In this document: positions 1 through 64,000 of the stretch, piece by piece | How positions within the stretch are numbered: the first letter of the stretch is position 1 | Layout: each line of letters starts with the position of its first letter | Position numbers and translations under genes: made by a program | The notes under the pieces: model-generated | Seen by the model: only the letters and a program-made list of their open reading frames with translations | The model's database searches: none | Told to the model about the DNA's origin: nothing | NCBI GenBank assembly: GCA_022828595.1 | Contig: JAKGHH010000004.1 | Coordinates: 78,582,270-78,646,269 of the forward strand | Reading direction: 5' to 3' | DNA: 64,000 nt | Origin: Nelumbo lutea | Lineage: Eukaryota > Streptophyta > Magnoliopsida > Proteales > Nelumbonaceae

Positions 1-82
1 TTTAATTGTTGTCCTTCAAACCTCTAGCACCATGAACAACACTTACCAAGCAATACAAAACCAATGCTCTGTTTTCTTAGTA

Positions 83-538
83 GGTGCTTGGCATCGGTGT
101 TGGGAACATTACACTGTTTTCTGAGAAAAATGGTACTAGACATATGGAGTTGTAAACACTGTTTTCTCATTTTTGTTTGGAATTGGTGTTGTTACATAGA
201 CATTTTTTGAAAAAACAGTTATAGTTTTGTTTGGTACTAGTGCTAACATCAATGTTTTCAACATTGATCTATATTATCCAACATCCAAGATAATGCCATA
301 TTGATGTCACGTCATTATATGGTTGACAGCAACACAGTTTTCTTAGAAAACATTGAATTAAGTATTGCTCCAGACCACACTTTCTCGAATTCTAAAGTGT
401 GGCATAAAACAACATTTAAAAAAATGAAATCAAATAATATAATATTGCTTGAAACACCATTTTCTTTAATGTGACACCTGCATAGCACCGCTTTCTCAAA
501 AAACGACATTAATACTAAACATCGCCAAGCATACACCC
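83..538. mobile_element. Putative TIR DNA transposon remnant (MITE-like)
   Basis: The two ends form a degenerate inverted repeat: GGTGCTTGGC on the left and the reverse complement of GCCAAGCATACACC on the right, each followed by a tract ending in TGAGAAA. The interior is A+T-rich and has no credible coding sequence. No convincing target-site duplication was found, so the superfamily is left open. It lies about 800 bp upstream of the TOC159-type gene. Confidence 0.4.
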
Positions 539-1172
539 AACATGAATCCTTTGCATCAATGCATCTTTATCATTCTAACCACTGATCCATTATACATATT
601 GATGGGTGCCTATGACATAATTTATATAAGTATGTAATGGGTAAATCAGCCCATTATTACATGATAATAATGGGATCCTTTTAAGCTTCAACCATGGGAT
701 TCCAAGCCTGTGATTGAGAGATGATGGCCTGTAATCTTTTTCATTTTTTCCCTTTCATTTTTGACCTTTTCCTCTTAACCCATTTGGGGTGATTGGCAAA
801 ATACTTCACTTACAAGGAAAGAAAACAAGAGAAAACAAACAAGCCTCCCTACAGAGAGAGAGAGTGCGTGTGAGTTTGACACCTAAAGATGCTTACTTAA
901 CACTTAAACAGAAAATCCTAATAGGGACGTATTTATCTCACATCACATGAAAACCAAACAAAAAAGATAACCCTACAAAATACAAATTATTACAAAATAT
1001 CTAAAAAGGGAAAAAATCTACAAGGGTTTATTTATTTGTCAATAAAATAAAATGAAAAATTTAAGAAAAGAAATGCGAAAAAGAAAGAGGGAATGAGCCA
1101 ATGAGCTAAGAAAACAGATATAAATCTCGCACCTTCAATCTTATTTTGTGTGGCTTTCTCCGTGCCAAACCC

Positions 1173-1182
1173 ATATAAAAAA
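1173..1182 (+). promoter_or_regulatory. TATA-like box of the TOC159-type gene
   Basis: The motif CATATAAAAA lies about 170 bp upstream of the ATG at 1344. If it is used, transcription would start near 1205 and give a purine-rich 5' leader of about 140 nt. A short GA tract at 856-866 may be an additional promoter element. This is a motif match only. Confidence 0.5.
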
Positions 1183-1343
1183 TCCTATCTTTTCGATCGA
1201 AACTACAGACGGTAATTGGGATATGGAAGGAGGGGAGGAAGGAAAAGAAAATTGAAAAACGAAAAGAAAACCCTAATCCTAGTCTATCATTTCCAGCACT
1301 TCGGCATCTGTATATTTGTTGGTAGAAACAAAAGGTTACGTCC

Positions 1344-4300
1344 ATGGATTCAAAGGCTTCTGTCCCGCTTTACGCAACAGAGGAGGCCCCATTACCAGCG
1401 GAGACATCCCAGCAACACCACCACCCACCAGTTAAGGTCTCTCTATCCCGCTCACCAGGTATCCGAGCTCCTCCTTTTTATTTTGATATAGAAAATGATG
1501 AAGATAATGTTGGTGATAAGAAAAGCAATGGTAGTAGCGTTAGCAGTCGCAGTACCGAAGGTAGTTATGAGTCCGAGGGCTTCGTGAGCGGTGAGGACGA
1601 GTTCGAAACCGCTTCAGAGAGGCCATTTACTGCAGACCCAGATGAAGAAGCTATAGAAGTGGCTGTGGAGGGGGAAGGCGCTGGCATCTCTTTCGTTAGG
1701 GGTGGCCAAGTGGAAGAGGTGACTGTCCCTTTTGTCCAATCTGCTTTGGGTTCTTCGAGTTTCTCGCCTCCGAAGACTGTGATGCCAATTGCGAAGCCAT
1801 CGAGGGAGGACGATGACGTCGAGGATGAGGGGTTGGTGAGCGAGGTGGAGGACGATGGAGTTTCGGGCTTTACTAGAGTTCCTTCTAGCGAGGAATTACA
1901 GGGGTCTGGTGGCATGGTAGAAACTCCAACTCCAAAAGTAAAGGTTTTAGGGGATGAGGGAGGAGAAGAAGATGAATCTTCTTTGGGGAGGGATTCTGCC
2001 CCTTCTGAAGGATTGACTTCGGGTTTTGTCCAATCGGGACTGGGCAGGGATGGGGTTCCTGAACCACTTGGAGTTGCTGGCAATGATTCTGAGACTATTG
2101 AAGAAGGCAACGGCACTGAAAACCCTAAACCTGAAGCTGGGGTTTTGGATTCTGCAGAGAAAGAACCTACGGGAGAAGCAATTTCAGTTTCGGATGAATT
2201 GGGTGAGGATCAGGTTCCCATCAGTACAAATTCTTGTGTTGAGGATTCAGCCGCAAGTGAACAAGATAACTTGCCAGAAAGTGCGAAGTTGAACGAGGAT
2301 GCAAACCCAGCAGGCCAAGGAAGCCCTGTACCTGAAAAGCAGGAGTTAGAAGGGACCGAATTGAAAGATATTTTGGAGGAAAATAAAAATGATGCTTTGG
2401 GTGGCAGTTACACTGTTGAAGTGCATTCTTCAATTGAAGGCGAATTTTCTGTTGATTCTAAGCAGAACTCTAAGGTAATTGCAAAAAACTCGAGTTTGGA
2501 TGGTGAAGCTGATCAATCAGCCCCTGTCATCGAAGAATCTGTAGATTCAAATTTCATTAAGGCAGATAATACGAATTCTGTCACTGGTGGAGATTTGGTT
2601 GTTGAAACCAGACAACCCGTTTTGCTAGGTTCAGAATCTGGTGTTGTTGGAGACAAAGAGGAAAATGATGCTTCTGAAGCTAAAATTGTAGAGCAACCGG
2701 CGGGTCCAGAATCTGGTGTTGTTGGAGATAAAGAGGAAAATGAGGCTTCTGAAACTGAAGTGGTGGAGCGACTGTTGGACTCAGAATCTTGTGTTGATGG
2801 ACACACAGAAGAATACAAGGCTTCTGAAACTGAAGGGGTGGAGCGACTGCTGGGTTCAGAATCTGGTGTTGTTGGAGATAATGGAGACTACAAGGCTTCT
2901 AAAACCGACAAAGTGGAACAACCAGCAGAGAAAAGTGTCAGATTGGGTACTGGATCTGATCAATCCAGTCATGTTGTTGATGAACCTATTCTTTCCAAGT
3001 TGATTGAGGCAGATACTAGTGTTGCAAAGATAGAGGAAGTCAATGCTGTTGAACATGAAGCAGCAACCAACCCTGTCCATGAGGCCAAGGAACTAGGATC
3101 ACTTGAACCAATAACCAACAAGGCTAGAGTGGTGGAAGTTGATGTTTTGGACACCGGATCTACTTCTGTTGATACTATAATGGCTGTATCTGCAGATGTC
3201 CACGAAGGGGAAAGGGATGGTGCTGGTGCCGGTGCTGATGAAAGTATTTGTCTAGATGAAGATGAAAACACTGGGATATCTGAACTTGAAAGTGAGCAAC
3301 AGACTGCTGCTTCAGGAGCTGATGCAGATGAATCCACCCTGGACTCAGCTATTAATGGAGTTGAATCAGAATCCAGTGGCAATACAGATGGCAGAGATAA
3401 GATTCAGAGTGTAGATTCTACTATTAATTCCACGGGGCCTGTTGCGGAGGAGTCCAAGCATTTAGAAAATGGCGATGCCTCCATAGCTGCTCAAGGTTAT
3501 GAATTGGAAGATGGGATCTCTAGCAAATTAAACAAACCTCAATCCATGGTACCGGTTTCCATCCTAGACCCAGAAATAAAGCAAGAAGCTGAAGTTCAAG
3601 ACCTAGAAGGAGGAGATGACGATGAAGGACCAGTTTCAGATGAAGAAGCTGAAGGTGTGATGTTTGGAAGCTCTGAAGCTGCCAAACGGATCATGGAGTT
3701 GGTGCAAGGAACAGGCACTGGTTCTCACTTTAGTTCTGAAAGCTTCCTTGATCATTCTCAGAGAATTGATGGACAGATTGCTACGGACTCAGATGAAGTG
3801 GTGGAAACTGATGAGGAGTCTGATGGGAAAGAATTATTTGATTCTGCTGCCTTGGCTGCTCTTCTGAAAGCAGCAACTAATGCAGGGTCAGATGGTGGCA
3901 GTATTACAATTACCTCATCAGACGGTTCCAGGCTTTTCTCTGTTGAGCGTCCTGCTGGTTTGGGATCCTCAATAAGGTCTCTGAAGCCTGATTCCCGACC
4001 AAATCGTCCCAGCATTTTTACTCCTTCAGGCCTCACAGCTGAGGGGGAATCGGAGGACAATTTGAGTGAAGAAGAAAAGAAGAAGCTGGAGCAGTTGCAA
4101 CTCATTAGAGTGAAATTCTTGAGGCTTGTCCAGAGGCTAGGCCATTCTCCTGAAGACTCCATTGTGTCACAGGTTCTATACCGGATGGTTCTAGCTGCAG
4201 GAAGGCGAACTGGTCAAGTATTTAATCTGGAAGCTGCCAAGACGACAGCAATGCAGATGGAAGCAGAGGGCAAAGATGATCTGATCTTCTCTTTGAACAT

Positions 4301-6224
4301 CCTAGTACTTGGAAAAACTGGAGTAGGCAAGAGTGCAACCATCAACTCAATTTTTGGTGAAAAGATGTCTGTTATTGATGCATTTGAACCTGCCACAACT
4401 ACAGTGAAGGAGATTGTCAGATCAGTAGATGGAGTTAAGATCCGGATCATTGACACTCCTGGTCTCAGACCTTCTGTGATGGAACAATCTTTTAACAGGA
4501 AAGTCCTATCATCTATAAAGAAGTTCACCAAGAAATGCCCCCCAGATATTGTCCTTTATGTAGACCGGCTAGACACCCAGACCAGAGATCTTAATGATCT
4601 GCCATTATTAAGATCAATTACTAGTTCTCTTGGCTCATCAATATGGCGCAGTGCCATTGTCACTTTGACCCATGCTGCTTCAGCACCCCCAGATGGGCCA
4701 TCTGGATCCCCCTTGAGCTATGAGGTTTTTGTTGCTCAACGTTCCCACGTTGTACAGCAGTGCATTGGGCAAGCAGTAGGTGATCTTCGTCTAATGAATC
4801 CAAGTTTGATGAATCCGGTGTCTCTTGTTGAAAACCATCCTGCATGCAGAAAGAACAGAGAAGGTCAACGAGTTCTTCCCAATGGTCAAAGTTGGAGGCC
4901 CCAGTTATTGCTCTTATGCTACTCTATGAAGATCTTATCTGAAGTGAGTTCCTTGTCGAAGCCTCAGGATCCATTTGACCAGAGGAAGCTTTTTGGCTTC
5001 CGCATCCGCTCACCGCCTCTACCCTATTTGTTGTCTTCACTGTTGCAGTCCCGTGCCCACCCAAAGCTATCTGCTGATCAGGGTGGTGAGAATGGTGATT
5101 CTGATGTTGACTTGGGGGATTTGTCTGATTCTGACCAAGAAGAAGAAGAGGATGAATATGACCAGCTCCCACCGTTCAAACCACTGAGGAAAGCTCAGGT
5201 TGCTAATCTCAGCAAGGAGCAGAGGAAGGCATATTTTGACGAGTATGATTATCGGGTAAAGCTCCTACAGAAGAAACAATGGAAAGAAGAGGTTAAAAGA
5301 ATGAAGGAGATGAAGAAAGGCAAGGCTAGTGATGATGATTATGGCTATATGGGTGAAGATGTGGATCAGGAAAATGGAAGTCCCTCAGCTGTGCCAGTTC
5401 CATTGCCTGACATGGTCCTGCCACCTTCATTTGATGGAGATAACCCAGCTTACAGGTATCGGTTCTTGGAACCAACATCACAGCTTCTAGCAAGGCCAGT
5501 TCTAGACACACATGGGTGGGACCATGATTCTGGGTATGATGGTGTAAGCCTTGAACAGAATCTTGCAATCGCTGGTCAGTTTCCAGCAGGGGTTGCTGTT
5601 CAAATCACCAAGGATAAGAAGGAATTCAACATCCATTTGGATTCTTCAGTTTCAGCCAAACATGGGGAGAACGGGTCAACTCTAGCAGGCTTTGACATCC
5701 AGACCATTGGAAAACAGCTTGCATACATCCTCAGGGGTGAGACAAAATTTAAAAATATGAAGAAGAACAAGACTACAGCTGGGATATCTGTTACTTTATT
5801 AGGTGAAAATGTGGCCACTGGACTCAAAATTGAGGATCAGATTGCAATTGGAAAACGCCTGGTTTTGGTTGGGAGCACTGGGGCAGTTCGATCTCAAGGT
5901 GATGTGGCATATGGTGCCAATTTAGAGGCCCGCTTGAGGGAGAAGGATTTTCCAATCGGTCAAGACCAGTCCACTTTGGGGCTTTCTCTGATGAAATGGA
6001 GGGGGGACCTGGCACTGGGGGCTAATCTGCAGTCTCAGTTCTCTGTTGGAAGGAACTCAAAGATGGCTGTTCGTGTAGGATTGAACAACAAGCTAAGTGG
6101 GCAGATAACAGTTAGGACAAGCACTTCAGAGCAGCTTCAGATTGCACTCATGGGTATTCTTCCAATTGCCACTGCAATCTTCAGGACCATCTGGCCTGCT
6201 AATGAGACGTACTCGGCATACTAG
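1344..6224 (+). CDS. TOC159: TOC159-type chloroplast preprotein import receptor GTPase
   Basis: This is one uninterrupted exon of 1,626 codons. The protein is a receptor of the TOC complex in the outer chloroplast envelope; it binds transit peptides of precursors and hydrolyses GTP. The sequence shows the three domains of the family. Residues 1 to about 870 are an acidic, Ser/Glu/Asp-rich A domain with four 25-residue repeats (430-529). A GTPase domain follows, with P-loop GKTGVGKS near residue 990, DTPG near 1037, THAA near 1109 and ENH near 1163. From about 1270 there is an acidic hinge, then QLPPFKPLRKAQ and a C-terminal membrane-anchor M domain. Length is close to Arabidopsis Toc159 (about 1,500), and the long A domain separates it from Toc132/120 and Toc90. 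The start is the first ATG of the long frame and begins MDSKAS. No frameshift or stop is seen. The family assignment is secure; orthology among plant Toc159 paralogues is inferred from the long A domain. Confidence 0.95.
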   Translation: MDSKASVPLYATEEAPLPAETSQQHHHPPVKVSLSRSPGIRAPPFYFDIENDEDNVGDKKSNGSSVSSRSTEGSYESEGFVSGEDEFETASERPFTADPDEEAIEVAVEGEGAGISFVRGGQVEEVTVPFVQSALGSSSFSPPKTVMPIAKPSREDDDVEDEGLVSEVEDDGVSGFTRVPSSEELQGSGGMVETPTPKVKVLGDEGGEEDESSLGRDSAPSEGLTSGFVQSGLGRDGVPEPLGVAGNDSETIEEGNGTENPKPEAGVLDSAEKEPTGEAISVSDELGEDQVPISTNSCVEDSAASEQDNLPESAKLNEDANPAGQGSPVPEKQELEGTELKDILEENKNDALGGSYTVEVHSSIEGEFSVDSKQNSKVIAKNSSLDGEADQSAPVIEESVDSNFIKADNTNSVTGGDLVVETRQPVLLGSESGVVGDKEENDASEAKIVEQPAGPESGVVGDKEENEASETEVVERLLDSESCVDGHTEEYKASETEGVERLLGSESGVVGDNGDYKASKTDKVEQPAEKSVRLGTGSDQSSHVVDEPILSKLIEADTSVAKIEEVNAVEHEAATNPVHEAKELGSLEPITNKARVVEVDVLDTGSTSVDTIMAVSADVHEGERDGAGAGADESICLDEDENTGISELESEQQTAASGADADESTLDSAINGVESESSGNTDGRDKIQSVDSTINSTGPVAEESKHLENGDASIAAQGYELEDGISSKLNKPQSMVPVSILDPEIKQEAEVQDLEGGDDDEGPVSDEEAEGVMFGSSEAAKRIMELVQGTGTGSHFSSESFLDHSQRIDGQIATDSDEVVETDEESDGKELFDSAALAALLKAATNAGSDGGSITITSSDGSRLFSVERPAGLGSSIRSLKPDSRPNRPSIFTPSGLTAEGESEDNLSEEEKKKLEQLQLIRVKFLRLVQRLGHSPEDSIVSQVLYRMVLAAGRRTGQVFNLEAAKTTAMQMEAEGKDDLIFSLNILVLGKTGVGKSATINSIFGEKMSVIDAFEPATTTVKEIVRSVDGVKIRIIDTPGLRPSVMEQSFNRKVLSSIKKFTKKCPPDIVLYVDRLDTQTRDLNDLPLLRSITSSLGSSIWRSAIVTLTHAASAPPDGPSGSPLSYEVFVAQRSHVVQQCIGQAVGDLRLMNPSLMNPVSLVENHPACRKNREGQRVLPNGQSWRPQLLLLCYSMKILSEVSSLSKPQDPFDQRKLFGFRIRSPPLPYLLSSLLQSRAHPKLSADQGGENGDSDVDLGDLSDSDQEEEEDEYDQLPPFKPLRKAQVANLSKEQRKAYFDEYDYRVKLLQKKQWKEEVKRMKEMKKGKASDDDYGYMGEDVDQENGSPSAVPVPLPDMVLPPSFDGDNPAYRYRFLEPTSQLLARPVLDTHGWDHDSGYDGVSLEQNLAIAGQFPAGVAVQITKDKKEFNIHLDSSVSAKHGENGSTLAGFDIQTIGKQLAYILRGETKFKNMKKNKTTAGISVTLLGENVATGLKIEDQIAIGKRLVLVGSTGAVRSQGDVAYGANLEARLREKDFPIGQDQSTLGLSLMKWRGDLALGANLQSQFSVGRNSKMAVRVGLNNKLSGQITVRTSTSEQLQIALMGILPIATAIFRTIWPANETYSAY
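2631..2930 (+). repeat. Four 75-bp in-frame repeats in the TOC159 acidic domain
   Basis: The units start at 2631, 2706, 2781 and 2856, an exact 75-bp (25-codon) period. Each begins with Ser/Pro-Glu-Ser, continues with a Val-Gly-Asp or related core, and has Ala-Ser-Glu/Lys-Thr in the middle and Val-Glu-Gln/Arg near the end. The period is a multiple of three, so copy number can change without breaking the frame. The units have diverged, so the array is not very recent. Confidence 0.9.
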
Positions 6225-7682
6225 ATCTTATTTCCTTCTTTTATAGTCACTGGTCTACTTCAGGAGGTTATCTTAAGATAGATTAAAAACAAAGTATGGT
6301 TTAGTCATTTATGTCTTTCTTTATTTCCCTGTAGTAATGCTTCATTATATTTGTTAGAACTCCTGTTATTTAAATTTGATCTTATTAAGCATGATGGATT
6401 GTAGCGAAAATGAGGTGGAACCATGAGGGCATTGAATAACAATATTCGACATTTGATGAGCTTATCCATTGCAATTGGTTTAGAGATTCCTGACAAAATT
6501 TTCCATGGTTTGTTTTGGTTGAAACCAACCTTGATGATATTTTGATCTTTGTGTTGGTTTGACTATTCTTTGGTTTTCTTATTCTTTGCACAAGTTTTCT
6601 ATTGACATCGTTGTGTTGGGTTTGACTCGTGTTCCTGAAGAATGGATGGAGTACATTGAAATTCTTAAACGCATTCTGGTGATGTCCTTATTTGTCTGAC
6701 TTCATTCGTATATTTCTTCCATCTGGAGTGCAAATCGATTTTTGGTTTAGATTGGCCCAATTTCTTCTTCACTTTTTTGCTTTAAAAAAATGTTCACTTA
6801 TTAAAAAAATGTTCACTTCATTCGTATAATCGTGGTTTACAATAAAAATGGTGCCACATAGAGGTTTATTTCTACTTGTTAAATCCAAGGTTCAAAAACT
6901 CGTTACGTATCGACCACTTCTCAATACACCCCTACAGAGGTTGTATCGGGTCAGGGCCTGATTCAGAGGGTCGGGACTTAAAAAAAAAAAAGGACTGATG
7001 CTGGCCGATACGCTATAGGAAAATGAAATGATTTCCTTTCAAATTAATGGATCATTGAACTTCATCACTATCGAAGTGCAAGCTCTGAATGATTGTTTTC
7101 TCCTTGTCAGCGATACAGAACTAATTAAAAAAAGAAAGGCAAAAGGCACAGATAGAAAATCGTTTAGGTGGCGGCCTGGTTGCTTATTCATGTTTGAGTT
7201 GAATAAAGTGATTTGATCCCACTCTTGATAAAAAGGTCTTAGCGAACAAGTCCCACTATTGATTTCGGTCCGCAGCAGAGCAATTGAGATTTGAGCAGGG
7301 TCAACTTTTTTTTTCTCGGTAACAAGGTTCTCTTAATTCCACATGCAGTTGTATTGATTTTTTTTTTTTTTTTTTTAAATTTCATATTCCCTTGGTTAAA
7401 CTACTTTTAAGTGAAAAATTATTACAATGAATGATCAATAGCGATGGAGAAGACTTGGTTAACTTTGAACCATGGCCATCAAATATGAATCATTGCTATT
7501 ACTAGTAAAACTTTCATGCCAAATCCACCTCACCTGCAATACAAGCAATAAGAAAGCTTCGTTTAGAACCTGAACCTGATCACCGTTTTAATGTTTTAAC
7601 TACGAAAATTAACAGCTACAATCAGGAAAAAGGGGAAAACTACTTACAGTGGTAAAGCGATTAGCATTCACTAAGCGAAGAT
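6225..7682. other. Convergent intergenic region, TOC159-type gene to CLPR4
   Basis: This holds the 3' untranslated regions of the two convergent genes and no credible gene. A stretch at about 6890-7020 with repeated GTATCG/CGATAC words and an A tract looks like an old transposon remnant; similar wording occurs in the insert at 19567-19797. A long T run lies at about 7359-7375. No poly(A) site can be placed with confidence. Confidence 0.6.
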
Positions 7683-7778
7683 TTACATGCCGTCAACAAC
7701 CTTAATTCCAGCTCTCTTGTCCCATTCCTCTGGTGCGGCAACATCAGCCATTATTTTCTCTTGACCACGCCAAAGAAT
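7683..7778 (-). CDS. CLPR4: CLPR4 exon 9 (C terminus and stop)
   Basis: This is 31 codons plus [16 protein letters not shown] through KVVDGM. The acceptor is ACTCAG. The short C-terminal extension after the fold is typical of ClpR4. Confidence 0.93.
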   Translation of the reverse strand: MLWRGQEKIMADVAAPEEWDKRAGIKVVDGM

Positions 7779-10700
7779 CTGAGTGACAAGAACCAACAGC
7801 CATGAGAGGAGGTTAAAGGTGTTAACAAGCCACCTTACAAAAAGGAGGGGAAGGAGCTTACCTTGTCAATGACACCAAACTCTTTAGCCCTTGTGGAATC
7901 CATATAAAATGGTCTCTTCATTGCATTTGTTACAGTATCAATGGACTGAAGGAGGAAGTTAAGGTATGAGTGTCTTCATGTTTATCTTTTTGTAATTTGT
8001 AAATAGAATTAAAGAAACTTATATAAAAAAATGTTGCACTTACATTTCCGGTATGCTTTGCCAAGAGTTTAGTGAGTGTGTCCCTATTTGTTATGACCTA
8101 CAAATGTTTAAAGCAATATGATCATCTTCTGAAACAGAAGTACAGGAAAGAACAAAATTAAAGGCCATTACCCAATGTTGGTCCTAGCCATCAGGGGTTT
8201 TGGGAGGGGTGGACTGGATACAGACCTAACCTTTGGCATCTTTTTTCACAAAGTGACCACTTTCTGACTTGAATCCATGTTCCTATGCTTCCCAAGAGTT
8301 TACCATAACACCAAGCAATGTATCCAAAAATTTGAAACCAGGGTTTGGATTCCTTATTAAAAAAATGACCAGGAAGTCAAGCTGACAAGGGGAGAGGTCA
8401 AACTGGTTAATCATTCTGGACCAACCTGATAATGTCAATGACTTAATTCACACATGTAATATATGCATGCATATAAATACATATGTGCATTAGATACACC
8501 ATCTTCATCATCATCCAAGCCTTATCCCAACTATATGGGTTCGGCTAGTAGATACACCTTGCCATTGCTTATATAATATATGAGAATCCCTTGCTGAAGT
8601 TAACCCAAGTCTCTTAACAATCATCTCACCTATCAAAATCCATGCTACTTCCCTTCAGATATGGCTTATTCAGGTTTTCATACTAAAGTGTATTAGTTTT
8701 TGGAGCATATTATTTTTATGCTAAAGCCATGCAATGCATATTATTATTTCAGATGCATTACTTATATATTTACATGGATGATACAACTTTTTTGTCTAAT
8801 AAAGGAAGCCATGCATGCAAAAGCATGTTCCCTATTGCAAATTAACAAACTTAGGTTGTGTTTGGTACCATTGCCACTTCTACTTACAACATGTTGTGTT
8901 GGTCGATACAAATTTTTGAGAAATTGTCTTGTCACATCACATTAGATAACTACTTCCACTAAAAACATATAGTCATTGGATTAAGTGTTGGCATTTATAG
9001 TAGAAACACCAAATATGACGTTTCCCAGAGAAGCAGCAGTGGTACCCCCAATGTTGTATTTATCACTCAAATCATCTGTTGGTAGAAAAAAATATATTCT
9101 CATAAACTTGTTTTGACCAACCTAAAATGTTGCAAGTGGAAATCGTACCAAAAACAACCTTAGTCTTTACCTGAGCTCATGTACAGCATGTTAACATGCA
9201 CCATGTACCCTGAGGATGTGCATCTTCTCAAAGGCACATACACCTCACTATTGCTCTAAATTTACTGACCAATAATTAATAGCTTGCACTCTTAGTTATA
9301 ACTTTTAACTAGGAAAAAGATAGAAATACATGTTTTCAAATAACAGATAGAAGATGCAGACTTCCAAGAGAGTCAATGCAATAAAAGGCAAGGATGTCAG
9401 AAGACGTTCATCACAAACCTCTTTTGCACGAATAACAACATCACTTGCTGGCATTAATCCAGATGATGGGACACGAGGTTGCTGAATCATGGCTGAGACA
9501 GGTTTAAGCAAAGATTGACACATGTTTAGAGATTTTAGAACCAAGAAATTATGAATGAAATGAAATGTTTATGATACCTCAAACAAACCTTTGGCATGTG
9601 GCATCATAAAACGTCTACCCTTCTTTCCTGCTGCAAGTAGGAGACAAGCCTGACCAATGGCAGCCCCAACAGCAACTGTTTGTATCTGCATTTACAACAT
9701 CAACTGTTCAGAACTTCCATTTGGCCATTAAACTATTTTAGAATTATAAACTATTTTAGGGAATGGAATCCTCCAGAGATCAATCTCAATGGTTTATGAC
9801 TTGGTATACATGGTAGAAAACTATTTTGTATTTATAAACTAAGCCTTATGCAAGTTGACATGTATATATATAGTCACCTCAACATGCACAACTGCACATA
9901 CTGATATTTATTCCTAAAAATTGCTTAAAACTTGAAACCTAGATAAAGAAGTTGAAAAGAGGAACATGTTTTTACTTCTAAAAACTGGAAGAAATAAATA
10001 CAGATCTAGGATAAAATAAATACCTTTTATTCAATTACTTACAAGAAGACACTATCAACAGATTGCAGTGGGAGAACTTACTAATCTATGGCTGAAACTT
10101 CAAGGCTCTACACCAAGACAGATCAAGATGATGCTAGAACCTATCATACTCCTTTATAGCAAGATCATTCTTTAGGAAGCTACACTAGGATGCACTACAC
10201 ATTTAGTCAGTGATTTTCCTAATACCCAGATTTGGGAGTTCAATTCCCCATCAAAGGTAACCTTCATGGTTTGGACTAAGGGTGTTCATGGTCCGCCTTG
10301 GAGAAGATCTCAGACTAAACCAGTAAATTATGGTCTGAAGAGTTCTCAGACCAAACCAAACCATTCTAGTATTTGGTCCAGTTTCCTCAACATGCACAAC
10401 TGCACATACTGATATTTATTCCTAAAAATTGCTTAAAACTTGAAACCTAGATAAAGAAGTTGAAAAGATGAACACGTTTTTACTTCTAAAAACTGGAAGA
10501 AATAAATACAGATCTAGGATCAAATAAATACCTTTTATTCAATTACTTACAAGAAGACACTATCAACAGATTGCAGTGGGTGATCTTACTAATCTATGGC
10601 TGAAACTTCAAGGCTCTACACCAAGACAGATCAAGATGACGCTAGACCCTATCATACTCCTTTATAGCAAGATCATTCTTTAGGAAGCTACACTAGGATG

Positions 10701-13700
10701 CACTACACATTTAGTCAGTGATTTTCCTAATACCCAGATTTGGGAGTTCAATTCCCCATCAAAGGTAACCTTCATGGTTTGGACTAAGGGTGTTCATGGT
10801 CCGCTTTGGAGAAGATCTCAGACTAAACCAGTAAATTATGGTCTGAAGAGTTCTCAGACCAAACCAAACCATTCTAGTATTTGGTCCAGTTTCTAATATG
10901 GTTTGGGCCATTCTATTGGGCTTAACCCAATTAGAAATCCCAAAATAGCATATATTCATGCATAAATAACAAAAAAAATTCAAATACCAAATTGACTTGT
11001 TAAGAAATACCACCTATTAAAGTCAATTAAATTGCATTCACAATTTATCAAACATAAACAGGTCCTTGGGCATCAAACTACAAGTTAAAAATTGAAACAA
11101 ACAACAACAATGTATGAAATACTTATATAGTTTAGAGTTATGTAATATGTTTAAATGTTAAAAGAATACTTATGTTGTGTATATATAACTAACTATATTA
11201 TAAATGCTTAAATGTATGTAATATATATATATATATATATTAATAATTCGGTTTATGGTTTGGTTTCTGAAATTCAGAACCAAACCAAACAAGAAAATTA
11301 TGGCCCGAGAATTCTCAGACCAAACCAGACCATTTTCTAAGGCCAGACTAGATCAAACCACCAATTTCAGTTTGGTTTGGTTCAATTTGGCAGTCTAGAC
11401 CATATAATGAACACCCCTAGTTTGGACTGTCACACCTAGGAAATCTGACAAAGGATAAGCTAGTGGCTATTCTTGCATTGCAAATTCTGCACCTCCATTA
11501 GGGGTATGGTATGGATACTTTCAAAGCAAAATGGTGTTTCCAATGAATAGTGAAATAGTTTCTGCTTGTCTGGGATATTTGGCGATTATGAATAAAATAG
11601 AGAAGCAGCTTGGGAACATATAATCCCAATGGCTTCTGTATGCACTCCTTGCACAAGAATATTTGGCAACAGACTGCACAATAAAAGGAAGCAGTAAAAG
11701 GTTTCATGGCAGGAAATACTCTTAGCTAGCAACTGAAAGAGTTCAGGGAAAAATTCCATCAGCTTATTATGGTTTTGGATTATTAAGTAGGAACATGGAC
11801 ACTAGCCTATACTTCTAACACTTGTTATACTATGAGTTTTCTACTATATATTCATCTATAATACCATCTTGTTGCACATGAGCTCAAATGTGGAAGGGGT
11901 GGAATGGCCAAGACTGGATGATGAGAAGGCAAAGTGGTTGAAAAGGAATTTCAAGGAAAAAGAGATAAAGCAAGCTGTCTTTCTAATGGATAGATCCAAG
12001 GCTCTGGACCCAGACGGCTTTTTATCAAGATTATTAGGAGGTGCTAAAAGAAGATTTAGTTGAAGTTTTTAAGGAATTTGCAGATAACAACATAATAAGC
12101 CCTAGAGTCAATGTCACATTCTTGGCCTTAACCCCTAAGAAGATTGATGCCAACCACCCAAAAGATTTTAGGCCTATTAGTCTAGTGACAAGCATCTATA
12201 AAATTCTAGCTAAAGTGCTCTCATTGAGGATCAAAGAAATTCTCCCATCCATCACCAACCAAACTCAAGGGGCTTTCATTTAAGGGGAACAAATAACAGA
12301 TCAGATTCTAATGTGAATGAATGTGTGGAGGAAATGAAAAGGTTTAGGCAAAGAGGTTTCATTTGTAATTTGGATCTTGAAAAGACTTATGACTGGGTGG
12401 ATTGGGAATTTTTATCAAAGGTGATGAGGAATTGTAGGTTTGGGGACAAGTGGTGTAGTTGGATACTTGCGTATCTTAGTACTTGTCACTACTCTATATT
12501 GGTCAATGGTGTGGTGAAGGATTTTTTTCCAGCTTGCAGGGGTGTCAGACAAGGGGACCCACTCTTTCCTTTCATATTTACTTTAGTAGCCAATGTGATT
12601 AGTAGAATCATTACTAAGGCCGATAGAGGAAAGTAGGGAGAAACCAGATCCCAATCACCCATCTCCAGTTTGCAGATGACTTGATGATTTTTGTGAAGGA
12701 GGTATTAGCGAGAAGGTAACAAACATAAATGAACTAATCAAAGGTTTTGAAAGAATCTCTAATCTGAAAATAAATTTGGAAAAGAATTGAAAGCGGGTAT
12801 TAATTTGGAAGATGGGGAGACTAAGGCTATTGCAGAGTGTCTTGAGTGTTCCATCTCTTCTTAGCCTATGTCGTACTTAGGGCTTCCATTAGGGGTAAAT
12901 CCTAGGGAAAGCAGATTTTGGACTCCAGTGCTAGAAAAAGTTTGAGAAGAGATTAGCTTTGTGGAAGAAGATTTAATCTCTTTGGGATGTAGCATCACCT
13001 TAATAAGAGCTACGTTGGCTAATTTACCCTCTTACTTTCTGTCTATCTTTAGGATACCACCTAAGGAAGCTAGGAAGCTGGAGAAGTTGATGAGAGATTT
13101 CCTATGGGAGCTAGGAGAAGGGAAAAAAAAGGACCATTTGGTTAAATGGGAAATTGTATGTTTAAGTAAAGAAGAGGGGGGTTTGGGAATAGGGAGGGTG
13201 GTTGAAAAAATCAAGCTCTATTGGGGAAATGGCTGTGGTGATGGCCATTGGAAAGCGAGAGACTTTGACATGAAGTGGTGGGAAGTATTCATGGGAGCTC
13301 AAAGAATGGGTGGGATGTTGGTGTATTAAGGCAGGCTAACTTGGCAGCACCCTGCAAGGCCATTCACAACACCCTTCCTCAATTTCTCAGGTTTGTTAGG
13401 TATGAAGTTTGTTCTAGTAACATTATTCCATTTTGGGAGGACATCTAGGTATAAAACACCCCACTAAAGGACCATTTTCCTTTGTTATTTTTTGTTTCGC
13501 TATATAAAAAAGAGGTGATCTCAAAATTTGTCTCATCTTCAGGAACACCTATGGCTCCTAATTGGGTTTTTAGGTTTTGTAGGGGATTAAGGGATGATGA
13601 AATTGAATCCTTCTCTAACTTGCTTTCTCGTCTTAATCAGGTTCGCTTGGATCCCTCCAAGCCAAACAAAAGGGTGTGGGCTCCTGTTATGGTCACACCA

Positions 13701-16700
13701 ACCGGCAGCGCAATCATAGGCAGCAGCACGCACAGCAGGCCGTGCAGTAGCAGGCACCGCCTGGCAGCACGCAGCACGCAGCACGCACCGCCCGACAACG
13801 CGCAGCACACAACGCCTGGCAGCGCCGCACAACGGCACACACCGCTCGACAGCGCGCAACACGCACCTCACGGCAGCAGCACGCATTGCACGGCAGCTGC
13901 AGTAGGGCGGGGCCTACATGACAGCTCATCAGGGTGGGTCCACACTCTACTCTCCAACTCGCCGCCAGCTTCACCATCCCTTATCCCTTATCTTATCTTA
14001 TCTTATCTTATCTTATCTTATCTTAAGTAAGAGTTGTGTTACTATTAGGAGTAGGTAATTAGGAGTTTGAGTTTAAGTTGGATTACCTTAGCCTAGCCGA
14101 ATCCAACAAGGAATTTCCTTCTATAATCTCCTATTTAAGGAGCTACAAGTTGAAATAAAGTATTCAGTTTTCCAGTCAAGAGAAGAGTAAGGAGAGTTCG
14201 GGTGGTCTCTTGGACAAATCACCCATTCAGTTTCCGCAATAGGGTCTGCACGCAAGGGAAAGCAGGGCTTTCTCCCCGTGGACCGACCCGTGACAATATC
14301 CTACGCGCGGGACCATAACATTTTGGTATTAGAGCCAAACGTCACGGGCAATATGGAGCAACTATCATTCAAGATCAACGAACTGGAACATAGGCTAGCA
14401 GAAACCAGCATGGAGGTTCGTGAAGTCAAGGAAGATGTCCGGGAGATGCGACGCCTGCTGGAAGCATTCCTCTCCAACAAAGAAAGGAGTTCTAAGGGAA
14501 TCGCCAACACAAACAGTCGCTGTCCGGACTGGGCGGAGGCATCCAGTGAACAACACCGGGAGGGCTATACCATTGCGAGCAACTCTTTTGTAATCAGCGC
14601 ACGGGGGGATGAAACTGTAAAGTCTCCTCCTTTGGCCGGGGACAATGTCATGAACATTATATTGGTACCTGCAGAATGCGCTCCTTGGTCGAGGACAGGT
14701 GGACTTAGCGATGTTGCTGGGACTTTACCGAAGGCCTTGGCTCGGCGTGAACATAGAGTTATGGTTGTGGCACCACAGTATGGTAACTATGCAGAAGTCC
14801 AAGAAACAGGAGTGCGCAAGTGATATAAGGTGGATGGGCAGGATATGGAGGCTGCTCTTGAGGTTCTCTTCTGTAAGTATACCCGACGCGTTCTTGTGAT
14901 CCACAACATAGCACACCGGGGTCGTGGTCCAGTACGCGATTTTCGTTATGTGGACCTTCCACAAAACTACTTCAAACTACATGACCCAGGAGGTTGGGAA
15001 CACTTCAAGGTCCTTGCAGTTGGCCTGAAAGCAGCAGATCGTGTAGTCACCGTAAGCCATGGTTACGCTTGGGGGCTGAAAACTAAAGGAGGTTGGGGTT
15101 TGCATCAAATAATAAATGAGTGTGATTGGAAGCTGAAGGGCATTGTGAATGGGATTGATGCAAAAGAATGGAACCGGCTTTATGCACTGAGCTACGGGAC
15201 AGTCCCTATTGTTCATGCTGTTGGTGGACTGAGAGATAGTGTGCAGCCGTTTGATCCATTGGAAGAGTTCCAAGCCCCGTATCCGGAATTCGAGCTTGAG
15301 GACAAGCTCGTTGTCCAGGAGGGGTGTGATGTTATGGTCACACCAACCGGCAACGCACTGCGGCACAGTCATAGGCAGCAGCACGCACCGCCTGGCAGCA
15401 CGCAGCACACACTGCTCGACAGCGCGCAGCACGCACCGCCTGGCAGCACGCAACACGCGCCACCCGACAGCACGCAACACGCACCGGCCGGCAGCGCGCA
15501 GCACGCATCGCACGGCAGCAGCACCGCGAGATGCGCGCACCGTCCGGCAGCTGCAGTAGGGCAGGGCCCACATGACAGCTCATCAGGGTGGGTCCACACT
15601 CTGCTCTCCAACTCGCCGCCAACTTCACCATCCCTTATCCCTTATCTTATCTTATCCTTATCTTATCTTATCTTAAGTAAGAGTTGTGTTATTATTAGGA
15701 GTAGGTAATTAGGAGTTTGAGTTTAAGTTGGATTACCTTAGCCTAGCCGAATCCAACAAGGAATTTCCTTTTGTAAATATCTTATTTAAGGAGCTATGAG
15801 TTGAAATAAAGCATTCAGTTTTCCCAGTCAAGAGAAGAGTAAGGAGAGTTCTGGTGGTCTCTTGGACAAATCACCCATTCAGTTTCCGCAATAGGGTCTG
15901 CACGCAAGGGAAAGCAGGGCTTTCTCCCCGTGGACCGACCCGTGACGAGATCCTACGCGCGGGACCATAACAGCTCCTAGGCCCAAAGAGACCTTTACTT
16001 GTGCTTCTTACTTCAAGTCCATCTTTACATCTTCTGCCCAACAACTTTTTCCGTCAAAGGAAATTTGGTGCAGGCCAGTTCCCCCCAAAGATTATGGCTT
16101 TTTGTTGGGAAATGTACTATGGGAAAGTAAACGCTCTAGATAAGTTACAAAAGAGAAGACCTTTCCACTGTATTACTCCCAACCGATGTACCTTTTGTAT
16201 AGCTCATGGGGAGGATAGTTACCATCTACTAATGTCTTGTCCATTCTCTGCAGACTTATGGGCTTGGTTACTTTCATTGTTTGGGAGTAGTTGGAGCTTT
16301 CTAGTAGAAGTTTGCATAATCATTTTGACCATTCTACCTTCTCTTGGCCTACAAAAGAGGGAAAATTATGTGGAGATGTGCTTGAGCAGCCCTGATTTGG
16401 ACATTATGGGAAGAAAAGAATGCTAGAATATTTCAAGACAAGGAAAGGAGCAGCCAGGAACTGAAAGACTGTGTGTTGAATAGGGCAATACTTTGGCTGA
16501 AGACTTTGGAAATTTTTCATCAATTCTCATATAATGACTTCTGGAGAAACTGGTTAGCAGTAGTGAGGTGGTCTTCCTTTAAGAACAAAATAGTTACAAG
16601 GTGGTCTCCTCCGTCTGAAGGTTCACTGAAGCAAAACTTTGATGGAAGTAGTTAGGGTAACCTAGGGTTATCTGGAATTGGGATTCGGAGATTCTGTTAG

Positions 16701-19700
16701 GGCAAAGCTATTAGCTGCTGTACAACGGGTGTAATTTGCAAAAAAATTGGGGGTAGAGCATTTAATAATTAAAGGGATTCCAAGGTGGTTGTGGGCTGAA
16801 ATATCATGAGGATACCATATGGTGCTACAAGAATGAAATTAAGAAAGGTACTGAAAAACTCGGTGGTTATAGCCCAATCAACGCCATTGGTGGCATTTAC
16901 AAGATAATTTCCAAGGTTCTCGCTAGGAGACTCAAACCAGTGTTGGGGAGCATAATTTTAGACAGTTTAATGTAGTTTGATAAAACTGCCTATCAAGAGG
17001 AGATGAAATTGAGGCAACGGTCCAAATGTTTATGGCTAAAGGAGGGTCACAACAATAACTCAAACCAGTTTTCTTGAGTCTCCACGGAGACTCAAGAATA
17101 TCATCGAGGAGTGCCATCATCTTTGCATGCTGATGGATCTGAATGTTAGGTACCGACATGTCTATCGTGATGTGAATCAAGTGGCAAATTGGTTGACTCA
17201 TATCTCTATGCCTGGTCATGATTTATCTATGGGCGAGTTACCTAGTGATCTTATTTATATCTGTTTTTGTGATGCTTGGGGACGTGCTACCCCCCGTCTT
17301 GTCTAGCCCCCTTCGACCTATACAAAAAATGTGCATTTGTGGAGTGAAGGTTCATGATGGATGGGTTACTAATTGCGAATGAGTTGATTGGTTCAAGATT
17401 AGTAAGTGGAGGGGCTGGTTTGTTGTGTAAAGTGGAATTTGAAAATGCCTATGATCACATCACTTTGCAGTTCTTGGACTGCATATTAAGAAGAATGAAT
17501 TTTGGCTCTAAATGGAGGAACTAGATCTTGGTGAACAAAGTGTCTTGTGGGCGGTTTAAGAGTTCAAGGGGTTTGAGGCAAGGGAACCCACCATCCCCAT
17601 TTTGGCTTATATGTGTGACAGAAGCTCTTATAGAATGATGAAAAGGACCACTTCAGGGGGATTTTTAGAAGGTTTTGCAATGGGAGATGAAAGATACTCT
17701 TGTTCTGTGAGGCATCTCATGAACAACTTGGCTATGCTACGATAGTTCTCCGGTGGTGCATGAGTTAGAAAGTTGGGCAGAGGAATGGGGGTGTAGAGTG
17801 GGAAAACTACCCCTTAAGTATTTGGGGATGCCTTTGTGTGATAGATGTAATTCTCAATCAATATGGGAACCTATTGTGGAGAGAATTGATAAAAGATTGT
17901 CTTCTTGGAAAGCCAAGCATCTGTCTTATGGAGGCAAAATACTTTGTTGAAGAGGGTGCTGTCTTCCTTGCCTATGTACTTGCTCTCATTGTGCCCGATT
18001 CCAGCTAGAATGGCAGATGCTATAGAGAAGAAGATGAGAGACTTTATGGAGAGGGTGGAGGGTCAAGAAGAAAAAAATACAACCTGGTTAGTTGGAAATA
18101 AGGTTTGCAGGCCTAAGCATCAAGGAGGTTTGGGTGAGCAAAGAGTGAAGAATGTTAACATTGCTATGTTGGGAAAGTGGTTTTGGAGGTTTGAGGTAAT
18201 CAAAGAGGTCAATAGAGGAGGGTGTGGATACAGAAATGCTGGTTGGGAACTTGAGGTGACAAATCAATCTTACAGATGTGCTGTTTAGAAAGGTATCAGT
18301 TAAGCATATGATCTTTTCTCGAAAGGAGTAAGGTTCAAAGTTGGAGATGGTCTTCAGGTGAAACTTTGGAAGATGAATGGTGTGAAAACAGACCTTTGAA
18401 GGAAGCTTATCCTACTCTATTTGAGCTGGAAGTGGACAAAGAGGCTTGTCGGGCAAATTGTATGCTGTGCAGAATGGAAATGTGATATAGTCTCCTCAAT
18501 TTAGAAGAAACCTGAATGACTGGGAAGCAGAACTCGGGAGTGGGAGAATAAGAGAATTTTCAATCAAGTCTTCCTACAACCACATCTATAGATTGGAGGA
18601 ACAAACAATCTTGGTTAAGATAGTTTGGTGCAAGAATGTGCCCATAAAGTTATTTATAAAAAAATATGGATGTGTCCATAAAGGTAGCCTTTTTTGTTTG
18701 GACTGCTTATTTGAATAGAGTTATAAATAGCGACAACTTTGTAAGGGTATGTTACTGGACTACACCATCTGTTTTATGTGAGCAAAATGAATCAATCAAC
18801 CATCTGCAATTACATTGCAGATTTTCTTTCCAGGTAATTGCAGATTTTCTTTCGAGGTATGGTCTAAAATTAGAAAATTGTTTTGAGGTACACAGCTGAT
18901 GCCCAAAATCCGTGGTTGACTTTGTGAAGGGATGGAGAACTGAAGGTCTCAATGTTTTTTAAGATAAATAAAAAAATAAAATTCATTAAATAAGAAGAAG
19001 GTATAATGCATCAGGTGACAAGGCATCACCCACAAAATCAGTTAAAAGGACATAAAACATAAAGAAGAACAAATGAACAGACAGATACATATACTTTTGC
19101 GTCAATTAACAAAGACTCAGAAGTCCAGAATCAGAACCAAAATCTTCTCTCTTAGAGTCTCTGAATTCTGGAAGATTCAACATCCATTCATAGTTTTCAA
19201 GGTGCCAAGGCGAGGCTAGGCGACAGGGGGGTGCCTTGTTGCCTAGTCGCCTAGGAGGGTGCCTAGGCGATGGATTTTTTTTAAGTAAAACCATATACCC
19301 TAGGGTAGTTCCCTAGGTTCCATAGCCATCTTTCATTAATAATTTTCCATAATTTTCATAAGATAAGTATAAATTTCATGTTTAAGTCTAGAAAATCAAC
19401 ATTTTATGAGAAGAAAAAGAACAAAGGAAAGAAAATTCAAAAAATATAGGGGCTGAACCCCTACTTTTGTTATAGGAAAAGAAGAAAAGAAAAGGTGTTG
19501 ATTAGACAAAATTTTAAGTTCTTCCCTTGCTTATTGGTTCAGGTTTTGAAATCTTTGAGGATTCAATCAAGGACCAAAATTTCAAAACGATACGCCCTAT
19601 ATCGAGTGTATTTGTATCTTTGGCGTCCCAATACACATGTTTACAGGTGTTTTTAGGAGCCCATTTTTTAAAATAATATATACATATATTTAAAAATGAA

Positions 19701-22700
19701 ATTGAAAACCAAAGAAATTAAAAAATAGGGGGAGTATCGTTATAAGTACTGATACACCTCTACCGATACACAGGTGTATCGATACTTTGAACCATGAGTT
19801 CAATACAGCAGTTAGCAATGTTTGTGTTGGTTAGACCCTAACAAATAAGAAAATAATAAAAAGAAATTAGTATATAAACACATAAAATGAGTATTCTAGC
19901 TTAAGAATGTCTACTTTATAATTATAATGTCAAAAAATAAAAAATATAAAAGTATTTTATAGCACAATGCACAAAATTGCTGGGTGACTGGGCGAGGTGA
20001 GCCTCCAAGGGCGCCTTGTCGCCTAGGCGTCGCCTTGACAACTATGCATCCATTCCACCAGTCTTGAATCAATTACAGCACATTGCCAATCCTTCTTTCT
20101 TGCTTTGTTGTTAAAGATTCTTCTATTTCTTTCTTTCCACACCTCCCAGCAGATTGCAAAAGAAACACAACTCCACATAATTTTAGCTTTCTTCCCCTCA
20201 TTGATTCTTAGCCACTTATCAAAGATCTCCATAGGTGGCTGGGGATTCCACCCGCCTGTGTTGAAGAGGCGTAAATAGAATAGCCATATTCAGCTCACAT
20301 AAACACAGTCGACCATCAAATGTATCGCATCTTCTGAATCCATTTCACAGAGAAACACACCTATTAGCCAAGAAGAAACCTTTTTTCTTCAAATTATCTA
20401 AAGGATGCTGTTCATTGCCATCAGCCATGCAAAAGCTTCAAATCTGAGGGGGGATTGGATTATCCCACACACCTCCAATGTGGTGACTTTCCACTTGATT
20501 CTTGACCAGGGCTTTGTAGAAGGATTTAACTGCCAATTTGCCAATTTTGCTCTCTTTCCACCTTCTCTCATCCAGAGTTTTTTGACTGTATCACTGTCTC
20601 TTGAAATCTGACCAACAGCACTACACATTCTTCCACCTCTCTGTGCAGGAAAGGCCGTCTAAAAGTGGGGCACCAGCACACCTCACTCTGCCTCCATTCA
20701 AAGCAATTAGCAATGGTGATATCTTTTCTGCTCAGCCTATATAATCTGGGACAGACTTCACAGAGCTTCCCACTTTTAACCACTCATCCTCCCAAAATCT
20801 AATACTTGATCCATCTCCCACCTTCCATGAAACACAAGCTTTTACTGAAGCTTGGGATTTCATGATACCCTTCCAAACACTCACCCCATAAGAAGAAAAA
20901 CCTCCCTCAGATCCCACCCAAAATTCACCACACCATATTTGCTTGCACTTACCCTTCTCCACAAATCCTCCCTTTCCCACCCAAACCTTCATACCCACAT
21001 CCCTAAGAACCCTAACAAGGCTTGATCAACAGCTCTCACCCTTCTAATTCCCAAACCCCCATCTTTCTTTGCCCTAAAAACCCAATCCCGTCTCACCAAA
21101 TGAAACTTTTTCTGGGCCACTTTTAAATTCCACAAAAAATCCCTTTGCATACTTTCAATTTCTTGACTCACCACCATAGTTTTCAAGGCGCCAAGGTGAG
21201 GCTAGGCGGCAGGGGGGTGCCTAAGCAATGAATTTTTTAATTAAAAAACATAGATCCTAGGGTTGTTCCCTACGTACCACAACCATATTTCCTTAATAAT
21301 TATTCATAATTTTCATAAGAAAAGTATAAAATTCATGTTAAAGTATAGAAAAGCAACATACTCATGAGAAGAAAAAGAAGAAAGAAAAGAATAGAATATT
21401 GAAAAAAAAATATAGGAGCTGAACCCTTATTTTTGTTATAGGGAAAGAAGAAAATAAAAAGTAGAAAATATGTAAAGATATGGAAGAAAAAGTAGAAGAA
21501 AAGAAAAGAAGCAAAGAAGAAGAAGATATGAAAGAAGAAAATGTGTTGATTAAACAAAATTTTAAGTTCTACCTTACTTATTGGTTCAGGTTTTGAAGTC
21601 TTTGAGGGTTCAATACAGCATTTAGCAATGTTTGTGTTGATTAAACCCTAACAAACAAGAAAATAATAAAAAGAAACTAGTATATAAACACACAAAATGA
21701 ATATTTTAGTCTAATACTGTTTATTTTATAATTACAATCTCAAAAAAATAAAGAATAAAAAAGTATTTTATAATAGAAAGTACAAAACTGCTTGGTGTTT
21801 AGGCGAGGTGAGCCTCCAAGGCCGCCCTGTCGCCTAGGTGTCACCTTGACAATTATGCTCACTACTGCTGATATTTTCAACAGAGAAAAAAAGTATATTG
21901 GTAAATTTCATAAAAACACTTTTAACGATGGTGATCTTCCCCCCAAATGAGAGATACTTAAATTGCCATCCTGCTAATCTCTGGTCAATTCTATCTAATA
22001 CTGGTTGCCAAGTAGAAAGAGTTGAAGCTTTCGCACCAATAGGCAAACCCAAGTGAAAGGAAGCTCCCCTCTTAGGCAATCCAAAGAGGCTCCACACTCT
22101 TCTAAAACGTCTTGCTGCAAATTCCCTACCCCAATCATGACACTTTTTTTTTAATTAATCTTCAGACCTGAGAGCACTTCAAACCCTTTAAAATTCTCCT
22201 TAAGTTCAGCACTTGCACTGATGATGCCTCTGAGAAAATCAAAGTGTCATCCACGCACTGAAGATGAGATAACATCAGTCTTTCACTTACCACCTCAAAA
22301 CCTCTAAGCAGCCCTGCCTCCACTCCCTTAGCAATTAATATTGGGGTACTGCCCAACACAGGCTCCTCTTCGAGGGAGAAGCTACCTCCTGAATCAAAGA
22401 AAGTGAGAAAACAGAAAGAGAGAGTGAGCAAGAAATGGGATTCGGTAAACTACTTCTCATTATTCTCGGAGCACAAGACCTCTTTTTATATATCTGTAAT
22501 AGTCGTTTGACATTTTTATTACAGCTAACCACTTTGCCCTTGATTTCTTGATCTGTTACTTCTAACTGAATCTTGATTAGTTGTCAGCTGGTTCTTGGTT
22601 AGTTGTGCTGAGTTGGCTTCTTCCTTTTCCTTCTAGAATATACCTTCAGCCTATTGTTCATTCTTTCTGGGTCCCTAAAAATTAATTTGCTCAGCACCTC

Positions 22701-25700
22701 CACTACTAAAACGAAAAGCAAAGGGGATGGGGGTAAGGATAGAAATTATAATTCCTCTTTAATTTATGAAAATCTTTTTGTAAAGCAAGGTTTGGGGGTA
22801 TAGGACTGCACAGGCAGTGATTGTAAATCAAAGTATGCAGTGTACAGCAACTTGTCATACATGCTTTTTTTGTCTACATAATGATACCATACTTTACCTT
22901 CTTCAAAAATTGGTGTCCACTCCATTCTTAAGGCTTCCAAAGGTTACAACTTACAAATTAGACCATTTTAAGATTACCAGTACAAAATCACTTTCAATCC
23001 TTTGATGTTTATGGGAGGACTTACTTGTATGATTGTATCTGTTGCATTTTGGTCTTGTGATCTCCATGGTTATGTAGAGTCTCTCATTTTGAGTATATCT
23101 CTTCCTCCTGGAAGAGCTAGGCAGTAGGCCAAAAAGGAATTAGGTTGAAGTAGTGAGAAATGATTTGAGAACCCATAATTTAACAATGAATATGGCACTA
23201 AACAGAGTGGAATGGACGAGCAGGATTCTATGTAACTGATCCCAAATAGTTAGGATAAGGCTTAGTTGAGTTGAATTTATTGAAATCAGTTAGTTTCTCC
23301 TAGTTTTTTATTTATTTTTCTGTTATTTAGTGCCACAGGGACACTCTTGTAATTCCTCTTATCTTTATTAGTAGTTGGGTCGCCCTAATATAAAAGCTAA
23401 TAGCTGGTGCTGCCAGCCATATGTTTTGAATCCAATTTTTCTTCTCTCTTCTCTCTTCCTCTTCTTCATTCCTCCTCTCTTCCTCTCCTTCTCTGATATC
23501 TCTGGCCTGGAAAACATGGTATCAGAGCAGGCTTTCTGAGATCAGAAAGAATGCAATAAAGTTTCCTTTTTTGTCTTCTCCTTGCTGTGGACCGAATCTG
23601 ATCAAAGAGCAGATTGGACTGATCTGAAGGGGGTTCTACTAGTCTTCTTCTCTTCTTCCTTGGCCGTGTGCCAAGGAACCCTTAAAGGAAGGGAAATCTG
23701 ATGCTGTGAAGATAGATCTCTCTTCTGTGGATCGTGTGATCCTCTCATACCCAGGTAAGTGGGCTTTTGGAGGTCTAGATGACCTGAAACTGCTAGGTTT
23801 CTTTGAACTGTGGATCATGTGATCCTGAAATTTTTTTTACCCAGACAACTGGGCGGTGTAGGTCTAAATGACCTGTAACTGTAAGACAGTGGTTGACTAC
23901 CTTCCTTAGAAACATTTCCAGACTCCAGTAGCTGTGTATCCAAGAAAAGTGATGAAAGGGTACATACAAAGTCAGTCTAGCTCCAGAATTGCCCTTCTTT
24001 GTTTCTGAACTGTGTGGTATTCCTAAAATTTATACTTGACTGAAACTGAACTGGGAACTGAACTGTGGCTGAACTGGGGAACTGTAATTAAACAGTGACT
24101 GAACTGTGGCTGAAGTGAATTAGGGATTGAACTTTAACTGAATTGGGGACTGAACTGTAATTGAACAGTGGCTGAACTGAACCAATCTAAACTGAACTGT
24201 TAATGAATTGTGGCTGAACTGTGACTGTTTTTGAACAGACCTGGTCTGGGAACCTAAATCTTATAACATGTCTTCTGAGGATTCTATCCTGTCTAGTGGG
24301 TCCTCCAGTCAAGGTGGAGTGAGTGGGGGCCTTGACATGAGTTTTCCCATGGATGTGATACCTTTTGATGGTTTTAACTACCTAGAATGGTCAAGGGGAA
24401 TCAAACTATACATAATAGCCAGGGGAAAGGTATGCTATATTAATGGTAAAACTAAAGAACCAAAGTCTAAGGGGGTAGAGCATGATAGGTGGGATCAGGA
24501 AAACAGCATGGTGATGTCATGGCTGTTACTGTCTATGTTGCCTCCAGTCAGGAAGACCTTCATGTGGGCTGAAACAGCCATTAAGATTTGGGAGCACGCA
24601 AAATCTACCTATTCAGAGCAACGCCATTATGTCAAAATATACCATTTGCAAGCTGCCTCCTCTACTTGTAAGCAGGGGGAGAGGACCCTCTCAGCCTACT
24701 ATTCAGATTTGACCTCAATTTGGAAAGAGCTGGATCACCTTTAGAACATTGATTGGAAGTGTGAAGCTGATGCTAAGGCCTACAAGTCTCTGGTTTCCCA
24801 ACAATAGGTCTTTGCCTTCCTCTTGGGGTTGAACCTTGTATATAGTCCCTCAGAGTTCAGATATTAGGAAGTAAAGATCTTCCTTCAGTACAAGAAGTGT
24901 ATGCTCTAGTACAATCCGAAGAGAGTAGGCGAAATGTGACGAATAGCTCCAAGGGGGAGCAGATTGCCTTAGTGGCTAAAGGGAGTATGGATGTAGGAAG
25001 CAATAATTCCTTTAAGAATGGTGACTTCCAGAAGAGAGTGCATGATAAGGATAAGTTATGGTGTACTCATTGCCAGAAGGCCAGACATACTCGAGATAAG
25101 TGAAATTGTTTTCAATCCTATCAACTTTTATCTAGTAGGGACAAAGTGAGATTAGCTTATGGTTCTTTTTCCACTATAGCTGGTCAATAAACCATAACCC
25201 TTCCTTTTGGTCTTACCCTTTCTAATGTATTATGATGCGACACAATCTGGCTGCTCCTAGCTGGAGGTAATTTGGCTTCCAGTAGACAACGGAGTTGGCT
25301 GATCTGCATAGAGAGAATCAGAGAACCTAGGGGTGCTTACCCGGCGAGGTTACTCCAATGCTTAAGTCAATAATTCACGAGCTGAAGGTAGTTTAGAAAG
25401 CAAGAGAGCTAGTAAGCAGAGATTACGCATACCTTTGCCCCCTGGAGGTTGGGGTTTTTATATATTGGAGTCCTCGCGGGTTTTTCGGAGTTGTTCCGGG
25501 ATTATTGCAATGATGAGGCCCGTTTCCGTATTAGCAGGATATAACACCGATAAGGCTTATCGCTTCTGCCCAATTCGGACGAGGGAGATAAGGCTAGCTG
25601 TTACGAGGTGTGATCCTGTAAAGCGTGGAATCTGGTGGCGGGATCTTCGGGATCGTCGTGCAGAGGTCGCTCAATATTACCCGAGCTAGTGCCCTTAGGA

Positions 25701-28700
25701 TCCGACTTGGTATGAATGCCGAAGTGCCTTGTAACCGAGGTGGCCCTGATGCAACCGAGGTGGCCAAATCACCCTACATCAATTGCCCCCCACTCCCTAG
25801 GCCAGGGGTCCTGACCTGGTGCGGGGAGTTTATGATGAGCCAAGTGGATTTGGTCTGAGGACCGGGCAGCTAGTCAGATGAATCATGGGTCAAACTTTGT
25901 TCGGCCACTCGGCTCAACCAGGAAAACTCAAGTCATGTCTGGTTTACACGCGGACGTTACGCGATTTATAAACTCCGCAGGCGTCAAAATACGCGCTAAA
26001 CCGATTTTATCCTCGAGGATCGTGCAACCGGTTTTCCTAGGAGCCGTTGGATTGCTTCGATCTCGACCATTGGTTCTCGGACATAGCGGCTATAAATAGG
26101 GGGGTCCGTGACTTATTCTTCTCACAACAAATTCAATGATTAAGCTCTCCCAAGGTCGTGTCGGAGTCTGCCAGCTCAGTCTTCTTTCTGTTTTCCACTT
26201 CGTTCTTTCTCTTTGGTGAGTCCCCATTCCTTAGCTTTTTCCTGCTTTCCGATTATGTCGAGTTCTAGCGTAGATAGGCTTGTAGATAGTGTTAGTGAGG
26301 TGGAGGGCGTTGTTGTTCTTGCCGGGGAAGTCAGCTCGCGGCAGGGTGCCTCCCCTCTCCGGTCTTTAGAGGGAACCTCTAACCCTGACGTCGAGCCATC
26401 TCGGCTCAAGGAGACTGAAGCTCAGAAAGAGGGTCCATCCTCCAGATCGGGGGCCCCAACTTCTTCCCGAGGTCGGGATCTCGATGACTTCGGGCCTTCC
26501 AAACTGTCTTCAGACAGACTATTGTACTTAGCGTCCTGCTATCGTCTCCTCGATAGCTTAGTCTTTAGCATACCCTTAGGTCGATACCCTTGGGCTCATG
26601 ATCACAATGAGCTCGCTATTTTTGAGGAGCAGCTCGCGGCAGGGCTGCGCTTCCCACTCCATCCTTTCCTGATAGAAGTAGTTAAGTTTTACAACATCAC
26701 CATTGACCAGTTTCATCCGAACTCTATTCAGAATATCATTGGCACTATTTCTCTGTTCCACTCCTACGGCCGACCTCTAACTCTGGATGTCTTTAGCTCG
26801 ATCTGTGCAATCAAGTGAAACTCGACTTGTCTGCGTGGGGACATCAGACAGAGCTACTATATCTCTCCCAGGCCCGGATTCAAAATCTTGCACGGTTGTC
26901 CGAACAAGGTTCCGGCCTGGAAAAGGCAATACTTCATCGCTCGTAACCCGAAGGGGTAGTCTTTCCCAACCCACTAGAGGGTGGCTACTCAGGACCCCGG
27001 GGTGAGTTTGGACGGAAAGACCAGGGCGGTGATCAACTCATGGAGGGACCTCGGGCTTGAAATGAAAAACTTCTTGGCCGAGGACACGCTGGTGCAAGCT
27101 GGTTTGAGCCCACCCGGTAGGTTTCCTTTCGGATATTTGCTTAAAATACCCTTTAAGTTTTTTGACTAACTGTTTGTTTTTTGCAATTACAATGCCAGAG
27201 GTCGATGCGGAGAGCCTCTTGAGGAGCTCCCAGAAGGGGAAGAAGCGGAAGGTCGTGAAGAGGCCTCGTCAGGAAGTCGGGCCTTCAAACTCTGGACAAA
27301 CCGAGGTCCTAGCAATGGAGCTGATCTCCACCAAGCCCCCCAGGGAGGAGGCCCGAGCTGCACACCTCGAGGTGGTCGTAGAGGAGGGCCGCGAAGAGGA
27401 AGCTCGTCCTCAAGAACCAGAGGATGTATCAGCTTTGGAGGGGCCCGTTGCCAAGCCAGAGAGCGCCCCCACGAGTGAAGGAGAAAGCATCACGAACCAC
27501 GTGCTCGCGGTGCGCAAGAGCCGAGATGCCATCTTTCCGAGCGAGGTCGCGCAAAGGGCTGCCATGCCTCTGAACCGACTCTTGGGACTAGCCTCCAGCC
27601 ACTGCATGGTGGTAAGTATTCGGCCTTTAGCTACACCTCTCTTTTTTTTTTTTTTTACTTACCTTGATTTTCTTTTGATAGGTCAACTTCGCCCTTCATG
27701 CATTGGCCTGCTAGTCGCGATCCACTCAAAGGAGGCTCGGGACGCCAAAGTGGAGGTACGAAAGCTCCATCACGAGTTGGACCTAGCTCGGGGCAAGGTA
27801 CTTCAGGCTAAAAAGGGGACCGAGTGCCAGAAACAGCTGATCCTAGACCAGGAAGGACGGATCTCCACGCTGACGGAGGAGAACGCAAAACAGAAGGAGT
27901 TGATCTCAACAATGACCGAGGAGAAGGAACGACTTCAACAAGAAGTCGAAAACCTTGAAGCAATGGTCAAGGAACGAACTCAGATCTTCGAGACTGCCAT
28001 CCAGGAGGCGCCGGGAGAAGAGAGGAACCAGGCCGTTGGGTGCTTCAAAGAGTCCTCGGAGTTCCGTGCTCTCCCGGTCGAATATGGCTCAAGCTCCTAC
28101 CACTCCGGGTTCAAGTTGTGCAGATATCTGGTCCGGAAAAATTTCCCCGATCTCGACCTCGGTGCCATCATGATGTCAGGCTTAGCCCCTGGAGTGGCCA
28201 AGGCAGCGAACGAGGAGCCCGACTCGTCAGAGGAGGAGAGCAATGACAAGATCGAAGTGGTGGACCCTTCAGATAAGGCTAGCAGTCCTTCTGCGTGATT
28301 CTGCTCTTTCTTCTTTTTTCCCTATTTTTGAATTATGGATGTACACCCCGAAGCTATTGAGCTCGGGTGATAATGAGATCTTTGTACTCAATCTTTTCAT
28401 CAATGAAATACAAACTTTTTGACTAATCTTTGCGTAAAAATATTCTAAGTGTGAGTGACTCCTGATCTGGGCAGCGAATGTATAGGTTACCCGAATTGTC
28501 GAGCTACCGAGCTGGACTATAAGGATAACCAAAAATAAAATTTTTTCTAAGTGGGGATTACCCTGAATTGTCTACCCAGACTACTAATCGAAGTAACTTC
28601 ACGTAATGTACACCGAGGTGAGCGGCATTACAGGGTATATACCCGACCTGTCCACGCGTGGGCTACTCATTTAGATGTCAGTTGTCATAACGGGCCCAAC

Positions 28701-31700
28701 CTATTGTTATATGCCGAAGCGGGCAGGACATCGTAGGGCTTATATTCAAGTTGTCTATGACTTAGGCATTAGAAGTACCTTGCCTATGTCGAAGAGGCGA
28801 CTATGACTTATATGCCCATGCCGAAGAGGCGACTGGGTCTTATGTGCCCATGTCGAAGAGGTGACTGAGACTTATATGGTGACGAGTCCGTCAACTCTAT
28901 ACTTTGGCCCTTAGGCCCTGGGGGCGACTTATTGTCCATCCTCCTTGATCTTGCCCATGCCGGGAAGGCGACTGGGGCTTATATGATGTCGAGGTCTTTT
29001 ATTAGCTCGGCACTTTTAGTCTTTAAACTTCTGGGAGTGACTTACAGTCCGCTCTCCATTTAGACGATCATAGGTAGTATCGCCTTGGGTTGCTGACGTT
29101 CCACGCCCGAGGCACTTGTTTTCCTTCTACGGTTTCGAGCTCGTACGTACCCTCCCCGAGCACCCGATTTACTCGATAGGATCCTTCCCAATTCGGTCTG
29201 AGCTTACCAACACCGGGCTCAGGCACCATGACTTTGCGAAGAACCAGGTCTCCAACACGGAAGTTCCGCTTCTTGACCTTGGCATTATAGTACCAAGCCA
29301 CTCTCTGCTGGTAGGCCGCGGTCCGGATGTATGCGAGGTCCCGTACCTCTTTTACTAGGTCGAGGTTGGTGCGTAGCTCATCACCGTTTCTCTTCGTCGT
29401 ATGCCTCCATGCGTAGCGTAGGCACCTCAATCTCGGCTGGGATTACTGCCTCCGTGCCGTAGGTGAGGTTAAAGGGGGTTTCTCCCGTGGCAGTCTTCAC
29501 AGTGGTTCGATAAGCCCATAGTACACTGGGCAGCTCGTCTACCCATAGTCCTTTAGCTCGAGCTAAGCGTGCTTACAGTCCATGGAGGATGGCCCTGTTC
29601 ATGACTTCCGCTTGACCATTTGCTTGAGGGTGTGCCACCGAGGTGAAATTCTGTTGTATCTCCATCTGGTTGCACCAGTTCCGAAACTTGATGTCCTCGA
29701 ACTGCTTGCCATTGTCAGAGATAAGCACTCGAGGTAGCCCGAAGTGGCATACTATGCTCCTCCAAAAGAAGTTTTGCACGCTTCGTGCTGTGATCATCAC
29801 AAGAGGTTCGGCCTCTACCCACTTTGTGAAATAGTCCATTGCTATCACTAAGAATCTCCTCTGTCCTGTCGCTGGCGGGAACGGTCCAAGGATGTCGATT
29901 CCCCACTATGCGAAGGGCCATGGGTTAGTGAGATACTTCAAGTAAGCAGCGGGCTGGTGGTGGACGTTGGCGTGCCTTTGACACTTGTCGCATCTTTTGA
30001 CGATCTCAAGCGCATCTGCCTTCATTGTTGGCTAGTAGTAACCCTGTCGTAGCGCTTTCTGGGCAAGAGCCTTGCCTCCCAAGTGTCCGCCACACAGACC
30101 TTCATGAATGTCGCGGAGAACAAGCTCAGCTTTTGAGGGTCGCAAGCAGTGCAAGTAGGGGAGTGTGTAGGATCTTCGGTACAGCCGTCTGTCTATTATG
30201 ACATACCTGGCTACCTATCGCTCTACCCTTCTAGCCGCGTTGCGATCTGCAGGGAGGGTCCCGTGAAGCAGGTAGCTCGTGAGTGGATCAATCCAGCTCG
30301 GCTCTGCTTGTACAACAGGAGCAACCTCTTCTGCCCCCCGGAGAATGCTAGGTCGAGGCAAGTTCTCTATGTACACGGTCCTCATGGTGTTGTCGCTTGT
30401 GCTGGCTAACCGGGACAAGGCATCGGCCTCAGGGTTCTCGGATCTCGGGATCTGCTTGATGAAGTAAGACTGGACGGGTTGATTTGAATAAATTTTTTGA
30501 TTTGAGAAGGTTGTTGATTCACTTGTAGGCCCATTGTTCATTTAAATAGGGGAAAAAACACCTGAATTAAAATAGATAATGTCTATTTGAATAGGGAAAA
30601 TTTTGATTTTCTTTTATTAGGTCGGGCTTCGGGCTTGGGCTCAGGCTTTTTATCAGGGTCGGGCTCGGGCCCAAGTTCTAGGCCCGTTGGTCGGGCCGGG
30701 CTCGAGCTCGGGCCTATTATTTTTCTGTTAATGAACACTAAAAGCCCGGCCTGAGCCCGGCCCGGCCCAACCCATGAACAGGCCTAGTGACCAAGGCTGG
30801 CTCGCGAGCTTCATAATCACCAGTAACCTGGTTGACCACGAGTTGGGAGTCACTACATATAACGAGGTGCTTGGCTCTTACTTCGTTTGCTAGAGCAAGT
30901 CCGGCTATCAATGCTTCGTAATCCGCCTCGTTATTGGAAGCGATGAACTCGAACTGAAGCGCATACTCCAGTTTCACCCCGCTTGGCCCGTACAAAATGA
31001 TACCAACACCATTACCTTGCTGATTTGACGAGCTGTCCACATGGAGGATCCAGGGCTCCTCATCCCAGGTTGGCGTTGCTCTGACCGGTGGAGGTGTCGC
31101 ACTGGTTGAAGCTTCCCCTCTGTGCTCGGGCTCAATCAATTCATGGACCGCAGTGCCGAAAGTACATTCCGCGACAAAGTCGGCTAAGGCTTGGGCCTTG
31201 ATAGCTATTCGAGGCTCGTATTGGATGTCGTATTCGCTGAGTTCAATAGCCCACTTCGTCAATCTACCGGAGACTTTGGGCTTGAGCAAGACTTGCCTCA
31301 GAGGTCTGTTGGTGAGGATGATGACAGTATGGGCTTGGAAGTACGGTCGAAGCTTTCGAGCTGCGGTGACTAGCGCATACGCCAGCTTTTCGATCTCTGG
31401 ATACCTTGTTTTTGCATCCTGCAAAACTTTACTAACATAGTAGATGAGTCATTGAACCCGATCTACTTCTTTTATTAGTACTGAGCTTACTACCTCGTCA
31501 CTCGCGGAGAGGTACAGCTTCAAAATATCTCCCTCCTCGGGTCGGGTTAAAACAAGGATACTGGTTAGGTACTTTTTGAGCTCGTCGAAAGCAAGTTGGC
31601 ACTCTTTGGTCCACTCAAAGTTCTTACTCTTTTTTATCGCCTTGAAAAAAGGCAAGCAGCGATTTGTCGATTTGGACATGAAGCGACTCAGAGCGGCTAT

Positions 31701-34700
31701 GCGATCGTTCAACCTCTAAACCTCCTTCAATTTACGGGGCGATCTCATATCTAGGATGGCCTTGATTTTGTCAGGGTTGGCTTCGATGCCACATCGGTTA
31801 ACAATGTAACCTAGGAATTTACCTGAGGTGACACCGAAGACACATTTATTAGGGTTTAACTTCATGTTGTATTTGCGCAAAATTTAAAAAACACAATGCA
31901 AATCTTATATTAAATTATTTGAAAGCTGAGTCTTGACAACCATGTCGTCTACATAGCATTCTACTTTTTTGCCAATCAGTGGCTCAAAGAGTCAGTTTAC
32001 GAGTCTTTGGAATGTTGCCCCGGCATTTTTCAGTCCAAAAGGCATGACCTTGTAACAGTACAGGTCTAGCTCGGTTATGAAGGCTGTTTTTTCTTCATCA
32101 GCAAGGTCCATCCTGATCTGGTTGTAGCCCGAGTATGCATCTAGAAAGCTCAGCAACTCGTGCCCTGAGGTCACATCCACCAAACAGTCAATCTTGGGAA
32201 GTGGTAAGCAATCCTTTAGGCAAGCTCGATTCAGGTTAGTATAGTCGATGCACATGCACCATTTACCGTAGGCTTTTTTTACTAGAACGAGGTTAGCCAC
32301 CCAACTCGAGTAATGGACCTCCCTGATGAAATCAGCTACGAAAAGCTTCCCGACTTCCTCATCGACTACTCTCCAGCGCTCCAGGGCTAAGTTGCGTTTC
32401 TTCTGTCTAATGGGCCTAACTACAGGATCAATGTTCAACTTGTGAGTTATTATTTTAGGATCTATGCCGGGCATTCTCTGCCGCGGACCATGCAAACACA
32501 TTTAAATTTTCAAGTAAGAAACTTACCAGCTGAGAACGCAAAGGCTCCTCAATCGATGCGCCGATTTGGAGAGTCCTAACTAGATCTTCTGTCGAAACAG
32601 GTATAAGGACCGTCTCTTCTATCGGTGAAGCTCGCTCCTTAGTGTACTTCACAGGTCGCTCTAGCTCGAGGTCATCTGCTACCTTGGCTTTCCCTTTGAG
32701 GGCGGCGACATAGCATTTGTGAGACTCGAGCTGGTCGCCTCGTGCTACCCCTACTCCGAAGTCCGTAAGGAACTTCATGGCCAAACAATAGGTTGACACC
32801 ACTACGCGAAGAGCGTGGGTGATTGGCCGACCTATAATGGCGTTGTACGGGGAGGGAGTCGCGACCACGAGAAAAGTGTGGTCGAACCTCGCAATGCTAG
32901 GCCACGTACCGACCTCCACAGGTACTAAAACTAGTCCCAGGGGCCTGACTTCCTCTCCGCTGAAGCCTACCAGAGGAATGTTCGTGGGCTTGATCTCGCT
33001 TTCTGGGAGCTGCAACTTGTCGAACGCGTCCTTGAACAGTATGTCTGTCGAGCTTCTTGAATCGACCAGGACGCGCTTCATTTCGAAGTCGTTGATTCTT
33101 ATTTTTATGACGAGCGTGTCATCATGGGGGTACTGGATCCCGCACGCGTCATCTTCGGTGAAGAAGAGGGGCTCTTCTAACCTTGGCCGCATCGGAGGAT
33201 TCTGATCTTCTCTTTCTAACTCATGAGCCGATGTCTTCGCCGCGGCTGATGTGCAGCCCGCGACAATTGACCCGTCGGTGATCATATGGATTATTCCTCG
33301 AACTGGCCTTTCTTCAGGCAACTGTCTCTATGGCTACTCACTCTGCCTGTTGCTGGATTCGGGAGCATCTCTCCCTTGCTCCCCCTGCCAATCTGTTTGT
33401 TTTTTATTTTCTTTTAATACAAAATTTTTGAGGTATCCGCAACGGATGAGTTCTTCGATCTCATTGCGGAGGTTTTTACAATTCTCGGTGCTATGATCAT
33501 GGTCCCTGTGAAAGTGACAATATACATTTCTATTTGTAGTATTTGGATCCCCTCTCATCCGAGGTGGCCACTTCACATAGGAGGCGTCCTTGATCGCCAT
33601 AAGAATTTCGCCTTGCTTTGCATTCAAGGGCGTGTAGTTTGTCCTTTCAACTAGAGGAGTTCGAAAAGGCTGGTTCATCCTTCTTCCGCTTATTATCCCC
33701 GTTGGTTGAGGTTTCACCTTCTCTTTTCCTCTTTTCTGGTGGATTCTCGCTTTTTTTGTTCATCTCTTCTTCTGTTCCGATGAACTGGTCAGCGAGCTTG
33801 AGAAACTCAGTGGCATCTTTAGGCTTGTTGGCAACCACGTGCCACTTGAATTCTTTGTGGGTGCTACCTCTTTTTGCGGCTGTGAGTCTCATGGCAGGAT
33901 CTAGGTCGGGGATCTGCAAGCACGCATCGTTGAAACGCTTAATATAACTCCGGATTGACTCTCCCTCCCTTTGGACTATGCTGAGGAGGCTTTCCTGGGA
34001 CCTCGGGCATCTTTTGCTAGTGATGAAGTGCGAGGTGAAGACCTGCACGAACTGCGCCCAACTTTTAATTGTCCCAGGCGCGAGGTTTTTGTACCATGTA
34101 CGAGCCACTCCCTTAAAGGTTGTGGAGAAGGCAACGCACATGCAAGGTTCATCAACCCCAGCTAGGTGCATCAAACTCGTCGTACTTGTCCAGGGGAGGT
34201 ACCTTGAAGTCTTTGGGCATCGGGACGGCCAAGAGCTCGGGGGATAAGGGAGACGGCACAAAAAGGAGTGGAGTGGTCTTCACGGTTACCGACCTCGCCT
34301 CTTCTTTGCCTTTAGGCTATTCGGGCTGACTTTGAACTGCAGCTTGGTGAGCCTTACGATGCCGCTTCTGCTGCTTCTTTACTGGCTCTGCATTAATGCT
34401 GCTGGCTTCGGTGTTGTCAGCACTGTTCTTGCAGGGAGCTGCTCAAAGTGCTGGCGACGGCTGTTGTGGACTGAGGGACCTTGCCTAGAGTTCGCGGCCA
34501 AAATCCCGAACCGGTTTTCTACAAGCGGAACTTCAAACTGTGAAGGCCGAGGTGAAGCGGCTCTGGTGGGCTGGGTGTCTCCCGACCTATTCACTTGTTG
34601 TGAGGTGGGAGGAGTAACCTATCTCTCCCTCCTGCCACGGGACGAGACCTGGCTCCCGAGAGGGTTCTGGATCTGGGAGGTCTCTCCCTGGCGAGGAGGG

Positions 34701-37700
34701 CGTTCGCTCTGGCGGCGAAGCTTGACTTGTTGTGTCGTTGGATGCCGAGGTGGAACCGACTGCTGATTTTGTGGTAGCGGAGGAAACTGTTGTTGGTATT
34801 GTTGCTGGTAAACATGATGTAGAACTTGTTGCTGGTACAACTGAAACTGCTGGACCTGCTGCATTTGGGCTTGCATAGCCCGCATGCAGTGCACCAAGTC
34901 GTCAAGTTGATTTTGTCCGACCGCCGGGGGAATAACAAAAGGTTCGGCGAAGGTTGCACGCACCGTAAGAGGGAGTGGGGCATTCACCGGTGCAATGACC
35001 TGAGGCACGTTCAGTGTGGGGACCCCATCCGTAGAAAGAGGTATAGTGAACTGTCCAATGCACACTGTTGGGACCTGAAGTTGCCCCCCGGAGACGTTCA
35101 TGTCAGCGTTCTGTCCGACGTTACTGGAAGATGCCATGGAAGCTGAATCTAGAATGCTTAGTGGAAAAAGGCTTTTTGAAGCATTTCCCACAGACGGCGC
35201 CAAATGATGCGACGCAATCTGGCTCCTCCTAGTTGGAGGTGATTTGGCTTCCAGTAGATGATGAAGTTGGCTGATCTGCACAGAGAGAATCAGAGAACCC
35301 GGGGGTGCTTACCCGGCGAGGTTAGTCCGATGCTTAAGTCAGTAATTCGCAAGCTTAAGGTAGTTTAGAAAGCAAGAGAGCTAGTAAGCAGAGATTACAC
35401 ATACCTTTGCCCGTGGAGGGTTGGGGTTTTTATATACTAGAGTCCTTGTGGGTTTTTTGGAGTAGTTCCGGGTTTATTGCTATGATGAGGCCTGTTTCGG
35501 TATTAGCAGGAGATAACGCCGATAAGGCTTATCGCTTCCACCCGATTCGGGTGGGGGAGATAAGGCTAGCTGTTACGAGGTGTGATCCCGTAAAGCGTGG
35601 AAACTGGTGGCAGGATCTTCGGGATCGTCGTGCAGAGGTCGCTCAATATTACCCGAGCTAGTGCCCTTAGGACCCAACCTGGTATGAATGCCGAAGTGCC
35701 TTGTAACCGAGGTGACCCTGATGCAACCGTGTTCCAAAGTGAACTTGCTTCAAGGTGGACTTGCCCCGAGGTGATTCAATTATTCGAGCTCGATCCGTCG
35801 CAGACTTGGCACGTCGGGATGAGCTGTCATCCTGTCAGTTAGGTCGTGTCCATGTGTCCCCTGTTAGACAGTCGTATGCCCTTAGCTCCAACCAGAATGA
35901 TGTACATTATGAATTTATTGCAAATGAATAAAGTACATATTTGATTCATGTTCCTGTGGTGTGTTTCTGTGTAATACCCTTAAACTGGACACTTATGAGA
36001 CTTGTGTTAGTTTAAAATGTTCACAGTCGTTGGATAAGTCTAGGGAGATTTATCCTGCCAAGGCTGACACTGGTGTGCTGCCAAATGTTGGGGTGGCCTG
36101 TCTTTGCCACTAGGGTGAGACCCAAGGCACATGCAGTGTGGGAATAATTGAATCTTTGAACCGGACCAGATTTCTAGTATTGCCCTGGACCTTGGAGATA
36201 GATGGGCAAAACTAGAAAGTTACACCTGACCCCTAGACTCGATTATGATACTGCATTAGGTGTCGGATTGGGTTGTCTTTGATATGCCAATCAGTGAGAC
36301 CCTTAGCGGGGGTCGAAACCTGGGTATGTTGGGACAGTCTGAGAATTCATCTGAGTGGGTGATCATAATGACAGGATCAGCCCCTTTGTCGGACAAAGGT
36401 AATGGTCGGGTCTCTGATGGAAACCAAGACTGCCGGCAGCTGATTTCAATCGTTAAGATTTGTTTTGCAAAATATAGTTTATATGAGATATAAAAGTATA
36501 TATATTATGGTTTCCAAACGTTTGCAAAAGGTTTTAATTCCCGGGATCCATATGAGTAGAGAGTGCAGCACTGTTCCTTGCAGCCGAGGGAGAAGTCCTC
36601 TCTTGTCGAGCAGTGTTTGATCATTATGGGCTGAGAGGTTAAGTGTAAGCCATTGAGGGTAATACCTAATGGGCTAATCTTGCATCTGCCCACAGTCCCT
36701 AAGTGTTACAAGGTGGCTTGGCCCAGTGACCACTTAGGGTAAAGTGTTGGGCCCATAGAGCCCATGTGATGGGTTTCAGGGGGTGCACTGTCCATAACAG
36801 TGTATTCGGCCAGGCCTTGTAACAAAGGTTGGGCTGAACCCATGTGGCTGATGTGTAGATCAATGTTTGGGTCCCACGCCATACAAGGAAGCCCAACTGG
36901 GCAGCAGTTTGGAAGGCTAAGTGAGCACATAACCTTATTGGGCCTAAATCCCATTTCGAACTGGGCTGATTTGATTAGTTAAAATAAGGGGCGAATTCTG
37001 GGATTGGATTAGCAGATAGGATAGAGTCTTAACCCTATCCACTCAAAGAGTCCAGATCTAAATATGATTCAGATCTGGAAACCTCCTAATGAGATTAGGA
37101 GAAGACTGATCTAATCTGCAGATAAGATAAGGGTTTACCCTTATCACTTAAAGGGAATTCTGATCCAAATATGATTTGGATCAGCAACTCCATAATGGGA
37201 TTAGGTGATCCCTTTAAGCTTATAAAAGGAGGGGGCAGTAGCCTTAAGGAGACATTTCATATTCACATCCTCTTCAGAGCTGAAATCACAGAAGAGATAA
37301 TTCAACATCACTACGCTAAATTCTTTCTTGCCGCCTCCTTCCTGCCGCCGCCATATCTGCCAGTTTGATCTCCTATTCTCAGTGGGAGTGATCAAAATTG
37401 GATCTTGATATCAGTCCTTTGTGAAAGGGCTGATTGGAAGTAGTGCTCACGTGCCATCCAACTGATTTTTGCGAAGGATCTAGTTCTTTTGAAGAACGCT
37501 GCTGATTCTGCTCCATCCTACACTGCGCCATCTTCGGTTGTTGGTTCAAGATTGATCATTGAAAAATATGATTTTTCTAAAATAAGGAATACGATTCCCA
37601 GTAGGATTGAGAGATTTTTGAAATTCACCCATTCTATTCCATAAGATTCAGGCATCCATATAATGGATATCTCATCCCTTCACTATTGGCAATGTCCCTA

Positions 37701-40700
37701 TCTCCAAAAATGTGGTAAAAGCTCTTTCAATGCCTAAATGGACAGATGCAATGAAAGAATAGATGGATGCCTTACATAAAAATGGTACATGGGAATTAAT
37801 GGACCTTCTTGTAGGAAAGGAATTGGTAGGGTGCAAGTGGGTTTTTATAGTAAAGCATAGGGCTCATGGTACAGTAGAAAGGTACAAAGCTTGGTTGGTG
37901 GTGAAAGGGTTTACTCAAGTGTATGGAGTAGACTATGTAGAGACATTTGCTCCAGTTGCTAAGATGAATTCTATCAGAGTTCTTTTTTCTCTTGCTACTA
38001 ACCTTGATTGGGATCTCCACCAGTTAGATATTAAAAATGCCTTCTTGAATGGTGATCTTGAAGAAGAGGTGCACATGGTGCAACTTCTTGGTTTCTATGC
38101 TCAAGACCAAGAAAAAAAAAGTGTGTAGATTAAAGAAGTCCTTGTACGAACTAAAACAATCACTAAGAGCTTGGTTCAGGAAATTTCATCTAGTTGTACA
38201 GCAGATTGGTTATAAACAGTGTCAGACTAATCATACATTCTTTGTGAAAAAATGAGAGGGAAAATTTGTAGCTTTGATATTGTATGTTGACGACATAGTG
38301 ATCACAGGCGACTGGAAGGTGAAAATTCAGAGATTAAAGAAGTTCCTAGCCACTCAATTTGAGGTGAAGGATCTAGGTTCCTTGAAGTATTTTCTTGGAA
38401 TTGAAGTGGCCTGTTCAAAAATGGGGATCTTCATTTCTCAAAGAAAATACATCCTAGATTTATTACAAGATGCAGGAAAACTTGGAGTCAAGCTGGTTGA
38501 CTCCCCCATTGATCCAAACCACAAATTGGGTGATTGTCAAGGTGAGACTATCAAAGATGTAAAACAATTCCAAAGACTTGTGGGCAGACTATTATATTTG
38601 TCTATGGCACAGCCGAACATTGCTTATGTTGTGAATGTTCTTAGCCAATTCATGCATGTTCCTAAGACTACACACTTAAAGGCGGCCAATAGAACCCTCA
38701 GGTACCTAAAGAAGTTCCCAAGGGCTGGTTTACTTTACCAAAAGAATGGCCACTTGAAGGTTGAGGTGTATATAGATGATGACTGGGCCAAACGAGTTGA
38801 TGACAGAAAGTCTATTAGTGAGTATTGTACCTTTGTGGGAGGAAACCTAGTCATGTGGAGAAGCAAAACACAGAATGTTGTGGCGAGGTCTAGTGCTAAA
38901 GTTGAGTATAGAGCAATGCCCCATGGAGTGGCTGAAGTTCTGGATAAAGAACTTGTTGAATGAGTTGGGATTTCTTGTAGATGGTCCCATATCCTTGTAT
39001 TATGATAACAAAGCTGCTATCAACATTGCTGCCAACCCAGTACTTCATGATAAAACTAAACATATTGAAGTTGACAAGCATTTTATTAGGGAAAAATTAT
39101 AAATGAGGAAGTGTGCACTCCATATGTCAGTTCCACAGATCAACTTGCAGACATCTTTACCAAGGGGTTACATCATTCGCGACACAATGATTTATGTGAC
39201 AAGTTGGGCATGATTGATATCTCTGTCCCAACTTGAGGGGGAGTGTTGAAATCAGTTTGTTTCACCTAGTTTTTTATTTATTTTTCTGTTCTTTAGTGCC
39301 GTAGGGGCACTCTTGTAATTCCTCTTATCTTTATTATTAGTTGGGTTGCCCTAATATAAAAGCTAATAGCTGGCACTACCAGCCATATGTTTTGAATCCA
39401 ATTTTTCTTCTCTCTTCTCTCTTCTTCCTTCCTCCTCTCTTCCTCTCCTTCTCTGATATCTCTAGCCTGGAAAACAGAATTCAATCGAGTTGAGCTAATA
39501 CATACCTAATCAGAGATTTCCAAGAAAACTAGAGAAGAAAAGTTGGTTAGAATTCACATTTTTGGCAATGCCTACCCAAATTCAGAGATAAATTATGGCC
39601 TATGATATTATATCTTTCAGAACTATATCATGCATCTTTTTTCTGTTTAATTATTGAATGTTAACAATTATACAATTCAATGTAAAGGAAAATGTGTAAC
39701 CACATTTTATAGTATGATGATATTTTTATAAGCAATTAAAAGTATGATATATTTTCTTGTAAATGTGAAATAAATAAATATACTCTGGATAAATATATCT
39801 AGAAAAATAAAAAAAGAAAAACTTATATAGTAGTTAGGAATGGGCTAACCATCTAGAAGCTTATGACTTATCATCATTCCATAAAGAGCTAGATTGACAC
39901 TTAAGATGCTGAATTGCTGATAATGATAAAAAGAAATATAGAAGAACAAACACCTATGAACAACACAAATCATTCAAATCATCCAATACATTAGTATACA
40001 GAAATTACTATATATTCAAATAGGAAAAGTCTCCTTCTATCTACATGGGAAGTTTTTTGGATCAGTCTATCTCATGGGAAGTTTTACCTAAATTTTCTAT
40101 CATTAGAAGAAAGGCACTTTTTCTAGGTCATATGTTTAAAAATTAAAACTTAAAGGTTTAATGGATAACAAAGTTTGAGAAGTAATACTAGTCACAGAGG
40201 TAGGTAGCGATGGTAATTGGGTATGTTGGCCGTGGGTTGAGCTCCAACCTACCCATTTAACACCAATCTAGATCCAAATGGTATAACTCAACCCACACCC
40301 ACTCTGCACCAACCCAACCCCCACCTATTCAAATCCCATGCTTTGGAAACAATCTCTTTTACCCTTCTTGTCTTGGCCATTTAGAAAGAGAAGGAGGATC
40401 TGAACATAGACAGAGCACAAAGAAGAACTGGAAAATATAAAGCACACACACACACACACAAAATCAATAACCATGATCTTTGTTTTATACTTTATACAAA
40501 AGGAACTTAATTGGTATCCATGACCAAACCCAAATCCACCCATTTATACTCAAACCAAATAGATTTCCCATGCATGTCTGACAGCATCAACCCACTTATA
40601 GTTAGGTAGGTTGAGCAGGTTGGATCAAATAGCCACTCCTAGCGGTAGAGAGAGGTTCAAAACATGGTATGGTAAATCCAACAACATGCATGCATACATA

Positions 40701-40745
40701 CATACATACATACATACATACATACATACATGTGTGTGTGTGTGA

Positions 40746-40780
<35 letters not shown>

Positions 40781-43767
40781 ACTTCATTTTCTAGCTGCAT
40801 CATTGCATCATAGATAGCAAAACCCTCTGACTCCATCCCAACCTGTAACAATAAACACTTCCACCTCAGAAGGAACCTTATGAAGCAAATGTACCACTAT
40901 TCTAGATATCTATATCACCATAAGAAAGCAATTTTAGAAGGAATAATTTCACCCAGAACCTGTAAAAGGAAACCCATGTATTGTGAATGATCAATATCAC
41001 AATGCAATATTCATAGTTTTTGGACCATGAAGTACAGTACAATGTTATTCAAGTGGGTGTTGCACTCATACACCTTTTTCTATATGTTTCATGTATAAAA
41101 GAAGAAGATGCTCTGATCTAAACAGGGCAAATACATTCCCCAATATAGAATGGCACTGTGATAACTCCCTACTGTTTAGAAACTAATACATAAGCTGATA
41201 TATTAACTCCATAATGTTTAGAAACTAATAATTAAGCTGATACATTCTAAAACCTGGTTTATAGGTCAACAGAGAAGGAATAAACACTAGAAAACATTGG
41301 CAATAAAACCAAGTCTGCATTTCGTATCACATCAAAGATAACTTTTTTAACAACATGATTTTAAATAAAATAAGGTTCATAAGATATATTCATTGAAATA
41401 AGAAAAAAGTGTTTTAACCCAACCATGGAAAACAAATATCTTTTCATCCTTTGCAATATCTTAGGATTAGTTTCTTATATATGTTGAGCGTAGGCCTTGT
41501 TGCAACAGTTGGGTTGCTTCATTATCACTTGGGTAACCAGGGTTTGAATATTGGAAACAGGTAAACAGCCTCTCTGTGTAACTGTAGGGGTAAGATTGCG
41601 TACATCTGTCCCTCCCCAGACCCTGCACTGGTGGGAGCCTCGTGCACAGGTCTGGGTAATCAATCAACTGTGTAATGCATGATCTACGAAAAATAACATT
41701 CCACAACCTTGTTTTTGGGTTGACAGAAAGGACTAAGAACTGGAAGGATGGGTAATCAACCAACTAAACTGAGCCGCCACTCATATCATATCCAAGATAA
41801 TTTTTTAACAATGGGTTTTATAAATGAAACGAGGATGAAGGATCATGGTGTATGTTGATTGAAATAAAAGTGAAAAGTTTTTAATCTATGGGTCGAGTAA
41901 ATATTTTAAGTTAGATATGTTATTGTTGGTAATGAGGTATATATAATGTACGATTTTATGCACCAGTGAATGTGCTGGAGATTAAGTATGAAGACTGGGA
42001 TTACATTAAACATATGGATGAAGTAAGCTCCAGTTGAAATCTCTTCTTCTGATAGTAAAAAGCTCCTATGAAATAATTTCTAAAGATGGCATCATATGTA
42101 GGAGTAGGATGTGAAAGGTTAGATAAGATATTATATAGAATGACAGAATCACTACAAGGGGGTAGACAGAGACTAACCGTTTCACCATCATCACGGGTTG
42201 TACCAGTTGAATTAATATAAATATAAATTGGTTCTTTTGGATCCATCCACTGCAGGTAAAGCAATTCTGCAATCACAAGCTCTGTGACAGCTGGAACCAA
42301 CTGATAAAAATAAAAGTTAGTTTGTAACTATTGCAGGACCAAAACAATTACTATGTATTACAGTAATGGTTAAAGAAATAATACTTAAGAAACTAACTAA
42401 CATGAATAACTATGATTTCTAGCTATTCACAAAACCATGTATAGGCCCTTCTATATTGCCAAGCACATAGTTGCTAAATTAGAAATTTCACAAACAAGTG
42501 AAGAAATAATAGCAAGGACCACAACTCTATATTCTTTTGTTCTCTCTGTTGATGCATAGTTTTTTTTTATCATCCACAACATCTATATTTTTTTTGTTCT
42601 CTCTGTTGATGCATAGTTTTTTGATCGTCCACAACATCTATATTTTTTTGTTCTCTCTGTTGATGCATAGTTTTTGATCATCCACAACATCTATATCATA
42701 CAACAGCATCAACAATGCAAAAGAACCATGAACCAAGTCTTTCAAGTAACCAGACCTCTATTGTCAAAGTGGATAGGCCGACTAATTACTTAATTCCTCC
42801 TCCTCCTCCTTACTAAGCTCATCTAATCTATGCTGGGAGAAGACTTTCAATCAAGGCCGTTAAGAAGCGTGTTAGTAACATAATACTTACTGGCATGCCA
42901 ATATAAACAATCCTCCCATGGAGAAGTAGTGATGGCAAATCTGGTGGAGGCTTCCTTGGTCTGTGTTCGTTATAAGATACAGAGCGTTCCACCTGGTTCA
43001 AATTACATGACCAATATGAATACAAGTTCTAAAAAGATATGAACTTTAAAACTTGAGTTCATAAATAATGAAACTAGGAAAAGTGATGAACAAATTCTTA
43101 AAAGAAAAGGAAAAGCAATCAGCATATAAATAGGACTTCAAAAAATAACTTAATTCCACAAGAGAACAACAATCGAAACTTTTATTCAAGAAACCTCGAA
43201 ACGAATAAACTTCAACATGGCAGTCATGAAATTATTCAAGAAACGGGATAAAATGCTAACGAATCGATGAAAAGGTTCAAATAAAATGATTTAATAACCT
43301 CAATCAGCATTATAATGCGAGACAAGACTAGGGAAAACACAAAAGCCGAGCATATATAAACAAGAATTACAAGAAAAAAGGAAAAGAAAGCCAAACCAAA
43401 GGTAATATATGGAAACGATTAACTAAATACTGAACAAATAAATTTTATGGAAGAATCAAGAAATCAAGAAATGAGGGACTCTTACCTGAGCCGGGCTTGC
43501 CATGAGCTTCGGAGAGTCGAAAAGATCCAGATATGGAGGAGTATCTGAATTTGAAGGTCGGGAGAGTAAAGACTCTGGAGAAGCTGCAGCGACTGAAGCA
43601 AGCTTGGAGAGAAAGGGGTCTCGGGGGTTCAACGGAGGCATAGGAATCTTGGCCGCACATCTGCTGTTAATGCTGCAGCAGGTCTTAAAGCTCCGTCCTT
43701 TGGAGGAGGAACAAGAAGAAGATAACGACGACGCCAAGGGCGCTTGCAGTTGCAGATACGTCGCCAT
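7683..43767 (-). CDS. CLPR4: CLPR4, non-catalytic subunit of the plastid Clp protease (nine exons)
   Basis: The gene encodes a 323-residue subunit of the ClpPR core that degrades stromal proteins together with ClpC chaperones. Nine exons join in frame with GT-AG borders: 43767-43486, 42992-42891, 42300-42178, 40842-40783, 9685-9589, 9492-9419, 8097-8044, 7945-7862 and 7778-7683. Exon 1 supplies a Ser-rich N terminus typical of a plastid transit peptide. The ClpP fold follows: [27 protein letters not shown] and [11 protein letters not shown]. In ClpP the catalytic Ser sits in the GxxxSxxA turn and the His in MIHQP. Here these read GAAIGQA and MIQQP, so both residues are replaced, as expected for a ClpR. 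Order and wording fit ClpR4 better than ClpR1-R3 as I remember them; Arabidopsis ClpR4 is about 305 residues. Intron 4 (9686-40782) is 31,097 bp and packed with transposons, yet the coding exons are undamaged. Transcription across the intron is not shown by the sequence. Confidence 0.93.
7862..7945 (-). CDS. CLPR4: CLPR4 exon 8
   Basis: This is 28 codons from [12 protein letters not shown] to FGVIDK, with acceptor CTTCAG and donor GTAAGC. The RPFYMD...AKEFGVID motif is conserved across ClpP/R proteins. Confidence 0.93.
8044..8097 (-). CDS. CLPR4: CLPR4 exon 7
   Basis: This is 18 codons, [18 protein letters not shown], with acceptor TGTAG and donor GTAAGT. It is the helical head region of the ClpP fold. 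Confidence 0.93.
8500..8552 (-). mobile_element. SINE-like 3' tail fragment in CLPR4 intron 6
   Basis: On the minus strand it reads CCCATATAGTTGGGATAAGG followed by CTTGG and GATGATGATG. That is the wording of the 3' end of the widespread plant Au-type SINE. The 5' part is not recognisable, so this is a decayed fragment. Confidence 0.5.
8854..9159. mobile_element. Tourist-like MITE in CLPR4 intron 6
   Basis: This is a 306-bp non-coding element with inverted ends GGTTGTGTTTGGTAC and GTACCAAAAACAACC. Both sides carry the trinucleotide TTA (8851-8853 and 9160-9162). A TTA duplication with such ends is the PIF/Harbinger (Tourist) pattern. It does not touch the exons. Confidence 0.75.
9419..9492 (-). 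CDS. CLPR4: CLPR4 exon 6
   Basis: This is 74 nt reading [15 protein letters not shown] to RAKE. MIQQP replaces the catalytic-His motif MIHQP of active ClpP. The acceptor is TCTCAG and the donor is GTTTGT. Confidence 0.93.
9589..9685 (-). CDS. CLPR4: CLPR4 exon 5 (downstream of the giant intron)
   Basis: This is 97 nt beginning [17 protein letters not shown] and ending at MMPHAK plus one base. The acceptor is AATGCAG and the donor is GTTTGT; phase 1 at its end. It carries the site equivalent to the ClpP nucleophile, where no Ser is present. Confidence 0.93.
9877..10892. repeat. 508-bp direct tandem duplication (two copies)
   Basis: Copy 1 is 9877-10384 and copy 2 is 10385-10892, an exact 508-bp offset with only about ten substitutions. 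Each copy ends with the first 108 bp of the hAT-like element at 10785. The duplication therefore arose after that insertion, and a stray hAT-like left end with its target site lies at 10277. There is no coding content. Confidence 0.93.
10785..11419. mobile_element. hAT-like non-autonomous element
   Basis: This is 635 bp with ends TAAGGGTGTTCATGG and ATGAACACCCCTA. It is flanked by a perfect 8-bp duplication, gtttggac (10777-10784 and 11420-11427). The interior has runs of AACCAAACCA-type words near both ends and an (AT)n tract at about 11220-11240. An 8-bp target duplication with a TA-G-rich end is the hAT pattern. No transposase ORF is present. Confidence 0.85.
13685..14320 (+). repeat. 5' LTR of the starch-synthase-carrying element
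   Basis: The U3 part is GC-rich and built from imperfect repeats of CAGCACGC and related words. A run of CTTAT pentamers lies at about 13985-14024. The 3' LTR is very similar outside the repeat-rich part, where the number of units differs, so the two LTRs have drifted by unequal repeat change. Confidence 0.93.
14353..15329 (+). pseudogene. Chimeric ORF: gag leader + starch synthase II-like fragments + pol tail
   Basis: One frame is open from the ATG at 14353 to the 3' LTR except for a single TGA at 14821-14823. The first 90 or so codons are a coiled-coil-like segment ([15 protein letters not shown]) resembling retroelement gag leaders. From about 14629 the sequence is starch synthase (GT5 family): [14 protein letters not shown], the region of the ADP-glucose-binding KTGGL motif with Lys changed to Arg; [32 protein letters not shown]; and [17 protein letters not shown]. 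The pieces are collinear with the enzyme but lack long internal stretches, and no introns separate them, so they derive from spliced RNA. The last part ([14 protein letters not shown]) matches the C-terminal end of Gypsy polyproteins. Most of the catalytic domain is missing, so it cannot be a working synthase. SSII is the best fit; SSI is less likely. Confidence 0.85.
15330..15972 (+). repeat. 3' LTR of the starch-synthase-carrying element
   Basis: It begins TGTTATGG and ends CATAACA, followed by the target duplication gctcc. It differs from the 5' LTR by repeat copy number in the GC-rich part, fewer CTTAT units and scattered substitutions. Confidence 0.93.
16780..18950 (+). mobile_element. 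Second set of plus-strand LINE fragments
   Basis: The fragments are not one continuous element. At about 16880-16940 there is an RT piece ([16 protein letters not shown]). At about 17080-17305 there is a LINE RNase H tail ([18 protein letters not shown]) ending at a TAG. From about 17350 to 18300 there is an RT with [11 protein letters not shown], then the C-terminal [10 protein letters not shown] and [14 protein letters not shown] region. A zinc-finger-like piece ([13 protein letters not shown]) lies at 18670-18880. All frames are broken. Confidence 0.78.
19189..20046. mobile_element. hAT-like MITE, copy 1, with a nested insertion
   Basis: This is 858 bp with ends CATAGTTTTCAAGG and CCTTGACAACTATG and a perfect 8-bp duplication, catccatt (19181-19188 and 20047-20054). 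Its GCCAAGGCGAGGCTAGGCG and CGCCTAGGCGTCGCC sub-terminal blocks form further inverted repeats. Compared with copy 2 it carries about 230 bp of extra sequence at 19567-19797. It is non-coding. Confidence 0.87.
19567..19797. mobile_element. Small TIR element nested inside the MITE
   Basis: This segment is absent from the otherwise similar copy at 21175. It is bounded by ttcaat on both sides. Its ends read AAAACGATAC on the left and GTATCGATACTTTGAACC on the right, a degenerate inverted repeat. It is an old insertion within an insertion. Confidence 0.6.
21175..21857. mobile_element. hAT-like MITE, copy 2
   Basis: This is 683 bp, related over its length to the element at 19189, with ends CATAGTTTTCAAGG and CCTTGACAATTATG. 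The 8-bp target copies ctcaccac (21167-21174) and ctcactac (21858-21865) differ by one base. Both copies hit the same minus-strand LINE. No transposase ORF is present. Confidence 0.84.
22390..22680 (-). mobile_element. Probable solo LTR inside the minus-strand LINE
   Basis: It interrupts the LINE reading frame. On the minus strand it has a TATATAAAAAG box followed by a CT-rich stretch, the usual look of a Copia LTR. No exact ends or target duplication could be fixed, so the borders are approximate. Confidence 0.45.
22741..23149. other. Unassigned intron sequence
   Basis: This is A+T-rich DNA of about 400 bp between the minus-strand LINE and the SINE-like tail. Only short chance frames are present and no repeat structure is recognised. 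Confidence 0.5.
23150..23277 (+). mobile_element. SINE-like 3' tail, target of the Copia insertion
   Basis: The text CCCAAATAGTTAGGATAAGG followed by CTTAGTTGAGTTGA matches the 3' tail wording of plant Au-type SINEs. The Copia element inserted in its GTTGAG tail, so the gaatt target copy at 23273-23277 belongs to it. The 5' tRNA-like part was not recognised. Confidence 0.5.
23278..23516 (+). repeat. 5' LTR of the Copia element
   Basis: This is 239 bp, starting TATTGAAATCAG (a mutated TG) and ending GGAAAACA. It contains TATAAAAGC at about 23390, the likely TATA box, and a CT-rich R/U5 part. The Met-initiator-type primer-binding site follows directly. Confidence 0.9.
24268..25232 (+). pseudogene. 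Copia gag and truncated protease
   Basis: The frame opens [11 protein letters not shown] and carries the gag core of Copia elements ([39 protein letters not shown]). Stops interrupt it after 24742. A partial CCHC knuckle ([13 protein letters not shown]) lies at about 25065-25100, then a protease-end motif ([16 protein letters not shown]). The Gypsy element interrupts it at 25233. The catalytic DSGA part of the protease is absent. Confidence 0.82.
25233..25781 (-). repeat. 3' LTR of the Gypsy element (left copy)
   Basis: This is 549 bp from TGATGCGACAC to CCTACATCA. The TGATG/CATCA ends are inverted. The polypurine tract (minus strand GGAGTGGGGGGCAATT) lies immediately beyond it at 25782-25797. 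The left copy lacks about 100 bp near its right end that the other copy has. Confidence 0.87.
26091..26098 (+). promoter_or_regulatory. TATA box for the antisense ORF
   Basis: TATAAATA lies 163 bp upstream of the ATG at 26254, on the strand opposite to pol. The same box in the same relative place occurs in the second Gypsy element at 63649-63656, which supports its being a real promoter. Confidence 0.65.
26254..28298 (+). pseudogene. Antisense ORF of the Gypsy element (putative plant transposon protein)
   Basis: The frame opens [12 protein letters not shown]. Its first part contains [20 protein letters not shown] and [16 protein letters not shown], the pattern of the plant domain described as putative gypsy-type transposon (Pfam Transposase_28); its function is not known. 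A frameshift near 26815 follows; the homologous reading goes on in other frames ([18 protein letters not shown]). An intron-like gap from about 27118 (GTAGGT) precedes the second block at 27192. A second likely intron runs from about 27610 (GTAAGT) to 27682 (TTGATAG). The C-terminal half is a long coiled coil ([20 protein letters not shown]) followed by [16 protein letters not shown] and an acidic tail. I prefer the ATG at 26254 to the upstream one in the same frame because the second Gypsy element also starts MSS after a GGTGAGT motif. Confidence 0.72.
28299..29061. repeat. Spacer between antisense ORF and pol, with a short minisatellite
   Basis: No coding sequence is seen. At about 28790-28985 the phrase ATGCCGAAGAGGCGACT and variants recur four times with intervals of about 30-40 bp to over 100 bp. 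This is where the two convergent transcription units would meet. Confidence 0.65.
29062..30160 (-). pseudogene. Gypsy integrase
   Basis: On the minus strand there is an HHCC zinc-binding region ([20 protein letters not shown], then [11 protein letters not shown] at about 29970), the catalytic core ([21 protein letters not shown], and the [13 protein letters not shown] segment with the last catalytic Glu) and a C-terminal part ending VSNPRRYYL. In-frame stops lie between the segments. No chromodomain is seen, which fits the non-chromovirus Tat branch. Confidence 0.82.
30215..31424 (-). pseudogene. Gypsy RNase H pair, interrupted by a small insertion
   Basis: The first RNase H reads [19 protein letters not shown] and [17 protein letters not shown] second one follows: [54 protein letters not shown]. 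Two adjacent RNase H domains are characteristic of the Tat lineage. The second is cut by about 310 bp at roughly 30480-30790 and resumes with [20 protein letters not shown]. Confidence 0.82.
30480..30790. mobile_element. MITE-like insertion in the Gypsy RNase H region
   Basis: The segment breaks the second RNase H. Its ends TAGGCCCATTGTTCAT and ATGAACAGGCCTA are near-inverted repeats, and its interior is rich in GGGCCGGGC-type words. No matching target duplication was found, so the exact borders are uncertain. Confidence 0.55.
31449..32501 (-). pseudogene. Gypsy reverse transcriptase
   Basis: Minus-strand frames read [48 protein letters not shown] and [15 protein letters not shown]. The catalytic YVDDM is at 31941-31955 in a different frame. 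The thumb/connection continues to 31449. The domain is nearly complete but has at least one frameshift and one stop. Confidence 0.88.
32455..33321 (-). pseudogene. Gypsy protease region
   Basis: This is a long open frame with a retropepsin-like fold ([23 protein letters not shown]). The catalytic Asp-Ser-Gly motif reads Asp-Ser-Arg, which would be expected to inactivate the enzyme. It overlaps the start of the RT frame and continues into the linker before RT. Confidence 0.83.
33334..35137 (-). pseudogene. Gypsy gag
   Basis: It starts at the ATG at 35137 ([13 protein letters not shown]). A Gln-rich stretch and a basic stretch lie in the first half. The gag core follows in another frame ([32 protein letters not shown]), then a conserved [15 protein letters not shown] segment of plant Gypsy elements near 33500. 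Frame changes at about 34600 and 34300 break it. Confidence 0.82.
35197..35214 (-). promoter_or_regulatory. Primer-binding site of the Gypsy element
   Basis: On the minus strand TTTGGCGCCGTCTGTGGG follows the LTR directly. The TGGCGCC core is common in plant Gypsy primer-binding sites. The priming tRNA is not assigned. Confidence 0.65.
35215..35838 (-). repeat. 5' LTR of the Gypsy element (right copy)
   Basis: It starts TGATGCGACGCAATCTGG and parallels the left copy to about 35730. It then continues with about 110 bp the left copy lacks. A CCTGTCA end at about 35838 is a guess. The right flank does not show the tatta found left of 25233. Confidence 0.65.
35839..37560. mobile_element. Unassigned LTR-like insertion between Gypsy and Copia RT
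   Basis: About 1.7 kb replaces the Copia integrase region. There is no protein similarity. A TATAAAAGG box followed by a GC-rich leader lies at about 37220 and suggests an LTR or other transposon promoter read on the plus strand. Repeated ATATGATTTGGATC-type words occur at 37060-37190. No terminal repeats or target duplications were found. Confidence 0.4.
37630..39243 (+). pseudogene. Copia reverse transcriptase and RNase H
   Basis: The frames read [67 protein letters not shown], then the catalytic YVDDIVITG (about 38283), [20 protein letters not shown] and the RNase H part ([43 protein letters not shown]). Several frameshifts and an in-frame stop make it inactive. It ends at the polypurine tract before the 3' LTR. 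Confidence 0.88.
39244..39476 (+). repeat. 3' LTR of the Copia element
   Basis: This is 233 bp, TGTTGAAATCAG to GGAAAACA, followed by the target copy gaatt. It has an intact TG/CA border and a TATAAAAGC box. It is 6 bp shorter than the 5' LTR in a CTTCTT tract. Confidence 0.92.
39482..40204. other. Residual intron 4 sequence
   Basis: This is A+T-rich intron DNA between the Copia element and the hAT-like element. Apart from the short GAGTTGAG continuation of the SINE tail at its left edge, nothing is recognised. Confidence 0.5.
40205..40641. mobile_element. Degenerate hAT-like MITE near CLPR4 exon 4
   Basis: The ends TAGCGATGGTAATTGG and GCCACTCCTA resemble the TAGGGATGGCAA ends of the other hAT-like elements here. 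Flanks gaggtagg and gcggtaga match at six of eight bases. The interior has AACCCAACCC-type words and a short CA microsatellite at about 40444-40460. Confidence 0.55.
40687..40776. repeat. Compound microsatellite beside the CLPR4 exon 4 donor
   Basis: The blocks are CATA repeats (about ten), TG repeats, then about fourteen AG repeats. On the gene strand the intron therefore begins GTAGAT followed at once by a long CT run. Such tracts change length easily. Confidence 0.93.
40783..40842 (-). CDS. CLPR4: CLPR4 exon 4 (upstream of the giant intron)
   Basis: This is 20 codons, [20 protein letters not shown], flanked by acceptor TTACAG and donor GTAGAT. A compound microsatellite starts about 7 bp into the intron. 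The next coding exon lies 31,097 bp away but continues the ClpR4 sequence exactly ([11 protein letters not shown]). Confidence 0.93.
41497..41665 (+). mobile_element. SINE in CLPR4 intron 3
   Basis: The text GGGTTTGAATATTGG resembles a Pol III B box. It is followed by GGGGTAAGATTGCGTACAT, then CCTCCCCAGACC and GTGGGAGCCTCGTGCAC. This is the body of a plant tRNA-derived SINE of the Au type. The A box is not clear and no target duplication was fixed. Confidence 0.65.
42178..42300 (-). CDS. CLPR4: CLPR4 exon 3
   Basis: This is 41 codons, LVPAVTELV through GTTRDDGET. It holds the handle-helix start and the INSTGT strand of the ClpP fold. The acceptor is ATCAG and the donor is GTTAGT. Phase 0 at both ends. 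Confidence 0.93.
42533..42695. repeat. Three tandem repeats of about 57-61 bp in CLPR4 intron 2
   Basis: The phrase GTTCTCTCTGTTGATGCATA, then a T run and ATCATCCACAACATCTATAT, occurs three times in a row. Units differ mainly in the length of the T runs, a sign of slippage. It is non-coding. Confidence 0.9.
42891..42992 (-). CDS. CLPR4: CLPR4 exon 2
   Basis: This is 34 codons, from [10 protein letters not shown] to RIVYIGMP, where the ClpP-like fold begins. The acceptor is ...CCAG and the donor is GTAAGT. Phase 0 at both ends. Confidence 0.92.
43486..43767 (-). CDS. CLPR4: CLPR4 exon 1 (start codon and transit peptide)
   Basis: This is 94 codons beginning MATYLQLQ. It is Ser/Ala-rich with basic residues and few acidic ones, as expected for a chloroplast transit peptide. 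It ends CAG before donor GTAAGA, phase 0. Confidence 0.92.
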
Positions 43768-43991
43768 TCTTGCACGAGCTCTCTACCGCTTTGTTATGAA
43801 CTTCCAGTAAATCCTTCTCTGATTCTTGCTTGAGTGGTGGTGTTTTAGAAAAGCTTTGGCTTTGGTCCCTTCAGACTAAATCTTTAATCCAACCTGAGTA
43901 CCTGACTTATATCGAACTGGTTTTTTCCAACTCTCCGTTCAGGTTGGAGTGGGCTGGATTTGGGTTTGCGCAAAATGAGCTGCACCCCAAA
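43768..43991 (-). promoter_or_regulatory. CLPR4 proximal promoter and 5' leader
   Basis: Only 224 bp separate the start codon from the hAT-like element at 43992. No clear TATA box is seen, which is common for plastid housekeeping genes. Any distal elements must lie in or beyond the transposon. Confidence 0.5.
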
Positions 43992-44847
43992 TAAGGGTGC
44001 CAATGGACCGGTTTTGGATTGGACCCCGTCCAGTGCAAAATCAATTTGGACGGATTGGACGGACCAACAAAATATATTGAATTGGACCAATCGATTCAAA
44101 ATATTTATTAGATTGGATTGAATCTTGTACGTTCGTAACAAATTTATATTGAATTAGGTTGAATTAAGCCAATATCTGATCCATTGATATAAGTTAAGAA
44201 TATGTGTCAATGGACCAGATTTGAGTTGAAACCAATCTAAATCAAAATGAATTTGAACAGATTGGATGGTCCAAATATTGAATTGGACCAGTCCAAATTG
44301 ATGCAAAACATTCATTGGATTGGATTGGACCTGGTCCATTTACAATGGACTCACATTGGATTGGATCAAATTGGATCAAATCCGAGCATAGACAAGGGCT
44401 ATTTTTTCAGCCTTAATAGAAGGCCTAAGAGTTAATACTGGCCCGTTGATTTGAATTTACTGGATTTGGTCCAATCCAATCCCGTCCAATATGAGTCCAT
44501 TCTAAATATATCAAGTCCAATCCAATCTAATGAATACTTTGGACCATTTTGGACCAGTCCAATCCAATGTTTGGACTGTTCAATCTGTTTAAATTGGTTC
44601 TAACCCAAACCTAACCCCCTGGCACCTATATTCTTATCTTCTATCAATGGACCAAATATTGGTTATATCGAATCGAGTGGAATATAAACCATTATAGATG
44701 GACTAGGTCCAATTCAACCGAATAAATATTTTGAACCATTAAATCTGGAATGGTTTAATTCAATGTGTCTTATTGGTCCATCCAATCTATTAAAATTGAT
44801 TTTGATTTGAATGGGGTTTAAACCAAACCAGTCCATTAGCACCCCTG
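43992..44847. mobile_element. hAT-like element upstream of CLPR4
   Basis: The ends are TAAGGGTGCCAATGGACC and GTCCATTAGCACCCCTGA. Flanks accccaaa and attccaaa match at six of eight bases. The interior is made of repeated GGACCAATCC/GGATTGGACC words and has no ORF of note. Confidence 0.7.
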
Positions 44848-45299
44848 ATTCCAAAGCCCAGGACTAAATATCAACATATAAATGTGCCTAGCTCCTAATG
44901 ATGATGAGTCGATATCTTTTTCCTTACTTTTATTAGAACAGAAGAGGCTACACAAGACAGGGCCCAAGAGTCAATTAGACAAACAGAAACGAGGTTCCAT
45001 AGGAAGTTAGATAAATCTAAAGAAATGGAATCCAAGATGCTTGCAAGAGCTTCATGTGTCAAGAGATTAGCAGCTTGGTTTGCCTCGTAATAAATGTGAC
45101 GATAGGAAACTCCCTTATTGAACCTCTCCAAGAACTCCAAACAGCTTGAAATGATATTCTTCAATCTCAACAGAGACGGTGATCTATTGGGGCAACTCCT
45201 TCTGATGATAGAGGAATCCTTGAAATTTAGAGCCAAGTTATGCGTTTATCATGCCGCCCAAGCCTTGGTATATTAATGGCAATGTACCCGAGTTTGCAA

Positions 45300-45575
45300 T
45301 GTTTTAAAAAATGACTCAGAAACAGAACCGTTCTGACCACCAGTTTCCAGGTCAACAGTCTAATCATCTAGTTTGAATGGATGGCCCGTTCTAACAATAA
45401 AATTAAAAAATAAAAAAGGTTAAAAACTGTTGAATGGGTCGATAGGTCAATGGTTCAACCGCCTAGGTTAACAGTTTTTTACTAGATTTCGGATTTTTTA
45501 TAAAACGGAATCGGTTGCCTAGATGGTGCCCGGGATGAACGGTCCGACCATCCAAGTCAATGGCAGTTCAAAAAC
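45300..45575. mobile_element. Short DNA-element remnant in the minus-strand LINE
   Basis: The segment is bounded by tttgcaa on both sides (45293-45299 and 45576-45582). Its ends TGTTTTAAAAAATGAC and CAGTTCAAAAAC are roughly inverted. It interrupts LINE sequence. The superfamily is not assigned. Confidence 0.5.
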
Positions 45576-46091
45576 TTTGCAAATTTGTATGCTTTAATGT
45601 CTAAAATATTACCTAGGTGATCCCTTACGATGCTTGTCATTGAACAATTACCCGCATGCATGAGATATCAAAATTAACCTTGATACACGCAGCCTTTGGA
45701 CTTTCCTACACGATTGGTCTCCATGGTTTCTACTAATATTGCTATTTCGATACTCTCTAAAAAGAAATAGTGCCCTCTCAAGAATTACAAGAGGAAGGAT
45801 GAGGAGTTGTGAAAAGTCTGTTGGTTTCTATTTTTCCAAATCAACCAAAGATACATGTTATTTTTTCAAGCATTTGATCCTCTATACTGTTGGGACTACC
45901 ACTCATTCTATTCCACCAGTCCCAAGTACTAATATCATCCTCGCAAGGTCTTTCTATTGATGTAGAGACCGTTAGCCATGTTTGCTTAAAGATGTCACAC
46001 CCCCTAAAAATGTTATCTATATCCTCTATGTCACCGCAAAAACAGCAAGATGTGCTAGTGTTAATAAAGTCTCTCTTTTAAGTTAAACTTA

Positions 46092-46420
46092 GGGCTTGTT
46101 CGTTTGCTCTGAAATCTGATATTTAAAAGTACAATAATTATATTAAGAGGTATAGCAGTATTGGTGAATTTTTCTTTCCTCTGAATTCTGAATGCAGAGA
46201 ATGTTGTTGTGAATTCTAAATTTTGAAAATTATCAAATATCCATTTTGACCCATATATGATATTTTTTGTTCATCTTTTTTGGGGGTATCATTGAAAAAC
46301 AAAAAAATTGTTTTATTGCATTTTAAGATATAAGAGTAAAAGGATATGGACAACCATTTTTCTCTTAAAATTAAAAGATTCCTCTTAAGAGATATGAATT
46401 AAGAGGAAACGAACAGGCCC
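46092..46420. mobile_element. Tourist-like MITE in the minus-strand LINE
   Basis: This is 329 bp with ends GGGCTTGTTCGTTTG and AAACGAACAGGCCC and flanking TTA on both sides (46089-46091 and 46421-46423). This is a PIF/Harbinger-type MITE. It is non-coding. Confidence 0.82.
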
Positions 46421-46890
46421 TTAAAAGGGAGCCCGTTGTTAAGCAATAAGTATAGGTAGGCTTTAATTTTCAGAGGGCACTAAAGGTTATATAGGTTGTC
46501 ACCATCCTTGATGGGGAAAATCTTGTTGTGTAGGTAGTTTTAGCTGAAAATTTTCCGTATGGGTTGAGCTTCCACGTCATATTGTCCTTGCTAGTGTTAG
46601 AATGAATAAAAATATATCTTATCATGAGCCAAATTTGGTTGGAAATCAAATTATGGATTTTGTTCTCTCCAACAACCTCTTTCATGATCTATCACTTCAG
46701 TGACTAACATATTACCGTTTTTTATTCTATTCTGGTCAACCAGTTCAGACAAAGGAGAGTCATTGGCCCGTCTATCGTCCCAAAACTTGATGGTCCCTCC
46801 ATTGCTCACTGTCCAACCTATTCCCTTCTTAAGGAGATGCCTAGATAAGAGGATGCCTCTCCAAGCCTAAGAAATCCCATAAGTTTTTTT

Positions 46891-47073
46891 TTTTGTTAAA
46901 AATTTTCAATCCCAATTTAACCAAACTAGCCTCATTGCTCTAATGTAAGTGGTTGGTACTGGGCCTGACACTTTGACATAAGTTGCTCAAACACTTCATT
47001 TTCGGCATCCTCTAGATGTCTGGGTCAAGTATAGTTCCCACAGGATCCATGAGGGTGTTTAAAGGGAACTAAG
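46891..47073. other. Unassigned region, possibly further LINE sequence
   Basis: On the minus strand there are faint LINE-like words but no convincing frame. A T run lies at about 46886-46897. Confidence 0.35.
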
Positions 47074-47461
47074 TAGGGCTGCAAACATTATCTGATTATC
47101 TGAATCCAAATTCGAATTTGATAGTAGGTTAGTCCAAATTTGATCCGTTTATAATAGAATCAAATATAAATACCCCACCTGATTCAATTCAATTTAAATA
47201 CATATGCTCTTATATGTTTAAAATTTATATTATATCTATTATTGAAGTTGATCTAAATATTGTATTTTCACTAAATTGTCAAAGGTAATATTTTGATAAT
47301 TTGAAGTCTAATTTATTTATACCATTTTATATCCAATTACAATCTGAATCCTATTCGAATCTGCTAGATATCTATGAATATGATACGATTTCAATTCGAA
47401 TCTAAACAAATCAAATTTCAATCTGCCTATATCCAATTCAATCCGATTCATTTGTAGCCTA
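47074..47461. mobile_element. Possible hAT-like MITE
   Basis: The ends TAGGGCTGCAAACATTATCT and ATTCATTTGTAGCCTA form an imperfect inverted repeat. The interior is A+T-rich with repeated TCCAATT/GAATCC words. No target duplication was found. Confidence 0.45.
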
Positions 47462-47794
47462 CCATGGAGGTCGGCCCTTTAGTTGCAATTTGTAAAGCTC
47501 ATCTTCAATACTTCACTTCTCCTTTCATTTATTTTAACTTTTGAGGCTTTGTGTAATTAATTAAAATCTTATAAGTTACTCGAAATTTAGAATGTTTTAT
47601 TCATTATCATTTCCATGACATGTAGTTGGACCCAATGATTTGTAAGGAGGCCTATGATGTGCCTTTGTGAATTGGGACATGCCCCATGGAACATCCTAAC
47701 CATGCATTGGGAATAATTCCTCATGATAAGTACGAGAAATGTTTTTAATGCACCTTGAGATGTGCATGGGGGTGTGTATAGGGTACACAATATG

Positions 47795-48361
47795 TAAGGA
47801 TGGCAATTTCTGCCCTACCTAGTGAGTAGCCACCCCTACTTGCCCTAATAGGGCTTTTTTTTTTTTTGCTTGAAGGATGGATTTTGGGATTCTACAACCC
47901 ATATAGGTACGGGTACAAAACAGTATTAGGATAAACCCAACCCTCCCTGACCCACATATTGTTGAACAGCATATAAAATTTAATATTAGATGTTGATTTT
48001 AATAATCTTTTGAATTTTATGTGAAGGATAATTGGTGATATATATGCATTTTACATGTCTTAATCAAATAATTGGAAACTTTGTTGTTTGTTTGTGTTAT
48101 TTTACTTATTTATTGCTTATATATAACAAGAAACAATGAGGAATTAGATGTGGGTTCTAAACCCAACCCACTCCTATCCTTGAATACGAGGAGGGCAGGG
48201 TCAGGGAGGGTTTGGAATTTTCATGTGTAGGGAGGATTTGGATTCTCAATATCCAAACCACTACAACTTTTAGGGTGAGTATAGATTGGGGGGGGTTATG
48301 GAGGCAGGTAGGGTCTAAATTTTACAAAACCCTCCCCAAACCCACCCCATTGCCATCCCTA
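47795..48361. mobile_element. hAT-like MITE
   Basis: This is 567 bp with ends TAAGGATGGCAATTTC and CCATTGCCATCCCTA. The flanks acaatatg and actatatg match at seven of eight bases. The interior carries GGGTTTGG/ACCCTCCC-type words near the ends. No ORF is present. Confidence 0.78.
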
Positions 48362-51300
48362 ACTATATGGGGAGCCGATTTGAACTCAGTACCAACACAC
48401 CTTAGTGGTTTATGCTAGAATTTCGTAGTTTATGTAATTCTCATGGTTTGAACAACTTGTAACTTGACACTATTGTTTTGTTGATGGCTTGATGTTGGAT
48501 AGAATTTGGTTTTTTCTTTAAAAAATAGAAAAAAAAAACTATAGCAGACTATAGCCAAATAAATATTTAGGCTCCATTTTGTTTACAATTAGAATTTGTA
48601 TGGTCTATTCCTTGCTTGTTTGATCGAGACATGAATCAAAATTGGAATTGGAATCAATTGATCGCAAGGGATGGATGGAAACGCTGATGTAATATTAGTT
48701 ATGTGTCGCAAGGGGCACTTTAGTCCTTTTTTTCTTTTTTATTTTGTATAGTCACTCTACTCTATAAATATAAGTTTTGGCACTACCAACATATGTTTTT
48801 AGCTCTCTAACATTCTCTCTTCTTCTCTCTTTCTCCTACCTATTTCTTTGGAATGAGAATGGAGACAAGTTCGACTAGCCCTAAGAACACTTCGATTGTC
48901 ACCTCTTCTTCTATTTCTTGGTAGAAACTCAATAAAATAGATTCTAGAAATTAATAAATGATTGACCGAAGCTTCCTAAGAGGTTGGCGATTATTTTTCC
49001 ACGATTCTTATTTTTTCCCTGGATTGGAACCTCCACAAACCTCTTGAACTAAACAAGGATATAAGCTAAGTTTTTTTTCTTGGTTCTTGGTATTGCTACC
49101 AAGAGCATGTTAAGGTTTTCCTTGATCGAATGGTATAAGGGGAGTTTAACCCCTCTTATGGGTTTGAAGATCCAAAACTATATGCATGTGGAACCTTTAT
49201 AGGTCATGAGTGACCTAGTTCAGCTGTCAAGGTACAATAGTAGTGTTATTGATGTCGTTTTTGGCTCATATTAACTTCAGTGAGGTCTATTAGACCTGTG
49301 AATGTGTGTAACAGCAAGTGTTGTGTTTTGGTTAATAGTGTTTTAAACCCATAAAGTGAGGGTTGAGTAGGGGTGGCAATGTTGACCCTGACCCTTTTGA
49401 TTCACCCATGCCCACGCATTTCAACAATGGGTTATATGGGTCAAGTGACCCATTAGGGTCAAGGAAAAAGGGTCAAGGTGGGTTGGGTCGAGGGTACCTG
49501 TTGGGTCAAAAGGGGTTAGGATTACTTGGGTAAAGAGAGGGTCGAGAGAGAGTTGCTGCAAGAGTTGAACTATCGAAGAAAGATCTCTAGGTTTCTCTCA
49601 GTTCTCAGTCGACCGAACTTCCACCATTGAAAATTAATTCATTATTTAAGTTTCAAATCTTTGCTCTTTGTTCCACTAGTCATTAGATCAAGTGCAAGAT
49701 TGGAAGGTGTTAGGGTTTCAATCCATTTGCAGTTATTTGTTCTGCCATTGAAGCAAGATTGTCTTCTCTGTCATTGAAACAAGTTTGTCCTCTTAGTTTC
49801 TCAGAGTTCTCAAATCTCAAGTCGCGTGTACATCAGAGTTTTGGATAGGTAAATCTTTTGGCATTACTCAACCTTCATTTATTATCTGCCTCCCATAGTC
49901 ATATTGTTCAGTAAAAAAGTTGAACATGAAACATGTCTGAAACTTGTCCCTGTTGCATATATTTTGCACCAAAAGTGCCCAAAACATATATTTACTCTCT
50001 AGTAAGATCCCCATTGGTTAGGTGGGATGATTCATGGAAAGTTGAGTCAGGGGCTCATGGGGATCTCTCTGTGTTGGACGATTGTTGGAAGAAAAAGATA
50101 AAACAGAGAAAAGAACGAAACGGCTACAAGGCTGTCGGACTAGATCAATGAATGTCTCCCTTAACTTGGTGCTTGTAATGGAGCTTCATTTATTAAACAC
50201 CGCAGATTTACAGTATAGTCTAATGCAAATCGACCCAGCAAGTATGTCTTCAGTTTGTTCTTTTATCAAATATCTAATGGCCGCTTGTCTTCTCCTTATA
50301 TCTCGTCTAGCGGTGATGGTTCTAATTAAGTTGGATTGACGTGAGCGTTCATTCCTGATAACTTCGTTTCTTTTATTTTGTTTAAGATTGACGATGACTT
50401 GTCTGAACTTAGATTCTGAGGCTGTCATGTGCCCATGCCCATTGAACATGGTCACTATTTTATCACAATCTTATCTAATATCCAGCACTGAACCCTACAC
50501 CAGTTCTGTAAATTTAAATTAAGGTCCACGACATTGACTGATTGTTAATTAAATTGGAGCAATGGAGGTCACATCTTCTACTATGCTGCACAAGTCCAAG
50601 CTCATAACAATTGTATTATTATAATTTATAGCCTCAAATCCGCCGCTCTATTCATTATGGTTTGGTAAAGAAGTTTTCAATCAACACCATGGGATGGTCT
50701 CCAATGAATAAAGAATATTGGATAGAACAGCAAAGTTTCAACAAACTTTTTGAGTTTAAACATGACTTCATTTATAAAGAATTATCTTCAGAGCTTTAAA
50801 GAATATTGATAGAACTTCTCTGTGTCATCCAAATTAAATATTTGATACTAGAAACATTCATTTGGAATCATATTCTAGTTAGCTTATTTTTGAGCCCATC
50901 ACTCTCCATTCTAGGGTGGGACACCTGAGTAGCTTACCCCAGGTTGGAACACATGGCAAGTTATATGGCCCCAAACTATGTTAGAGGTCTTGTATCTATG
51001 TAGCTATGAAAGTCCCTAGTTGTCATCAATGACCCCTGATCACAATTCACAATGTGTCTAATCTTCCAAGCTCACTCTTTTGTTTAAAATAACATTAACA
51101 TTATACACTAGAAATGCCACACTTCAACAACTTCAGCTTTTTAACTACTCTGATACTTATGGTTTATAACTTTAACCCAGCATAGACATGATAATACTTG
51201 ATCATACCCAATCTAGCTTCTAAAATAAACATTCCAAATATTTCCTCAAAATCTCTATGTTCTTTTTAATTAAATAAGATCTATTACTTTCCTTCTTGTT

Positions 51301-52229
51301 TTTCTTCTGTTAGAAATGGCAAGGCATGAGTTTTTGTTAGTATACTGTCACTAATTTAGAAAGTATTATTTAATAAAATGAACATTTTCACCAATCTACT
51401 AGACCAACCCATAGTTTCCTGATTCAGCTTCCTGCTTGTGTGGTACTAATTGGCGTTGATTCATAATGAAGGAAAATTACAAATTGGGGTAAACCATGCA
51501 CAAGCCATAATCTTTTATTTATTTTGTTTATAACTAAGGAGCAGGTTAATTACTTGCTTTTGTAAAATAGAAAAATAAGTAGGTTGGTTGACAAAAAATG
51601 GATATTTTTTGTCTGAAACTTGTCTCTATGTGCCTGTTCCACATTGCTTACTTGGTTTTAGTAGCAAATATATAAATGTTCAAGGTTACTGATAGTAATA
51701 AGGCAAAACTTTTCTAAACTTGGTGCTAAAGATATCGGGAATATGGATCTGATGACCATCTCAGTATTTACAGAACGAAAACTCAAATCAGTAATCTCTT
51801 GGTTGAAAGCAGAGTTTACCCATCTGGAATTTTGTATGCCTAGAAATTCATGTGATATTTAGCTAAAATGGTTAAGCACATGTTTCAGTTTCCTTGAAGC
51901 AACAAATTATTATTCCATCTAGAGGAACATCCTTGAATTAGCAACAAACTATTATAGGCATGAACAACGTATTGTTCCATTTCATACTCTAATACATAGC
52001 ATCTATAGGCATGGTCAAAGTATGTACTTAATTTTGCTCATGGCTAAATATAATGAATGTTATTTTTGTATTATTTATCTTATTTCTCATACACTTACAA
52101 TATGAAATATGTATTTTTTTCTCTTTGTCGTACACCTAAATTGTATGTTTGCATTTTTTTTTCTAGCTTTTGTTCAAAATGTCAGAAAGTTATACATTTT
52201 TTTCTGATTTTTTTCTGCAAAAGTTATAC

Positions 52230-52930
52230 ACTTCTTTTATAATTTTCTACTTTTTGCATTTTCTACAATTTTCTAGTATTTTTGGCATTTTCTGCTATTT
52301 GTTTTCATAATTTTTTCAATATTCTGGTATTCTATGCTATTTGTCTACAATTTTCTTGTGTTTTCTGCATTTTCTGTAATTTTCTGGTATTTTTTGCAAA
52401 TTTTTGCTATTTTTGGTATTTTCTGAAATTTCTGGTATTTTATGCAATTTCTTGATATTTTCTGCAATTTGTTTGCAAATTTATGCTATTTTCTGCATTT
52501 TTTGAAATTTCCTGGTATTTTTTGCTATTTTTCTGCAATTTTCTGGTATTTTCTGCACTTTTCTGATATTTTCTGCAATTTTTTGGTAATTTTCTGCTAA
52601 TTTCTTGTATTTTCTGTTATTTCTGAAATTTTCTTCTATTTTCTGCAACTTCCTAGTATTTTCTGCAATTTTCTTGTATTCCTGCATTTCTGTAATTTAC
52701 TGGTATTTACTGCAATTTATGATATTTTTCTGCAAATTTCTACCATTTTATGGTATTTTCTGCATTTTTTTTGCATTTTCTGTAAGTTTCTGTAATTTCT
52801 GCTATTTTCTATAATTCTCTGCTATTTTCTACTATTTTCCTGCATTTTCTACAATTCTCTATTGTTCTTTTGCAACTTTCTGCATTTTCTGCAATTTTTT
52901 CTGATTAATTTCTGCATTTTCTGGTATTAT
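52230..52930 (+). repeat. Cryptic T-rich repeat tract of about 700 bp
   Basis: Variants of TTTTCTGCAATTTTCTGGTA recur for about 700 bp with a shifting 10-12-bp phase. One strand is almost purely T with regular CTG or CTGG interruptions, so both frames of reading are low-complexity (Phe/Leu-rich one way, Lys/Asn/Glu-rich the other). It is not a gene. Confidence 0.88.
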
Positions 52931-53019
52931 GGGTATTATGGGTGGGCACGACCCATTTCTACCAAAAAGTTGTTATTTTTTGGGTATTATGGGTGGGCAC
53001 GACCCATTTCTACCATGTG
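52930..53019. repeat. Short tandem duplication with GGGTGGGCACGACCC core
   Basis: The phrase GGGTATTATGGGTGGGCACG, followed by ACCCATTTCTACC, occurs twice about 50 bp apart. It lies in the sub-terminal region of the hAT-like element, where such short repeats usually bind transposase in autonomous relatives. Confidence 0.75.
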
Positions 53020-53418
53020 GCATCGTTTAGAGGTGCTTTCATCAAAAATGTTATTTTTGCGTACATGGGTCGATCCAACCCATTTATACCACTTGACAAT
53101 CTCGAGAGAGTTGATTCTCGCAAAAATTGTTGTTTAGGGTATATAGGTCGACCCGACCCGTTTTATGTATTTATATGCGATGGTAGGTGGGTTAGTATGG
53201 GTGAGGGTGGTCATATGAATGGGTCAAGTGGGTTAATATGGGAGGGTTAGGGTTAGAGTGGGTTATGACCCTTTAACAAGCATTGATGATGGGTCGTGGT
53301 GGGTTGGTGGGTCTAGACCCTTACCCAGCCCACCCATTTGCCACCCCTAGGGTTGAGTAATTTTGTGTGTATGTGTGTGGATTAAAGGAAAAAAAATTAT
53401 TGTCTACTTAGAAGTGTT

Positions 53419-54300
53419 ATCATGACTTCTAAAGATTCTACAATTTTAGGAATCACCACTAATCAAGGTGGGATGAATAGTGGTCATAATTCCTTAGGTT
53501 TTCCAATGACCATTACTCCCTTGGATGGCAGAAATTACTTGGCATGGTCTAAGGAGATGTGATTGTATATTATAGCCAAGGGTAAAGTAGGATATATAAA
53601 TGGAAAAGTAAAGGAACCTAGGATTGGTACTGCTATATATGGTAAGTGGGACCAAGAGAATTGCATGATTATGTTATGGCTTTTGATATCTTTGTTATCA
53701 TTTGTCAACCAAAACTTCATGTGTGCCAAAACAACTAAAGAAATATGGGAACAAGCATAGGCAACATATTCGGAATAAAGGCATTATGCTAGAATTTATC
53801 AATTACAAGTAGAATCTTCAACATGTAAGTAGGGGAGAAATGAGTTTATCAACTTATTATTTTGCCCTTACTTTAGTTTGGAAAGAGTTGGATTACCATC
53901 AATTACAAGTAGAATCTCACGAGGATTTGCATTTCTATTAGGACTTAATCCAATGTATGAACCCATACGGGTATAGATTTTGGACAACAAGGACCTTCCT
54001 TCTATCAAAGAAGTATATGCATTGGTTCAATCTAAGGAAAATAAGAGATCTACTATGAATTCTCATGAGGGGGAGACTATTGATTTAACAATAAGAGGTA
54101 GCACAAGTTCAATAAGAAAAAGCAAAAAAAAAAAAAAAAAGGTAATGTACTCATTGTAAAAAATCTACACACACCTGTGAGACTTGTTTGGAGTTAAATG
54201 GGAAATCAAAATGGACAGAGAAATTAAGTAATAAATCAACACAAGAACAAAGCAATAAACCAAATCAGAATATGTGTAGAGACTTAGTATCTCATGAAAC
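53419..54300 (+). pseudogene. Gag of the second Copia element
   Basis: It starts MTSKDSTILGITTNQGGM and keeps the core ITPLDGRNYLAWSKEM, GYINGKVKEP and EIWEQA. These parallel the gag at 24268, showing that the two elements belong to one family. A CCHC knuckle (CTHCKKSTHTCETC) is at about 54150. Stop codons in the middle and an A run near 54130 break it. Confidence 0.8.
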
Positions 54301-54439
54301 TCAAAGTGGTTTTTTCACCATGAATTCTTCTCAGGATTGCCCTCTAGTTTTCATCTCAAGGAGGATATTATTAATTCCACTCCTTCAACTTCTTTTGCTT
54401 CCTCCTCATGTAACTCAACCTTTGCTTTCCATTATCTAC

Positions 54440-57400
54440 TATACCCCAAAATTCCTATGAATTATTGATTCTGATGCTTCAAACTATATGATTGGAGGTA
54501 AGCCAATCTTTTTCCAATTATACGCCTTTCTCTCTAATAGAGATAAAGTGAGGTTGGTTAACGGACCCTTATCCTCTATTATTGGTCAATGATCTATATT
54601 TTTGCATTTTGGCTTTTCTTTAACAAATATTTTACATGTCCTAAAGTTGCTTATTAACTTATTATCCATTAGTTGTATTACACATGCTTTGAATTGTTTA
54701 GTAACATTTCTTCTACATTTTTGTGCTTTTCAAGATTTGGCCTTCGGAAGGACAATTAGTAAAGAGAATATGGTCGATAGTCTCTATATGCTAGAGAAAA
54801 GTTGGTATTGTGGTCTCAAAGTCTTTGAGCCAATCAAGTTACTTTGCGGCACCATTGTTTAAACTATATGTCTTCTAAGTCTTTGAAGTAGTTATTTCCA
54901 AAATTATTCAAGTCTGTGTTAGTTAATGATTTTTAGAGTTAAGTGTGCCAACTAAGTAAGCATTGTATAACTTCATTTCCTTTACATGATAAATGATCAA
55001 ATTTTTATTTTTATATTGTGTATTCTGATGTTTGAGGCTCTGTTAATATTTCAACTAAGAATGTATACAAATATTTCTTCTCTTTATTGATGACTTCTTT
55101 CGATACACTTGAGTTTATCCTATTCATTCACAAGAATTCCCTAAACTTGTAAGAGATTTTCAACAAATGGTCTACATCCAATTCTATACAGATATTAAAG
55201 CTTTTCAATCAAACGATGCAAAGGAATACTTTCATGGTGACCTCACAGAATTTTTTGCATCATATGACTCCCTTTACTAGAGCTCTTGTGCCAAAACCTC
55301 TCAACAAAATGGTGTCATAGAGAGAAAACAATTTCCATCTTCTAGAAATTGCTCAGGGGTTGTTTTAACAGATGAATGTTGCCTATGCTGTCAATCGAAT
55401 ACCATCTTAGTTTTTGGAATATAAGTCTCTTCATAATCTCTTCTTTCCTAAGGCCCCAATGTTTCCTATACCTATGTGTGCCTTTTATTGTTAGTGCTTC
55501 TTTCATGACCTATCTCCTTATGGTAAGCTTGATCCCAAGAATATTGTTTATGTTTTCCTTGGTTATCCTCTTTCTTAGAAGGGATATCATTGGTTTGACC
55601 CCATTTAAAAAATATTATGTCTCTATGAATGTCACTTTCTTTGAAAATGTTCCTTATTTTTTTGTTTCTCCTCAGGTATCAAGTGAGGATAAAAAAATAA
55701 ATAAATACAAGTTTTATTGCCTTTTCCTCCCGACATTCCTACATTTCAAGTCTTCTATAAATAACATTATATAAGCCAAGGTCAATAAAGTTTAACAGTT
55801 ATAGAGCAACTTAAAGCTATGTAACCAGTGCCATCGAACTCTTAGGGTTGGATCCCTCACCACATCCAAGGCCATTATTCTAATTGATATCCCTGAAGCT
55901 ATTGATATTAAAACTTCAAATTGTGATATGAACTTATTAGAAAAAGAAGGGTGTCAGATCATGCACCACACACCACCTTATAACTCATTTTTAATCCAAT
56001 GAGAATATCTCATCCTTATTTCGTATTTTAATGTCTACCATTGATAGTATTCCCCTCCCTCATAGTGTTGTAGAGACTATTTGTTCTTGAGTAGACAGAT
56101 GCAATGAAGAGATCGACACCTTACACAAAAATGGCACGTGGGAGTTGGTAGATATTCCTAAGGGAAAAGAGCCTATGAGATGCAAATGGGTGTTCTCTTT
56201 GAAATATAAGACATATGGCATAGGGGAGAGATATAATGCTCGATTAGTAGCAAAAGCTTTTACATAAGTATATGGAGTTCACTATGCAAAGACCTTTGTT
56301 CTAGTGGAAAAGATGAATTCTATTCACGTTCTTCTTTCTTTAGTAATAAATATAGACTATAAAATCTATAAATTAGACATTAAAAATTTCTTATTGAATG
56401 GTGATTTGGAGGAGGAAATGTAAATGTACATGATTCAACATATTGATTTTATGTAAGAGCAAAGAATAAAAAGTTTACAAATTGAAAAAATCATTATATG
56501 GTCTAAAGCAATCTCCAAGGGCTTGGTTTAGCATATTCCACTAGGCATTTCAATAAATGGGTTTTAAGTAGTGTCAAACTAATCACACACTCTTTGTAAA
56601 AAAAAAAAAAAGGAAGAAGGAAGAACGACGGCCTTGATTGCTTATGTGTATGATATTGTTATCATTGTGACTAGGTCTTAGAGATATAAAGGTTAAAGAA
56701 GTTCTTGGCTACACAATTTGAGGTGAAAGATCTAGGGCCATTACATTACTTCCTTGAGATTGAAGTTATCCACTCTCAACATAGTATCTTCATCTCTTAA
56801 AGGAAGTACACTCTATATCAACAGGAAAACCAACTAACACTCCTATAGATGTGAATCATAAACTCAGGGACAACAATGATGAGCCCATAAACGTTTCAAA
56901 ACAGTACCATAGGCTTATGGGTAAACTCCTTTAATTATCTACGACTAGGCCTGACATTCTAACATTGCATATGCTAGTCAGTCATGCATGCACCCTAGGC
57001 AACACACCTAGGGGCAGCAAATATGGTTCTCAGATACGTAAAGAAATTCCTAGGAATAAGTCTCCTCTTTAAGAAGCATAGACATATGAGAGTTGAGATT
57101 TACATTAATGCTAATTGGGCCAACCGAAGCATAGACATATGAGAGTTGAGATTTACATTAATGCTAATTGGGCCAACCGTGGATGATAGAAAATTCAGCA
57201 GTTTATAAAAGAAAATCTGATCTAGTATAAAAGCATAATACATGGCCATGTTTGATGAAATTACTAAATTAGTGTTGATATAAAATCTATTGGGTAAATT
57301 GGGCTGCTTTTCCTTTGATAAGCATAAAGTTGCTATCAACATTACAACCAACCCATTTCGATAATAAAACATATTGGATTAGACAAACATTTCATCAAGT

Positions 57401-57480
57401 GTAGATAAAAAATAAATCTATTAGGTGAATTAAGCTTTAGACACACATTTCATCAAGAATACATCGACTATAAAAAACAA
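54440..57480 (+). pseudogene. Pol remnant of the second Copia element
   Basis: A protease trace (IIDSDASNYMIGG, where active copies have DSGA) lies at about 54460. A weak integrase region lies at 54720-55750. The RT reads [48 protein letters not shown] and a degenerate YVYDIVII (about 56645). RNase H traces follow. Stops and frameshifts are frequent throughout. Confidence 0.75.
57073..57178. repeat. Perfect 53-bp tandem duplication
   Basis: Units 57073-57125 and 57126-57178 are identical. They lie in the RNase H remnant of the second Copia element. Identity in an otherwise decayed element points to a recent local event. Confidence 0.93.
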
Positions 57481-57900
57481 CTTACCGGCGGAGTGATGTA
57501 ATATTAGAATTGAAATAGACCACTTCCAATTTTGTCCAATCAGAAAGTTAGAATTGGAATAGACCATTCGTGGTCTACAATTGAAACAGAGGCTAAGCTT
57601 TTTCGAGTGGGAAATGAATGAAAAGCAGGTTCAATCACCATTTGATTGCTAAAAGTACCTTTCTTTTTCATCCTGATGGTAGAAGTTTTATAGGGAAGCA
57701 AGCTTCCAGACCTAAAACACCATTTGCAACCATTTGTTTGATTTGATATATAGAAGTAGAAAATTAAAAAAATAAAAAAGTATTACACAGACTGATAGAC
57801 ATTATACCAAACAAACCTTACAATTACTGACTTGTGCGGCTGTTTTTTTCACAATTTTATACAGGAAATATCATATGAAAACAGGAAAATCAAACGGCCA

Positions 57901-58368
57901 CTACTGCGCCACGGTAGCTGGTTCTGCCTGATTCCCCCCTTCGCTGAATACTTTGGCGATTCTCTCGGTTGGGACCAACGGTATATACGCAGACACGGTG
58001 TACCCCCTCTCCGCCGAATAACATACGGCCTGATTGTACTTCTCCGAGCAGTACGCTGCCGTCGGTAACACAACCTGGGCAATCTGAGGAAACAGTGGAA
58101 GCTGGTTCAGCGATTTCCATGTCGATACAGCGTAGCGTTCGGCCACCGGCTCGTATTTTGCGTATAGATCCTTGGCGGTGGGCTCGCACTTGGTGTACAC
58201 CGATTTCGCTATTCCGGTGGCAGTCTCCACCACGCCAGAGCGCTGCACCTCCGAAGCCACGGCTCGAGCCACCTCCGGAGCTTTCTGAGCAGCCGAGAAG
58301 GCTTCGCTTGCTGCCCCTTTCACGACCGATGGCAAGTGGCGTTCAAGCTCGCTAACAGAGTCGTCCAC
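57901..58368 (-). CDS. REF/SRPP gene exon 3
   Basis: This is 155 codons and TAG. It starts [13 protein letters not shown] after acceptor TTGCAG and ends EPATVAQ. Confidence 0.92.
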
Positions 58369-59294
58369 CTGCAAGCACGAGAATGCGGAAGCGGAACGAG
58401 TCAGTCACAGAGAGCCCATTAGCCCAAGGCCCGAAACACGCGCAATTTCTCGAACTACGGACATGGCGCCGTAGTTCGATAGAATCTCATTCTTGTGTAT
58501 CAGATGTCAGAACTCCGAAGAGCTTAGTTCATTCGAAACGTTTCAAGCTCCAAAAAAATGCATGCCTAAGCTTATATATCAGACGGAGTAGAGAGCAAAA
58601 GATTCAAAGAATGAAGTTCGGAGTTGGCTTGAGAAAATAGATCAGGAGGGTTCTTACCTTGCGGTCGACGAACTTGAGAAATTCGAAGGGGACGTCATGG
58701 AATTTCTCGTATACAGGGCCAACCACGGTCTTAACGGTACCTTCGACGCTTTGCACGCCGGGTTTCAGAGGACCGGAGTTCTCCTTCGCGTAGTTGTACA
58801 GGCTCGAGAAGTACAGTGCGGCCTGGATTACCGCAACTTGGACGAACTCCAGATACTTGAGGTCCTTTTCATGATTTTCGGCCTAAATTCAAACAGGTCC
58901 AGGAAACAACTCCCATCAATAAGAACCCTAAAAAGTTTCAAAAGCCCTAGAGAAAACAAAATTGATCCAGAAACAGAATAAAACAGTTGCCACGATCACC
59001 ACAAAGTATGATAACAAAAATTACGCTACGCTCCTTTTCAAAGAAACAAACAAAACTATTATGAAGAAATTACGAGTATCAAATGTCTTTCGATCTTCAC
59101 AAAATAAGGTTAGATCTTTCATTCTGAGAAATATCATGAACAGAATGGGGTAAGGGGCAAGAAAACAGTTGGATCCACATCCACAGGTTGGATCATAGAA
59201 AAGAAAGAGAAAAAAGAAAGCCTCAAATCGAACACTAAAAAAAAAAACCCTTTCTTACCATTTCCGGCTGCTGTCTTACATCCTCTCCCGCCAT
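57901..59294 (-). CDS. REF/SRPP family protein (rubber elongation factor / lipid-droplet-associated)
   Basis: Three exons on the minus strand, 59294-59259 (12 codons, [12 protein letters not shown]), 58882-58658 (75 codons) and 58368-57901 (155 codons plus TAG), encode 242 residues. The borders are GTAAGA/TTTAG and GTAAGA/TGCAG, phase 0. The family coats lipid droplets (LDAP proteins) and, in latex plants, rubber particles; members help droplet stability and stress tolerance. The signature segments are [59 protein letters not shown], a long Ala/Val-rich amphipathic stretch, and [20 protein letters not shown]. There is no signal peptide or transmembrane helix, as expected. The length fits the family (about 200-250). 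Nothing suggests rubber synthesis specifically, so I leave the symbol blank. No damage is seen. Confidence 0.92.
58658..58882 (-). CDS. REF/SRPP gene exon 2
   Basis: This is 75 codons, [15 protein letters not shown] through FLKFVDRK, with acceptor ATTTAG and donor GTAAGA, phase 0. It holds the most conserved part of the domain. Confidence 0.92.
59259..59294 (-). CDS. REF/SRPP gene exon 1
   Basis: This is 12 codons, [12 protein letters not shown], with donor GTAAGA after ATG. The ATG is the first in a leader of about 160 nt and opens the only frame that joins exon 2. Confidence 0.88.
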
Positions 59295-59476
59295 TTTATC
59301 TCACTGGTTCAATTCAACAAGCTATCGACACCGTTTATGTTTCAAACCCTTTGCCGAAACGACTGATCAAAGAATAAATAAACCCACGAAGAAACGCAAC
59401 CCTTCTTCACAAATCGAAGATTCGAACAGAGAATTTCAGGAGGCCGTGTGGAAGAAGAATCAGTTGAACCGAGTCG

Positions 59477-59484
59477 TTTTATAC
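59477..59484 (-). promoter_or_regulatory. TATA box of the REF/SRPP gene
   Basis: GTATAAAA on the minus strand, 183 bp upstream of the ATG, would give a leader of roughly 150 nt. Confidence 0.6.
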
Positions 59485-59714
59485 ACTAAGGAAAGCAAGA
59501 GACGATTCTGCTCGAAATGAGACGGCTAGTACGTAATCGGCTACCCAAGCGGGCCCCAGAAAACCACCGATCCGGTCTAATGAATCAACGTTGACAACTT
59601 CGTGATTAAGGAAAAGAATGTGGAAGCACCGTATCGTTTTTGTGACACGTAGAAACCGACAGAAATGGTTCACCCAATTAGGTCCATATGTCTTAAAAAT
59701 ATCGCACATAACTT

Positions 59715-59724
59715 GACACGTGTC
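59715..59724. promoter_or_regulatory. Palindromic G-box/ABRE-type site
   Basis: GACACGTGTC is a perfect 10-bp palindrome with a CACGTG core, about 240 bp upstream of the putative TATA box. Such sites bind bZIP/bHLH factors and mediate abscisic-acid or light responses; lipid-droplet REF/SRPP genes are often stress-induced. Use in vivo is inferred. Confidence 0.5.
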
Positions 59725-59849
59725 GCCATACGAAATGGGATAGTGAAAGTTTCGAATTCCTACCGGCCAGTGGAGTGACGTCCCACACGGCCACAGTACC
59801 ACTCATAAATCATATTCGTATCAATGATGTTCAGGAAAACGTTCCACCG

Positions 59850-60290
59850 TAACGTTCGCAGCAGATGGACTACATGCCTATCAACAAAAACAAAACCGGA
59901 ATCCTTGCCGGTGCCCACAGATTGAAGGTTGGCCTTGGTTCATATTAGTTCATACCAATCCAGTCGGGAAATATGCGATTAGATGGGTCCTACTTGGGAA
60001 AGAAAAAGAATTAAAAACTACTAAGGAGGGTTATTTACATAAATAATAGGATTAGAAATCTACGATGACGAAAAGATATCGTATAGAAAGAGTTTTGATC
60101 TTATTCTTGAATTTTGATAAATGATACTTTATTCGCTATCACATTTATGATTTCAGTTATTTTTCGGATATCATATGTTTTTTATATTGTAATCGAACTC
60201 AAAAGAAAATGATTGGAATAAGGGGAATTTTATAATGCCGAAAAAACATGATAGGGGGAAATACTTTTACCAATCATAAACCGCCCTGAA
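59850..60290. other. Upstream intergenic region
   Basis: No gene, repeat or clear motif is recognised here. Confidence 0.5.
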
Positions 60291-61010
60291 ATTTGGATTG
60301 CTAGAAACAGGTTGGTGTTTGAAGATGTCTATCGTGATCCCTGTATTTTTCTTGTTTTATGTCACAGGATGATGAAGAAATTGTGGAAATTTTCTGTTCA
60401 GGCTGCGTTTGGAAATAAGTGTGAATGCAACGTAGATTATAAAATGATCCATATAAATTGTAAAGTTGGATTAGTTTTGCATTAATAAATTTATCTTCTT
60501 ATCAAATTGGCTTCAGTTGTAATGGTTGTAGACACGAATGCAAATTTACTTCTTTTTTATTTATGTATTTTTACATCTTACTAGCATTGGAAAATATGTT
60601 TTTTGTTATTTGTCAATGCATAAATGTAGTGTTGCCAAATACAGGCAAAAGTGAACCAGAGTGCAAATTTACCCTAAACTGGGATTTACAATCCATTTGC
60701 ATCATTTCCAAATCCAGCCTCAAGAATCAACAGATTAACAGACTTTTTTGGTGCTTTTGTTCTATCTAAGTGTGGTAGTTGTAAATTTATCTATGTGGAG
60801 TAAGCTGAGCTTCATGCTATTTTGGAGTTTTGTTTATTGGCTCAGTCCTTGGGTTTAACCTATATTAGCATAGAAAGTGATTCAGCTAGTTTGGTTAAAG
60901 TGTTGAGCAGTTCTTTTGATTGCTCTCCTGGTGTTTGGCATCTACTATTGGGAATTGGGGTCACTGAAACTTGGAGGAGAAGTTTTGGGGCGCGTCTGAA
61001 GGCACTGTCT
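60291..61010 (+). mobile_element. Plus-strand LINE C-terminal remnant split by a MITE
   Basis: The left part reads WIARNRLVFEDVYRD (about 60300). After the MITE the RNase H part continues with AELHAILEFCLLAQSLGLTY and SIESDSASLVKVLSS (about 60810-60920). In-frame stops are present. It is a fragment of an L1-type element. Confidence 0.7.
60401..60719. mobile_element. PIF/Harbinger-like MITE
   Basis: This is 319 bp with ends GGCTGCGTTTGGAAAT and ATTTCCAAATCCAGCC and a 3-bp duplication, tca, on both sides (60398-60400 and 60720-60722). The ends resemble Tourist-type MITEs, although tca is not the usual TTA/TAA target. Confidence 0.72.
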
Positions 61011-61060
61011 TTAAAACGTTATTTGCCCCCACTCAGTTTCACTGAGTTTGCTTTTGGGTT

Positions 61061-61808
61061 TAGGGATGGCAATTTCGCGGGAATTTTTGAGTATTCAACC
61101 CGTCCTGACCCTAATAGGACCCATTTATCAAAACGCTATAGCATTTGGGATGGTTTGGGATTTAGATTAAAACTAACGGGTTTGGGTTTTGACTTTAGTG
61201 TAACCAATACTTGATACTCGATACTCGGGATGCATAAATATGAACCCATTATATTATATATCATGCAAAAATTTATGAATTAGAAGTACTAAGATAATTA
61301 TTCTATTATTAATATTTTACTTGTATAAATTTCTTGGTATTAAAATCATCATTTGATGTAAATTTGGATTTGATAGATTGTTTATTTCATTTAGTTATAA
61401 AATGCTAATTGTAAATATTATTTCTTTTAATTTTTAGTTGGAATTGTTAACAATATATATGTATTGATTGTTTTGATGAACACAAAAGTTAATAAAATAT
61501 ATTTTAGTTCATTAAATAACACAAAGGCAATATGGCTTAGTAGCTTAAAGTAGTGCTAAGAGATTTGTCCCTATCATTAATTGATTTGGGTTCAAGTCAC
61601 ATTATAAGCATTAAAAAACTTTTTTTAGTAGAAAACGTTTGGTCAAGGGGCTTAATGGCTGAGACGGGTTGGGACGGGTTTAATGGGTTTGGGAAATTGA
61701 GAGGAAAAGCTAGATGGGTTTGGGACGGGTTTGGAATTAGGGATACATAGGCGGGTTCGGGAATGGGTAGGGCAATTTGCACGGGTAGGCTACCTGTTGC
61801 CAGTCCTA
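61061..61808. mobile_element. hAT-like MITE
   Basis: This is 748 bp with ends TAGGGATGGCAATTTC and TTGCCAGTCCTA. The flanks tttgggtt (61053-61060) and gttgggtt (61809-61816) match at seven of eight bases. GGGTTTGGGA words crowd both ends. No transposase is present. Confidence 0.78.
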
Positions 61809-61894
61809 GTTGGGTTACAGGCAAATTCGTTCCCAGGATACAATAGAGCCTTGGGCAAAGAAACCTTCTGTGAGACTATAATAGACCTAGGGAT

Positions 61895-62175
61895 GGCAAT
61901 TTCCCCCGTAAAATCGAGGACCCACCCCAAACGGGGTAGGTTTTCCTCGACCCTAAACAAGGATAGGGCAGGGATGGGGACGGGGAAATAATTTCTCCCC
62001 GAACCGGGTACGGGGCGAGGATGAGTTTTGTATATAATTCCTCGAACCCGCCCCAAACATGAAGGTAGATTAGTAAAAGATCTCTAGGTTTAATATTGAT
62101 ATTTAAAATATCTCTTCTAATGTGTACAGGTGTGCTTTTTCATGAAATTGACCAATCAAACCCATTGGTTTTTTA
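61895..62175. mobile_element. Left end of another hAT-like element, truncated
   Basis: It begins TAGGGATGGCAATTTCCCC and continues with GGGGA/CCCCG-rich sub-terminal sequence. No matching right end is found before the Gypsy LTR at 62176, so it is either truncated or interrupted. Confidence 0.5.
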
Positions 62176-63177
62176 TGGAGCGCGATCCGGCTGAGCTTAG
62201 CTGTCCGCTGCCTTGCTTCCGAACGGGGTAGCAGGGATCCTGAAACGGAAGAGATGGGAAAGCTCCGGGGGGAACCCGGTGTAGAGGCTCCGAAGCTCAA
62301 GTTAGAATCCTTCAAAAGTAAGGTAATACCAGATACCGCAAAGTTTGCATACCTCCGTTGTCGGGGGGCAGGGGGCTCTTATAGTCACTTTGTGTACTCG
62401 TCCCGAGGCCCTTGTCAGATCGGGTATGATTACCCTTGCGCTTGTCAACTCGGCCGTCGTCCCTTCTGCTGAGATAGAACCGTCACTGCCTAACCGTCTA
62501 ACCGGAGATGGCGGCGTCAGTGGCGGTGGCAGGTGGCCGTTTAGAGTGCTGCTACCAAACGTCAGATCCCATGTCAGTCAGGCGAGGCGCCCTCGGGCAC
62601 GGACTTCCCTGGTGTTAGGCATGGTACGACTTGCTTGGCTTTGGCGCCCACAAGATGATGAGAAGTGCTGAGCGAGGCGGTCTTGAGCTCGGAGGTATCC
62701 CGAACTATTACAAGGTGGGTCAGTTCGGCGAAGTCTATCCCGAGCTGTTACAAGGTGGCAGTTCGGCGAAATCTACCTCGAGCTGTTACAAGGTGGGTCA
62801 GTTCGGCGAAGTGTATCCCGAGCTGTTACAAGGCGGTTCGGCGAAGTCTATCCCGAGCTGTTACAAGGTGGGTTAGTTCGGCGGTCTATCCCGAACTGTT
62901 ACAAGGTGGCAGTTCGGCGAAGTCTATCCCGAGCTGTTACAAGGTGGGTCAGTTCGGCGAAGTCTATCCCGAACTGTTACAAAGTGGCAGTTCGGTGAAG
63001 TCTATCCCGAGCTGTTACAAGGTGGGTTAGTTCGGTGGTCTATCCCGAACTGTTACAAGGTGGCAGTTCGGCGAAGTGTGTCCCCTTGTTCCCGCCTAGG
63101 CTTGGCCCCTTTTGCTGAGCTGTCGTTGCTGCCACGTGTCTCATAATAAAGAGGTCGGGCCAAATCTTCCTTCATCA
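62176..63177 (-). repeat. 3' LTR of a second Gypsy element
   Basis: It begins TGGAGCGCGATCC and ends CCTTCATCA, followed directly by ATTGCCCCCCACTCC, the same polypurine tract as at 25782. Orientation and layout match the Gypsy element in the CLPR4 intron; the LTR is about 1,002 bp. The rest of the element lies beyond the window. Confidence 0.75.
62697..63079. repeat. LTR minisatellite of ten units
   Basis: The phrase GAGCTGTTACAAGGTGG, then CAGTTCGGCGAAGTCTATCC, recurs ten times with unit lengths of about 33-41 bp. Units differ by small indels and by GAG/GAA. An open frame across it is only a by-product of the repeat. Confidence 0.9.
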
Positions 63178-63194
63178 ATTGCCCCCCACTCCTT
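63178..63194 (-). promoter_or_regulatory. Polypurine tract of the second Gypsy element
   Basis: On the minus strand this reads AGTGGGGGGCAAT. It is identical in core and position to the tract next to the 3' LTR at 25781. Confidence 0.75.
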
Positions 63195-63648
63195 GTGCCG
63201 AGGGCCTTGCCATGGTGCGGGGAGTTTTCACGAGGTGGTTGTAGATTTGTCCCGTCCTTCAAACCTTCACTGTATGAGACGCTTTTGCTAGGGTTTTTTC
63301 GGTTTTCGAGAAGGCTGGAAACATGCTTACTCAAGAACGCTGGTGGTTGTGACCGTGCGTTTTAAATTTCAAACCAACTCGCGCCGCTGGGACGTGACAG
63401 CGGATCATTTCAAAAAGGCACGCCACTGCTGTACGTGCGCCGTCGACTGTCAGGGAGATGTGCGGCGCGTCAGCTTCGAAAAGATGTGTGTCGAAGCGAT
63501 GTCGGTTTCAAAAAGACGTGCTGACGTTTCGCTTTTTACGGAAAGACGTGCGCCAATCACGTCTCGACTTTAAGGGTTGTGCGGTCGGTAAGAACGTGGG
63601 CCGTCGGATCGTCTTCAGTCTGCACGGTCGATTCTTGGTTACTGTAGC

Positions 63649-63656
63649 TATAAATA
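63649..63656 (+). promoter_or_regulatory. TATA box for the antisense ORF of the second Gypsy element
   Basis: TATAAATA, followed by AGTGGGGGACC, lies 189 bp upstream of the ATG at 63838. The arrangement mirrors 26091 (TATAAATAGGGGGG then ATG 163 bp later). Confidence 0.6.
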
Positions 63657-63837
63657 GTGGGGGACCCCGGTTGGTTTGTCACTTCTGCGGTTTGTCTACT
63701 GAGTTCGCGTCCAACCTTTCAACTCGCGTCCAAATCTTTTCCAGCTCGCGTCGAGGCTGGTTATACAGTCTTCACGGTTCTTTGGCTTGTTCTTCAAACT
63801 TTCCGGTGAGTACTTTCTTGAATCTATCTTTCCCCCA

Positions 63838-63966
63838 ATGTCTAGCTTTGATAGCTCAGACGATTCTTCGAGTAGGGCCGACATAGGTTCCACCAACCGA
63901 GCCGTGTCCCCAGACTGCCTCAGTGATCCTGAGGTGGAGCTTGAAGACTATGAACCAGTGGGCTGA
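63838..63966 (+). pseudogene. Start of the antisense ORF of the second Gypsy element
   Basis: The frame reads MSSFDSSDDSSS and runs 42 codons to a TGA at 63964. The Ser/Asp-rich opening and its place after a GGTGAGT motif match the antisense ORF at 26254. The stop suggests decay, or that the frame continues elsewhere outside the window. Confidence 0.5.
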
Positions 63967-64000
63967 GTCGCTTCGGGCAGTTTGGCGTCTACCTCCCGCC

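Follow-up and report, generated by a model that had tools for sequence, protein, structure and literature searches.

Spliced starch synthase II sequence carried by a non-autonomous LTR retrotransposon family in the lotus Nelumbo lutea

Introduction

How does starch synthase coding sequence without introns come to lie between the long terminal repeats (LTRs) of a retrotransposon, and is it still an enzyme there? The question is raised by one locus in a 64,000-nucleotide stretch of the Nelumbo lutea genome (the window). Gene capture by plant LTR elements has mostly been viewed as a series of single, finished events. In this one lotus genome, the donor gene is found together with a fuller version of the capture, with second captures, with trimmed derivatives and with a relative that bears pol. 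Because donor, intermediates and derivatives coexist, the order of events and the mechanism (junction overlap, preferred gag point) are directly testable.

Structure of the window element

The locus at 13685-15972 was a non-autonomous LTR retrotransposon composed of a gag leader, intronless pieces of starch synthase II (SSII) and a Gypsy polyprotein tail (Table 1). The features on which the original prediction rested, namely paired LTRs, a 5-bp target-site duplication (TSD), primer-binding-site (PBS)-like and polypurine-tract (PPT)-like sites and the lack of pol enzymes, were all borne out, and paired TG...CA LTRs, PBS, PPT and 5-bp TSDs were found across the family as well. We take the PBS-like site to be of the initiator tRNA-Met type. 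The interior consisted of leader, SSII and tail only, without pol domains, and the family has nonetheless multiplied. Over 416 aligned nucleotides in the 3' part of the LTRs, the pair differed by 12 transitions and 3 transversions (K2P 0.037). The element sits within a LINE remnant (zf-RVT).

The interior had been described as a single frame with one stop codon, and two open stretches (14191-14823 and 14824-15708) were indeed split by a single TGA. The predicted C-terminal end of a Gypsy polyprotein was also present. The gag identity of the leader was upheld by the pol-bearing relative described below, but its register was disturbed by two small, mutually cancelling indels at ~14580-14606 (+2 and +1 compared with copy L021).

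Table 1. Features of the window element and its captured sequence.
Feature	Position	Strand	Remarks
5' target-site duplication, GCTCC	13680..13684	.	
5' LTR, TGTTATGGTC...GACCATAACA	13685..14320	+	636 nt; TG...CA; CAGCACGCAC-type internal repeats; TCTTA repeats
Primer-binding-site-like TGGTATTAGAGCC	14324..14336	+	1 change vs TGGTATCAGAGCC, the form in many other copies
gag N-terminal leader	14353..14606	+	shorter than the gag leader of L041, L042 and L049
Captured SSII coding sequence, source gene A	14607..15260	+	intronless; internal deletions
Gene A intron 1 position, crossed without intron	14698..14699	+	
Gene A intron 2 position, crossed without intron	14763..14764	+	
In-frame stop, TGA	14821..14823	+	
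Gene A intron 3 position, crossed without intron	14841..14842	+	
Deletion point, 135 nt missing vs L021	14850..14851	+	in 11/38 other aligned interiors: L009-L016, L041a, L041b, L042
Family-wide rearrangement, exon 5 end to second copy of GTTCTCTTCTGTAAG	14863..14877	+	4 residues replace 43 SSII residues
Gene A intron 6 position, crossed without intron	14919..14920	+	
Deletion point, 399 nt missing vs L021	15171..15175	+	likewise L017, L018, L020, L044, L045, L047
Gypsy polyprotein C-terminal tail	15261..15329	+	CCATT common to both sides of the SSII/tail join
Polypurine-tract-like AGGAGGGGTGTGA	15317..15329	+	
3' LTR	15330..15972	+	643 nt; TG...CA
3' target-site duplication, GCTCC	15973..15977	.	

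Donor gene of the captured SSII sequence

The predicted starch synthase identity was confirmed. The two pieces in the window matched the starch synthase catalytic domain PF08323 (E 1.8e-14 for 14353-14820 and 4.3e-14 for 14824-15330) and solved starch synthases (E 5.4e-15 and 4.8e-23), and were 90-97% identical to a host gene on C4, gene A (L050). Gene A contains six GT-AG introns within the part read, and its spliced frame is open for 658 aa up to its stop. The window copy spans the positions of introns 1, 2, 3 and 6 cleanly; as had been proposed, the fragments are intronless, with no parental intron at any of the four positions crossed.

All 39 aligned copies were closer to gene A (5-23% divergence, median 8.6%) than to a second host gene, gene B; the window copy differed from gene A by 6.4% (655 nt) and from gene B by 24.5% (503 nt). 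In the phylogenetic tree, the 39 copies and a fuller chimera, L049, formed a clade beside gene A (UFBoot 96), and the family without L049 formed another (UFBoot 100). This single clade argues for a single SSII capture, which the comparison of copies places in an ancestor rather than in the window copy.

The suggestion that deletion points might coincide with exon borders of the SSII gene did not hold. The 135- and 399-nt deletions lie off the borders and arose within the family; the sole edge touching an exon end (exon 5) was on the left side of the 43-residue replacement that the whole family shares. Exon borders were thus rejected as a general deletion rule.

A fuller chimera and sister elements with other host genes

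L049, on C3, is an older relative that carries a gag leader, THOC5 (PF09766, E 9.4e-54) and SSII (PF08323, E 5.5e-60) between LTRs of 468 and 528 nt (K2P 0.063; TSD CACTG). It spans all six gene A intron positions without introns, so that exons are joined as in mRNA, as in Bs1-type transduction. Its SSII part starts and stops within coding sequence and abuts THOC5 and the tail, with no 3' UTR or A-tract between; in the window copy, too, the SSII borders lie inside coding sequence and are joined directly to element parts. The intron-bearing gene A and this fuller chimera together strongly support the predicted capture of a host mRNA by a Gypsy-type element.

Sister elements contained THOC5 alone, THOC5 with cellulose synthase (13 places) or, at one place, an auxin response factor (ARF), and one element lineage therefore holds four host genes. 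THOC5 with cellulose synthase is carried by L052 (PF09766, 4.5e-54; PF03552, 4.3e-169) and L056, and the ARF element is L055 (PF06507, 5.3e-34; PF02362, 9.6e-21). Three gag junctions fell within ~17 nt, and two host genes meet gag at an identical codon. Leader-like sequence was met at 1094 candidate places, 150 of them scored. At C8:1.64 Mb, a gene-like match to the ARF was present in seven pieces. The donor of the cellulose synthase is uncertain, since the closest gene-like match was only 67-90% alike; the host THOC5 gene was not located, and the unbroken THOC5 frame suggests that this sequence was spliced before capture. When the L052 frame was compared with the protein database, the best 120 of 3234 matches were cellulose synthases, none covering >61% of it, and no model of a THOC5-cellulose synthase fusion was among them.

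Multiplication and a pol-bearing relative

Further copies were abundant. The same gag-SSII chimera was present in 39 other regions read, and 76 further places showed the match pattern of the family. The family thus occupies at least the 40 regions read, and domain matches put its probable extent at more than a hundred places. The window copy is a decayed, internally deleted family member, neither unique nor the site of capture. Both outer ends were found in 35 of 37 tabulated copies (L014, L037, L043 and L044 are absent from the table; L022 and L047 lack the 3' end), and of these 35, 25 had an exact 5-bp TSD and six a TSD with one mismatch, while L027 and L028 had no clean TSD at their assumed ends. 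K2P was computed for 33 rows (L013, L022, L046 and L047 excluded). The interior alignment of 39 rows comprised 36 tabulated copies (including the window, without L046) plus L014, L043 and L044; the filler locus L048 (101 nt) was excluded. TRIM elements are defined by very short LTRs and a short total length. The SSII copies do not fit this definition, with LTRs of 580-925 nt and totals of 2.3-3.1 kb (L013 excepted from both).

In L053, a leader similar to that of the window copy continues into a gag-protease-RT frame, which identifies the window leader as gag. Retrotrans_gag (PF03732) and RVP_2 (PF08284) exceeded their cut-offs in L053; RVT_1 reached 20.1 bits against a cut-off of 29.6 in a queried frame that ends early in RT, and RNaseH was recognized by reading only. 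The RT part is interrupted by stops. Its LTR and leader were 70% alike to those of the window copy and up to 80% to those of L049. We saw no autonomous element whose LTRs were near-identical, and L053 is a relative only. The L055 tail matched PF24626 above the cut-off and Chromo (PF00385) at 20.2 bits against a cut-off of 25.1; a chromodomain behind integrase marks the chromovirus branch of Ty3/Gypsy. In Ty3/Gypsy elements, integrase follows gag, protease, RT and RNaseH; the family is assigned to this type as the best explanation, the integrase core lying outside the sequence read in L053 and L055. The predicted mobilisation in trans is supported by the exact TSDs and by L053 with its similar LTR and leader.

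The captured SSII sequence is a passenger

With a neutral expectation derived from LTR pairs, in which CpG and CHG transitions were 6-7 times more frequent, no purifying selection was detected on the SSII part among the 39 copies in any of four sets of pairs: omega was 1.18 (0.96-1.49) for all pairs, 1.24 for the farthest quarter, 1.10 for the nearest tenth and 1.03 for nearest neighbours. Constraint suggested by plain Nei-Gojobori estimates (median 0.81; leader 0.41) vanished for SSII under this expectation, and a maintained captured enzyme was dropped. For the leader, omega was 0.78 (0.59-1.02), 0.68 (0.49-0.97), 0.74 (0.55-1.01) and 0.84 (0.64-1.11) for the same sets; since one set of the four showed weak constraint, the leader may be more than a passenger.

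A 43-residue stretch of the catalytic domain was found in none of the 39 interiors and was recovered in L049 as a positive control; 36 of the 41 element regions read are among the 120 places covered in that analysis. Stops occurred in 33 of the 39 interiors. Divergence at the neutral rate, the stops and the absence of the catalytic stretch showed that SSII in this family is a passenger, not a constrained enzyme with its GT5 catalytic domain intact. Open frames of 300-580 aa contain many of the genomic matches, but we did not accept them as a sign of function.

Origin of the family and alternative explanations

We consider it very likely that the window element belongs to a Ty3/Gypsy-type, non-autonomous lotus family that captured host mRNA by template switching, gained genes serially, moved in trans and carries SSII as a passenger. 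Reverse transcription would have occurred inside the particles of an autonomous relative; there the polymerase would have left the element's RNA for a spliced host mRNA and then returned, which would place host coding sequence between gag leader and polyprotein tail. The junction overlaps are short (CCATT at SSII/tail, ~2 nt at leader/SSII), which leaves template switching favoured but short of proof; an mRNA template is favoured because the SSII junctions read carry spliced coding sequence only, without non-coding flanks. THOC5 was presumably taken first. THOC5-bearing elements would then have gained cellulose synthase (L052, L056) or SSII, the latter probably added to an element already bearing THOC5, as L049 and the THOC5-only elements suggest; a separate capture at the same gag codon would have yielded the ARF element. 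An SSII form lacking THOC5 and part of SSII was then amplified, presumably in trans, because LTRs, primer site, gag 5' end and polypurine tract were kept but no pol is encoded. A broader proposal, which we hold tentatively and at somewhat less than even confidence, is that the lineage catches genes serially: its gag 5' end, as far as NQRTDDRDK, would be a preferred strand-switch point for unrelated spliced mRNAs (THOC5, ARF, and SSII directly or via THOC5), with trans mobilisation and further genes added downstream.

A processed SSII pseudogene made by a LINE could instead have been inserted as DNA into a Gypsy element and carried along. LINEs do lie nearby, the window element being inside the remnant of one, and a LINE-type retrocopy route in dicots has been proposed in passages of PMC4838847. 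We regard this origin as unlikely: a LINE-made retrocopy should have a poly-A tail and a TSD of its own, the SSII borders of L049 and the window copy are instead direct joins within coding sequence, with no A-tract in L049, and the same slot is occupied by other host genes, two at an identical gag codon. That the copies form a genuine expanded starch synthase gene family is scarcely credible. Database names speak for it (the 120 proteins listed include 15 called granule-bound starch synthase 2-like and 9 called starch synthase domain protein, of Nelumbo), as do the long open frames, but a script found the gag leader in 14 of 26 inspected Nelumbo models and inspection by eye showed a further four beginning within it, the SSII omega is ~1, the 43 residues are missing throughout, and the copies are flanked by LTRs and TSDs. 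L041, a tandem LTR-interior-LTR-interior-LTR array, and five domain-match places within 13 kb at C3:89.26-89.27 Mb would fit duplication, segmental or tandem, of a small number of insertions. As the general route of multiplication such duplication is just as hard to credit, given that, in the comparison of element ends, the exact TSDs differ in sequence and their carriers lie on all of C1-C8.

Implications and comparison with known systems

The database models come from N. nucifera, and among the Nelumbo gene models named 'granule-bound starch synthase 2-like' a set are these elements. Such mis-named models inflate the number of starch genes counted in a starch crop. A qPCR primer pair published for lotus 'GBSS' fitted gene A best and also fitted 14 of 40 element regions checked, with <=3 mismatches in each primer and products 247-307 bp long. 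The intronless SSII copies, probably more than a hundred, may also be a source of small RNAs targeting the host SSII gene.

No starch synthase capture by an LTR element was found in the open PMC literature. The kind of event is known from Bs1-type transduction; its serial repetition with amplification is unusual. In the passages of the cited sources used here, Bs1 of maize is an LTR element in which a new chimeric gene has been assembled from parts of three host genes (PMC13317346), carrying exons only (PMC4717578) and low in copy number (PMC2774510). The lotus elements likewise join host exons as in mRNA, but at least 40 copies of the SSII family were read and more than a hundred probably exist, and the four genes are distributed among sister families of a single lineage whose intermediates persist in the genome. 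Host genes or fragments within LTR elements, as in lotus, number 672 in rice, 1343 in sorghum and 424 in maize in the part consulted of PMC3726574. L049, L052 and L056 each hold two host genes, whereas the portion used of a maize survey (PMC2774510) records no LTR element that combines fragments from two or more standard nuclear genes, and a review excerpt (PMC7264820) puts the extra ORFs attributed to transduction at one or a few copies. The soybean TRIM GmaRetroS15, as far as PMC4717578 was available, is also non-autonomous with intronless exons, LTR and TSD, whereas the lotus family has LTRs of several hundred nucleotides, retains gag and polyprotein ends and is not miniature. For Rider/SUN in tomato and Veju in wheat, the standing models in the excerpt of PMC13317346 are read-through transduction and abnormal template switching; unlike these, the lotus SSII junctions read contain spliced coding sequence only, without non-coding flanks.

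Structure of the window copy

The LTR element predicted at 13685–15972 was borne out, with paired LTRs and GCTCC on both flanks. Inside, a gag-like leader (ATG at 14353), starch synthase pieces and the end of a Gypsy polyprotein follow one another in one frame, which, as the original prediction held, is broken by a single stop, a TGA at 14821–14823; on either side of this stop the Pfam starch synthase domain was matched (E = 1.8e-14 and 4.3e-14). Beyond the losses common to its family of starch synthase II (SSII)-carrying non-autonomous elements, this copy lacks a further 135 and 399 nt.

Features of the window copy, in window coordinates
Feature	Position	Description
5' LTR	13685–14320	starts TGTTATGGTC, ends GACCATAACA; pairs with the 3' LTR along its length
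3' LTR	15330–15972	starts TGTTATGGTC, ends GACCATAACA
Target-site duplication GCTCC		both sides of the window copy
TGGTATTAGAGCC	14324–14336	behind the 5' LTR
AGGAGGGGTGTGA	15317–15329	in front of the 3' LTR

Both flanks are a LINE remnant (zf-RVT, E = 3.7e-10 at 15971–16426), whose reverse transcriptase ORF is split by the element into 12214–13329 and 15971–16655. Elsewhere, the window holds a 1632-aa ORF (1326–6224) similar to chloroplast import receptors of the Toc159 type, among them those of Tetracentron and Cornus, and, from reading of translations, broken Gypsy-like and Copia-like polyprotein pieces (29068–34279, minus strand; 37763–38963, plus strand). An ORF at 57901–58404 (minus strand) appears to encode a REF/SRPP-type stress protein.

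Copies in the genome

The further copies for which a DNA search had been proposed were found. In the 843.66-Mb genome, with 40 of 2116 first-look candidates scored, we counted the window copy and at least 39 other regions, with LTR and interior matches in 39 of 39. Both outer ends were present in 35 of the 37 copies tabulated, where the tandem form L041 was entered as two. The 5-bp target duplication was exact in 25 of the 35 two-ended copies and had one mismatch in 6; neither form was seen in L027, L028 and both halves of L041, the outer flanks of which (CAGAT vs CATAT) differ in one base. LTR divergence (K2P, 3' 420 nt, 33 copies) had a median of 0.060 (range 0.019–0.135), and was 0.037 for the window copy. 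L041 (C4:86.59 Mb) is an SSII element arranged LTR-interior-LTR-interior-LTR, and the L027 interior carries 557 extra nt in its SSII part, perhaps a nested insertion.

The starch synthase domain had at least 221 genome matches (150 of 255 candidates scored), and the 150 matches listed correspond to at least 120 places on chromosomes C1–C8. Among the 120 listed places, 36 were element regions that we read, 76 were unread with family-like match borders (one of which, C1:8944825, is possibly a host gene), and 8 had other borders. Five such places lie inside 13 kb at C3:89257294–89270337, possibly as nested or tandem copies.

Donor gene and single capture

In a fuller chimera, the LTR element L049 (C3:84.01 Mb; LTRs of 468 and 528 nt, target duplication CACTG, K2P 0.063), the gag leader is followed by THOC5 (PF09766, E = 9.4e-54), then by the N-terminal part of SSII and its catalytic domain (PF08323, E = 5.5e-60), and last by the polyprotein tail, in a frame interrupted by stops. 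The window family lacks both THOC5 and the SSII N-terminal part; a 43-residue SSII stretch was found in L049 and in 0 of 39 family interiors. With an SSII stretch that the family lacks as the probe, three strong SSII-type places were obtained. Two intron-bearing SSII genes were read, gene A (C4:15.90–15.91 Mb) and gene B (C3:16.24 Mb). Gene A has six introns with GT-AG ends in the part fetched and, when spliced, an open frame of 658 aa up to the stop; L049 crosses 6 of 6 of these intron positions and is 3.8% apart from gene A over 1322 nt. The window copy differs from gene A by 6.4% (655 nt) and from gene B by 24.5% (503 nt). All 39 aligned copies were closer to gene A than to gene B, at distances from gene A of 5.3–23.1% (median 8.6%). 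In the tree, the copies and L049 formed one clade adjoining gene A (UFBoot 96; family, UFBoot 100), which indicates that SSII was captured once.

Sister captures and junctions

With the THOC5 of L049 as query, 60 of 60 candidates were scored, giving 58 matches; long unbroken or almost unbroken matches lay at 41 places, and three others were excluded (one 47% match, one short piece and gene A). A gag-leader match stood directly in front of THOC5 in at least 35 of the 41 (150 of 1094 leader candidates scored). L054 is leader-THOC5-tail. In both L052 and L056, leader and THOC5 are followed by cellulose synthase (PF03552, E = 4.3e-169 and 2.5e-213, respectively); L052 has these as a single open frame of 640 aa counted from the fetched start. 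With 111 of 151 candidates scored, cellulose synthase adjoined THOC5 in at least 13 places, unbroken across the full query in at least 7, and the nearest gene-like cellulose synthase (C3:57.3 Mb) matched in four pieces (67–90% identity). L055, leader-auxin response factor (ARF)-integrase end-tail, was the only full-length match to the ARF query among the matches listed (106 of 201 candidates scored); at C8:1.64 Mb, a gene-like sequence matched in seven pieces (81–97% identity). The sister sample is five leader-bearing places (L052–L056) plus L049; since the five are few and were picked for long open frames, they give no capture rate. At C2:82675726–82680929, four leader matches with identical scores lie ~1.65 kb apart, likely a tandem array.

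At C1:87.1 Mb, L053 with L057 shows the same type of LTR, primer site and leader, the leader running on into gag core, protease and a reverse transcriptase part with stops. Over LTR and leader, L053 resembles L049 (80% alike) more closely than the window copy (70%), and we regard it as a relative and a candidate helper only.

The gag/THOC5 joins (L049, L052, L054, L056) and the gag/ARF join (L055) fall at one codon, ...DRDK, and the gag join of the SSII family lies about 16–17 nt upstream of it. The SSII/tail join shares a common CCATT, and the THOC5/SSII join of L049 lies within a similar AGAA(A)GGAGG stretch. These junctions fit strand switching during reverse transcription. We only infer it, because the overlaps are short and the family's gag/SSII join may come from later loss of THOC5.

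Selection and function

With LTR pairs supplying the neutral expectation, omega of the SSII part was 1.18 (0.96–1.49) for all pairs, 1.03 for nearest neighbours and 1.24 for the farthest quarter, and 33 of 39 aligned copies were interrupted by one or more stops when read in the ruler frame. This makes the SSII part a passenger. Leader omega was 0.78 (0.59–1.02) for all pairs and 0.68 (0.49–0.97) for the farthest quarter, so that weak constraint may act on it. Small RNAs acting in trans on gene A are a possible, speculative effect.

Database names and qPCR primers

In a protein database search with 306 aa of open frame from copy L018 as query, Nelumbo proteins ranked first, and among the matches listed, all 15 covering at least 82% of the query were from Nelumbo. 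Nelumbo names among the 120 listed included 'granule-bound starch synthase 2-like' (15) and 'starch synthase catalytic domain-containing' (9). In 14 of 26 inspected Nelumbo proteins a script found the gag leader, and, judged by eye, another four (P0005, P0010, P0022, P0029) begin within it; P0036 is a fragment of a regular SSII protein whose N-terminus is of the transit type. The lotus 'GBSS' qPCR primer pair given in PMC3694149 matches gene A most closely (0 and 1 mismatch; product of 307 bp), and also fits 14 of 40 element regions with up to 3 mismatches per primer (products of 247–307 bp).

Comparison with known cases

The openly accessible PMC literature was covered for two subjects, LTR elements that captured SSII and captured genes in LTR elements of Nelumbo, and no report of either was found there. 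The closest precedents known are Bs1, the captures in maize, rice and sorghum, and TRIM captures.
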